Positions 1-64,000 of a stretch of 64,000 nucleotides of DNA are shown piece by piece (position 1 is the first letter of the stretch; each line of letters begins with the position of its first letter). The notes under the pieces were generated by a model. That model worked only from the letters and a program-made list of their open reading frames with translations. It was not told the DNA's origin and did no database searches. This stretch comes from Calonectria ilicicola. Taxonomy: Eukaryota; Ascomycota; Sordariomycetes; Hypocreales; Nectriaceae. The stretch lies in assembly GCA_020809705.1 (NCBI GenBank), contig CP085826.1:7378001-7442000 (forward strand). Reading direction: 5' to 3'. Both the position numbers and the translations under genes were made by a program.

Positions 1-201
1 ACCCATGGCCCGGCCTTTCTCCTCGAGGGCATTCGACAAATAGGCGACCTGATCATTCAGAACTTGAATGGTCCACTTGTTTCGATCGCGCATTGCCTGC
101 TGGGACTTGCGATCCCTAGCCCGTTTGCGTTGCAATTCTTGCTCGCGCAATGATGACAGCGCTGAATCATCGTCATTCTGGTTGCTGCTGCTGCTGGCCA
201 T
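1..201 (-). CDS. bZIP transcription factor, N-terminal part (runs off window)
   Basis: An open frame starts at the ATG at 201-199 and stays open for 67 codons to the window edge, so only the N-terminus is present. After a short Ser/Asn/Asp-rich leader, residues about 19-60 read as a fungal basic-leucine zipper. The basic stretch RKRARDRKSQQAMRDRNK is followed by a heptad-spaced start of a zipper (I45, L48, V52, L55, L59). The basic region has the arrangement seen in fungal bZIP proteins that often carry a C-terminal DUF3425, but that part lies outside the window. Such proteins are nuclear DNA-binding regulators. It is divergent from the next gene, with about 340 bp of shared upstream DNA, so it could be a pathway-specific regulator of the neighbouring enzyme and transporter genes. 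That role is inference. The bZIP call is secure; the target genes are unknown. Confidence 0.85.
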   Translation of the reverse strand, partial: MASSSSNQNDDDSALSSLREQELQRKRARDRKSQQAMRDRNKWTIQVLNDQVAYLSNALEEKGRAMG

Positions 202-542
202 GATGGGCAATAGACCTGAGATGCATTGAGGGTGGCGTGCAAGTGGAGGCCTGGGGAACGCGGGGTGAAATATGGGGGCTATGGGCTGTTTCTGGGGTGG
301 TGTTACAGGGCCTTGGGGATCGTTGCAGGGGCTGACAGGGGTCTCGGACCAGTGGAGTGGAGGGTCCATCATGTGGGAGGGGTCATGGAGAACGATTCCC
401 TAGGGTCACAGCAATTATTCCATGATGTAAGAGCAGCCAATTTATGTAAGGTTGGATAATATGGGTCGATTTCGAATAAAAACGGTTTGATCTATTTTGA
501 TTGAAATCACCGCTGATTTAGGCCTTACGACAAATTCCCGTC
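202..542. promoter_or_regulatory. divergent intergenic region between bZIP and CMD-like genes
   Basis: These 341 bp separate two divergently read genes and must hold both promoters. At about 444-452 there is TTATGTAAG, which resembles palindromic bZIP sites of the TTAYGTAA type. A short open frame at 226-459 has no recognisable protein signature and is not called as a gene. No TATA box stands out. Confidence 0.4.
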
Positions 543-1376
543 ATGATGATGGATGCACAAGCCCAACAATACATTGCGTCCTTGCACGACCAATCGATCG
601 GGACAGCTTTGGAGGACACCTGGTATTGTATTTCTGTGTGCCTCACAGGAATCTTTTTTTTTAATTCTCGCTAATGAATTATCAGGCTTGTTCTTTTGCG
701 GCTAGCAACAAAGGCCAATATGTTGCCGATGTTTTCACCGAAGCAATCAGAACAAGGCAAGAGGATTATGCGTACCACAGGCATGTCTTGAAAAGAATAA
801 AAGGTATACTTTGGAGCGATCTTTCAATATCGTAGTTTCTTTTATTGACAAATTCCAGAGGGGCTATTGAAAACTGGCATCATATATGGCATCCCTCGTC
901 TCATCAACGCATTCAGAGCCATCGTTCGAGTGCTTCCATCCCCGGAATCCATCGAAGTCTCATCCATCCGGAACCATATCACTACCCCGAGCGAAACGGA
1001 CGAAAGAGGTATTGAATACATGCGCAACATCTTTCGAGCCGATCTGGACCCTTTTCTCGGCTCTATGGACACGCATTGGCCTGACCTCCGCACACTTGTT
1101 GTCACCTATATTTATGGCTACTATCAATCCGACACCTCTGTCCTCGATGCTGTGACCACGTCACAGTTGAATATTGCTACGTTGGTTCCCATGGATGTTC
1201 CAGCTGAAGTAGCCTGGCATATGAGAGGTCTCGTAAGAAACGGTGGGACAGAGGAGCAACTCAAGGTAGCCTACTCCATCGCCTTAGAAACATGTAAAAT
1301 ATGCAATGTTCAGCTCAAAAATGAGATGCCACAGGCGCAAGATGTCATTAATGAAGAGCGCTTAATAGTAGATTAG
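543..1376 (+). CDS. carboxymuconolactone decarboxylase-like (AhpD-fold) protein
   Basis: Three exons (543-635, 686-803, 859-1376) join in phase to give 242 residues. Intron 1 (636-685) has a GTGTGC donor and a GCTAAT branch point; intron 2 (804-858) has a GTATAC donor. The assembled protein reads WYCISACSFAASNKG across junction 1 and KRIKEGLLKTGIIYGIPRLINAF across junction 2. This helix-rich pattern, and the later WHMRGLVRNGGTEEQLK, is typical of fungal CMD/AhpD-like proteins. The classical CxxC redox pair is not visible, so a peroxidase function is doubtful; many fungal members are of unknown activity, and some act in secondary metabolism. Three consecutive ATG codons start the frame and I chose the first. 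It is divergent from the bZIP gene. Family assignment is good; the substrate is unknown. Confidence 0.75.
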
Positions 1377-1595
1377 AAATTCAGTCGTTTGGACGGCTCC
1401 GTTCTTGGATCGCTCTTGTAGGGTAGCTCGTACTCCAACTCATCGAGTGTATTTTTTTAAGAAAAGAATTCAACTATTTAGCATGATGAATCACTTTCTA
1501 ATTATTGCACTTAATTTATAATAAAATAAATTTTAAAATATTTCTGTAGTCGAAATCCAACTTCATGCCATGCGAGGACTTAGCTCCAGTTGTGT

Positions 1596-3502
1596 CTAAG
1601 ATGTAGTTTCAGAAGTCTCATTCTCCAACTTGGCAGCCACATTATTGGATCTCTGTGTTTTGTCAATAGATTTAACACTCAACGCAGCCATTATAGCCAC
1701 ACACCCAAACGCTATCGCTACTAGGTACACCATTCGGTAGGATTTTGAGTTGGACAAAAGGACGGCTTGTTGGACTGCGGCGGTAGTCGAATTGGTAATG
1801 CCAACAACTGCGCTGTAAGCAGCAGGCGTATTGACCTTGGCTGCAGCAAGTAAGGATGCAAATGTCCCATTGTAGTCAGTCTTTTCTGCTGCAGCCCGGA
1901 CTTGACCTGGCAGTAGTTTGTCAAATTCGCTTGTCTGGATGGACGTATAAATGGCTGTTGCGACCGCACCACCGATCAACCGAAAAGTGCTGATGAGCCC
2001 CACTCCAATTCCAATATCGCTCTGATCAGTGAGGTGAAGGGATACCATGCCAAATGACAAAGGAGACGGGGGCAAGTTCACCGAAGCTACCGCGATGACG
2101 GTTCCGATTGCTTGAGCTTTGTCCTTGAGTCCCACTGAGGCCAAGGACCCCACCAATGCTGTCTGGATTACGATGCAACCGACGAGCTGCCATTTCTCAT
2201 ACTTGATCCACGGCATTAGGCCAACGCAATACCATCCCGCAACGATGGTTCCGAAACTAACCATTGTTGCGTATACCCCGCGTATGATTGGTTTGTCTGC
2301 AGGAACCCACAACAATCCAGACTGCCTTGGCCAGATCACATTCATACTGTAGTACAGCATTCCGGCCACAAAACAGACAACAAGGAAGGCAGTGAATCGT
2401 CTCCATTCCTTAAATAGATGCGGCGGGAGGATTGGGTAAGCGAGGGGTGCATACACTTCCCAAAAGCCCAATGCAATTAAGCAAGCAAACCCAACGACTA
2501 GTGGAGCAATGACCCATGCACTGTTCCATGGATAGATACCGTTGCCCCAATTGAGCCCTAGAAGTAGTAACAAGCATCCTGCAGAGAAGAGTATCAGACC
2601 GATGTAGTCAATCTCTTTTATGAGCTGCCACTTGGTTTTGTGGTCATCTGCATGCTTGCGGGAAAATGAGGGCGGGTAGTAAAAGAAATAGAGCATGATG
2701 GCGGTCAAGCACTCAAACGCGAAGCACCACCAATAACACGCTCTCCAACCAATTTTGGTGTAGGCGATGAAGACGTAGCCTATAAGCGGCGAAAAGGAAC
2801 TGATGTGGTTGGCGAGAATCATGATGCCTACAAGAATTAGCAGGGCGATTAATGAAGCGTGTTTAGACAGAATTTACCAAGAGTTTGGAATCGCAGCCTG
2901 TTTGGGACCAGTTCTTGGGCGCAGGCAAAACACATTTCTTGAAATCCTCCCCCGATACCAAAAATGATTCCGCTTATAATCATTTGCGTGATTGATTGTC
3001 CGGTAGCTCCGACCAAAGCTCCGACCGCAGCGGCGACAGCTCCAAACAGTAGGAAATGTCTACGGCCAGCAATATCTGAAAGCCGGCCGCCTACGGTGAC
3101 AATAATGGCAGCGCCTAAATTCCATCTGCATAGAGGTTAGAATGTGCAGCGATTGGTCTAGAATATTCTGAAAGAAGGATTGCAATGCAACTCACGTAAT
3201 TGCTATCCACGGATATCTTGCATCGGGTCCGAGATCAGCGTTGATGTAGGTCAACACTGTTGCTGGCCTAGAATTGCATCTTAGTAATGGCTCAATTAGG
3301 GACGGAGTACAACTCACATGACCAAGGTGAACAAGTATGATTCATACATAAGAATCAATGACAAAACTGCCAGCTTTGTCTTTAGGGTAACCTTTTCGTC
3401 GCCATCTGCCTCCACTTCGGTATGCTTTTCTGGGTCTGAGGTGGTAATCTCATGGTGTTCAACCTGCTGGGCTAAGCCAGGCTTATCCAGATCTGCATTC
3501 AT
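1596..3502 (-). CDS. MFS transporter, TRI12/fungal efflux-pump type
   Basis: Four exons (3502-3318, 3267-3196, 3125-2878, 2827-1596) join in phase to give 578 residues. The introns have GTGAGT, GTGAGT and GTAAAT donors, and the second has a TCTAAC branch point. The start is the ATG at 3502; the frame continues upstream without an ATG to a stop at about 3592. After a charged cytoplasmic leader of about 45 residues, multiple hydrophobic segments follow. They include VMPATVLTYINADLGPDARY, the GGRLSDIAGRRHF loop (MFS motif A region) and FGIGGGFQEMCFACAQELVP. This arrangement is typical of the 14-helix TRI12-like family of fungal exporters (trichothecene and siderophore transporters are named members). 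It is a plasma-membrane proton antiporter by family; the cargo is unknown. It is divergent from the adenylate-forming enzyme at 4188, and co-regulation or product export is inferred only. Confidence 0.85.
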
Positions 3503-4187
3503 CCTGCGGTTTTGAAGCTTTGGAATTTTATCCTCAGCTAGGTTTTCCAACGTGGAAGATGCTTGTTCTGCCCAGAAAGGTTTTCTGGATTAGGATTGTG
3601 CTCATCCTCCACCGCGCGTTGCAGTTCATCAGGACAGCCAATAATAAATATTGACCAGGTTCCATCAACATGTTGCATATAATCCACATCGATTGCCACA
3701 CAAATGCCCCAACACTTCAGCGCATTTCTCATTGTTGCCTAGCTTCTGAGAACCTCGCGTCGGACTCTATCTTACTTCCGTGTGGGTGTGGAGCGATCTG
3801 GAACTCGTTACCCTGGTGCGGGGCGATGCTGACAAGGGAGACACTTTTTTCCCGAGAGTCTATCTTGCATTGCGGGGAAGCATTGGGGCGACCCGATGAA
3901 TCATTAGATCCAAGGGTTGCCTTGACGGCTGACTTGATTCCTCTAGTCAAAGTAATCCGCCTGGGGTCTTAGTGATCATCTTTGTTAGTCTGCCTAGGAT
4001 TGAATGACTCTGTTAGGAGATGCAGGCGCCGTGAAACAAAGTAGCTACTAGACACTCCAATACACGTTTAGATAGTACCTCTTCTTTTACTTCAAGATCT
4101 TCTAGGTTGCAATTTTCTTTTTTAAAAAATTCTTCTCACATCATTGGTCCGTTTGTAAACCCGAGTGATCCCACATTAATCAGCACC
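3503..4187. promoter_or_regulatory. divergent intergenic region between MFS and ligase genes
   Basis: These 685 bp lie between two divergent genes. The minus strand carries a 64-codon ATG-initiated frame (3732-3538) and an overlapping upstream frame without an ATG (to about 3950). Neither shows a recognisable domain, and they may be 5' UTR of the transporter or a relic. Otherwise I see only promoter-type DNA, with an AT-rich stretch just before the ligase start. Confidence 0.4.
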
Positions 4188-5948
4188 ATGGCATCACAAC
4201 GAATCTACGAATCTCCATACCCTATGCCAAGTGTTCCAGTGAATCTAAGTGTATCCCAATTTCTGTTACAGAGCAATCCGGATGATGCGCATGCATCCAA
4301 TGTTATCCTAGCAGATTTTGAGAACCCAAAACATGAACTCACCTACGGTGGATTACGCGAAAACGCGTCGCGAGACGCAGCAATATTACGCGAGGACTAC
4401 AGTATTAAAGATGGAGACGTAGTATGTATTTATGCACACAACTCTGTGGACTGGGCTTCGTTGGCGCATGCCGTTCTATGGGCTGGGGGGTGCTTTTGGT
4501 AAGTTGTTGCTTTTACCGTACATGGCCATCATTAGCTAATGGGACCAGTGGCATCAATCCACTGGCAACAAGTTTTGAACTTGAACACTATCTCAAGGTG
4601 GCGGCTCCGAAAATAATTGGAGTGGAAAATGGGTTGGTGCAAAATGTGTTGGATGCAATCAGGCAGCTTGGCATCGCTCCGACAATCCTAGTTATGAATG
4701 CCACGGCGGACGACGCGTCCACGGGCTATAAATCTGTAAGTGAAGACCGGATGTAGCCTGAACTTCAAGATCTAACTTGGCCAGTATCCGAGCGATTTCC
4801 ATAGAAACAAGACAACCTTGGTGAAACCATTTGATTTAACCTCCAAGGACAATCGACAGCAGCCAGCGGGCATGTGCTTTAGCTCAGGCACTTCGGGCAA
4901 ACCCAAAGGCGTTGTATTTTCCCATCACAACCTGATTGCCCAAATGTTGTCAATACGGGCCACCAATCCATTTTTGCACAATGGTCACATGCGAGAAGTA
5001 TTTTTCCCATCATTTTCCCACATCTACGGCATCGTCTCTGCGCTGTTGGTGCCAGCGTGGGTGGGGTCATATGCTCAAGCTATGAAGAAGTTTGACTATG
5101 CGAAATATCTGGCAAGATGTTCAGATATTGGAGCTACCGTGCTGAGGATTGTGCCTTCTGTCGCAGTGCGGATGGTAAAGGATGCTGATGTCATGCGCCT
5201 GGATTTTGGATCGGTCAAGGGTTTCATGTGCTCTGGCGCCACTTTGTCGGAGGATGTCGTTCGGGATCTGAGGAAGTTAATGCCAGAAGGTGCGGGTGTC
5301 CTTAACGGATACGGAATGAGCGAGGGTACTGTGACACTTTTGAGAGAAATGCGAAAGGATAAGAGTGCTAGTGTTGGGCGCCTTGCTGCGGGCGTGTCCG
5401 TTCGCATTGTGGATGACAATTATAACGATGTCGAGCCTGGTAAGGATGGCGAGTGCTTGATCAGAGGCCCCACAGTGTTCATGGAATACAAGGGAAACGC
5501 CAAAGAAACACAGAAGGCGAAAAAAGACGGGTGGCTGCGTTCTGGAGATGTGGTGCGCGTGGACGAAGATGGATTCTTTTACCTCACGGGTCGCAAGAAG
5601 GAACTCATCAAGTTCAAAGGAAACCAAATCGCCCCCGCAGAGATTGAAGCAGTTCTTTTGCTGCACCCTCAGGTGTCAGATGCAGGCGTTTGTGGTGTGC
5701 ATGACAAACATCTGGACACTGAGATTTCCGTTGGCTTTGTTACGCTCACTGGTGTTCCGGAGGAAAAGCACGACGACGCGCTTGAGGAGATTAAAAACTT
5801 TGTCAATGCCAGGGTTGCTACGTACAAGAGGTTTCGCGAGAGGTTATTCCACATGGAAGCACTTCCCAAGAATGCGTCTGGGAAATTACTACGAAGGCAT
5901 CTGGTTGCAAGGGCCACAAAGCTGCGCAGTCGAAGGCAAAGATTATGA
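4188..5948 (+). CDS. AMP-dependent ligase (4-coumarate-CoA ligase-like)
   Basis: Three exons (4188-4498, 4549-4735, 4785-5948) join to give 553 residues. The ATG at 4188 sits in a good CACCATGG context. Adenylate-forming superfamily motifs are in order: the P-loop-like SSGTSGKPKG near residue 199, NGYGMSEGT near 339, SGDVVRVDEDG near 418, GRKKELIKFKGNQIAPAEIE near 434, and the C-terminal PKNASGK near 526 whose lysine is the family's catalytic residue. Length and motif spacing match acyl/aryl-CoA synthetases of the 4CL/luciferase branch, which activate a carboxylate with ATP and transfer it to CoA. The C-terminus ends QRL, which is not a canonical peroxisomal SKL signal. The substrate cannot be told from sequence. 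It neighbours an efflux-type transporter, a CMD-like protein and a bZIP gene, compatible with a small metabolite cluster. Confidence 0.9.
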
Positions 5949-6549
5949 GCAGCTAGAGCTTTGAGGAGCAACGGGATAGCTAAAAGGAATAAGAGTTGTC
6001 CTGCGCGCACGTACATTTCGCTAGGCGCATGCATAAAGTACTTGAATTCAATACCAAGATAAAAAAAAAAAAAATAAATAAATAAATAAATAATTTGATA
6101 TATATTTCTAAACTTATTTGTTATAAAATAAATTAGGGCTTTAGTATTTTCTTTGGACTGTCTTGGGATTTTCTAGAAAAGCCCAGGCTAAATGGTTTGA
6201 TGTGTGCACCTAGCAAAATGTATGTATGCGCGCAGCAAGACTCAAGAATAATTGGTCTATGAGAAGAATATGATATCAAGATGAAAATTCTCTCTGTTCA
6301 CGCCCCGAATCATGGTGAAGGACGGGTGACTGCCTTTGCTCTCGTTTGCTGCGTGCACCTGCCAGGCACCTGCCCTTAGCACTTGACTGCAGCATTACTC
6401 ACGGACGACTTTTTCTTCCTACGCTGCAACAATTTCTTCTTTTCTCTGCTCACCAAAGCCGCCGTGGAAAATCTAGGACCGAAGGGCCCGGTGAAGCAAC
6501 ATTTGTGTCTCAGACCTGGTGCCTTATACACAGCGACGCACAGCACGAC
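5949..6549. other. intergenic; poly(A)/(AAAT)n tract at 6060-6094
   Basis: This is the downstream region of the ligase gene and the upstream region of the next gene. A run of A followed by AAAT repeats occupies about 6060-6094 and is followed by generally AT-rich DNA to about 6170. Two open frames starting near 6346 and 6383 have no protein-like features apart from running into the next gene. Confidence 0.5.
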
Positions 6550-7650
6550 ATGTCAACCCAAGGCTTTGGGACCCAGGTGAGCAAGACCTCGTTTGAACCT
6601 GAACGAGATTTTAACGAACCTCATCAGGGCGCGGAAACTCCCGCCTACCGCCCCGGATCGAAGGCGTACAATTGATGGAATCGAGACAAAGCCCTCAAAT
6701 TGTTGCGCGACGAATTCGACTACCATGGGCTCGCCGAAGTAGTCCACAATGTCGAAGTGGGAATTGCCGAAACTTCTCCTCTGGGCCAGCTCTACCGAGA
6801 TACGAAGCGAGAAATTATCGCTTACTTTCACGAGTTCGACAGGCAACTTGTCAGTCATGCTGCTAGCGGAAAGGGTCCAAAGAGAGCCCCGAAACAAAAT
6901 AAGGTTGGCATCATTAAGGAATGCAAAGCTGCTCTCAAAGATGCTGCTGCACCTCTTGGTCATCGGCCAATGGAATTGCCCCCAAAGAGCCACATCCTGG
7001 CATGTCGCTTCGTAAGCAACAACGGTCGGTTGAATGCTCCAATGGTTGGGCTCCTTATGGAACTCGGCAGATGCGACCTGGCTCAAATTCCAGACTCCCA
7101 TCAAAGCAGCATCAACCAGAATGAGACGACACCCGCTGGCCCCTTTATTTCATCCGCCATTGGTTCTGATTGCACCCAAAAATTACAATCGGAAACCCTG
7201 GCGTTGAGCGAGCCAACCTTCTGCGAGCAACAGGATACCGCTAGCCAAACTGACGAGGCTTCTGAGGTCGTGACGGACACTATGGCCACAAACAATGAGG
7301 GACTTATCGAGAGGTTTGCTGAAAGGCTTGCTCCCATGATCAGAGATGTTAGAAGGCTTGTTGAAAAAGTTGACAAACTCGAAAGGATGATAGAGAGGCT
7401 CAGCCCGAACTCATCGTCGTCAGAATCGGCACTCAAAGACCCCGAAGACCTACTCACTTCGGTTAGAGAGGCACAGGTGTTTTCTACAGCTGAATTTGAA
7501 ATCCCATCATCCAGCCTGAATCGTGAAACGAAACGCGTATCTTCTTACTCAGCAATAATGCTCACCGGTCAGCATGAAACACCACAAGACAAGAAGCCTA
7601 GAATTGAGCCTGAAAATACAGCATGGATACAACCAAACTACATGGACTGA
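6550..7650 (+). pseudogene. coiled-coil hypothetical protein with an in-frame TGA
   Basis: A single frame from the ATG at 6550 to a stop at 7650 (367 codons) is interrupted by TGA at 6673-6675. On both sides the peptide looks continuous: AYRPGSKAYN, stop, WNRDKALKLLRDEFDYHG. A possible 51-bp intron (6577-6627, GTGAGC...CAG) is a multiple of three and does not remove the stop, and I found no in-phase acceptor that does. The region after the stop reads as an ordinary globular segment (HNVEVGIAETSPLGQLYRDTKREIIAYFHEF), then a Ser/Thr-rich linker, then a heptad-rich amphipathic helix near LIERFAERLAPMIRDVRRLVEKVDKLERMIERL. I do not recognise the family. Either the gene is disrupted here, a further exon structure is missed, or the base call is wrong. 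No ATG follows the stop until about residue 145 of the frame. Confidence 0.5.
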
Positions 7651-8431
7651 GCGCAAAAAGATCATATCTAGTGAATCTTGTTCGATGAATTATTAAAATG
7701 ATGGTCGAGGTTGGCATCATGCTCACCTTGGCGATCGTCTTCATCAAATTCTACACATTCGAGCCCTAGACTGGTGGTTCTTCGTCACATTTGGAGTGTT
7801 ATTATTTGCGAAAGGTGGACTGTAATATTTTAAGGACAATAAAGGTTATTCAGTCCTCCAGGTTGTTAGTTAGACTGGGATTGAGTTGACGGAGAGTGGT
7901 TAGATGGAATTGGACCTTTTCATTAGGGATGTTCATTAAAATAATGATCCAGGTCCTGTGGAGATCGCTTTGTGTAATGGTATTATATTCAAGTTTTCAA
8001 CAATGGAAGATGTCGGGAGATTAAATTACAGATTTCTAGGACCCGATACGATCTACTAAAGCGACTTGAACCGTCTGGACAAGCATGTCCCATCAAGTCG
8101 GCGTTTTCAGTATTAGTTTCGAGACAATGTAACATGATGAATGAGTTTATGGTAAATTATAATTTATTGTCTAGCATTTCATTCTCTTCAGCGCTTTCTT
8201 CTTTTTACCCTTGAGCCTAGAAAAGCTTCCATTACGTCTTCTCACAAGAAAAAATGCGGCATGCCAACACGAGAATACATTCCCCCGTAAGCAGTGTAAG
8301 CAATATAGATGTGTGGATTGTTTTGCCTTTCAAGTGTTGAGTATTTCCCCTAATATGGTGTCGAATATTTATTGGATGGTGACCTATGGCAGAGCTTTGG
8401 CGGGTTCGGAGCCCACATTTTTGTATCCAGG
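7651..8431. other. intergenic, no gene seen
   Basis: This AT-leaning DNA follows the coiled-coil gene. A short frame at 8211-8444 lacks an ATG start and any recognisable feature. I see no RNA gene or repeat. Confidence 0.4.
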
Positions 8432-8707
8432 ATGGCTACGATAACATTGACCGGGTGGTTTTTGCTTCTGAATATTAGTGTTTTTGTGCTTTTTGGGAGA
8501 CGGAACTACGTACTCGGTCAGACACAAGCTCAACCCTGCCTGTATCCCATCCAACACCCTGACTTGGACACCGTTAGCATGGAATTGCATCGCATACTAA
8601 GACTCTCAATTTACCTTTCATGGTTGTACTGCTCCATAGTTGTGCTAATTTACTTAGTAACGTCGCTGTATAGAAATCACAGGTCTCTAACGTACTGGAT
8701 ATCGTAA
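8432..8707 (+). CDS. small predicted membrane protein (91 residues)
   Basis: An ATG-initiated frame of 91 residues contains two hydrophobic stretches that could be membrane helices: about residues 5-20 (LTGWFLLLNISVFVLF) and about 60-80 (LSIYLSWLYCSIVVLIYLVT). They are separated by a polar loop rich in Gln, Pro and His. No family is recognised. The frame extends upstream without an ATG, so an upstream exon joined near the CCAG at 8427-8430 is possible. It is convergent with the secreted-protein gene that ends at 8799. It could equally be a chance ORF in AT-rich DNA; only expression data would decide. Confidence 0.3.
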   Translation: MATITLTGWFLLLNISVFVLFGRRNYVLGQTQAQPCLYPIQHPDLDTVSMELHRILRLSIYLSWLYCSIVVLIYLVTSLYRNHRSLTYWIS

Positions 8708-8798
8708 TTTGAACAAGACAATTCGTGTACGTCCGGATCGCCAGGGAAACTGCCCAATCGGATCCAATTAATGTACGATAACGACATCTAGGCCAATA

Positions 8799-10529
8799 TT
8801 AATTAACGACCAACATACTCGCTTTAGATATGCTCACTTCTGGTAATTCAAGATTAAGATTGTAGAGGCTATTGAGGAAGGAGAAATCCAGCTTCAATCC
8901 AAATGTGAGATAATGCATTATCAAGAATTGGGTGCCAATTTGACCATCTCCGTAGAGAATGTTAGTACTTGGGAGAGTAATTTTGTTGATACGTCTGGCA
9001 CTTTCGGTTGTCTTGGCAATTGGTGGGAAAACGGCCTTGTGGGCTCCCAGATCGCTGATGACTTGAGCCTTTAAAATCCCCATGATAGTAGCAGGGCCAT
9101 TCAGAAAGGCATCCTCGTCAATTGTATTTGCGCTGGAAAGACTGTAGCTGTGTCCATGATAGGGATTAAAATCAATCCATCCGTTAGAGCTCCCTACCCT
9201 TTTTGAGTGGCCAGACCGAGTGAAGGGACCTTTGCCACCTGATATGGGTCTGTTAATATCTGTCAAGTCGTAGTTCCCAATTCCGCCAACGGTGTAAGTG
9301 AGGTTTGTTTTCCCATCGATGGCTAGAGATCCGTTTGCCTCTTTTAGAGTAAAGGAGTCACTGCCAAGAGTCGCCTAACAAAATAAAGTTGGTTACCACA
9401 CGATACAGAGCAGGCCCTTACTTGTTTGTTTCGCTTACTAGCATGGAGAAGGAATAATGGAATTTTGCTTCCAAGTCACCTTCAATGGTGGCCCAGATAT
9501 TGCGGCCCTTTGGCAGACAGTCTTTACAATTTAATAATGTGACACCTAAATCCTCTTTCAGACAAATTGTATCGTTGTGGGTAAAATGGATGGGCTCGAA
9601 AGTGTCGGAAGTTGACTTCCAGCTCAAAACAGGTGCGATGTATTGGGATTCAACACTGCGCGAGTCGGCGCTGTCCGATTCCGGGTTTTCCCGCCAAAAT
9701 TGGATTCGCATCGATGTGTTGTGGGCATCTTTTCTCAGAGCACCAAAGTTGAAATCGAACGAAAGGTCGAAAACTTCTGAGCTTTGGCACAGCCAGTCTT
9801 GCCGACTAGGCGGCACTTGTTGATCTGCGTCGCATTAGCGGTGAGACAAATGTCGCGATAATCACCAACCTACTTTGAGATCTGGTAATCGAGATTGCTC
9901 TTGCATACATATTCGGGGCGCACTATCATCGTTAACTTTGATCAAAATTGGATCATGACACTCACATCATCTGGCATCTCAACAATTGTTCCCTCGGCGC
10001 CAAGTTCCATGATACGGAAGCATTCTTTTACATTTTTGTACAAGCAGACTATTCTCACGGTGCGCACCCTATCGTAGGGCCCGTCGAGGACATCCGAGGG
10101 ACAGTCGAGGATCTTTGGGGGCTGGGTGTTCCATCGTTGCCGAAACGAAACAGCTGCATGCGAATCACCGGTAACCTTCAAGTAAGCCCTCGGCATGTCG
10201 CTCTCGTCTCGGTAATGTGGATAGCTGCCCAAATCGACTCGGCCATACTTAGGAACATAAATTTCTGATGTGTTCCTTTCGGGTGGAAATAAATGCTCGA
10301 GGTATTCAAGTGCGACGCCGCATTTAGAGTCTAGACCAGCGCGTTGACTGTGCTCAGTTGTAGCATCACAAACGGGATTCAGAAATTGAAACGGTCTACT
10401 CCTCCGCCAATCATCGGGTTCGCAGCAGCGAATAGCTTGAGATCTCTCATCCCACCTGACAGTCCTGGCCGCGTGGCAAACCCCGGCGAGTGTGCTGAAA
10501 CCGAAAACCAATTTCTGGATTTTCATCAT
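8799..10529 (-). CDS. secreted protein resembling the C-terminal part of subgroup-C (killer-toxin-like) chitinases
   Basis: Four exons (10529-9966, 9922-9874, 9824-9439, 9374-8799) join in phase to give 524 residues. All three introns have GT...AG borders. Residues 1-21 form a signal peptide ending in CHA. Across the first junction the protein reads RTVRIVCLYKN...CFRIMELGAEGTIVEMPDDCAPNMYARAIS, followed by SEVFDLSFDFNFGALRKDAHNTSMRI. From memory of the family, this succession occurs downstream of the GH18 domain in fungal ChiC-type, zymocin-like chitinases and related secreted proteins. No GH18 catalytic DxxDxDxE motif, LysM or chitin-binding domain is present. The protein is therefore either a stand-alone tail module or a remnant of a larger gene. 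It is likely extracellular or cell-wall located; the function is unknown. The 43-bp first intron is short but gives a perfect in-phase join. Confidence 0.65.
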
Positions 10530-11035
10530 GCACACTCAATAATTTATGCGGCTTACCTGTGGTAGGTGATAGACTGAGTGTTGATGGAAGAGAAGCGGTG
10601 GAGTTGAAAGGCTCTTTGTGAGCAGATGTCTTTTCTAGTCTTTGCTAAACACGTTGCCATCCGCGCTCTTCTTAGCGGCTCTCTTATGGGTCCGCTTAGC
10701 ATCGATGTGATTTTCTGAGCCGTCTGACTGGTCGAGGAGCGAGTTTGTTGGTCCGCATCAGAGTCTAGTCCAGGCAACCCACCCAACAGGGGGGCTGGAC
10801 CTAAAAGAGGGTGGGTGCTTCGCTCCCAACAACACTTCTTCTTAGCCCGGAGAAAACAATAAATAATTGCTTTTTTAATTTTATTTGATGGAAAATTCTA
10901 TCTTGGGCTAAATTCCAGAGACTATCTCATCTTGGATGCGTGATTGAGGCGGCGATTCTGATGCTAATGTGGGGGTCAACAACACCCTGAGAAGCGATAC
11001 TTATCTTCCCTTTTTGCACTTGAAAAGCTACCTAT
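10530..11035. other. upstream region of the secreted-protein gene, ending at the element insertion site
   Basis: This GC-normal DNA holds the promoter of the preceding minus-strand gene. A 77-codon minus-strand frame (10786-10553) lacks an ATG start and protein features and is not called. The last 11 bp, AAGCTACCTAT (11025-11035), are repeated at 34445-34455 and look like a target-site duplication flanking the whole AT-rich block. Confidence 0.6.
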
Positions 11036-11592
11036 CACTGCTCGTATCCTGTCACACTGATCGTATCCTGTCAGTTGTTTGATTGAACCGTTGTTTGCAT
11101 TTCCTATTCTAGTACACAGCCTTTCCTGCCCTTTTCCTTCCATTATTCTATATTTATAATTATTTAATTTAATATATTAATCTATTTATATTTTTTATTA
11201 TTTATTTTCTTTAAAAATCTTTTTTACTTATTATTTAAGGAAGATTTTTTATTTTTAAATATTTTAAAATATCTTAATATTAATTTTATTATTTATTATT
11301 ATTTTTAAATAAAAATTTTATTTTTTTTTATAAAATTTATTATTTTAAAAAAAAGTTTATATTTTTAAAAAATAAAATAAATTTTAATTTTATTATTTAT
11401 ATTATTTATTTAATATATTTTTTTTATTTTTTTTAAAATATTTAAAAATATTTTTAATTAATTAAATTAAATTTAATTTTATTAATTTAAAATAATTAAT
11501 ATATTTAATTATAAATTTAGATTTTAAAAGATTATTATTAATATAAATAATATATTATTTATAAATAAATATTTTAATTATATATATATATA

Positions 11593-11757
11593 TATAATAC
11601 AGTAGGATTAGAACAGTAGAGGTCTTAATAATATATAATAGAAAGATTAATATCTTCTTCTCTATCTACCTTAATAATAAGCTTATATATACCTTCTAAA
11701 AATATCTAAAATATACATTTATAAGATTCTATATATATTAATACTATTTCTATATTA
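11593..11757 (-). repeat. 3' LTR of element A
   Basis: The 165-bp repeat is fully AT-converted and aligns with 33994-34158. Differences are almost all C-to-T or G-to-A relative to the other copy, for example the GC-richer end of the 5' LTR near 34080-34150 is lost here. Confidence 0.75.
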
Positions 11758-12369
11758 TATCCTAGTATATTTAAGAAATTATTTATTATTCTTAATAATT
11801 AAAATATTATATATACCTTTTTATTTTAAATCTTTATATTTTATATAATCTTTTCTTTTAATTTATTTAAATAATAATCTTATTCTTAGGAGGTTGTTCT
11901 TTAAGTCTTTTTATAGGGGGATCTAGGCTAGATTTTAGATTAATGATTAATAGGGAAGTCTTATATAATTATCTTGATTGTTGCTTAGAAGGATCTAGGC
12001 CTATATTGTTCTCTTATTGGTCTAGCTTAGGATATTTATAAGGTTTTTTAGATTGTTGCTTTGGTAGTAAGATAGTTCTATTTCCTTTTTTAGTTATTAA
12101 TAAGAAGATTTTATAAAATTAGTTTAATTTCTTTTTATTTGGTGATTTTTTTAGGCTAGGAGTAGTAATAGGGGCTTTAGCTTATTTTTTATTATAATCT
12201 TAAAGTTATTAGGCTAATTAAAGAATATTACTTTTAGAAGCTTATTAATATTAAAATTCTATAATTAAATTTAAATTAATATTCTCTACTTAAACCTATA
12301 TAATTTAATAATACTTATAATCTTTCTAATTTATTTAATATCTTTTTATAATTATTAAATTATACTTAT

Positions 12370-12554
12370 TGTTGGAACCAGTCTGCAACAGCAGGCTCGG
12401 CTGCTTTAGGCAGCAGCCCTGTGGGTCAGGTGACCCACGCACACACACATAAACACCACAGGCTAGCCTAGATAGATGAAAAACAAGCAAGATTCACACA
12501 CACCCTAGAGACCTGGCACTAGTGCTAAAACCTACCTTCCCTTTGAATCCAACA
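12370..12554. repeat. 185-bp solo LTR (or MITE-like insertion), almost unmutated
   Basis: A GC-normal island sits inside AT-saturated DNA. It begins TGTTGGA and ends TCCAACA, perfect 7-bp inverted ends with the TG...CA of an LTR. It is flanked by the 5-bp duplication CTTAT (12365-12369 and 12555-12559). No second copy or internal region is present in the window, so recombination to a solo LTR or a tiny non-autonomous insertion are both possible. Its lack of RIP-type change suggests it arrived after RIP of element A, or was too short to be targeted. Confidence 0.8.
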
Positions 12555-14899
12555 CTTATTAATATATTAGTTTTTTTAATTAAGGATTTTATTTACTTTA
12601 TATTAATTAGCTTTATTATTTTTAAAAATTAGTTTAGGTTCTTTTAGCTGGAAGTTATTAATATAGGCTAGTATAAGCTATTAGTATAAGATTATTAGGT
12701 ATATTTTTATATTATTTAATAAATCTAGCTTATATATTAGATTATTAATTATTCTTTTAATTATAAATAGGCCTAATTACTATTATAATTATTTATATAG
12801 TAATTTATTTAATAGGTAGTATTTATAATATAATTATAAGTAGATCTTATTATTAACCTTAAGTTAGATTGATTAATACTTAGTATTATACTACCTCTTC
12901 ACCTTAGCTACTATAAAATCTATAGTTAATTATACTTTCTTTTAAATAGCTTCTTTTAGAAATAATAGATCTATATTTTCTATTATTAGTTATACTAACT
13001 TTATTAGGCCTTAGAGAGTAATCTTATAAATGAATTTATATATAGAGGCTTTAATTATAGTATTAAATACTTTATTTAGATTTTATTATAATATAAGTAG
13101 AATATATAATCAATCTTTTATTAAATACTCTATATAATAAAAGTATATTATTATTTTAATTATTTAATTATATCTCTCTACCAATCTATTAGTTTATAAA
13201 TAATATATTATTATTATTATTATTTTTATTTTAAAATTTATTTATAAATCTTTTTAAAATTTTAAATTAAATTTACTATTATAATCTAAAATAATAACTT
13301 TTAGTATATTTTAGTTAAAAAGTATAAACTATTAGACTAGTATAATTGCCTACTTTTTATCTATATATTTAATAAATTCTAAAATTAATAAATATCTTTT
13401 ATTTATTATATAAATAATTATTATTAATTAATTATAAATATCTTATCCTTCTAATACTTATAATAATCTTTTTATTATTATTAATAGAAGTTTAATAATA
13501 AAATCTATTATTATTATATATATAGATAGAATTAAAGGTCTATTTAATAAGTAATTCCTAATAGTTTATTAGTAGTTAATTTACTTAAGGTAGTATATCT
13601 TATATTTATAAATATATTTTTTAATTTATTATATTAAGTTTTTAATATAAAGACCAGATAGCTCTTTTAATATTCTTTCCTTATTAAAGTAGTACTAGTT
13701 ATTGTAGGTTATTTTTAGGAATTTATTAATTATAAAGTGAGAAATATAAAGCCTATAATATTCAAACTAGCTATAATAGTATAAGAGTTTTTTATATAAT
13801 TTAAAATATACTTTATATTTTAAAATATTTATAATATTCTTATTATTAAATATTAAAAAATTTAAAATCTTTTTTCTTATTATTATATTAATAATTTTTA
13901 TATAATATATATTATTAAAATATCCCTCTTAAAACTTTCTCTTAAACTTCTTTATTATTAAGATTTTTATTACTACTAGTATATTATCTAGAGCTATATA
14001 GTTAAATTATAATCATACTTGGTTCCTATTGGTCTTTAAGATTACTAAGTAATTTAATATATTTAAAATAAAGTTCTTCTTTTTAAAAGGTAGTATATAT
14101 TAAGCTTATATTTTAATAAGTAGATTAAAGTAATTATTAATTTATAGTTTACTTAGTTTATACTAGATATAATAAGTGTGGTTTTTTTATAATTTATTTT
14201 ATTATAAAGTAATTTATAAAGGTAATTATTAGGTATATTAATAATTAGATATATATATATAATCTTTTAATTACCTATATTAAATATACTATCTTTAATT
14301 CTAATAGATTATAGTTTCTTTTTATTAAGCTAAAAATATAATTTAGAAAGTAAATAGGTTTTATTATTATTATTAAAATATATAATATCTTATTTTATTT
14401 ATAATTATTTTTAAAATAAAAAAGTATTACTTTAAAGTCTCATTAAATACTTATATTTACTTAAAAGTATAGTTTCTTATTTTATTTAAAGTAAAAGAGT
14501 ATTTTTATATTAATTACTTTATATTAGATTATTTTAAATATAAATCTTTCTTTTTTTATAAAATTATAATATATTATATAAATATAAGCCTTTTATTTAT
14601 TAAGATTTCTATTAATTACTTTATCTTATTTATATCCTACTTTTAATAATATAATCTTATATTTTTATAAAAGCTTTATAAATTAAGTATAATATAAAAT
14701 AAAATACTTAATATATTCTATAATTTTAATATATTACTTTAGAGCTAATAATTAGATTAAGAACTTTAATTTTGCAAATAATATAATCCACTTCTTTATA
14801 ATAATTAAACTAAAAATATCTACTTAAAAATCAAATATCTATATATTAAAATATTTAATCTAGCTCTTTTTAAAAAAGATAATAATATTCTTTTCTTAA

Positions 14900-15010
14900 A
14901 AGAGTTTAAATAACTTCTATAAATATCTAAAGTACTTTTCTTCTATCTTAAAGAAAATTATAATATTATTAATAAAGACTTTATAGAATTTATAATATAG
15001 GTATAATAAA
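14900..15010 (-). pseudogene. reverse-transcriptase core of element A (decayed)
   Basis: Read on the minus strand, this stretch gives a recognisable gypsy RT palm segment: FINNIIIF followed by a lysine/glutamate-rich helix and LRYLQKLFKLFQEKNI. The catalytic aspartates are converted to asparagine and surrounding frames contain many stops. The gag side of the same element lies at higher coordinates, split by the later insertions. Confidence 0.6.
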
Positions 15011-15495
15011 TAGTTTATATATTATTATATATATATTAGGAAGTTCTAGAATCCTATTAAAGTAACTATTAATTACTTTAACTTTTAATAATTAATTATT
15101 ATAAAATAATTATAATACTTTAATCTTATTTTAAATTAGAAGAAGAATAATAATATATTAATAGTTATAATATACTAGGCTCTTTAAAGTACTTAGATAA
15201 TATCTTTCTATCTTGATAATAGGTAGTTATTTAGAATAATAATCTTATTAAGGGTATATAAGTTTATTATTATCCTTTTTTTAATTCCTTATTAATTATT
15301 TTCTATATAATAAAGATAGATATTATAAATAAGATTAGTTTTTTAATCTATTCTAATTTACTTTATTAGTAGAGTTTATTAAACTTTATATTAATAAATT
15401 ATTAATCTCTTAGGCTAGATAGATAGGGATACTAGAAGATAGTTTACTTATATTAATTATTAATAAGTAATACTTATAGCTCTTTACCTTCTAAT

Positions 15496-15892
15496 TATAA
15501 CGGTCTGGTCAATTCCCAACTTAATAAACCAATCAAAACGAAGGGTTTATTGTTAGCAGGATGGTTAGGCGCGTTATGGTAAAATAGAGCAATGGAAGTA
15601 TTATATTAGGTAATAGTCAATTGTAATTAAGGTAACCAAGTTATATTAAAAGCTGGTTAATATTAGCTATAAGGGTGGATTCTAATCTGTCTATATATTA
15701 TTATTTTAGTAGGTGCTTATTGTATTAGTTCTATTTAAGGTATTGGTAATTGGGTTGGTAATTATAGGGCGATTACTAATGTTATGGGTAATTGTAAGTG
15801 AATGCTTTCTTATTAGTTGGTATAAGGCTATAGGGTAGGTAGGTATTAGTTCTATTGCTGTAGATTGCCTAGGTGTGTTATAGGTTATAATA
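15496..15892 (-). repeat. 3' LTR of element B
   Basis: This 397-bp repeat aligns with 22008-22404. Differences are dominated by C-to-T and G-to-A. Its right end reads AGGTTATAATA where the other LTR has GGGTCATAACA. Confidence 0.85.
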
Positions 15893-17559
15893 TAATATCC
15901 CCTCTTTGTTGGTCTTGTCCTTAAGGTCTATTAAGTTGACCTTATGTATAAGTATCCCATTTTTATCCTTTAAAAATTATTTCTCTAATTATGCCTTATA
16001 ATCTAGGTAATTCTAAGTAGTATTTTCATACTAAAGCCCAAGCTTAGCTTATTAATTTAATAGATTTTAAAGTTATATTATATTCTTTTTATTTCTCTAA
16101 AGATCTATAATATAAGATATTGCTAGATTTTAGTAATTATTATAATAAGTGCACTTATTATAATAGAATATATAATACTTTAAAGGCATCTTTAACTATA
16201 TATATATTATTTTTTATAGTAATAAATATAATTAATTACTAACTTTTATAATAAATTAAATAAATTAGAAATCTAATTATTTAAATGTAAAGGAGGAGGT
16301 AGCTAAGGAGGAGTTTCTTTATATATAAGCGAAGGTGCTTATTACTTAGGCTAAGATTCAGGAATCTTTAAATCATTTATCCTATCTCCATTATTAGAAA
16401 TATTAGCTTAAGATAAAGGGTGTGAAGATAGTATATTATAATCTTTCTTTTTTGGATGAATTGGAAGAGGTGGATTGGGTGGAGTTGGAGATTATTATTT
16501 AGGTATAGTCTCTGGGGATAATAGATATTATTAATTAGAATGTTATTGATCTTAATGGCTTGTTTAATGTTGTGTTCTTAGGAATATTTCTAGCAATTTT
16601 AAGTAATATATAAGATATTTGGCCGGTTCTTATATTATTTCCTTATAATCTTTCTATTTAATTTTGAATTTTCTATCTTCCTCTTTTTTTTATAGGATTT
16701 TTTTACTTTCTATTGATCTTTAAGGTTTTCTATTTATAGTTTATATATTAGTCCGGTATTGATTTAAATACTATCCTTAGATTTAAGAAGAGAAATATAA
16801 AAGATAAAGTATATCTTAATATTATTAGGGAGGTTGAATTTATAGTTATTTTCTGATATTTTTCTTTTTATTAGGTAAGGTTTGATTTATATAAAGTTGA
16901 TTTTTTTATTCTGTTATTTTATTATAAGATTTTTTATTATTAGGTAAACTATATCTCTTTCTGAAAAGATTAATCCTTTTAATCTTTTTAAATTATAATA
17001 TTTTTTTATAATATTATAGATAAATTCTAGTTTAGTTTTTATTTTTTTATATAGTTTTCTTAGATTATCTGACTTAATTATTGCTTTTGCTTAAATTATA
17101 CCTTCTAAAGGGGCTTAATAAGTATCTAGTATAAAGCTAAAGTTAGCCTTTATTAGTATTATTTTAATACTATAATTATAGGATATATTATATATTAATT
17201 ATATAATAAATAATTTTTCTATTTAATTGGTTTGCTTATAATTAATATAATATTATAGGTATTACTTGATTTTCTAGTTTTAGTATTCGGTTTATCTATC
17301 TATTTAGAGGTAGAAGACTGTGTTTAATTTATAGTTTAATCTTATTAAGAATATTAGGCTTTACTAAAACTTAAATATAAATGGTTATCTTTTATCTAAA
17401 ATAATTTTAGTTGGTAATCTATATATAGTGATTATATTTTAAAAGAAAAGATAAATAAATTATTTTTCTTTTATTGCTTTATTATAGAAAAAGTAATATA
17501 TTACTTTTATAAAGTAATTAATAATAATAAAAATACTATTATAATATACTTCTATAGTA

Positions 17560-17620
17560 GGGTCTACTAATAAGGGAAGGTTAATAATAAAGTCTATTAT
17601 AATCAAGTCCTATAATCATT
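17560..17620 (-). pseudogene. integrase core remnant of element B
   Basis: Minus-strand translation gives IDFIINLPLLVDP, the degraded form of the DFITDLP-type start of the retroviral-type integrase catalytic core. It lies downstream of the RT segment in element order, which is the Ty3/gypsy arrangement (RT before IN). Confidence 0.6.
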
Positions 17621-18869
17621 ATATAATAGAGGATAATTATAATAATCTATATAGTTTATATCTTGGTTTTTTGGAGTATTGATATAGGCTATATTCCTTA
17701 TATACTTGTTTAACTTTCTTTTTTATCTTACTAAAAGAAAATATCTATTTGACTTATTTAAAGGTTTTATTAATACCTTTATAGCTATATAAAGGATATT
17801 TGTAAATATCCTTTATTAACTCTATTTGATATTCTTCTAGTACTTGTAGATAGTTTGTTTTTTCTTCTTTTGAAAGTATTAGATTATATTCTTCAATTTT
17901 TCTTAATAGTAGATTGCCTTATTTCACTTATTATATTAGTATTTCCACGGTAGTAGTTCTAGTTGTATATAGTAATCCTCTTACTTTTATAATAGTAATT
18001 ATTTTCTTTATTTCTATTATTATTTTATTAATTAGGATTTATTCTAATTCTTTATTAGTATTATAGATTAATAGTTTTTCTTATATTTTTGGTTTTTTTA
18101 TATTATAGTTAGGTTAGTAGTTGATTATATTGGTATAGTTGTTTTTAATTCCTTTAATATAGATAATTTAATAGTTAAATTTAGATAGGTATTCTATATA
18201 TTATAGTTACTTTCTACTAAATTTTTAAATAATTATAAAGTAAGTAATATTTTTATAATTAATATATATTATAATTTTATAATTACTTTTTAAAAGATAT
18301 TATTAAAATTCTTTAAAAATATTAATAATAGTAAGGAATTCTTTATTATAGATTAAGTAGTTTAGCTTAAGGTTATATAGCTTATATAAGTAAAATATTA
18401 TAGGATATAGATTTCCTTATTTATCTTATTGTTCGATCTAGGCCTCTAAGGCAAAGTCCGATGTATTGGTTTCTAGCTCTATAAGCTTATTAGGGTTGAA
18501 TATTGTAAGGATAGGTTCTTTTAAAATAGTATTTTTTATAGCTTTAAATAATTATTATACTTTATTTCTTTATTAAAAGGTAATTTCTTTTTTAATTAGT
18601 TCTATTATACTTAAGGTAATTTTACTAAATCTTTTAATAAATCTTTAGTAATAATTAATAAATCTAAGGAAGGCTTATATTTCTTTTATATTAATAGGTT
18701 CCTTTTAATCTTTTACTATAATGACTTTCTTTAGATTTATATGAATTTCATTAAGGCTAATAATATATCCTAGAAATTCTACTTTTTAAATATAGAACTT
18801 GCTTTTTTCTAGTTTAACTAGGAGTTTGATATCTTAGAGGGCTTTTAAGACCTTATAAATGTATTCTTT

Positions 18870-18930
18870 ATATTCTTCTTCATTTTTAAAGAAAATAAAA
18901 ATATCATTTAAGTAATAAATAATAAAGATA
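18870..18930 (-). pseudogene. reverse-transcriptase core of element B (YLDD changed to YLND)
   Basis: Minus-strand translation gives FIIYYLNDIFIF. The family has YLDDI here; the first catalytic Asp is replaced by Asn through a G-to-A transition, as expected of RIP acting on the opposite strand. This alone would inactivate the enzyme. Confidence 0.7.
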
Positions 18931-20989
18931 TTTAAGTATTCTTATAATATATTAGTTATTATTTGCTAAAATAATACTAATATATTTATAAGTCTAAAAG
19001 ATATAATTAAGTATTCAAACAATCTAAACTTTATTTGGAAAGTAATTTTTTATTTATATCCTTCTTTAATATAAATAAGATTATATACTCCTTTAAGATC
19101 TAATATAATAAAGATATTAGCTCTATAAAGGTGATCTTTTATTTTATTAATTAATAATAATAAAATATAATTTTTAATAATAATATTATTAAGCTATTAG
19201 TAATCTATAATAAGATATAATTTCCTATTTTTCTTAAGTATAAATATAATAAGGTAATTAGCTTTAGAGTTTAAAATATAAATATATCCCTTTTTAAGTA
19301 TATCTTAGATATATTCCTTTAAAGTATTAAGCTTAATTTAATTAAGATTATAAATAAAGTAAAATTAGATATTAGATCTATCTTTAAGAATAATTTCATA
19401 ATCTTACTAGCTAAACTTAGGTAGTCTAATATTTAGTTCTTTTACAAAGAGCTTTTTATAGATTTAGTACTATAAAGGTACATTATATAGTCTGTCTATT
19501 TCTACTTTAGCCTTTATTTTTTAAAGCTTTTATTAATTTATTGGAATTATATTCTAAAGTAGGTAATTATTTATTATTTTTACCTTTTCTAACCATTCTT
19601 ATACTTATATTTTATTCCTTTAGGTAGTAAAGATTCTTTTTACTTATATCTTTTACTTAATTAAGGCTAGAAGTTCAAGATCTCTTATTATAGTTTATAG
19701 AAATATTATTAATTATATTATATTTCTTAAATATTTACACCTAGCTAGTACACTAGCAAATATTAAGGTTATATTAGTATAACTATAGGTACCCTAAAAC
19801 TAGATTATACTATCTAATATTAACAATATTAAAGATTACTCCTTAATTTTTTCTTTTAATAAAGACTTTTAAATAATTAATCTTTTTATCTATAATATTA
19901 TTATTATAGCTAAAAGGGGTTCCTTCTATATTAATAATTTTATATAGGTTGACTTTTATTATCTATAATAGCTAAAATTAGTTAATTACTTAAGGATTAA
20001 TATAATTTTATTTAGCTCCACTATCCACTATAGTATTACACTATTTCCCTTTAATCCTTATTTTTATTTCTAATTATTATTAAGATTATTCTTTAATTGT
20101 AAAATATAGAGCTTTTTAGGGAGTTCTTTTAATAACTCTAAGAATTATTACCCTAGCCGCTCCTACTACTCTTTTATAGGAGGCTTTACTTATTTTTAGT
20201 TTTATTTAATACTAGGCTATTACTTTATTTATTATATGGATATTATATTTAAAATCTTAATATTTATTCTAGAATAATTTACTATAATTAAAGAACTTAA
20301 GCTTATTTAATTCTAATATAGTAAACTAATAGTAAAGGTTTCTTTTTATTATTTTATATTAATTGAAGTATCTTTTATAAATATAGTAAATAATTATATC
20401 TTCTACCCTAATAGAGAAGTATACTATATACTATTTTTACTTTATATATTAAAGGTAATTATAATTATAGTAGCTTACTTATAAGATGTTCTTATATTCT
20501 TTATATGCTGTGTTTAGTTTAGGGTTATTTTCCTTATATTAGATAGATTAGGGATTACGATTTTCTAGTTGTTATTTACTTTATATAAGTAGGAAGACTT
20601 TATCTCCATCCTATAAGAATTCCTTAACTTATTAAGCTATTCTTTTAATATTAATTATCTATTTCCTATTTCTATTTTCATTATAAATATAAGTATTCTA
20701 CTATATTAATACTTTATTATTATATATATTTAAGATAGATATAGGGATTTTTATCTTCTTGGCTCATTTTAACCATTTGTGGGGAAGGTAGGACTAGCCT
20801 TCTTATTAGGTTAACTATACTTTTTAGATAGCTTTATTAGTTTCTTATTATAAAGTAAATTTTACCTTATATAATTTATAATTTTTTATATATTATTTAA
20901 TTATAATAATTGGTTTATATTTCTTAATAATAATAAGAATAATTTTTCCTATAATATCCTTTTTTCCTTTTAATACTAAGGTTTATTTA

Positions 20990-21860
20990 GTTTTTATAAT
21001 ATTAAATTATTTTTATCCTTTTAATATAGGTTTAAACTAATTTCTTATTTTTAAGAAGTAATATTTAAAGGATTTATATCCTTTCTTTTTACAATTAAAG
21101 CAAATAATCTTACTTTTATTATACCCTTAGATAGTACTAAGTTCTATTAGTCCTAAATGAGTCCTATATATAATACTTTATTATTTATTTTAGATTTTTC
21201 CTTTATTTAGGATATATAGGTTTTTATTATCTTAGGTATATTTTTTATATTGGTTAAATTATCTTTTGTCAATTTTGATAGTACTTTTAATATACTTTAA
21301 GAGTTTCTTTAATCAGTTTTCTTTATAGATTTTATTCTTAACTTCACTCTTTAAGCTTTTATAATAGAGTTCTATTAATATATTATTATCTTAGGCTATT
21401 TGTATTATAATTCTTTTAAACTTAGCTAAATACTAGCTATAGAACTTTATTTATTTAAATTTATATAATTAGTTTATAATTTATTATTTTATATTAATTA
21501 TATTGAAATTATCTTTAATAATAGTTTTAAAATGTTCTTAGTCTTTAAAGATCTCTTAGATCTTTTTATTTTAGTTAGTATTATCCTTATTTTCTAGATA
21601 GTTTCTTATAATAGATTCAAACCATACTCCTATATCTCCTTGGAGGAGGGTTTTAATATATAGTACCTGGGCTTTAGGGGTTGTAAATTATATTAGGAAG
21701 AAACAGAAATATCCCTTCATTTAGGTAAGGAAGAGGACTATATTAGTAGCCTTTTCTAGAAAGGGTTCTAGGACCAGGGGTCTCAAAATTTTACTAATGT
21801 CTTTACTCTTATTTCCTTTAATTATAGTGATTCCGGCTTTTTCTACTTTAAATTATATTT
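20990..21860 (-). pseudogene. Gag region of element B with degraded CCHC zinc knuckle
   Basis: Minus-strand translation from about 21850 downward shows a typical gypsy capsid pattern (PLVLEPFLEKATNIVLFLTQMKG... GVWFESIIRNYLE... YLAKFKRII). It ends in ICFNCKKKGYKSFKY at about 21110-21066. The CX2CX4HX4C knuckle is still visible, but His and the last Cys are both Tyr. Each is one C-to-T or G-to-A change from the expected codon. Confidence 0.7.
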
Positions 21861-22007
21861 ATATATCTATAAGTTTCTTCTTAACCTATTATAGTTCTGT
21901 AGTTAATTTAGTATTACTAGAAGGAGTAATAGTAATAAGATTCTTTCTGGATATTATTATTATTTAATTATTAATATAGATAATTAACTAAATAAGAGCT
22001 TTTAATA

Positions 22008-22404
22008 TATAATAGTTTGGTTAATTCCTAACTTAATAAATTAATTAGAATAAAGGGTTTATTATTAGTAGGATAGTTAGGTATATTATAGTAAAATAAA
22101 GTAATAGAAATATTATATTAGATAATAGTCAATTGCAATTAAGGTAACCAAGTTATATTAAAAGCTAGTTAATATTAGCTATAAGGGCAGATTCTAACCT
22201 ATCTATATACTATTATCTTAGTAGATGCTTACTGTGTTAGTTCTATCTAAGGTGTTGGTGATCGGGTTGGTGATTATAGGGCGATTATTAATGTTATGGG
22301 TGATTATAAGTGAATGCTTCCTTATTGGTTGGTGTGGGGCTATAGGGTAGGTAGGTGTTAGTTCTGCCGCCGTAGACCGCCCAGGTGTGTCATGGGTCAT
22401 AACA
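22008..22404 (-). repeat. 5' LTR of element B
   Basis: This 397-bp LTR aligns with 15496-15892. Its right-hand 90 bp (about 22310-22404) keep normal GC content, unlike the rest of the element, so it records the pre-RIP sequence. A short minus-strand open frame here (22400-22218) is LTR sequence, not a gene. Confidence 0.85.
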
Positions 22405-23036
22405 CTAATACTTCTACTAAGCTTATATTATTTTATAATTAAATATACTTTTTTATTAAAGCTTTAATCTTTTTAATAAAGTAATTATTTTAATTATAAA
22501 TATATATTCTTTTTATTATAATAATCTTAAGAAGATTAAGTATTTACTAGATATATATTTAATATAGAATATTTAATTATTTTTTAAATATTAAAATAAA
22601 GTTTTTAATAATTTTATTATTTATTTTAATAATAATAATTTTTAGTTTTTATATAAAATATATTATTACTTTTAAAAGTAATTTTTTTTTATTTTTAAAG
22701 TAGCTTAATTATATATATATTAATAAAAATAATATTATTAAATAATCTTATAATTATATTAACTATTATTAATTAGTTTTAGTTTATTTTATAATTATTA
22801 ATAATAATTATTATATTAATTAGGATAAATATAAACTTAAATCCTATAATATTTATCTATAGTAAAGATATACTTTTTTCTTTAGATATTATATTTAGAA
22901 CTTTACTTTTAAATATTATATAAATTATAATTATAATTATAAGTACTTGGATCTATATGGTAACTATAAATATCTACTTTTTCTTATATTTAATAATATT
23001 ATTAAGCTTTTGCTTCTAATAGAGCTTAATAGTCTT

Positions 23037-23845
23037 GTCTTTCATATAGTTATTTTCTTCCTTTTAGGAAAGGAAGATGCCGACAAGGTCACGGGACCTA
23101 AAGGCACGCCTCATAATAGACTTTCACATCGATTAGTACAATCGCCCTTATGCCAACTCTGAAGCCTAAAGGCAACATAAGATGAAAACCTTGATAAATG
23201 GAACCCTCATACAATAAAAGGAAGAATTTTCTACCAGCCAGAAATGCAGTAATGCACACTCAAACAAACCTCTCTCAAACAACCCTCTCTCAAACACACA
23301 CTAAACAGACCCTCTCAAAAACACATGCACGCACAATTAAGATGTTTAAATAATACATTATTTATAAGGGTAATAGCCCTTTAGAAATAGAATCTATAGC
23401 TTAATATATTTATTAAGAAATCTAAGTTAATAATATTAAGTTGAATATAAAGGATTAAAAACTAGAAAAACTTTAAAAAGAAGTAATAAAAGTATAAAAG
23501 TAAGATAATATAAAGGATTAGATTAGAATTAAGCTAATCTTTTAGAAATATAAATTTTTTTTAAAAAAAGAATTTTTTAAATAAAAATAAAACCTTTATT
23601 TAAAAGTAATAATAAATAATAAAACTAATATTAAGGTATTTTAATATATTTAAATATAAAAGATTTTCTTTTAAGAAAAACTAAAAGAGATTTTTGAAGA
23701 AAATAAAGAATAAGGGTTTTATGTGGATTGATATATTGAATTGAATAGTTATAAATATAGTATAGTGGAAGGAAAAAGGTAAGAAAGGTAGAATAGGAAA
23801 TGTAAACAATGGTTCAATCAAACAACTAACAGGATACAAGTAGTG
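23037..23845 (+). mobile_element. element X copy 2, 809 bp, 12-bp target duplication
   Basis: This complete copy is flanked by CTTAATAGTCTT on both sides (23025-23036 and 23846-23857). It begins GTCTTTCATATAG and ends CAAGTAGTG. The first 300 bp (to about 23340) and the last 110 bp are GC-normal; the middle is AT-rich. It lies in inverse orientation to the split copy at the edges of the block. There are no terminal inverted repeats, LTRs, poly(A) tail or credible ORF; the open frame at 22947-23162 merely crosses the left junction. I infer a non-autonomous element of unrecognised class, and two independent copies with long target duplications make its borders reliable. Confidence 0.78.
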
Positions 23846-25862
23846 CTTAATAGTCTTTTTAAAGTTATTAATAATTATAATTTTAGTTAAAGTGTTATAA
23901 TTAATTATTATATTTATTATATATTTAATAAAAATATAAAATATAAATGTTTAATCTTTAGGAATTTTTTCTAAGTTGTTAATATAATATATGCTTATTC
24001 TATAAGAATAACTATATCTTTAACCACTTTAATTTATTAAATTACATTCTTCTTTAGGTGATTAATATAGTATAGGATATAGAAGTTATTTAAGGTATTA
24101 TAATGAAGCTATTTTTATAATATAATAATATTAATCTTATAGGGGTCTAAGAAACTATTTTTAAAAAAGCTTTTAATTTAAGTTTATCTTATATTTATAT
24201 ATTAATTATAAACTTTATTATTTACTTAGTAGTTCTATTAATATTTATTCTTTTAATAAATATATTAAAGGTTATTTATTTACTAATTTAGATTATATTG
24301 CTAATATTATTAATAGATACTAGGGTTCTTTGCTTTATAGTATAATTAAATAGCTATAGTAGCTCTTTATTAATTATAGAATTTTTATATTTTATATTAG
24401 TATAAATCTCCTTTTTTCCTTACTATCCTTACTAACTTTAATCTTAATATATATATAAGTATAATATATATTACTTACCCTTACTTTTTTATATAAAATA
24501 AATAGCTTATTTATAAATAATAATTACTTAGGTTTCTTCCTTTTAGGTTTTTAATACCCTTTATTAAAATATATAAAGAGTTTATTATAAAAGAGGAAGT
24601 CTTATTTATAGCTTTTATAATATACTTTCTTAAGGGGGATTATAAGTGCTTTTTTAGCTAGCTTTATAGGTTTTATATAGGTATTAATATATATATGTTC
24701 TTTAAGGAGGATTAAAAAGTTAAAGGTATATTTATATTAAGTATACTTATTCTTTCCTTAGGTATTTTATAGGATCTATCCTTATAATAGTATATAATAT
24801 TTATTTTAAAAAGCTTTAAAGGTAGTAGACTTATTAAAGCTTGATTTGCTCTTTTTAGGGCTAGATTTTTGTTTTTGGTTGGTAAGTTCTTTTTTAGTAA
24901 GATATTTACTTTTAGATTTTGTTTTTTTATTTTTATATAAGTTATCTTTAGTAGGGTATTATTGTTCCTAGGATTAGTTCTAGTTCTTATATTACTTATT
25001 CTTATAATAATAATTATAATTATAATTATTTAATTATTTATTATTTTAATAAATATAATATTCTTATTTATTAATATTATTATATCTTCTTTTATAATAT
25101 AATTATTAATTATTTTAATATTTTTATTAAAAGTTTATTTATTTATTTTTAAATATTATTATATTAATATTCTTTTTTTAATTTTTATAATTTTAAATAA
25201 ACTTAATAATAATTATTTTAAATATTAAAATCTATAATAAGTATATAATCTTATAATTAATAAGTAGGAAGATTATTTTAAGAATCTCTCTATCTGCCTA
25301 TATTCTAGCTTATTTAGCAAGCTTAATTTTACACTATACCTAAAGAGGAAGAGATATATTTTATTAAGTAGAGTTAAGTATATATTTCTTAATTATATAT
25401 TTTTCTAATAAATCTAACTTTTAGGGCTTAAATTATTTTATAAGATCTTAATAAAAGTAAAAAATAAAACCCTTTATAATCTTAATTTACTTTTTATTAT
25501 TAAGCTCCTTTATTAATTATTTATAAACTATACTTTAAAATATTATAAAATAATATTCTTAAAGAGAATCTTTATTAAATTATTTAAAGATTTTAAAATA
25601 TATATAAAAAAATTAATATTAATATAAAATTATTTATTTTATATAATAATAAGTTTTTACTTTTTAAAATCCTTAAAATCTAAATTAAAGGTTCTAATAA
25701 TATTATATTTAACTTATCTTTTATTTATTTAATTACTTATTAAAAGTAATATATAAAATTAAATATATTATAATAAATTAAAGCTTATATTTAAAAAATT
25801 TAATAAATTAAAAAAAGTAATAAATTATTTAGATAATTATTATTATTATATTTAGTTTATAA

Positions 25863-26037
25863 TATCACACTTTGGTCATTGGGTCATAACAAGAGATTAA
25901 AAGAGCCTTAATTCCTATGAAATAAAGAGCAATCAACTATATGTTTTATAGCTAGGTCCAGCCCCAATTGGCTATGGGGCTACAATAACGCATTAAGGCC
26001 ATGAGGCCATCGAGGCCAGCCACAACTAGTCTCCATA
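25863..26037 (-). repeat. 3' LTR of element C
   Basis: This 175-bp LTR keeps a GC-normal core (about 25950-26030) and differs from 32531-32705 mostly by transitions. Confidence 0.85.
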
Positions 26038-27519
26038 CACCTCCCATTCCACAATCTATTATTATAAACTATTAAATATTGTAAATAGCTTTACCTTTAT
26101 TGTTATAACTTTATATAAATGAATATAACAATTAAAATCATTCCTTAAAGTAATATCTTAGAGGTAATTATAAAGTTATGCTCCTTAAAGTATAAGAAAC
26201 TTAATTCTAAGTAATATTTATAATTTAATATAGTTAAAGTTTATAAATATTATAGTTTTTTATGCTTATAGCCTTACTTCTTTCTTCCTTATCTATCTCT
26301 AGCTTTAATATAATAGTCTAAGATTTCTTTCTTTTACTTATAAGTATATATAATAACTTTATTTATACTTACTAATATTATATTCTAGCCTATTATTACT
26401 TATTTTTAGCATACTATTATTAAAAGATCTAATCCTAAGCCAATATAAACTCCTTTACTATTTACTCCTAAATGTACGCCTATAAGTATTTTTATACTTA
26501 CTTTCTATATTTTATATAATTAATCTATATTTTATAATATACCTAGATCGCCAAGCCTAGAACTCCTGATTCTTAAGTTAAGACTTTAGGTTCTTGTGCT
26601 TTAGACTTTTCTTCTTATACTTGACCTTTGGCTTCTAGTGCTTTAGGAGTATTATTTAATCTGCTCTATAAAAATTACCTATACTTTGTTATTATTGGAA
26701 AGAGCTAGCTTAAGAATTATTATATAGTGGAGGGATATTCTAAGTATTATATTATTTGTAAAGTAAGTAATTATTAATATTACCTTTAGTATATTTATAT
26801 TAGCTAATTTTATACTTTATTATTAATTTATAAATAATTATTAAGTATTTATATTTTTAGTATATTGCTTTATTATTATTTTAGATAATAGGGAGTGTTA
26901 AGTAAGTAAGTATTATTTAGTCTACCTAGAGCTTTATATTAATTAATTATATAAATAGTAATTTATATAAAGTATATTTTTTATTTACTTATAAAGATCT
27001 TAAATGAGAGTTCTAAGCTTTTTAAATAAAATATTAATAAGATAGTTACTTAAAGAATAAATAAAGGAAAGTTCTAAAGTACTATTAATAATCTAGAGAA
27101 GTAATATTTATATACTTATATTTTACTTAATAAATTTGTAAATATTATTATTATTTAAAGTATATTTAAAGAGTAATATAATATATAATTTAATAATTTT
27201 AAATATTATTTAAGAAAGAGCTAAAATAAGCTTAATTTAGTAAATTATTTTTTTTATATATTATTTTTACTTTACTTAATTAAAGTCTATTATATTTAAT
27301 AGTGCTTAAAATTGCTTAAAGTATTACTATAATAGTACTTTAATAAGCCTATTAGCAGGCATTTGCCCTATTTCTAGATAAGTTATCTTAAAGGAGCCCT
27401 TTTCATACTCTTAACATAACCATATATTTATAATATCAATATACTATAGTTAGGTTATTATTTGGCTGTCTTTTTTAATAATAAGTTATATAGTTTAAAG
27501 GTTATTATACTGTAGATTC

Positions 27520-27745
27520 CAGTCTGCCTCTAGGTTAAAGTGTATTTCACTGAAAAGGCACTTTAGGCCAATTGTTTTCTTTGTAATATATTCTAAAGCA
27601 AGCATTTCTATCTTTGTTATTAATATAATTATAGTAGCTTAGCAGGTGGCCTTCTATATAACTAATTTATTAAATAGGCTTATTATATAGTCTTGTGAAG
27701 ATCTTTGTGTTTTAGGGTTATTAATGAAAGAGGTATTACTGGCAA
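27520..27745 (-). pseudogene. RNase H remnant of element C
   Basis: Minus-strand reading gives KATCQATI-like sequence followed by KIEMLALEYITKKTIGLKCLFSEIHFNLEAD, with scattered stops. This corresponds to the C-terminal RNase H stretch of copia polyproteins (the SSTEAEY-like region and following helix). Confidence 0.55.
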
Positions 27746-28215
27746 TTATTATAGCCTATAATTTACTGCTCTAATTGTATTAAATTATAAGGCCTTATGT
27801 TATGAAGAGATATTAAATAGCTTGGTTAATAACATTTTAATGCTCTTAACTTAGGTTAGTAAGAAAATAGGATAATAATAATACTATAAATATAAGGTCC
27901 GGTCTAATTATTATTACTATATATAGTAAAGAACTAACTTTTTCCTAATATATCTTTATTTCCTATATAATTACTTAATCTTACCTTTTAGCTAGCTCTA
28001 TTACTAGAATTAGTATACTAGAGTAAGTATTCATAGCATCTAATTTAAACTTTATAATTATTTTCTTAATATATAAATTATAAAATAAATATATCTTATA
28101 CTTTATATAATCTTAAATTATCTTTATATCTAGGAACCATTATATATTACCTTTATCCAAGGTCTTATACATTTCCTTAATACTTTTTATTATTCCTAGC
28201 ATTATAGATACATTA

Positions 28216-28330
28216 TTCCTATAATATAATACTAGAATATTATCTATAAAGAATATAATAAATATATTATAAGCTTTAGTATAAAATAAGCAAGGCTCTT
28301 CCAAGCTAGCTTCCATTCCTAACTTCTTAA
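28216..28330 (-). pseudogene. reverse-transcriptase core of element C
   Basis: Minus-strand reading gives KKLGMEASLEEPCLFYTKAYNIFIIFFIDNILVLYYR. The copia RT order (EEPCLF, then VDDI about 18 residues later) is kept, but the second catalytic Asp is Asn. Confidence 0.7.
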
Positions 28331-31300
28331 AAATTAAAACAAACTCATTAAACCATAACTAGGGCAAATCTCTAAGATTATATAGAGCTTAGTCTAGCTC
28401 TATACACTTATTTAACTACTTAAATCTATCTAATAACTTACATATAACTAATACATTATCTTTACTTCTTATTATATTAATAAAGGTATTAATAATATTA
28501 AATTACTTAATTTCTAAGTCAAATTAAGCAACTAAAGCAATGATTATATAGAATGACCATACTACAAGTATTATAATATATATACTCTCAATTATAAAGC
28601 TTTCCTACAAATCATCTCAAACATATAACCTTACCTTATATCATTCAAGATATCTATCTTAATTAAATTTATAAATAAAGACCTATTTAAGCAACAACAA
28701 TTTGGTTCATACCTTTATATACTCTATTTCTCTCCATATTCTCTTTTTAATTAGGGTTCTAATCTCCTAATATATTACTTAAATAAATAGCTTATTTAAT
28801 AGATATTTTATTATCTCTCTCCAATTCTATAGGAGCTTAAGAAGATCATCTTAATATAGCTTAAGGCGGTTTAATACTATACTAATCTAAGCAGCTTCCT
28901 TCTACTTTACTACTCCTATAAATATTATAAATATGATTTAAATATTCTTAGGATCTATATAATTTATCTTATAGTAATCAATTATAAAGAAATTTAATAT
29001 TAAGTTCTTATTACAATCTTGCCATATTAGAGTCCTTTAGTTCTACCTTATATTACTTCTTTAAGCTTGGTGATAGCATATTCATATACCTATAAACATT
29101 TTAAATAACTAATTAATCTTACCTTTAACCTCTATCTCTTCTATATATAAATTCTAACTCCTATTCCTAGCTTTATAATATACTAATATTAACAATAATT
29201 ATAAGCTTTAATAGCTTAAATAGCAATATAACTACTACTTCCTTTACTATCTTACTTACTAATTAATTTATTACTTACTCTAATTATTCTAATTACTTAT
29301 CTACTATCTTAGGTATATATACCCCTAAGCTTATAAATTATTCTATTAGTAATTAGTCTATTATACTTATCTCTATTTATTATACCTAACCTATACTTTA
29401 TTAAGCTTCTACTATACTCCCTAAATACATATTTTCTAATTCTAAAATTTATTCTAGTATTTAAAGTCCTATAAGCATTTAACTAAATATATACTTAGTA
29501 TCTTTTACTATACTTTAAGTAATTATTTCTATATTTATAAACACCTCCACCCCCAAATTTAAATCCACAAACATTAATCCTTACAAAGATCCCTTATATA
29601 TTGCCTTATTATCAATTTCCTCTTCAATTTAAAGAGCCTAATCTTTAAATTAGATGACTATATACTCAACTAAGCTTGGCTCATCTGGTTCATAACCAAT
29701 ATACTTATTAAATTACATATTTCAAATCATAATAACCTTTACAAATCAAGATATCTATATATAATATATATTATAAGCCATATATCCCACTAAATACCCT
29801 ATATAGCCTCTAAGGCTAACTTTCATATCTCTCTTTTATTAGCCCAACGCCCTACCTCCAACTAAAGAATAAACACAATAACCATATATATATACACCAT
29901 TCCAATTAAGCCTTAAATCAACTATAAGCTCTCTTATTAGTAAAAGAGTATAATACCTAAACCATATATCTAACTTCTTAAGTAAGAACATCCAATTCCT
30001 TATCTTTAAAGGTAACATATTAAGCAAATATACAGCTATTCTAGTGCTCTCTAACTATAGCTTTATTAGAAGCTTTACTCTATTAAGCATTACATTAAAC
30101 TTATTTATTACTTCTTAACCTATATATTTAATAATACCATTTAGCTCATAGGTCTCTAATAGAAAAAGCTCCAAATCTATACCTTATTCACATACCCATT
30201 TTTAATATTCAATTAGACCTTTAATCATAATAATAGCAACCTCATTATTATACCTAATAATACATATTAAGAGGCTAAATTACCTCTTAATCCAGCTCTT
30301 AAACCAAAATAACTCATTAAATATAGTAATTCCTTGCTTATTGGCAATAGATTATATATAGAATATGCCACTGTATTTATCTTTTATAACTAGGAGCCAA
30401 TTAAAGCTATTATATCCTTTAAGGTAGTCTTACAAGTCCTAATAAATATACCAAAATAGCCTTAGTAAACGGTAATCTAACTGCCTATATAATATAACCT
30501 GTTTTATATACATTCAAGTATAGGTCTTATAATCTATCCTTATAGTTCCTTTAATTTACATATTATAACCCCTTCTTACTAGCTCCCTTAGTATTATAGC
30601 TCTAAGATACCTTACTTGTTTATATTATAGCTTCTTAGTATCCTCCTTTAGCTTTAAAGGGTCCCTTAAAGATCTAAATTAATAAGTAAAGCTTTATCTT
30701 TTATTTTTTAATATAATAATAATTAACTAAATATCTATATTATTAATTAAAATTATATTATTAAATATTAATTAATTTAATAAATAGATAGAAATTAGCT
30801 TATATTAAAGAATTATTATATTATATATATATTTATATTTAATTAAAAAAACACTTTACTCTAAACTTCTAAAATACAAAGAGCAATTAAAGCCACAATA
30901 CCAAACTCCAACCTCCCTTAAATAAGCTTCTAATATAATATTGATATAAAATCCTTCTACTACAATAACATTATTAAGCTCTAGGTTAACTATATAAACA
31001 CCAATTAAATCTTTAAATAGGTTCTTTAGTACATATTTGCCTTTTCCTATGATTAGAAACTAGCTCAAGCCTACCTCCACATAGCCTCCTTTTTCTAACA
31101 CAAAGGATCCTTCCACAAGCTATTTCTTTAAGTTAACTAAGTAAATAGCACTATAATTATCAATTAGTATGCTCTAATAAAGCAGGTAAAGAACTATTTC
31201 TAATATTATAAACACTAATATAGCTTTTTATACTATATATAATAATATTAGATTAAGAACTATAGTAATAATAATTAATAGAATAATATTTTATTTATTA

Positions 31301-32516
31301 TTTTTTATAATTATTATAATAGATATCTAACCTTTCTATACTACCTTCTCACAAAGCTTATTCTATTTAAACTCCTAAAATCATATATATATATAAGCAT
31401 AGTCCTCATCTATTAGCTTCTTATTAAACTTAAAATCAAAGTCTTCTATAAGTATATATTAAAGATATATGCACTTAGCTATTATAAATTTATAGAATTT
31501 TCTATTATATAAGCATTTAGAGCTCTTAAAAGAGGCCATTTACTATATCTCTAAGAGGTCTTCTAGTATAGCATAAATGTCTATACGCTTAGAATTTAAC
31601 TAACTTAAGATAACTCTTAGAAAGATATTTCTATAGCTCTTAAGTAAATTAATTATTTATTTCTTAACTTCTTTTTCTATAAATTAGTCTAATTAGTTCT
31701 ATACTTAAGAAGAAGCAAACCAAGTATTAATTACTTAAAGAAAATTATAAATAATAAGCATTTCTTTAATTTTAAAAATATTATAAATATTACTTTAAAC
31801 TTAAATTAAACTTTAAATTATATATTAAGCTTTAGATTCTTAATTTATATAATTAGTATCCCTTAAATAGTTTATATAGCATAATCTTACCTTATTAATT
31901 ATACTATTTTCTCCTAATATAAACTTCACTTTAAGAGCTTTAATAAGCTTATAAATAATATAATCTTTATATTATTTAGTAACCTTATTAATAATTTCTT
32001 AGTAATAAGCTTTCTTAACAATCTTAATAATCTAAGCGCACAGAGCTAACTTCCCTTAAGCTCTCTCTTTAAAGGTAATAAGCTTGAAGTCAGCCATTTT
32101 AAGCTCTATTCCTAATCTCACAATAATATCTGTATCTTGCGGTATACCTATTCATCCCTTTTCCTTCCATTCATCCCTCATCTTTTTCTCCATTTCATCA
32201 AAGGATATTAGATTAGGAGTAGTATTCAAATTATCTACTATATTTTCTTTATTAAGGTTAATATATTCCTAGAGCCTTAGGCTTTATGTATAATCTCTTA
32301 GTATAAAGATCCATTCAATCTATTACTTTAATAAGTAGAGTTTAATAGTAATTAAAAGTCTTTAAGCACTTATAATACTAATATTAACAGTTATTTTAAG
32401 TATATAATAATAATAATTATTATATCTAATATTAGAAAATAATAAAAAAAAGCGTTGTTTGGTCTATTTAATTGAATATAAGATGTGATAGTAGAAGTTG
32501 CTAGCTTATATAGCTA

Positions 32517-32530
32517 CCTGGGCTTATAAC
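32517..32530 (-). promoter_or_regulatory. primer-binding site of element C (half-tRNA iMet type)
   Basis: Directly inside the 5' LTR the minus strand reads GTTATAAGCCCAGG. Apart from one G-to-A change this is complementary to the anticodon arm of initiator tRNA-Met (GGGCTCATAAC), not to a tRNA 3' end. Drosophila copia is known to prime from an internal, half-tRNA iMet site, so the position and sequence fit that mechanism. Confidence 0.6.
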
Positions 32531-32705
32531 TATTATACTTTGATTATTAGGTTATAACAAGAGATTGAAAGAGCCTTAATTCCTATAAAATAAAGAGCAG
32601 TCAACTATGTGTTTTATAGCTAGGTCCAGCCCCAATTGGCTGTGGGGCTGCGACAACGCATTGAGGCCGTGAGGCCATCGAGGCCAGCCACAACTAGTCT
32701 CCACA
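32531..32705 (-). repeat. 5' LTR of element C
   Basis: This 175-bp LTR is GC-normal from about 32600 to 32700 and less mutated than the 3' copy over that part. Confidence 0.85.
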
Positions 32706-33993
32706 TATAATTATACTAATTTATAATAATACTTGCTTAAATAGACTAAGATTTATAACCTTTTATTATTAGAGATATCTAGGCTAAAGTATACTAAACT
32801 TCCCCTTTAAATTAATTAGATTAATTAGGTAAAGTAATTAGCCTCCCTTAGGCTAAAGGGGTTATTTTATTATTTAAGTTCTTATTTATTTATAAAGATT
32901 AGGTTTTTTAAAATAAGTAAATTAGGTATAGTAGTATTTATAGGTATATTATTAAGTTATAGTATTTTATTAAAAAAGATTATAAGAAATCTAAAGAAGT
33001 TTAAAAATATAATATATTTAGTAGCTTCTTATCTTTAAACTATTAAAGTATTTAAGTATTAAGTTTTAATTTAAGGTATATTAATTAAAATAGTAATATT
33101 CTAATAGCCCTATTTAATAATATTATTTATATAATCTTTTATTTATTAAATAAAAATAATATTTTAAAAAGTAAATTTACTAAAAGTCTTTATTAATTAT
33201 TTCTTAAATATTAATTTATTATAATAAACTTCCTATTTTATAACTCTTCTTACTTTCTCTTTATTTAAAAATTAATTTTTATATTATTTATTAGGTTTTA
33301 TAATAAATATTTTTTAATTAATAATTTTAGCTTTTTAAAGCTCTAGTTAGGGCTAGGAGATATTATTCTTTATAAATCTTACCTTTTTATTTTTATTTTT
33401 TTTAAAGATTAGGTTTATTAAGGAGGGATCTTTTTCCTTTTAGGAAGATGTAGGCTTTACTAAGGCTAAGGCTAAGATAATAGGTCTTATTATATTATTA
33501 TAAGTTTATTTAATAATAAGAAAGTAGTATATAAGAAGGTATTTATTTTAAATAAATTAAAGTAATAATTATAAAGTATAAAATAATATTAATTAATAGA
33601 AATATAAATTTATAATTAAATTATTATAATTATTATAAAAATTAAATAATTTATTATAATAAAAATAATATTAATAATTTTAAATCTTATTTTTATAATA
33701 AAAAAATTCTTTTTATAATTTTATAAAATAACTTAAGATTATTTTATAATTTTTAATAATTAATATTTTCTTTAAATTATATAAATAATTAAATAAAGTA
33801 TTCTTTATATAAAAAAGGATTTTAAAAAAGATTTTAAAAATAAATTTATAAAAATTATTATAAATATTTTTTTTATTAATTAATTAATAAATAACCTAAT
33901 AATATATTATATTAAAATATAATTTAAGATTATTTAATATAATTATTTAAAATAATATTATAATATTAATCTTAAAAAAAGTAATTATTACTA

Positions 33994-34158
33994 TATAATA
34001 CAATAAGATTAGAACAATAAAGATCTTAATAATATATAATAAAAAGATTTATATCTTCTTCTCTATCTATCTTAGTAATGGGCTTATATATGCCTTCCAA
34101 GGGTGTCTAAGGCACACACTTACAGGGTTCCATATGTGTTGACACCATTTCCGTATCA
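33994..34158 (-). repeat. 5' LTR of element A
   Basis: This 165-bp repeat aligns with 11593-11757. The terminal 80 bp (34080-34158) remain GC-normal, so this copy is the better guide to the original LTR. Confidence 0.75.
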
Positions 34159-34696
34159 ATATATTTAAAAATATATATTTAAAGGTTTTTTTTAATATAT
34201 ATTTAAAAGAGGTTTATTTAAATATATATTATTATATTTTTAACTAATAGAAAATTCTTTCTTTTATTATATAAGGATTCTATCTATTAAGGTTTTCATT
34301 GTGTATTGCCTTTAGGCTCGAGAGTTGGCACAAGGGCAATTGTACCAACAGATCTGAAAGTCTATCATGAGGCATGCCTTTAGGTCCCGTGACCTTGTCG
34401 GCGTCTTCCTTTCCTAAGAGGAAGAAAATAACTATATGAAAGACAAGCTACCTATTATATTAAAATAATGATAATTATTTTACATGTATACCTTAATTTT
34501 CAAATCGGAAACATGGAAGCTAAATTGTAAAACTTAATTCGTCGAATAGCATACAACCTATCCTCTGCCGCGAATCGCAGTTTCTTGTCCTAAAAGGAAA
34601 CAAAAAGTCTTCAATCTCAATCCCTTGTTTAGTAAATTCCATCCCGAAATCCTAGTCGTGGAATCTCCAAGAACTACTATGGCTCATTGTCCATCT

Positions 34697-37600
34697 TTAA
34701 CGAGAGAAATTATTTGACTCAAACGAGTCATCTTCACGTTCTGGCATGTTCTTCCCGTTGACCGCCCCGTTTTGAGAAACCCCCTCAGATCCCTCACAAG
34801 GTCTAAAAATGTTAATGAACTCCTGCTCAGAACTGTTGGTTCCTGAAAACCTTTCATCTGGTTTGGAGATTCCCAGGCATGAAGCGAAAGGATTCGATGC
34901 CATGCCTATCGCTCCCAAGGTGTTTGTAGTGGAAGCAAATGGGCTGTTAGAAAGCCCAAAGAAGTTTGGGATCATTGAATTCATGTTGCCATATACCATT
35001 GGAGACTGCATCGGTACAACTTCTTGGTCGGCCGGGGTGGGCTTGGACTTTGGTTGAGCTCCACTCTGCCTGGCCCAGAAGGTCGCTGATAGATCCGATA
35101 TGTCAGTCTGATAGCATGACTCTGAATGGATGATGCTAAGAGATTCGTCCTCCGTAAATCCCACAGTGTATTGCAAAGCTACACCGCTTGCTGAACCCGT
35201 ATCCGATTGGTTTAACCATTCTGGTGCTATGGGAATTTGCTCTGTTTGTCTAGATGGAAATGGTAATTGAGTTGTCAATGGCATGTATTTTCTAGTGATT
35301 GGTGGGGATTGTGGATTTTCGCGATACATGGGCGGGGATATAGGTGTGGTTGGCTGTTGGCATTCGACTACATTGCCTTGTAGCTTCTCTGGATCTCGTA
35401 TGGCCGTCACCTGACAGGCATCACCTGAAGGGGAAGATGCAACAGTTGGCTTTTTAACTAGCCTCCCTTGGTTTGCATTCGTATTTGTACTTGAGTTTGG
35501 CACCTTTCGCCTGCAGGTTCGGATCATATTACTGAGTTGTTCACGTAGGCCTTCTGGCCCCTCTTGCTTTTGAAGGGTGTGAATGAACTCATCACTCAGC
35601 ATTTTCCGTTCTAGTGTCTTGACAGGGCACATTTCATCATAATCGTAATCTGTTGAAGCAGTCAGAACTGTATCAAAACGACTGGCGGGCACTTACAAGG
35701 GGTGGGGAGTTCTTCATCCCAATCAGGGAATATGATCTGAAAGATCTTCTCCCAACGCTTGAATTCATGTGAAAATTTCTTTGGCTTTAGCTCTTTGCCT
35801 CTCAGCTTGTCTGCTTGGTCGGCATCGAATCCTTCTTCATAATCTATCACCAGGGGCCGCAATTCACAAGAATTGGGCGCATTCTGGTGGTCATAAAGCT
35901 CCGTATCCAAGAACCATTTCTTGCACCTATTACATTTTTTGCCACGATAGTGTGCCTTGAATAGATGCTCTCTTCAACTCCATCATCAGTCAAAGGTTTC
36001 GTTAGGGGGACGGATGTGGAGGCTTACAGTAATCGGTGGGTAGTCAAGAAGCCGGGGCCCGTGCATGCGCCTTTACATTTGCCTGGAGACCTCTTAAAGT
36101 ACGGACAGGCAAATCTGAGGGTGTCAGACTGGCGGGACTGTTTTCGATTTGGTTGGAATGTTTCCCCTTGATTCTCGTCATCAGAATGATCATTGAATTC
36201 ATCCCTGCTCCGTTTGTGTGTACTTTGTGAGGGTTTATTTGGCTCATTGCAGCTTGAGGAATCGTTGGTACATGAGATATTGTTGCCTGAAGCGGATGAG
36301 TTTGATGTCTCTGGTCCGCCGCAGCAAATCTCCATGTACAAAATAAACATTGTAAGAATCTGTTGCACCCAATGAGGCTTAATGTTGAACGCCATTGTCT
36401 TCAACTTCTTGAAGCTATTATTGGGGATTGAACTTATTAGCAGCTCTAGGGTTCTCTTGTGACCACCAGAGATGGCGCAATGAAGCGCTGTACAGCCCGT
36501 TTCTTCAACTCTGAGAACGTCCGCTCCGTGTTCAACAAGCAATGGAACTACCGAGCCTTTTCCAAGACTTGCCGCCAATGATAAAGAGGCATAGCCACTC
36601 ATGTTATCTCTAACATTGACATTGGCGCCTTTTTCTAGCAGGGCTTTGACAGTGTCCATGTGGCCATGAAGGATCGCGAGATGCAGTGGTGTAGAGCCAC
36701 TTTCATAATCATCTACCCGAGCACCTGCCTTCAGTAACAACTTTGCTACTTTTGTGTTTCCATAAGCTGCCGCCCATCCGAGGGCGGTTTGTCCATATAT
36801 GTCGTCTCGGACGTTGTAGTCAGCGCCTATTTGGATGAGGTATTCGCAAACTGACTCATGTCCCATGGCAGCCGCAAATGTAAGCGGAGTGCGTCCAGCA
36901 TAATCTTTCGAGTTAGCTTCAAGTTTATTTATTTCCGGAATACCAAAATATGCTCGAATATGGGAAGACGTGGTCTCCTTAGGCTTAAATAGGTCATTGT
37001 TCTGTGTGATGGTGTTGAATGAGGTGATCCAGGCGTCTAGGATTCGCTCATTTGGCAACTCCAACCTAGCCCCAGAATGACCAGAATAAGCGTTCTTGGC
37101 TAAACGCAAGTGATCCATGTAATGAATTACCGCGTATCTTATCAATGATCTCCAATAAACCTCGCCGACTTTGCTAGCGGTTAGCTGCAATTGTGCTGGT
37201 GGAACTGTTTGAGAATGAGAGATATATCTCATGCATGTCGCTGCCAGGTATTGATGTACATCTTCATTGAATGCATTCTTTCCAAAAAATTCATATCCTC
37301 TTTCAAGTAAGAATTCTTTAGCGCTTCGATGAATGAATTCGACGGTTGATGAAGCATATCGAAGGTTATGTCCATCCAGCCTTGGGTCAAGTGGACCACG
37401 GACCTCAAGAAGTCCACAAGATAAAACTGTCAATTGGTCCACGAAATAACCAACGGTCCTATTTGACGTACTCAGCTCAAATTTTAAATGCTGTTTTTCG
37501 TCTGAGGCGGCGCAGATTTCAGGGCACCGAACCTGCCAGGGGTCCACGGCATCAAGTAACTCTGAGACTGTGAGAGGTCTAAAGGCAAACGCTACCCATT

Positions 37601-39633
37601 GGAAAGCATTCTTCGCCTGTTCAACAAGAGCTTTTTTCCTTCCAGAAAGCCTTCGAGAAAGAATGAGATCGTAGAGTTGATCAAGGTCATTCGGGAATAA
37701 AGCTAGTTCGTAGTCAATCTCTCCCGTTGTTGTGGACCTCTGAGCGCACAGCTCGAGACATGAAACGACCAATTTTACCCAAAGGAATACACCTTCAGAC
37801 CTTTTGACCATTTCGTGGATTAAATTGCTCTTGGCCAGGCCCCTGGAGCTCTCTATTAGAACAAGGCTCGAGCTAACCCAGTATTCAATGTCGGTGGTGT
37901 TGTGTTCCTCCAGGTAGATCTGTGGCACATTCAATGTGCCACATTGCGGTACGGCCCGTGATGAGATACACACTCTGACTTGGCGACGATCAACAATGTC
38001 TCTAATGAACGAAAACACGTTTGCTTTGTCTTCGCATTCATCAACCGCATCCACAAGCAGAGCAATAGGGCGTTCAGTAAAGTCAATATGGCAAATAAAT
38101 TGGTCAAAGTATGTCGCGAGTTCGTGCTCTTGCCATTCCCAATATGTTCCATAAGTTCCAAAAAGTTCTGATTTATCTGAGTAAGCAATAACCATATCAT
38201 CGGGAGGATAATATGATCTGCGCGCGATAAGTTGATACAACAGGCTTTTGAGCATAGACCTTGGTGAAGATCTAATCGTATCTCTCTTGTCAAAATGGTA
38301 GAATAGCGCTGCGCCATTCATATTTTTTAGGATGTAACTCATGAGTGTGCTTTTACCACTACCTGGCTTTCCATTGATCCATAAGACCGAGGACCTTTCT
38401 TGCCATGAAGTATATTCAGGGTTACCTAGAATCCAAGAGCATGTTCCATTCATGGCGCTAGATATGTTTTCTAGGCCACTCTCAACATATAGGGATTTGA
38501 GAATATCTACCTCCAGTTAGATTTATAGTCTGCAGCGACCTTATAACGTACCGATGCGGCGTGGAGATACTACCAGCTGCTGCAATCCCGAGACTAAGTC
38601 CGGAACCGAACTGCACAGACCTTTCAAAGTCGTTGTAACTGCCCGATAAACAAAATCCTCCGGATTTTCGAACTTCGAAATCGACTATGGAGGCCGTAAG
38701 GAGATGGAAGAGGTATTGATGTAAGGGAGCCTACTAAATGATGGGCATGTAGTCCAATCTGCATTTGTCCATTTAAACGGGTGTCTTCATATCCAACGAC
38801 CTTGTATGCCACTGTTTAGCAAGATAATAAAATATTTTAAATTCCTCGCAATGCATATCGGGGGTAAAATACTACTTACAGGTCCAAAGCCTGCATGGGT
38901 GTCATCAAGGGGGAGTTCTTCGAAAAACGAGACGGTCTTGCACCACGGTGTCTTGAAGGAAAGCCGCCTAAAGGATTCGAGGGAAATTTGGATGGGTTGC
39001 AAAACATCCATACTGATGTCCTGAGCAGAAATGGAAGCACTCGTGCTTGCAATCAGTCTCAATTGCTCATGTAATCGTGATGGGGATGTTGAATGTGGTG
39101 TCCCCAAAAAAATAATATCGTGGAACGCCCTTGCAAAACCGCCTTGTACAACATTGCGATCTGAGTGATGAAAGGATTTAATGAGAGCCTCTTTAACAAG
39201 TAAGCCACCAATGCTATGACAAACAAAAATAAAACGGTGATCACTCTATACACTCGTGTGCATTAGCCTAGTAAAAATTGACAACAACGAGAAGAAAGGT
39301 TTAATTAATTCCTACTTTTGTCTCCCCAGACTCTTTGTATTCGGTCAGTATGGCAAGAAGCTCGTCAGCGCAGTTGGAGAGAGCGCTTTTGTCTTGAAAA
39401 ATGCTTCTGCTATTCCACGAATAGGCAAAGATTCTGGCCGACGGAACAGGATTTTCCTGGAGTTGCCGTGGCCAAAATTCATGCGAGCTCTGCAATTCTT
39501 TTGGCCTTGCACACTCTTCATATGAACATCCCTTTAAGCCGTGGATAAAAATGATGTCTACGACTGGGTTAGCGGCGCCGGCCTCGGTCTGCTCGGCGGG
39601 TGCGAGAAGGGTGAGGCCGTTCTGGACGGCCAT
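34697..39633 (-). CDS. NLR-like protein: alpha/beta hydrolase, NACHT, ankyrin repeats, C-terminal zinc finger
   Basis: Seven exons (39633-39316, 39245-38880, 38800-38735, 38684-38552, 38506-36028, 35971-35697, 35649-34697) join in phase to give 1529 residues. Residues 1-240 form a DUF676/lipase-like alpha/beta hydrolase with oxyanion HGL at 31-33 and nucleophile motif CHSIGG (Ser117). NACHT follows, with Walker A GKPGSGKST at 340-348 and Walker B LLVDAVDEC at 444-452. About five ankyrin repeats span 829-986. From about 1088 a Cys/His-rich module begins CPYFKRSPGKC and continues across the next exon as HRLLEHLFKAHYRGKKCNRCKKWF, followed by EGFDADQADKLRGKEL and a Ser/Pro-rich tail. Fungal NLRs of this architecture are cytosolic sensors linked to heterokaryon incompatibility and immunity; the ligand is unknown. 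The zinc-finger tail is an unusual addition. The first intron uses the TATAG acceptor at 39246. The gene starts 240 bp from the retroelement block at its 3' side. Confidence 0.85.
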
Positions 39634-40313
39634 CGTGAAAGAGGAGCCCGTGGGCTGGGGGTATAACGTACTAAAGAGTTGGATGATGGAGGCGAAAATG
39701 ATGCCAGGCCAGGTTTGATTTTGTACGGAGAGGCCACCAGTTGAGAGCGGCTACTCCGAGCCCCATCTTTAGGATAATCGGCACACGGGCATTTGATACC
39801 TTTAGGCCCCGTGTTGGCCAACCTGTTTTGCACTTCAACGACCAAGAGCATGTCGGGCTGCCCGACCATTGTGCAGTATCCTCTTCCAATCGCATTACCT
39901 CAACTCGCAATGCATAATATTTGGGTTGAAAGTGTATTTGCGTGAGCTCGATTTTGCGAGCCACGCAATTTCATCCAATGAGACCTCCATCTCTGTTGGT
40001 GGGTGTAGAGCCCCTGCAACAAAATCCATATCGAGTAACATCGGTCGCCCACTGTTGCGTAAGTCCGAGTGAGCATTCTACTTTCAGTTGCCCAACCCAA
40101 TCTACGTGGCAAATTTCAATCGCCAATGCCAAAATACAATTCCCAAATGCGAAATGGCGTGCTGACAAGTCACTGGCGCTGTGTCCGCGAGAAAACAAAA
40201 CTGCACCATGCGAATTTCCGCCACACAGTCCATAAAAGATCTTGACGACATAACGTGGAAGATGTACCTTGTATAGGTTTCCTTGTAATAACAAGACCCC
40301 CAATGACACCACC
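39634..40313. other. intergenic region upstream of the NLR gene
   Basis: About 680 bp lie between the NLR start and the end of the deaminase frame. Several overlapping minus-strand frames (39558-39964, 39971-40432) lack recognisable domains and probably represent 5' UTR or chance ORFs. Confidence 0.4.
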
Positions 40314-41940
40314 TCAGCGAGAATGGGATCGCCCTCTGTACAACAAAATTTCTGTTTCGCTTTCCTCTCCTCCCTCCTCCCCTTCAAACCCCACCTCTCC
40401 CGTTCTTCCATTCCCAATTGGGCCGTCGTCAATAGCTAGTGAACCCAAGTTCATGGTTATTGCATCAGCTGAAGAATTCGGGACGACGTCCGCTGTCTGG
40501 CGTGCCATAAGCATTGTGTATGCGCTAGAGTCGTGAGGTCTCCCATCTGCCAATCTGTCCTCCAAAATCCTCCCAATGTCTCTGCCTATTCGGGTCTTGA
40601 TTTTCTGCATGACATCCCTCCGCTCGAGAACAGCTTCTTCGCCTTGATGTGTGTATATATCAGGCATTCTCCAGTTAAAGTACACATTCTGAGAGGACTC
40701 GCGCGTTCGCACATCCGTTGAATATGCATCGAAGAAGTATGAGCAAAGTTTGCAAAGCGGCTTGCTGGTTCCGATGAATTTCTGTCTTCTGAAGAACCTT
40801 TCTGGTCGTATCCCCCCTTCTGTGTTCTCAAGCCAATCATGAAGAAGAATTTCAGCATGCACAACAGTACCCCGTTCCACATTCCATTCTTCTTCAATCA
40901 TGCCGTCTATGTTGTGAGCGGATAGCAATGCGAGCTGCTCGTCATACCGTTGAAGGACCGCAGGTCGGCTTTCCATTTTGTGCACGATTTGCTCAGCGGT
41001 GAACGGGGTTTCTCTCAAAACACCTTTCAAATATGAGCTTGACGGTATCATGTGAACTTCAAACTCTTGGAATAGATCGTGCCATGTATTGCTCGCCCTA
41101 AGGTAACCTCGATGGCCCGCTTGTAGGAGAGCAAGCGACCTGAAGTATGCACGCAATCTGACCACGACTTGGAAGACCCAAAATCTCCTTCCCTGACTAA
41201 GCGAGCTCCGATCAAAGCGAATTCATTTGACTTGTACCATTGATTGATCATTTTTATCAACGTGCATGTGGCAGGAATGTCCACTAGATGATACAAAACA
41301 TGCATTTCGGTCAGTCTATGAGGAATTACAATGCATCCTGCATACTGACCCGTTTTTTTATTATTTTTTAAAATGACACAAGTTTTAAGATGTGAATGTA
41401 TCGTAGAAAGACCCAGCTCAATTGAACGAGCTAGTAGTCATTAGCTCATGAGGACCCTTGAGATGGATTGAATTACCTTCCGCGGTATCTTCGCGCTGAC
41501 AAGACAAGATACAATCATGTAGCTTTTCATCAAAGGCATTCAAATAGCTCTTAACTCTGGCTGAATTCAAGGATAATGCAGAAAGCAGAGCGCGCTCATG
41601 AAGGGCCGAGATGTCAGATGCTTCTTTTGGGAGCGGATGGCGGAACAGTTCAAGAATGTTCCTGATACCGTTCTTGATGGCATCTAATTTACAACTCTTC
41701 CGAGAATTGAATCCGAAAACGTATTGGACACGATCTGGTAGCTGCAAACCGTACAAGCTGCTACAGCATCCCCGACGGGATCAGTACAGCAGAGAAAGGC
41801 AAGTCTGGACACAAAATCTTCGAAAAAGTCCTGAAGATTAAGCGTAAAATCAGCTGGGGGGTTCAACCCTTCTCTCCGATGCGGGTGAAGAGCTGTGAGA
41901 CAAATAAGAAGTATCAGAACAGTGTAAAATGGTCTTTTCA
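40314..41940 (-). pseudogene. OTT_1508-like deaminase gene, apparently decayed
   Basis: The frame 41165-40314 holds the deaminase core: VVHAEILLHDWLENTEGG and, 30 residues on, KFIGTSKPLCKLCSYFF. This is the HAE plus SKPxCxxC zinc site of the OTT_1508-like fungal deaminase family (PF14441). Upstream pieces are LNPPADFTLNLQDFFEDFVSRLAFLCCTDPVGDAVAACT (about 41865-41750), LQLPDRVQYVFGFNSRKSCKLDAIKNGIRNILELF (to 41418), and a third block from about 41305. Adjacent blocks lie in different frames. At about 41752 and about 41183 a single missing T in a T-run would restore continuity, and the first block has no start ATG. At the second site a 38-bp pseudo-intron is an alternative. Read as a pseudogene or as sequence with homopolymer errors; the deaminase identity is firm, while the 5' end was not found. 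It lies on the same strand upstream of the NLR gene. Confidence 0.6.
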
Positions 41941-42812
41941 AATTTGTCCCAAGCTCAACTACTTGACTAGACGCGCTGGCTGCGCAAAATTAGCTGTTAT
42001 ATCCTGAACATGGGAAATATTCACAAACTCATTTTGGCGAAACTCCAAATGAAGTCAGAAATAAATATATGGGATGAGAAAACGTTAGGCAGTTGATGGA
42101 AATTAAGTCTTGAGTTGAAACCCGTTCTGAGGGCGATGGGCGGAGGCAGAAATAGAGAGAGCTTGAGGGCCGGGAGCTCGCAATCGCGCAAAACTCGGCT
42201 GGGCCAAGGAGGGGAATGTGACATCGGAGGGCCTCCATCCACATGATTATGAGCAATATTCAGGTGGGCCGCAAAAGTGGTTGCGACATTCTGAGTTGTT
42301 CTCCCACTGAGGCGTTTTTTCTGTGTCAGATTGGTTGAAAAAGCGTGGTAGGCCTCCTCGTGCATGAAGGTAGCGTCTTACGTTCACAACCTCATTGGAG
42401 TTCGGATGATGGGAACGACTCGAGTATTCCATCAAGTTCGTAGTCCACGTCACACATGCATTATCTTTCGGCTCGCAGTAGGCCTCCGAGGCTTTGAAAG
42501 TAGGCAGAATTGGTTGCCTCGTGATTGTTGCGGAGGGCCAAATGCACAATTGGTGGCCGGTAGACTTGTATAAATAAGAGAGATCCGGACAGAGAGACTC
42601 AAGAATTGTTCAACCTAACACTAAAAGTCATTACATTCTGCTGTGCTTTCTTCCAAACGGTTCGAGAGCTTCCAGGAATCCCAGGTGTTCACCTCAAACT
42701 TCCACTATACCTTTCTCCAACGAACCATTCCTAGGTTTTTACTTTATATTTCCCCCTTCTCTTCTTCAGGAATAACCTTTTTGCATTTTCATATGCTATC
42801 TTCATCCACAAA
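41941..42812. promoter_or_regulatory. divergent intergenic region; TATA box at 42569-42576
   Basis: This region separates the decayed deaminase gene (-) from the zinc-finger gene (+). TATAAATA at 42569-42576 lies about 240 bp before the zinc-finger ATG, followed by a pyrimidine-rich leader with CTCTTCTTCAG, typical of fungal 5' UTRs. Minus-strand frames in 42021-42549 show no domain and are not called. Confidence 0.45.
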
Positions 42813-43596
42813 ATGAGCCAAGATTACTCCGGCTACTGGCAGGGTGAATATCCTACTACCTCTGGCACTAACCAACCCGCGTTTGTATCAATGTCCCAGA
42901 TCGAGCTCCAGCCCGGCCAGCAGCAAACGGAAGAATACCCCTCCCAAGCTGCGGATGAACAGGGTCAAGATCATTAGGTCTCTCAACCCGGGCAAGTTGA
43001 ACAGCAGGACTATGCTGCCAACGCTCAAGATCAGGCTGCATACGGTTACGATTACACTCAAGGGGCTGCTGAAGCTATGGGGGAGCCAAGCTTCCTTCAA
43101 GCTCCAACTGCGGAAGATTATGAAATTGCACAAAGTGTGCGTTGGTCTCAAGATAGACCAATTTTCCAGGAAAGAGAAATGCCACCACCAAGCGAGTACC
43201 AGGATCGTGATGAAGAGGGATATTATTTTTGCACATACCCATACCCAGTTTGCCGTCAACGCATTAAGAAACGCTATGACAAACCAAGTAGAGTCAAGTA
43301 TGTCATGACCCACTCCGAAAGATATAATGGGCTAACAGGCATATAGGAAGCATGTCCGCAATCATGTCAAACCCGTCAGGTGCCCCAAGTGCTATGACCA
43401 TGGAACAGCCGAGCAAGAAGACATGAGAGAGCACATTCGCACAACGCACCCACGCTTGGCAGAGTTGCTTCGTATCAACTTGGGTCCGATACCGTGCTAC
43501 TATTGCAATACCTGGTTCCAGAACGGGCGAGAGGATAATCGGGACAGGCACATCAGGGACTATCATCAAGACATGCTGGTTGGCTCATATGAGTAA
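42813..43596 (+). CDS. C2H2-type zinc-finger protein with an in-frame TAG or a weak intron
   Basis: From the ATG at 42813 the frame encodes a Gln-rich leader, meets TAG at 42975-42977 (codon 55), and continues unbroken as VSQPGQVEQQDYAANAQDQAAYGYDYTQGAAEAMGEP. An intron at 43298-43346 (GTATGT...ATATAG) leads to three Cys/His pairs: CTYPYPVCRQRIKKRYDKPSRVKKHVRNH, CPKCYDHGTAEQEDMREHIRTTH and CYYCNTWFQNGREDNRDRHIRDYH. The first TAG may be a CAG-to-TAG mutation. Alternatively the 93-bp stretch 42885-42977 (GTATCA...TTAG), a multiple of three, may be spliced out and removes the stop. The 3' end is also open: GAGTAAGT at 43591 is a good donor, with an in-phase acceptor at 43671 giving a stop at 43690. 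It is probably a nuclear DNA- or RNA-binding protein; targets are unknown. Confidence 0.65.
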
Positions 43597-44971
43597 GTTG
43601 GGGGGGACATGGCGGAGGATTCGGGCCAAACGACGATTTTATGATCTATTGCGTTTCATATGTCCAAACAGGGAAAGGGCGACCGAGTAAAGGGAAGATA
43701 GTAAGATGAATATCGGGGAAAATGATTTTGGCCTACACATGTACTGAACGAACACCTCACACTTGCTTAAAATTTTCAAATCGGCCTGTGCGCATCATTT
43801 CATTTTGTAAAACAGTCCGCCCTCGGTTGAATATGTACGTGATAAGGACCGATGAGGCCATGGATAAATACACGCCTCTCTCACCGGCCACAAGGCCGGG
43901 GTAATAAAACAATATGGGAGCGCTAAGTGCGCGGTAGTGAGTGGTGGAAGAACAAAGACACTAGAAGAAGAGACGGTACACGAGAGCCAACCGAACTTTA
44001 ATACCATAAATAGTTCACTGTAAAATGAAATGCCGGCATTAATTTAATATGGGTACCATTAACAAAATCCACCAGTCTGTGCTGCGGTGGTGCTTGTTTG
44101 CACTAACGAGGACACCGTGGAAATAGCATCATCACGGGCGCATCTCAAAGCCGAGAGAGAGGGACAAACGTTTTGGTCATGAACATAAGCTTCTTTACTA
44201 ATGAGTTTTAAAAACAATACTAATTCTTCATGCAACATTTGCATTCTGGCGTCCAATTGTATAACCTATATCCTATTCCAAGCCCAAACCCCCGATCCTG
44301 TGTATCCCAGGGGGAAAGTCACTTTTTGGCCCAACCTTGAAAATCCCTTCATTGCGCCATTGCAATTCGCAAAGCCACACCAGCGCAGAAACGTATGGTT
44401 AATGTCAACGTGGGAGATGCTTTCTTCGCCCCAAGACCCTGATAGTCATCCGGACAAGCGTCCATGAGCATGTGCATGTGTTGTGTGCAGTCTTTCCCGT
44501 CCACGAACCCAAACCCAACATGTTTGCTCAGACCGATCAACAGCTGAGCAGCCGAGAGGCATGATTAAAAGAGAGAGATGATAAAATGAGCAAAAAAGCC
44601 AAATAAAAAAGCACCAAAAACAGTAGCTGGCTCCCCAAAACTCCAGGTCCGTAATGCCTCCCGCAATTCCGGTACAAATTAGGAAATGCCCTCAACGCCG
44701 AACCAGCACGAAAGCACGCAAAATGAACATATGCTCCATGGCGAAACGTCCAAATGAACCAGAGTGGCGTATTGTTTCGAATCAAACATGAAGTGCCCGC
44801 AATGGTGTGAAGCAGAAACATGTCTGCTCCGGCATGGCAATGCGCATGCGAAACGTCGTAAAAACATTCATGATCCCATAGTAGGGTCGTTGAGAGGTCG
44901 CAGTGCCGGCGACCGAATATCGTAATCAAATCTTTGAGCGTAAATGCTAGTCCACAATAACCGACCAAGGT
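43597..44971. other. convergent intergenic region
   Basis: The 3' ends of the zinc-finger gene (+) and the PP1-subunit gene (-) face each other here. A 143-codon minus-strand frame at 44537-44968 is Cys/His/Leu-rich without domain features. It overlaps what should be the 3' UTR of the PP1-subunit gene and is not called. I see no RNA gene or repeat. Confidence 0.45.
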
Positions 44972-47347
44972 CTATCCTCGGATGGCTGTGGCTGCATGAG
45001 CGTCACCCGACCAGGGAAATCGATCCATCATAACATGGTACGAAGAGTCGCTGGGGGGTGTACCATCAAATGTCGCGAAAGCTGGAGATGCCGACCTTGT
45101 GCCAGACCTCGGGGTGGACGAGTTGCTCCCCTCCTTTCGGGTGGGAACGTCCTTTGGGGTTACAGCAACTGGCGAGGCGCTGTAGTGGGTAGATCGAGAA
45201 CCCAGCTGAAGAGTGTGGTGGGTGGCAGGTCCGGCGTGGTGAGGGTGGTGGTTTCCAGTCGATGTCGTAGATGCGCGCCCGGTGTCTGCGGGAGCAGTTT
45301 TCAAAGTGCCGTCTTCAAGAGTTGGGCTCGACTGCTTGGAACCAAACTATACCAAATGACAGTTAGTAACCGAATATTACTGGTTGGTGGTGTAGTGCGC
45401 TGCTGCGGGGCGATCCTGGCGAGCATGGGGGAGGATGGAAGATCCATTCAAGCCACGAGAATCGCCGCCGAGAGAATGTAGTGCGGAAAGGCGATCATCA
45501 GGGGTACGTACAAAGCAGTACTTGTTGACAAGTTCCTCGTACGAGGCGCTGGGCAACGTAGAGGCGGGAGAGGATACATCAGGAGATGTAGTCTGCCTGG
45601 GTGCTGGAGCAGCAGGTGGGGCAGCGACTGGGGGTGCAGTGGACAGCTTGCTGCGAACGTTGGGCTTCATGTACAAGCCGTCCTTGTCCTTGCTGGAAGT
45701 GGCCTTGACAGCAGCAAGGGATGCACCAAAGTCATAGCGGTTAGCAAAAGCCTGGCCGCTGGGCGAGCCAACACCCTTGGCGATGTTGTCGCTGGCGGCA
45801 AGGTTGCTGTTAGACTTTGTCTTGAGGCGAAGGCCAGTGGTGCCTGATCCAGATTCGCCCAGGTACTCGTGAACAGGCTTCTCATAGCCAAACTTGGAGT
45901 CATCACCAAACTCACTGAAGCCGGCAGGCATTGACTTGGGCCGGGGCATGTTGGAAGGGTTGCGGCGGTTGCTCTTGGGTAGACCGTTCTGTCCGCGAGC
46001 ACCCTGGAAGTGACCCTTGCCATTCTGGGGCAGGTACTTCTTGCGGAAATCGACCTGGAAGTTGCGAGAGTTGTTGTTGTCCCAGTACTCTCGCTCGTTG
46101 ACAGTGTAGCGGATGCAGAAAAAGAGCGTTTTGGTCTCCAAGTTGGCCGTGTCAGACAGCTTGATGGTAAAGTTGAACCTGTCATGGCCAAGAGGAGTTT
46201 CGCGGGGTCGAATCTCGTGGCTGTACTCAGCAGCAGTCTCGGATGTGGTCTTCCAGTAGTCAAGAGTAAAACGAATGACGACATTCTTCTGGAAGGCCAA
46301 GTTGGCGACGGCAATAGAGCCCACCAGAGACTTTTGGTCAGCAGAGAGCCATACCTTCTCCAGGCGAACGGCCTGAGCCCTACGGGCAGGGCCCTCGTGG
46401 GGGAAGTTGGAGGTGAGGATCTCCCACTCGAAAGGAGGGCTGCGCGATCGATCCTCAGTAGGGAAGGGATATTCTGTGTCGCTGTCGTAGTTATCAACCG
46501 GTGAGGAGCCAGCACTAACAGCAAGCGGACGGTCAACTTGGAGGAAGTGTCGGACATGCTCCAAGTGAGAGTCAAAGTGGACAGCCTTTGAGAAGATGGG
46601 GGTACCGGGCATGCTGGAGGGGCGTCGGCGAGAAGCTGGCCTCAAGGCCGGCCGCACCAATTCGCCCGACTTCTTGCGGACCATCTGGGGCTTCTTTCGG
46701 AGCTCGAGGTCCGACTCTTCCTCGGAGCCCGTCAACGAGTTGTCGGCGGACTGTGTCACTGGAAGGTGAGGCTCGGTAGCGGAGCGGACATGGCTGACCT
46801 TGCGACCAGGCTTAGCAAGGTCGCTAAGGGTGCTTGTGCTGAAACTAAAGTGAACTCCTCCTCCTCCTCGGCGGTCTTGAGCCGGGCTCTCAACTAGCTC
46901 GCGCTCGGGTGATGCGCTTCGCTGCTGCTGAATCTGGCTGGCGACATCTCGGAGCTTCTCCAGCTTGCGGCCTCGAATCTTGAGCACGCCCTCATCATCG
47001 CTTCCAGACGAGGCTGAGTCGGGGGGGGAGATGATGGCGCCCATGGGCATTGATCGGTCGTCGGTAACGGGGGGCGGTGACTGTCGCACGTTTGTTGGCA
47101 CTGATGAAGACAGGGCTAATACCATGCTCTTCAAATCCTCCGATGTGCCCTGTGGTGTCAGCGGACCAACAGATCCATCACTGACAGAGGCGGGTGCTGA
47201 GGGTGTCCGGCGGTGCTTGAGTAGGTACGAGGCCGATCGAGGGAGTTGTGGCCGTGTGCCAGACTGGAGTGACGAGCGTCGACTCGCGTTTGGTGAGTTT
47301 GAGGCCGAGGAAGCTGGAGATCGATGTGATGGGGGTGTGTAAGGCAT
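44972..47347 (-). CDS. glycogen-targeting regulatory subunit of protein phosphatase 1 (GAC1/PIG-like, CBM21)
   Basis: Two exons (47347-45512 and 45346-44972) give 736 residues. The 165-bp intron has a GTACGT donor, a perfect TACTAAC branch point and a TATAG acceptor, and it joins VNKYCF to FGSKQSSPTLEDG. The N-terminal third is Ser/Pro-rich. KAVHF near residue 255 fits the RVxF PP1-docking motif. Residues about 329-432 (VWLSADQKSLVGSIAVANLAFQKNVVIRFTLDYW ... FCIRYTVNEREYWDNNNSRNFQVDF) form a CBM21 carbohydrate-binding module with its conserved WDNN. In yeast Gac1/Pig1 this pairing recruits PP1 to glycogen and activates glycogen synthase; the same cytosolic role is inferred here. The start is the ATG at 47347; the frame extends upstream without good evidence of coding. 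The C-terminus ends YHVMMDRFPWSGDAHAATAIRG. Confidence 0.9.
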
Positions 47348-48720
47348 TCCCAATAAAATATGAATCTGGCGGGGGAGAAGAGTGTGGTGGGGAATGCGGA
47401 TGCTCTGGTGAGAAGCGAATCCACAGGAGGAATGGGGGTAGGGTTGAAAGTGTGAGATCAGATCAGATTGGCGTAGAAATGATGTCGTTGATCGCGTAAT
47501 GCATAAAGGATTTTTTTTCTTTCGGTGTGCGCTATCGTGGAAGGCACTAGTCAGTATTGACAACCATGAGTAAGACGACGGGTGGAGCGTCGAATGAACC
47601 CGCTGTTCAGGGGAATTGATCGAGTGAGTTGAGAGGGAAGGCCAAGGTGGTCCTTCAGAGGGCGACAAGCGAAGCATAAAAGGAAAAAAAGACCAGAAGG
47701 CGAAAAAACCTTGTTGGGGGAGATGCTCCATGCGCACACACACTTACAAGCGATGTGGGGATTGTCAAGTCGACCGCAAACAGACAACTCAGGGAATGCT
47801 CTGGCAATATTCCAGCAACAGAGGCAGGCCACGAGAGTTGAACGGATGCGGGAGAATTGGCAAAGGAAAGGAATTGACCGTGAGGGAGAACGGCCAAGGG
47901 AGTCAATGCAGGTCCGGAAAAGAAAACAAGGGACCTGGGACCTGGATATAAGAGCAAAAGCTGGGGCGTCGAACAGCAGCTGCAAGAGTTGTCGCGGTGC
48001 TGGAGGAGGATTAAGAGGATGGGAGATGGGACGAGGGGCGATAAGGATAACGGGGCCTCGTGGGGACGTGGAGATGATATAGAGTCCAACGTCGATGGGA
48101 AGTGGTGGAGAAGCTGCTGATGCCGAAACTCAGTCAGTTTCCGAAGCGAGAAGCTGGTGTGCAGCTGAAGGCTGAGGAGGCGAAACGAAGTGTTGATAAT
48201 GGGCGGGGGGAAAGATGGTTTTGAGGGCTGGAACTGGAAGGCTCGGCCGGACAGGGCGGCATCGACTAACAGGACAAGGTTGAGAGCCGCGTAGGCGGAG
48301 GCGTGGGCATGGGCCGTCAGGGAGCCCGGGATGGGTGGGATGGAGGGTTTGGTAGTTTGGTAGGGGTGGGATGGCTAAGGGCGCCCGGTGGAGCGATTGC
48401 GATAGTCGATGGTGTCGGGGGCGTGGATGGTGGACGAACCAAGAGGGACCGGGGCTTGCCTTTTCGGCGACGAAGGCAAACGCCCAAAAGAGGCCAGTTG
48501 CAGCAGGTTGAATGGAAGAAGAGGGTGAGTGAGGGCGAGGGTGAGGGTGAGGGCACAAAGTGTGAGTGCGAGTATGAGTGTGAGTGTGAGTGTGAGCGTG
48601 GGATCCTCCCTCTGGGGCCGGTCTGGCCTGGCAGTAGAAGAAGAAGGGGGGTGTGAGCAGTGCTGGCCGTGGTCGTAAACGATCTGTAGGTAGCTTGTAT
48701 ATCAGACGTAGTAATGGTGT
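47348..48720. promoter_or_regulatory. long upstream region of the PP1-subunit gene with (GTGAGT)n at 48522-48602
   Basis: This is GC-normal DNA upstream of the minus-strand PP1-subunit gene, pyrimidine-rich on its coding strand (GAAA/GAGG-rich on +) as in long fungal 5' leaders. A GTGAGG/GTGAGT-type hexamer repeat occupies about 48522-48602. Overlapping frames on both strands have compositionally biased, domain-free products. Confidence 0.5.
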
Positions 48721-51700
48721 TTATGTCTGTGTGTGAGTTTGCGAGTCGAGTGCGCCAGTGCAGACGCCGTACTGTACAGAGATCTCTGCAATGGCTCAGA
48801 GCTTATGGGGAGCAGGGGGGGTCCCTTGGCGCGGAACGGACCAGGGTTGGGGCAAGAAGGACAAGAAAGGAAGGGTTAAAAAAAAATCAAAGCGAATGGG
48901 AGGCGGCAGTCCGGGATTGGACGGTTTTCATACGAGAGTAAGAAAAAAAAAAAAGTGCAAAAAGGAAAAAATGCGAGGCTACGGGCATTTAGTGTGCAGC
49001 TGTTGCCAACGACAAAGAAGAGGAAGAACGGTGTGCGATTGATGTCATCAAGCAGCAAAAGAATGGAAAATCCCGGCAATGCAATCAAGAAATAATAACA
49101 TGATATGTCTCTCACGACAAGATCAAGAACAAGGGCGCATTGCTGGTCGTCATGGTGAGTCGGCAAGCATGTCAGATCATCCAGATGTGGTGTTTCTCTC
49201 CTTCTTCACAGGCCAACCCGATGGGCGTGGCGTCTGGTCGGAGCTCGGAGCAGCATTCTTCGTACAACATGCAGCAGCAGGAGGAGCACTCCATTACATT
49301 ACACTCACTACACCCACACTGCCCTGTCTGCGCTGCACTGCACTGCACACACAGATACAGATACAGGGCGGAGTGGGCGGATGGGCGACCAGGGCGTGGG
49401 TGGAGCCTGCGCGCGAGTGTGTGGTGCATGGAGATGTTGGAATGTGGCTTGGCGTGCGTTTTGGATGCGACAGGATTTTTTTCTCTTCCTTGCAGCCCAC
49501 GGTGTGAGCGAGAGTCTGCTGGGTTGAATGGTATTGTTGGAGTCAAGCTCGGTGGAGCAATGCTCCCCATCGCTCCCCATCCCGCCGCTCCCCCAGGCCC
49601 CAAAGCACCCCAAAGCAACAAGCAGGGCCCCAGCAAAGCACATAGAGTAACGCCCCCCAGAGGGCCCCAGGCCCCCAGACCCAGTGGACACACGCACTGT
49701 ACAGTCCGTTGGTTCCGGATGCACCGATGACCACCACCGCCATGGTCGAAACTATCGCCGGCAGCAGGGCCGCGCGCAGTGCCGGCGCAACAGCACAATT
49801 CCATAGAAGCGCACCGCACTGCACCGCATCAGCAGTAGCAGCAGCATCAGTGCACTCGGGCAGGCAATTGACGGATGCCAGAAATGATGGCTGGTCTGAT
49901 AGCTGTCTAGCTCAATTATACCCGAGTACAGACTACCATTCATTCATTCTAGTCGTTTACTTACTTGCTGCTATGAAATTGCCTGTCATACTTGCGCGCT
50001 CCATCCATCCCTCCCTCTGCCCATCCCTCCTCCACCTCCACTTACCTCCCTCCCTCCAAGGCTCCTACACCGGCATGCTACCATCAACATTCAACCAAGG
50101 GTAAAAAAGGAAAAAAAAAAAAAAAGAGGACTCTTTCATTGCCAACCCGGCCCGACGAATGTTTGAACCCCCAAACATATGCGCCACCAGCAAGCAGCCC
50201 GCCATCCCGGCTCAATTGGCAAACCTCTCTGTTTGCTCTTTTCTCTCAGTTCGCCGACTACCCGAGTCTCGGCATCATCATCGTCATCTACATCATGATG
50301 GGGAAAGCTCCAAATTACCATGCATGCGGCCAGGCAATTTCACCTTGGCGTATCAGCCCCAGGCTGGCTTCAAACATCCACCCGTCTGGTTAATTGCCTA
50401 CTGCACCAATGGCCGTATCAAGCCTGCATGCATGTCCTTCTTCACCGTCGTTAATGACGTAGTCGTCGTAGAAACCACGCGCCCATTCTTCCCGCTGTCT
50501 CACCACCACTCTTCGCCGTCTCTCGCTCCTCGTACCTGCGCGGGGGGCACCTGGTTTGGATTGGTCCCCCTCCCCCTCCTCCTCCTCCAAGCTGTTGGTT
50601 GGTTCCGGAGCTAGCAGCAATTTTCTTACTTCTTCTTTCCCTTTGTTTCCTTCACCGTTGTGCCCAGATGCGAATTCTTGGAAACTCTCTTGTCTCAGAT
50701 AGTGGCCGGATTGTGGATTGTGGATTGTGGAGATGCAAGTTAACTCCCATGTACAAACTTGCACACATCCCACGTCCCATACTTGGCACTCTCAGTGTGG
50801 AGTGCGCCAATGCTCATGGTGGAGGACATGCTCCGATTCTGCCATGTACTGTAGTATGTGCGACATCCAAAATGCCCGTGTCTTTGTTTGTTTCGTCCCC
50901 TGTCACGTCTGGGCCTGGATCCTCTTCCATGGAATCCATGGACGGCGACGAGTCGAATCGTCCGTCATTGTCTCGGTGACCCCCATGCTCCTCTGCTCGC
51001 CGAACCCAACCCCCTGGCCCTACGATCTCAACGCTCGTGGCCTGTGTCTGACAGCGAGCGAACCACGGCGAGCCTCGCACGGCACGCCCCCCTGCCCCCC
51101 TGGTTCCCCTGGATTGGCTGGCCTGGGGCCCTAAGCCGGCGGGCGACGTCTTCCATGGCATTGGATCATCGCTCGGTGGGTGACTCGCACAGGCCAAGCC
51201 TGCCATGGGCTCACCTCGAGCTTGGCTTACTCGCTGAGCTGCGTCTTGAGCCCCGCCCGCCACACGGACAGCGCCAAAGCCACAGAGGCCTTCTCTGGCC
51301 TCGCCTTACTGCAAGATGAAGACACCACATGCAAAATTGGCCTTGGTCTTGGATAAGTTGTGCGGTTCTTGGTTTTTCCCCACGGCAACGGCGGGAAAGC
51401 TCTCTATTTTGTTTGATCCCAATGGCTTTGACTGCTGCTGCGGGGGACGCGGGGCAGGAATGCTGTTGATTTCGGCAGCTCCAACAAGCTCTCGTTTGGC
51501 GGTTCTGGAACATGGGCCAGCTTCGCGCCTCGGACCCCGAGAGAGCTCCTCTCCTCCCTCGACCGACCAGACCTGAGTCTGAGCCCCAGCTCAAGAAGAC
51601 GCTCTCCATATTATTGAGCCTCCCTGATGGGGCTGGCCCGGAGGCGGCAAGCATCGGGGCGGATTACAGGACCAGATCAAATCATCGTCTCATCATCGAT

Positions 51701-54700
51701 GCCCCTTACTAAGGCCTAGTCACGGTGGAGGTCCTTTGTTTAGTGGAGGATTCCCGACTTTTAGTGCCAGCAATGGAGCCTCGCAGCTGCAGGCGATGGC
51801 CATGCCGGGCCCGGCTTGACGGTTTGCCATCTTTTTTTGTCTTGTTGAGCGAGATAAGAGGGATAAGAGGTGGCGCAAGGACCATCTGAACCCATTGTCT
51901 TCGCCTGGCTCTCGGATCACAGGGCGGCCGATCTGGTATTGATTGTCGCACACTTTTTTTTTTCTTGTTGTTATTATTTGTGTCTCCTGTTTCTGTGTGT
52001 TTAATTTTATTTTATTTTGTTTCACTTTTTTCTTCACTCTCTCCGTTGACCATCGCTTTCCTTTTTGCGTCAATAACTCACACGCCTAGGCGAAAAAAAG
52101 AAAAAAGAAAGGATTGGGCAAGGCTAACCCGGTGGGGGCCACAGAGATTTTTTTTCTACGGCATTTTGGAGCTATGCCTCGCCGAGCTACCGAAAGTGAC
52201 AAAGCGCCTAAAAAAAAACAAGGAACAGAGTTTTCAAGTCTTAAATCCCAGATTAGCTTTTTTTAATAATATTTTTTATTCCCTCTTGTCGCCTTATCCA
52301 TACAAACGACGACAATCAAAGCGGCCTTGGGGGGAAATGATTCCCGCGCGCAGTGGCGTCACGGCTGGGACAGTCTAGGTCCAGATTTGTGAGCTCAGTC
52401 TCTTGGCAGTGTGGTGTTGAGAGAGAGAGGAGAGAGGAGAAAGAGACCCCGCAAAGCCACCCCAGCGCCATACGACACCATCAACGACGCCTCGCAAAGA
52501 TTAAAACAAATATGCTGCTATACCGTGCGGTGCCTGCGACGGTACTGTGGCGTGGGTGTGGTGTTGTTGTGCTGTGCTGTGGGTGATGTGTAAGGTGTGC
52601 AGCACAAGCAAGCAAGCAAGCATGTTGTATGTATGTATGTGCGCTGATGTTGCTGATGTTGCGCCGTGCTCCGTGCCAAGTACATTGATGTGCACCGCTG
52701 TGCTGCGGCAATGCAATGTACATGATCTGATGGAGGGATGCAGCAGCCAAGGGCATGGGTGTGAAGATGTGATGTGAGGAACCGACATGGCATGGGCATG
52801 CTTCCGGGAGCAACCTCCAAAGCTGCCTTTCAAGGGAATTTTTGCCATCCATTCCCTGCCTGTGATGCGAATCCTCGTCCATTCTTTCATCACCATGGCC
52901 TTTTTGGCTGCAAAAGCCCTTGCTTGCCCTTCCATTCCATTCCACCCCCCGGTTGTTGCAGCATCTGTCTTCCCCTCCCCCCTCCTACATGCTACCTGCT
53001 ACCTGCTACCTCCTCCTACTCCTACACCTACATCTCCTACAACGCACTCTCTGCCGCAATGCGAGCGCGAGCACCGGCCAGATCAAGCCCCATGCGTGCT
53101 GATACGACCCATCACAGCTGAAGCAGATCATTTTAGGTCGCCAGTGGGCGTCCAAGCCCTGGCAAACTCGTCGGGGCCGCCACTCAACACGGCCCAATCA
53201 CCTCCCCCCTCCCAACAATGACAAGACTGCACTCAACGCCGCCGAGAACTCATGTCAGGAACTTTGTTTCTTGCACCTCCTCTGCGCGTCCCTGCTATGT
53301 GCGTATGTATGTACGTATGTACATATGCTCGTGTTTGGGTTTTGGCCATGTGCACGTCCCATGCCATCCTCATCCTATCACCATGCCGTCACATCAGCCA
53401 TTGCACCCTCTCGCCGCATCTCCCACCTCCGCATCTGCCCACACTGCATTACCTTTTTGCAACTGACTCGACCGACCGCCCGTGGAAACATCCGCTTACG
53501 GCGTATCAAGTTTACTACATTCGCATTGCTTCGCCAAAGGAAAAAGCCCACACACTCCATCCAGAGCGGGAGGCCCCGAACCCGCGAGTCTACACCACAC
53601 AGCTGGCTTGATCTGGGTGACCCTCTGTCGCCTCTTAGTCACTTAGCGCTGCTGCCCGGGCCACCCTTGTCGTATGATGGGGGGCGGCTCGCCTGTGCTA
53701 GGACTGGACGGCTGCATCGACGTCCGGACGGGATTCCAGCATGATGCGTGCAAGGGAGAGAATGCGTGGGGATGATGCAACTTGCAAGGCAACGACGCTC
53801 GGTTCAGGAGATTCCATCATGATTTGATTCTCGGCAACCGGGTCCAGCATCATCTGGGTTGCAGCCAGCGGATCGGTATCTACCAACAGTCCGAACGACT
53901 TCGGAGCTTTGGTTTTGGTGCACATTGATTGCCATGTTCCGATGTCGTCGCGTCAACTCAATCAATGACACAAATGACGAACGATATGAGATAACCCTAG
54001 TCCATTGTCTTATCAGAGCCGCGCCCACACAAGCCTCAACAAGCCATGCCCCGCGTATCTACTGTCTCAGTGCGGACGGAGTGTTTCTGGCACGCCACAG
54101 AGCGCGCCTTGCAGACACCGAGGCGCCTGCAGGCAAAACGGCCTCGCTTCCGCCTCTTCCATTGGCCACAGCTCGCAGTATCTGACCCACCACCACCATC
54201 CATTCTTGTTCTTCCCCCCCTGTGAGGCTTTGCCTTTCGCTAAGCCGGTACCCATGCCTCTGACAGGGAACAGGGGATCGGGGGTTAGACTAGGAGCAAG
54301 GGGCAGGGGTGAGGCAATCCGCACACCGAGATTGATCAATCATGGCACATCTTGCATGCTTGCGTGCGACTCGCTTCCAACCATGGTCCAGACTCGAGAC
54401 ATTCAAGCTTTTGGACCATACCGGTCGTCGCGACGCCGTGCTACCATGCTTTTCCATTCTTCTACGACGAAAAGCCAAAGACGCCATGAGCCAACCGTCT
54501 CGAGATTGCCGTCCTTCCATGAGACGATCCAGCACGGAACGGGAGCGGTGTGCTGCGACCCCAACATTGCGCCTCACGCTCCTATCAACGGCCACCATTC
54601 TCGCCACTGGTGTTTTGGAAGATGGTGGTATGGCGTTGCACCATTAGTAAATGCGCCAAATACCCGCCGGTCGCGGCACGAATCTGATCATGTTCGGTTC

Positions 54701-55257
54701 CTCTCTGCCTCTGGAGGGGGCCATGTCGTCCTGGTTCCCCCCCTCCTCCCTGTCCAATGCTCGGCATTCGGTTGGGGCTTGCTTATCCAGCGACTCGCGA
54801 TTCATGGCCTGATAACTCTGATCTGATGTGCATGCGAGGATCCGCTATTCGATTCAGTTCTCCCGGCTCAAAACCCACGATGTGATGGACCGATCCTTAA
54901 TTATTGTTAGTCAAACAAGACGCCAATTGAGCCAGTCACTGCCAGTTCAAGATTGATGCTCAGGGATCAACAGGAAACCTGGATACAGCTCCAATGGCTA
55001 CGACCCTGATCATCACCCCAGATGCCTCAACATGGCAATGGCCACGATGCTCACGAGTCTCGTTCCCTGATCTCCTGCGTCGAGAATCCGGGATGCGCCC
55101 ATCCATTCCGTGCCTCGACCTCATGATTGTCCGTGGAGATTTCCTCTTCAGACAATCGAGTTGCAGCCAGCGTAGCCCATCCAAACCCTTCATACATTCA
55201 TGGTACGCCATGATAGGCACAATGCTTGGGCTTCATTTGCCATCATGGCTGTAGAGG
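48721..55257. other. gene-poor GC-normal spacer, left half
   Basis: I see no credible protein gene. Many 60-270-codon frames overlap on both strands, with compositions set by C-, P-, H- and S-rich simple sequence. Short tandem motifs include a (GATACA)n-like run at about 49350-49370, a CAAG/TGTA run at about 52606-52645, CTACCTGCTAC at about 52990-53012 and GTATGTAC at about 53300-53325. No tRNA or rRNA signature was found. Confidence 0.45.
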
Positions 55258-58200
55258 TTGGACCCCGGATCCAGACTGCGCAATCTTGACCCAGATCGAG
55301 TAGGCAAGCCGTTCACCGGTTCGCTTTATCGAGACCCCCTCCAGGGTTTGGCCGTCCTGCACCGAGTCCAATGCAGCTCCCGGAGATGTAATTTCTACCG
55401 TATGTACGCGACTACCCACCACCCGTCAACCCAGTGCATACGCACTGGTTTACCACTCTCTCCCAGCCCCTGCCCTGCCACCCCCGGAGCAAGCTAGCCC
55501 TCCAGAAGGCGCCTGCAACGCTGCGCAGACGCGAGTGCGAATGCAAATGCAAGTGCAATTGCCCAGTGCCTGGTGCGGCCGACGTCTGCGCAGTCCGTCG
55601 TTGTCGTCGTCCGCGACGCTTCGCTCACCATCTACCTCTAGTGTCTGAGAAAGCGGGGGTGGACCAGCAGGTAGAGAACGAACCCCACGACTCGCCGTCG
55701 ATCCTCCCCCCACATGGTGCTGTTTATCAAGACGTGCCAACTTCTTCTGCCCAAGGTTTTGATATCAAAAAGCCAACGCAGCTTCTAGAGCTTCAGAGTT
55801 TGGATTCAGATAGGCACGTATGTTACTCGTTTGGATGTAGGAGCCTCACTCATACTTTCCGGGTATTCCGCCCCGTCTTCATGCTAGTGGGGTGATGTGA
55901 CAGCCAACCACCGGAAGAGGATGATGAAGATGACAGCCACGGCGACGCGGGTGTCCTCATCCTCGACCTGCATGTCACCCTATCTTGGACATGTCTCTCG
56001 CCTGGCATCTCTGCCTCACCAAGCATCCCTTGTGTATACCCCACCTCGTTACCCCTCAATGGCCAATGCAACACGGCGTCGTTGCTTGTCATTTCTCCTC
56101 AGCAGCTCGACAGCCTCCGCCACGTCCCAGTCTAGGACAGTGCTAAAACATCTCCACACGCCTTCGACCCAGAGTCTACCGCCGTCGAGGCGCGCCGCTT
56201 TGATGAGCTCCTCCCCCTTGTCTCGGCCGACACAAGATGCTACAGCCCTAACGGGGCTCCGGTGCATGATTCGCGGGGTCGACGGCAAGGGGGGGAGGCA
56301 GGGGCCTTTGTGTAGGAACTATAGCACCGCTGGTACCCTCAGATGCAACACGAGATGGAGATGACAGAAACGTCAAAGTCGGGGTCAAAAAAGAACAACA
56401 AAGGCCAGCCCTCCATCCACCCATCCAACATGTATGTGTGTGTATGTGTGCTGGTACACCGGTGAAGAGACAGAGGCTCACGGCATTTCCCAAACCCCCC
56501 CTCCACAAAGCCAACCAACCCAACGCACGGTCAGATCGCCAGGTCCCACCTAGAAGCAGAAGCTGTGCTCCTACGTCTAAAAAGAGTCCGTCTAAAAGCC
56601 TTTTTCTGTGCTATTTTTCTTTCGTTAGAGCCAAAGCCAGCCCATGGCTTTTGCACGTTCCCTCTTCCCCGACTTCCAGAGCAAGCTACCCCATCCATGC
56701 GGGCACAGGAATGCGGAGCAAGGACACAAAAGCCCCCTCCCCCCTTGGCACTTCCCCCTGTCTGGTGTCTGTACGACGAGTGCGAGGCTGCGATGGTAAC
56801 GTTTGGGTGCTGCGCAAAATAGCAAATGGGTGCCTAGCCGCGGGCTGCGAGTGGCTCAATTCTCCCCGCCGATCGCCAGTCTCCAGGCCCCCCTGTGCAG
56901 CCGGTCAAGATAAGGGACGGGATGGTGGCATTGTGTCTATCCGGATGGCGACAGCTGCATGCCTTTTGAAGCCATCTCTCTTGCTTCATCGGGTATCCCA
57001 GAGTGCCCTAGATGCGGGGGCCGCAGGCTCGTGTTTCCCAGAACGAAAGCACCCACTCGGTCGGGATGGTAGCCGAGTCCGGGGGTGTCGAATGAGGAGA
57101 CACGACTGCTTTTTCCATTCAGGAACGGCCCTGCAGCAAATTTGCTTTTTCCTGTCGATGCCCGTTTGGACCTGCAGTCTCGCCTGTCGTGTCCTTGGCC
57201 CAATTTGTCTTATCTGACGATGCTGATGTGGACATGACGTACGGACTTCTGTGCACTTGAGTGACAGGGAACAGCTGGGTTGGAGAAATGGACGGCCTCG
57301 ACTAGGACCTGCTGCGCACGGCCTGGCTTGGCTGCTTTCTAGGGCTGTTTTGAGAGGTGCCAAGTTCCCTTCCCGACCTCGCAAGTAGCATAGCAACTGT
57401 CAGCCCCCCCTCTCAGCTTGATGGACCGCGGGCTATTTGCAGTCTTGACTGCATGGCACCTAAAAAAGTCGTCTCATCTGCGGGGAGGAGAGGCTGATCT
57501 AACAGCGACCGTCGCCGCGCCCTTGGGCCCCCGGGCTCCATCTCACAGTCCTAGCGCCGCCGGTCTGCAGGCCGGCGCAAGCACCAAGAGAGCCCCAGTT
57601 TGATAAGTTGATGGATCAAAAAACGTCCAATGCCGTGTTGCCAATGTTTCTGATGAATCCCTCTATCTGCGTAACCTTACGTAACTCTCCTTCCCTGGTC
57701 CTCATGGATGCAAGGTGGTGCAGGATAGGCGCGACTGTGTCACTGTCGTATCAGCTCCGTCTCATTTTTAGCCTGTCGCTGCGGCTACTGCTACATTGTT
57801 GATATTAAAAAAACAGTTGACGATGGTATATTAAAATCTCTCCGCACCGCAACAATCCACCCCGGATCTCACTCCGCACGCCCCGGCAGCTAAGCAGAGC
57901 CCCCGGGCGCACGGCGCAGCGCTGCCGCTGGCCAAACGGTCGGACACGGCCTACTTCACCGCCTTGAGATAGATGTCCTTTCGCTCTATGTGAGGGCTGC
58001 ACGGAGGGGAAAGTTTACGGTCATGTTGGTCCTCGTGGTTGCATCCCGAGGCCATTATTCCCCTCTCGTGCCGTCGAAAACGCCTCGGCGGTCGTAGATG
58101 CAGTTTAGATTGCATTTCCTGCATGCATGCACGTATGTATGTCGCGCTTTTTTCGAAAGTGAGAGTGACTCCTTTCGTGGCAGGCAGGCATGCGATGCCC

Positions 58201-61200
58201 TGATGATGATGCACTGACCGGTTCCTCATAGAGGACCAGTCCGAGTCCAGATCCGGGGTATCCGTCAGCGTGGGATATGTCATCTTGACCCCCATGAGAC
58301 GGAGCTCGTAGCACGCACCGCGTAATCATGGGGCAGGTGACCTGTTTGGTCGGGGTTCAAGTCTCCGATCCAACCGTCTGTGTTGCGGTGCCTCTCCGTC
58401 CGAGACGGACATCGAAAACACCCAACCCAACCGGAAGCGTTTGTGTGGCATCGAGACCGACCGCCAACACATTCATCTGGGCGCCGGTCACGCGCCCGTA
58501 TTCCCCCCACGCATCAGCACGGGATGCCCAAGAGAGAGCAGAGCAATCGTATGGGAATGGGTTTCATTTTCCCTTGGCCGGTATCAGGTGACTGAACTAT
58601 TCATCGACCCCGACTATCCAGCGCCTCACCGATATACTACATTGAGAGTTGCGGCGTGGGGAATGTGAGTTGTCACAACGGGGTTTCCTTGACCCTCCTC
58701 TTTTTCTTTCCCAGATGACCACAATATAGGATTCTCGTTCGAGACAAGTTGCGCAAGTAAATTGAGGTTATCACCAGCTTTCCTAGGATCCTCGGACCTC
58801 GGGTTTCTCCTATCTGAGTTTTGGTAGTTCTACAGTTGCAATAAAGGTCATGTGCCGTGAGGCTTTTCTCTTTGAGCGGTTTTCTCATCCCACACCGAGT
58901 TGCAAGATGTCGAGTCCTCACTCGTCAGTATGTTGTCCGGCAAAAAGACGGTCAGGCTTCGTTATCACGGTGCGTCTCACGCGCAATTCGCAAGCGTCAT
59001 GTTGTTCGGAGGCTATCGGGGCAAGCTCGAATTCCGAGCCTGCTCCTGCTCCTCCATCTCTTCTCTTCTCCTCTCCTCTCTTCTCCTCCTCTAATGTCGC
59101 GGCAAAGGCTATTGCACTCTAGTTGAGGGTTTGAGTGCCAGAGGTTTTCCGGCCCTAGGCGGGATGTTACCATCTGGGGAAATAAACATGCCATTTGGAG
59201 TACAAGCATCGGAGGAGGCACGGTCCTGCTCCATACCCCTCCAGATGGCCCATCAATATTATTCAATCTGAGGCTATACGGAACGCTGTCGGGCTCGAAG
59301 GCAGCAGCGCCATACCTACTCCATGCATAGACTGGCACTGCCGTGCGCACATCGTCGTAGGATGACCAGCATCCAGTGGGCCTGCACATGCAAGCTTATG
59401 GCGCAAGCCATTGGCCCCTCGGTCAGCGAGGATTACAGGCATTGGCTGCAAGGTTCAAGGGCCTGTTACACAGCATATGCATGACCATCCTCTTTCGCTC
59501 TGGTTCCCCAGCAGGAGGAGTCACCGGTCGTGTTACACAGCGTTCGCAACTGGAAATTAGAATATTGAATGGGCTGTTGTATGCCTATTTTCAGTCCATC
59601 AGGGTCCCGTTCGGAGGCCAGATGTGCACCCCTACTTACCCAGATCAGCTCGTTGATCTCGTTCCGATATTGCCTCAATGCCCAACAGTGGCGAAAAACA
59701 AACCCAACAAAAAAGTTTTAAACCCATGCCACACCCACGCAGCTCTGGACATATATGGTAGAAATTACCCAAAAGACTCTTGTTCGCAGGTGGCTTGCAT
59801 CGGGCCCCAGAGCACCTAGTCGCCGATGGCTCGCATGAACTGCAGGCAGAGGAAATCATTGCATCCCGGAGAAGGTTTCCCCTCGTCTCTATTCCCACCC
59901 TCGCCTCAGGGCTTGCTAGGTGGTGGCCCAGCCCAGCCCAGCGCGTAGCAAATTTAGGGCGCAATCGGAGAGGTAGGGGGCCATTCGGTTGGTGGTATCG
60001 CGTCGTGTGCATGCATAACACTTTTGGGGTCCAGCTGGCAGGGTTGGAATGCGACGCTCCACAGCAAGGAAAGTGGCCGTCGGCACCCATTCGGTGCTCG
60101 TTTGGAGGGCAATATCATTGTCTCTTTGGAACTAGACCCTGCATGTCTCTCATTGCAATGCCAAAAATGGGAGCGAGTGCATGTACTGTGGCAAGCCCTA
60201 AGACAAAAGACGTTTGTGGACCACAGCCGTCAAACCAGGTAAGTGGCGTGAACGTTGCACGCCACCATATGCACCCATATGCATGGCTAGAGTGCAAAGT
60301 GCAACCGATGTGACTCGGCATGTGACATTGAGGGTCGAGCCCGAGGGCGTCCTTGACCACAAGTAGATTGCCATAGCCACCAAGAACGAGATGCCTACTA
60401 ATCGAGGTGGGTGCTGAGAAAAAAGATGCCACCGGCAAAACATCAGACGGAGAGAATCTTACAGCGGAGTCGACAAAGTGACCACCACCACCACCACCAT
60501 CTTCGGTCATATCTCGTGAAATTTTTTTCTCTTCCAAGTGTGTATCGGCTGTAGATGGCGTTTCGTTGCTCACCGGTCAATATTTCCATCTCTGTGATTG
60601 TTTGCAGCGATCGGCTGGGAACTGAGACCCTGCCCAGGTAAGGTAGCTTCTCAAAACGGAAAATGATTACGAAGCGAATGATGCTGGTGGAAACTGTTAG
60701 AATGTGTCACAATCGTGTGATTGCCTCGGCCGTGAATTCCAGGATCTGATAGTATCCTTGTGCAAGTTGTGTACGGATTTCGTATTCCAGACCATTTGAC
60801 GGATGTCATGGTCCCGGGTAGGAAAAAAATTGAAGCAATGCTTTTCTAGATGATACATTCGTAATATCAATCAACTCAAATACTGGGTTAGGGTTTAGTC
60901 AGTGATTAGAATTGACCTTAATTTTATCGAGAAAAGTTTTAGAGTAATTTATGGTTTTAATTGACAAGTTTGTGTGATACATTCGCTTGTTGCGCAAAAC
61001 GAATAGCTTCATTCGTTCGCATCACTGCAAGAACGAGGTCTCACGAAATCACCGACTTATCTTTCAACATCAAATATCATTGAGCACACCGGAATTTTAT
61101 CACAAATTTCAAATGTAAAACGAATTGGTTTTTATTTTAAGCATAAAATATTATTGAAAAAGGCTTGTTTCTATGTCGTGTGATGGAGTTTTGTTCGCAA

Positions 61201-62353
61201 AACGCAAATTCAATCAGAGCTCTAGGGTAGGTAGAATTCCAGGACGATGATCCTCAACTTTACGATTTCATTTACCTCAACACTAACAAACTCAATGATG
61301 GGATGATCCAGAACAAACTTTGAATAATTTAATTTTGATCGGTAGCTTCGGCTTTATTTCTTTTTTTCGCCTTCGTGCTCAACCGCTCGCTCTCTTTCTT
61401 CAAGGTAATCGTCATTCTAAGACTCGGCGATCATGCAACGCCTACACACAACGGGGACGCCTGGGGCGAAGATTGTCACGGTTTGATGAAGTGTACGTGG
61501 CTGACAAATTGGTTTTCCGTTGGGTTGGACTTGTGGACTTTGTAATGAAGGCGAATTTCACATCATCGTGGCGAGCCGAGGTGGTCAATTATGATCGGTG
61601 AGGGCTGTCGTTCGAGACCATACAGGCCAAAGTTTCATCCAAGCGAAGCATTGACGTGGAATTCCATTCGGAACGGGAGGATTGAAGACCTGGTAGTAAC
61701 GTGGTCCGCATTTCGTCGGACGGTCGCATCCTGCCGTTGCAATTCTAGGTTGGCGCGTATGGGTGTGGTTTCGTGTCTTGAAATGCGCAACACCATTACT
61801 CAAACAAAAATGTGCGGTTCAACCGCCTCGCCACCGAAAATGCACATCCACCGACGTCAGCTTACATGCTCACGGCCTCGAAACAAGGGTTGGTTATGAC
61901 GTCTCGGCAGTCGCCCTCGCGTACATGCAACTTGGGGATTTGGTTACTTCGATGCGACGGGGCGCGTTCGATGATTCGATGGTGGCATTGGAGGGTCGTC
62001 GACGAATCGGTTCAGCATAAATATATTCTGTGGTCGTGGGGTTTTGGTGGCCATCTGACCTGTCACAAGGTGGTAAGCGACATGCGCTGTCACGGCAAGA
62101 AAAACGAGGGGCGGCTTTGGTCAGATCTATAACGGTCTCTTTTGTTCTTTTGTTCTTTTTGTAATAACTGAGCAATTAGAAAGCAATATACCGGTCTGAT
62201 AAGAGGCTTTGTAATTTTCGATATTAAAGGGTATCAAGCATTGCACGACAGAATCTACCAAGATCGACGTGTCTCCGAAACAAAACGCACAAGTACAAGA
62301 TATAAAAGCCACCGAAAAAGCAAAGCAATGTACAGTTGCCAGTTTCGGCTGGC
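55258..62353. other. gene-poor spacer, right half, with an AT-richer segment at about 60800-61330
   Basis: This is again GC-normal with only domain-free frames. Minor repeats are a TCTTC-type pyrimidine run at about 59050-59092 and a (CCA)n run at about 60481-60502. The segment from about 60800 to 61330 is clearly AT-richer but not RIP-saturated. The last kilobase before 62354 is the downstream region of the permease gene. Confidence 0.45.
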
Positions 62354-64000
62354 TTACTCGTCGTGAGTGGGGGGTCCGACGTAGTTCTTGTGGCCCCAGA
62401 GCCAGTACCATAGACCGGAGACGCTAATGGCAAATACAAACACAACGGGGGCATAGTTGACAGTGGCGGCGGTGGCGGGAACCATGGAAGGCATGCAGAA
62501 GAGGGGAGTGACGAGGAGCGACCAGGCTAAGTAAATAAGTCAGCAAAACATTCATTTTCACACGAAGTTGGACATCTCAAATACGTACCAACAGCGATCC
62601 AGTTGCAGACGGTACCTAGGGTGCCGAGGTAGAATTGTCCCTGCTTAATCTGCTTGCGGCCGGTGAACAAGCTAATGGCAACGGGAGTAACGTAGGCGAT
62701 GGTCAGGGTGATGACACCGACACCAGAGAAGGCGTTGAAAGCGGTGGTGTTGCCGAAGTAGATCAGACCAAGGGCGAGCTGGACAACCATGCTGAGCATC
62801 ATGGCGTTGAAGGGAACATCGAGCTTGCGGTTAACCTTCATCCACATGCTAGCTCCGGGAACGGCGCCATCACGGGCAAAGGCGAAGATGCATCGAGAGG
62901 TGGCAGTTGTGCAGCCAATACCGCACATGATGGCGAGAACCATGAGAGGGATGAGCAGACCAAAGGCACCACCGGAGGAGCCGACAGCGGACTTGAGAAT
63001 CGAGGGGACGGGCTGGCCAGAGGCGAGGGCGATGAGTCCCTGGATGTCGGGGAGGACGAAGACCAGAGGGATCAGGAAAAGGAGACCGCAGAAGGTGTTG
63101 AGAATGACAGTAGCGACCATGGCCTTGGGGACCTGGGTTGCGGGCTTCTGAACCTCTTCGCACATGCTGTATAAACTGTTAGAAAACGAGGCTCCCAGAA
63201 ACATTCTCGGCACCACTCACGAAATAATCATTCCAGTGGAGGAGGTAGCGTATCCTGCGTGCAAAAGACCAACACAGAACGACCATCCATCTGGCCATCC
63301 AGAAGACGCCTCAAAGTGGGTGAAGACATATTTGGCGCTGTGTCGACCCTCCTTGGCCATGACCAGGACGCAAATGGTAATGGCAATGACACCAGCAAAA
63401 GTCCAGAAGATGGCAGCAGTCTTTAAAACACTTGTTAGTACGGGGCACAGTTACGGGGGAATATTTATTCAATTTGCTCACGTCAAGCAGAGGCAGGTAC
63501 TTGTTACCAAAGGCGGAAACGGCGTTGGTCAACAGAGTGATGCCGAGGAAGATGAGGTAGACCTGGTAGGCCTTGCCCTCGAGGACGCCAACACCGGGCT
63601 CTTTCTCAAACACATTGACACAGGCGACGATGAACAGAGTGGTACCGAAGTTCACAGACAGGGTAATCGAAATGTTGCCAACAAGGTAGAGCCAGCCGCA
63701 AATCCAGCCAGCAATTCGCCGCCAACGAGGGGGAGCCAGCATGAATGCTTGGTAGTAGACACCTAAATTCGCGATCAATCACATATTCACTTTAAATAAT
63801 AGAGACGGAGAGGAGGAAGTATTTCGCGAGCCGGAGCGGGGAGTTTCGCAACGAGAACAAGGGCAACGTGGGGAACAATTGTAGTACCTCCGGCAGTAGG
63901 ATAAACGCTAGTGATTTCACCGAGAGACGCAGCAACACAAATGATAATCAGAGAGACGGCGAGCCAACCCCAGATGATGTTGACAGGACCGCCGCCAACT
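62354..64000 (-). CDS. APC-superfamily amino-acid/GABA/choline-type permease, 5' end outside window
   Basis: Five exons are present (64000-63888, 63762-63482, 63420-63221, 63166-62589, 62526-62354), all in phase, giving 448 codons including the stop. The N-terminal exon(s) are missing because the window ends. Residues in order read GGPVNIIWGWLAVSLIIICVAASLGEITSVYPTAGGVYYQAFMLAPPRW, then several transmembrane segments, ATSSTGMIISMCEEVQKPATQVPKAMV, CGIGCTTATSRCIFAFARDGAVPG, and the C-terminus GLWYWLWGHKNYVGPPTHDE. This is the fungal APC permease family related to Uga4 and Hnm1 (GABA, choline and polyamine uptake at the plasma membrane). The exact substrate is not decidable from sequence. Three introns have GTGAGY or GTACGT donors. 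The acceptor chosen at 63167 gives the family's STGMIISMCEE; a 9-bp upstream alternative exists. Confidence 0.88.

What the first reader, a model, noticed from the sequence alone, without database searches (positions are those of the whole stretch)
11025..34455. A 23-kb nested stack of insertions with every border readable, predicting one clean empty site
The AT-rich block resolves into nested insertions whose target duplications are visible: X copy 1 (AAGCTACCTAT), element A (ATATA, weak), element B (CTAAT), X copy 2 (CTTAATAGTCTT), element C (TATAA) and a solo LTR (CTTAT). Subtracting the insertions leaves an X of about 0.83 kb and an element A of about 7.8 kb, both sensible lengths, which independently supports the nesting. 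Strains lacking the block should show DNA left of 11036 joined directly to DNA right of 34455, with one copy of AAGCTACCTAT.
Basis: seen in the sequence. Interest (0 to 1): 0.8.

Follow-up and report, generated by a model that had tools for sequence, protein, structure and literature searches.

The report
Nested transposon stack in fungal DNA

Summary
The nest is real. X1 (11036-34444) holds LTR element A (11595-34158); A holds solo LTR D (12370-12554), B (15496-22404, Ty3/gypsy-like), X2 (23037-23845) and C (25863-32705, Ty1/copia-like). All six have exact target duplications. Net A is 7,791 bp by subtraction; 8 of 10 fetched A copies measure 7,741-7,798 bp. The outer empty site could not be tested: no other strain was available.

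Two things go beyond the finding. (1) X is a non-autonomous retrotransposon without LTRs: 37 of 43 copies have 11-17 bp duplications, an AT|GTC 5' joint, and one or two 19-bp tail units. (2) The AT-richness is repeat-induced point mutation (RIP): A copies differ from the window's by 637-909 transitions but 1-7 transversions. RIP largely spares the outer ~100-200 bp; reciprocal LTR comparison shows an edge effect, which is why the borders stay readable. Nesting is ordinary biology; the edge effect is the more interesting part.

The parts
11025..11035 (.). X1 target duplication AAGCTACCTAT, left copy
   Evidence: read directly; most X copies elsewhere begin matching within a few bases of its right end
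11036..34444 (-). X1, outermost insertion; net about 840 bp (11036-11594 plus 34164-34444) with two 19-bp tail units at its left (3') end
11595..34158 (.). LTR element A inserted in X1; net 7,791 bp; 163-bp LTRs (11595-11757, 33996-34158); TSD ATATA
   Evidence: three unmutated solo LTR copies start TGATACGG and end CCGTATCA
12370..12554 (+). D, 185-bp solo LTR (TGTTGGA...TCCAACA), little or not mutated, TSD CTTAT; strand as read here
   Evidence: (24 of 24 other A copies found lack it)
15496..22404 (-). B, Ty3/gypsy-like LTR element; LTRs of about 400 bp; reverse transcriptase and RNase H matches on the minus strand; TSD CTAAT
23037..23845 (+). X2, complete 809-bp X copy with one tail unit; TSD CTTAATAGTCTT (23025-23036 and 23846-23857)
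25863..32705 (-). C, Ty1/copia-like LTR element; LTRs of about 175 bp; RVT_2 match on the minus strand; TSD TATAA
34445..34455 (.). X1 target duplication AAGCTACCTAT, right copy
   Evidence: read directly; most X copies elsewhere stop matching at its left end

Best explanation
A fungal AT-rich block built by successive retrotransposon insertions. First an X copy, a non-autonomous retrotransposon without LTRs that inserts by target-primed reverse transcription (inferred), landed in unique DNA. LTR element A then landed in X; after that a D element (since reduced to a solo LTR), B, a second X and C landed in A. RIP mutated the repeats and made the block AT-rich, but in this fungus it largely spares the outer 100-200 bp of a repeat copy, so borders and target duplications stay readable. 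Shown: the nest, the duplications, empty sites in other copies, divergence that is almost only transitions, and the edge effect in X, A, B and C. Inferred: the insertion mechanism of X, and any order among D, B, X2 and C, which nesting alone does not give.
For: Repeat pairs nest. Ten of ten fetched A copies lack D, B, X2 and C with joints that fit the duplications. 24 of 24 other A copies found continue across D's site; 24 of 26 continue across C's site by search coordinates, 25 on reading. X copies cross A's site (7 of 11 clear). X ends are sharp, and no other match to the two unique flanks was found. X duplications of 10 bp or more in 37 of 43 copies, against 3 of 1,806 mismatched flank pairs. 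A copies against the window: 637-909 transitions, 1-7 transversions over 5.8-6.8 kb. C-to-T by next base: CA 0.80, CG 0.83, CC 0.52, CT 0.44. Edge sparing in X: 34 of 38 copies have at most 20% mutation in their first 50 bp. Reciprocal sparing of LTR ends: in the window's A, 0 versus 7 differences in the first half and 25 versus 0 in the second; the same direction in B and C; in 8 of 10 and 10 of 10 A copies for the two LTR halves.
Against: No second strain or species was available, so the outermost empty site is untested. A shows no protein domain in the pieces scanned, so its class rests on LTRs and duplications alone. Four of 11 distinct X copies gave unclear joints at A's site. Six of 43 X rows lack an exact duplication of 10 bp or more. 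Four of 38 X copies do not have spared 5' ends; they lie in loci L034 and L035, which hold several X copies each. In 2 of 10 A copies the outer half of the 5' LTR is more mutated than the same half of the 3' LTR.
Confidence: 0.96

Rival explanations
1. The block is a degenerate AT-rich region (for example an old heterochromatic island) in which short direct repeats mimic target duplications by chance.
For: Base composition is mostly 10-28% GC, so 5-bp AT-rich matches arise easily by chance; a loose self-comparison gives a long list of matches, most at about 57-65% identity, that mean nothing.
Against: Ten of ten fetched A copies join at the four predicted sites; net length agrees within about 1% with 8 of 10 copies; stringent comparison puts the stated pairs at the top; X duplications far exceed a mismatched-flank control.
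Confidence: 0.01
2. The spared ends reflect sequence, selection or re-mobilisation: the ends are poor RIP substrates, or mutated copies with intact ends kept being copied.
For: X ends carry the parts that a non-autonomous element should need, and most copies examined keep both ends largely intact.
Against: The same LTR sequence is mutated when internal and spared when external, in A, B and C. X copies share no more RIP mutations than independent mutation gives: 0 of 351 pairs with z above 3, null mean 0.66 (limited power).
Confidence: 0.07
3. X is a shortened copy of a LINE still present here, rather than a SINE-like family of its own.
For: A little-mutated copy keeps a coding-like stretch of 126 aa; 5'-incomplete copies exist; the duplications are of LINE length (the comparison is recalled).
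Against: That ORF has no relative at E 0.001 in the protein database and no Pfam match. Of the 150 scored reverse-transcriptase matches, only one lies within 6 kb upstream on the same strand of any of the 77 exact tail sites, and it lies in a B element that has inserted into an X copy.
Confidence: 0.4

Closest known systems
Nested LTR retrotransposons in fungal AT-rich (RIP-affected) blocks
   Same: Nesting, 5-bp duplications, solo LTR, GC depletion by transitions (general knowledge of the field)
   Different: Nothing in kind; unusually complete because uninterrupted copies of A and X exist in the same genome
RIP of the Trichoderma reesei type (PMC5496416, passages read: preference printed as 'CpA~CpG CpT>CpC', a sign apparently lost before CpT)
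   Same: CpA and CpG equally and most strongly mutated here (0.80, 0.83)
   Different: Here CC (0.52) slightly exceeds CT (0.44), some X middles are fully converted, and the outer 100-200 bp are largely spared; the passages I read do not mention such a zone
Fungal SINEs such as AfuSINE2/3 of Aspergillus fumigatus (PMC5063351, abstract and section list read)
   Same: Short elements with direct target duplications (there 4-14 bp), and a repeated unit at the 3' end in one family
   Different: X is about 0.8 kb, has no tRNA or other Rfam-like head found, duplications of 11-17 bp, and a 19-bp tail unit instead of a trinucleotide

Membership tests
LTR retrotransposon (A, B, C) | Paired direct LTRs | tested here: met
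   transversions between LTR pairs 1/163, 0/397, 0/172
LTR retrotransposon (A, B, C) | Short fixed-length target duplication | tested here: met
   5 bp for A, B and C in the window and exact in 8 of 9 other A copies; other copies of B and C not tested
LTR retrotransposon (B, C) | Reverse transcriptase of Ty3/gypsy or Ty1/copia type | tested here: met
   B: RT_RNaseH_2, RT_RNaseH, RVT_1, SH3_Tf2-1; C: RVT_2, E 1.1e-7, 32.1 bits against a cut-off of 31.6, so weak
LTR retrotransposon (A) | Reverse transcriptase domain | tested here: inconclusive
   none found in window pieces (not every piece in all six frames) or in one other copy in pieces, six frames; nine copies are 13-23% GC, so decay and non-autonomy are both possible
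SINE or other non-autonomous element moved by target-primed reverse transcription (X) | Variable-length target duplications | tested here: met
   11-17 bp in 37 of 43 rows, with up to 3 bases of slack at the tail; mismatched control 3 of 1,806
SINE or other non-autonomous element moved by target-primed reverse transcription (X) | No reverse transcriptase of its own | tested here: met
   usually 0.7-0.85 kb; longest open frame 159 aa in the six copies looked at; the ORF tested has no Pfam match
SINE or other non-autonomous element moved by target-primed reverse transcription (X) | 3' tail of repeats or poly(A) | tested here: met
   one (18 rows) or two (25 rows) 19-bp units; three adjacent units at one site
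SINE in the strict sense (X) | RNA polymerase III head derived from tRNA, 5S or 7SL | tested here: not met
   X2: no Rfam match at E up to 1; five other copies: one weak snR76 match below its cut-off (23 against 55 bits) near the 3' end of one; no tRNA in five copies. A box-B-like stretch near the 3' end was seen by eye and not tested. I do not file X as a strict SINE
SINE in the strict sense (X) | Tail shared with a partner LINE | tested here: inconclusive
   among 150 scored reverse-transcriptase matches only one, inside a B element, lies within 6 kb upstream of an exact tail; a partner with a mutated tail, or one not scored, would be missed
RIP | C-to-T on both strands in repeats, transversions nearly absent | tested here: met
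RIP | Occurs in the sexual cycle, needs a RID-type methyltransferase | not tested
   needs crosses; the gene was not searched for

The most novel reading that the evidence does not exclude
In this fungus RIP has an end-exclusion zone: the outermost 100-200 bp of a repeat copy is largely spared even when the DNA just outside is itself mutated, and repeats under about 200 bp escape altogether (solo LTR D and three solo LTRs of A stay intact). That suggests that the machinery must sense homology on both sides of a base. X keeps its conserved ends inside this zone, so it would be an element whose essential signals RIP hardly reaches.
Probability: 0.35. Interest if true: 0.6.

Novelty: new member of a known kind. 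Interest (0 to 1): 0.38.

Why it matters
The stack is a clean worked example in which the inner layers can be checked against uninterrupted copies in the same genome. It warns that LTR identity (80-91%) badly overstates age under RIP: the LTR pairs of A, B and C differ by 0-1 transversions, so these elements look young. The reciprocal LTR pattern turns how RIP senses homology into something that can be counted from an assembly.

Tried and rejected
Loose self-comparison was swamped by AT-rich noise and replaced by stringent scoring. Idea that X begins with a known ribozyme or tRNA-like RNA: Rfam gave nothing above a family's cut-off and ARAGORN nothing; single-sequence folds differed between copies. 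Idea that mutated X copies keep moving: no shared mutations beyond chance. Idea that a 2.7-kb X-like copy (L070) is the autonomous form: reading it suggests a second element with terminal inverted repeats inserted in X (by eye). Protein search with X's ORF and with the ORF right of the block found nothing at E 0.001. Host by name: a flank protein is 86% identical to one named Ilyonectria destructans, so a relative in Nectriaceae (family name recalled) is likely; species not settled. Paper searches showed, in their listings, no title or abstract start describing this stack, X or RIP sparing repeat ends; beyond listings I read only passages of three papers and one abstract with section list, so this is no proof of absence in print. 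A Neurospora paper on RIP homology recognition that I recalled by DOI is not held.

Mended after checking: A lengths printed are one base too long; the B overlap of 3 comes from a boundary set two bases early; the 12 loci at A's site are 11 distinct copies; transversions among X copies and the distance of tails to reverse-transcriptase matches were recomputed over full lists.

Full report
Where it is. The window is contig 2, 7,378,001-7,442,000, of a 69.9-Mb genome in 12 contigs. Flank genes look fungal, and a flank transporter is 86% identical to one named Ilyonectria destructans, so the host is probably a relative in Nectriaceae (family recalled). GC is about 0.41-0.50 outside the block to the left and mostly 0.10-0.28 inside.

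Checking the nest. The repeat finder adds A's LTR pair, 11591-11755/33992-34156 (80%). All six target duplications are present. By subtraction A = 22,564 - 190 (D) - 6,914 (B) - 821 (X2) - 6,848 (C) = 7,791 bp, and X1 = 840 bp (559 + 281).

Independent proof from the same genome. A is a multi-copy family; each search scored only the best 40 candidates, so copy counts are lower bounds. All 24 other A copies found at D's site continue across it: 20 with a 4-7 bp overlap (13 of them exactly 5) and 4 with 2-9 unaligned bases. Of 26 A copies reaching C's site, 24 continue within 9 bases; one has an unaligned 43-bp stretch that reads as contiguous when fetched (L064); one has a 5.6-kb gap. I fetched 10 A copies: all 10 lack D, B, X2 and C, with overlaps of 5, 3, 12 and 5 bp at the boundaries I set; the B figure is 3 only because I cut its left boundary two bases early. 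L029 and L036 add two more A copies without B or X2. Measured A lengths, less the one base that my probe added: 7,741-7,798 bp in 8 of 10, 8,139 in one (with a B-LTR-like insertion near position 13580), one not measurable; 8 of 9 with both ends visible have exact 5-bp duplications. A's own site is contiguous in X copies: 7 of 11 distinct copies give a 4-6 bp overlap, 4 are unclear. Other nests occur elsewhere: A with X with B on contig 3, A inside C (L060) and A inside B (L061).

What the LTR elements are. B carries gypsy-type reverse transcriptase and RNase H matches and C a weak copia-type match, both on the minus strand. A has no detectable domain in the pieces scanned. D is a 185-bp LTR with copies of 96-99% identity elsewhere, two of them on one strand 5.6 kb apart.

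What X is. 40 places scored in one search; 96 exact-pattern 5' ends, 55 3' ends and 77 tail units, each with 0 in the reversed-pattern control. Of 43 copies with both ends found in the fetched loci, 37 have exact duplications of 11-17 bp (up to 3 bases of slack at the tail), 6 do not; pairing flanks of different copies gives 10 bp or more in 3 of 1,806. L077 and L078 among them are one insertion copied with its flanks. The base before the element is T in 43 of 43 and A precedes it in 40 of 43; tails hold one unit (18) or two (25). These fit target-primed reverse transcription (established for non-LTR elements; inferred here). No tRNA head and no Rfam match above a cut-off was found, no protein relative, and no reverse-transcriptase match within 6 kb upstream of an exact tail except one in a B element. 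All 435 pairs of 30 aligned X copies differ by 0-2 transversions, so that group is young. X1 differs from X2 by 43 and 4 transversions over 499 and 243 sites (AT-rich alignment may inflate this) and so probably belongs to an older lineage.

Why it is AT-rich, and how old it looks. Ten A copies differ from the window's by 637-909 transitions but only 1-7 transversions in 5.8-6.8 kb, the mark of RIP. LTR pairs of A, B and C differ by 33, 60 and 16 transitions but 1, 0 and 0 transversions. So the LTR identities are useless as clocks. C-to-T rates by next base (CA 0.80, CG 0.83, CC 0.52, CT 0.44) share the CpA-CpG preference reported for Trichoderma reesei (PMC5496416 passages), although here CC slightly exceeds CT. 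X copies show no sign of shared RIP mutations: 0 of 351 pairs exceed z 3, null mean 0.66.

Why every border is readable. Across 38 X copies, 34 have at most 20% mutation in the first 50 bp, while the middle reaches 100% in some; a few of the 34 are little mutated anywhere. The four exceptions lie in L034 and L035, which hold several X copies. The LTRs give an internal control, because the same sequence sits once with its start outward and once with its end outward. Over 10 A copies (nine fetched and the window's) the 5' LTR is mutated 0.17 at its outer end and 0.85 at its inner end, and the 3' LTR 0.68 at its inner end and 0.04 at its outer end. In the window, differences (only 5' LTR mutated versus only 3' LTR mutated) split 0 versus 7 in the first half of A and 25 versus 0 in the second; in B 4 versus 26 and 27 versus 3; in C 3 versus 7 and 6 versus 0. 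So sparing follows position, not sequence, and holds for B and C, whose outside neighbour A is itself mutated. It is not absolute: in 2 of 10 A copies the 5' LTR's outer half is more mutated than the same half of the 3' LTR.

Verdict. The finding is right in every part that could be tested; the empty-site prediction stands but is untested. Nesting is ordinary for fungal heterochromatin. The end-sparing of RIP is the part worth following.

Noticed in passing
G000 contig ends: C5:703, C11:532, C9:5218932, C11:4171287, C7:5676210: Reverse-transcriptase (RVT_1) matches lie within about 3.5 kb of five contig ends, all oriented inward; they may be telomere-associated retroelements.
   Followed up: no
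window 45000-60000: GC rises to 0.50-0.58 against about 0.43-0.49 in 35000-45000, a compositional step to the right of the block.
   Followed up: no
L070 (C7:779300-782900): An X copy split by about 1.9 kb of almost pure AT (200-bp bins from 0.00 to 0.14 GC) whose ends look like inverted repeats; probably a RIP-mutated DNA transposon.
   Followed up: partly
L077 and L078 (near the starts of C3 and C10): Two subtelomeric X copies share flanks and mutations, so they are one insertion copied by segmental duplication.
   Followed up: partly
L075 (C5:1645850-1647600): A 288-bp X copy keeping only about 190 bp of the 5' end and 90 bp of the 3' end, with no clear target duplication.
   Followed up: no
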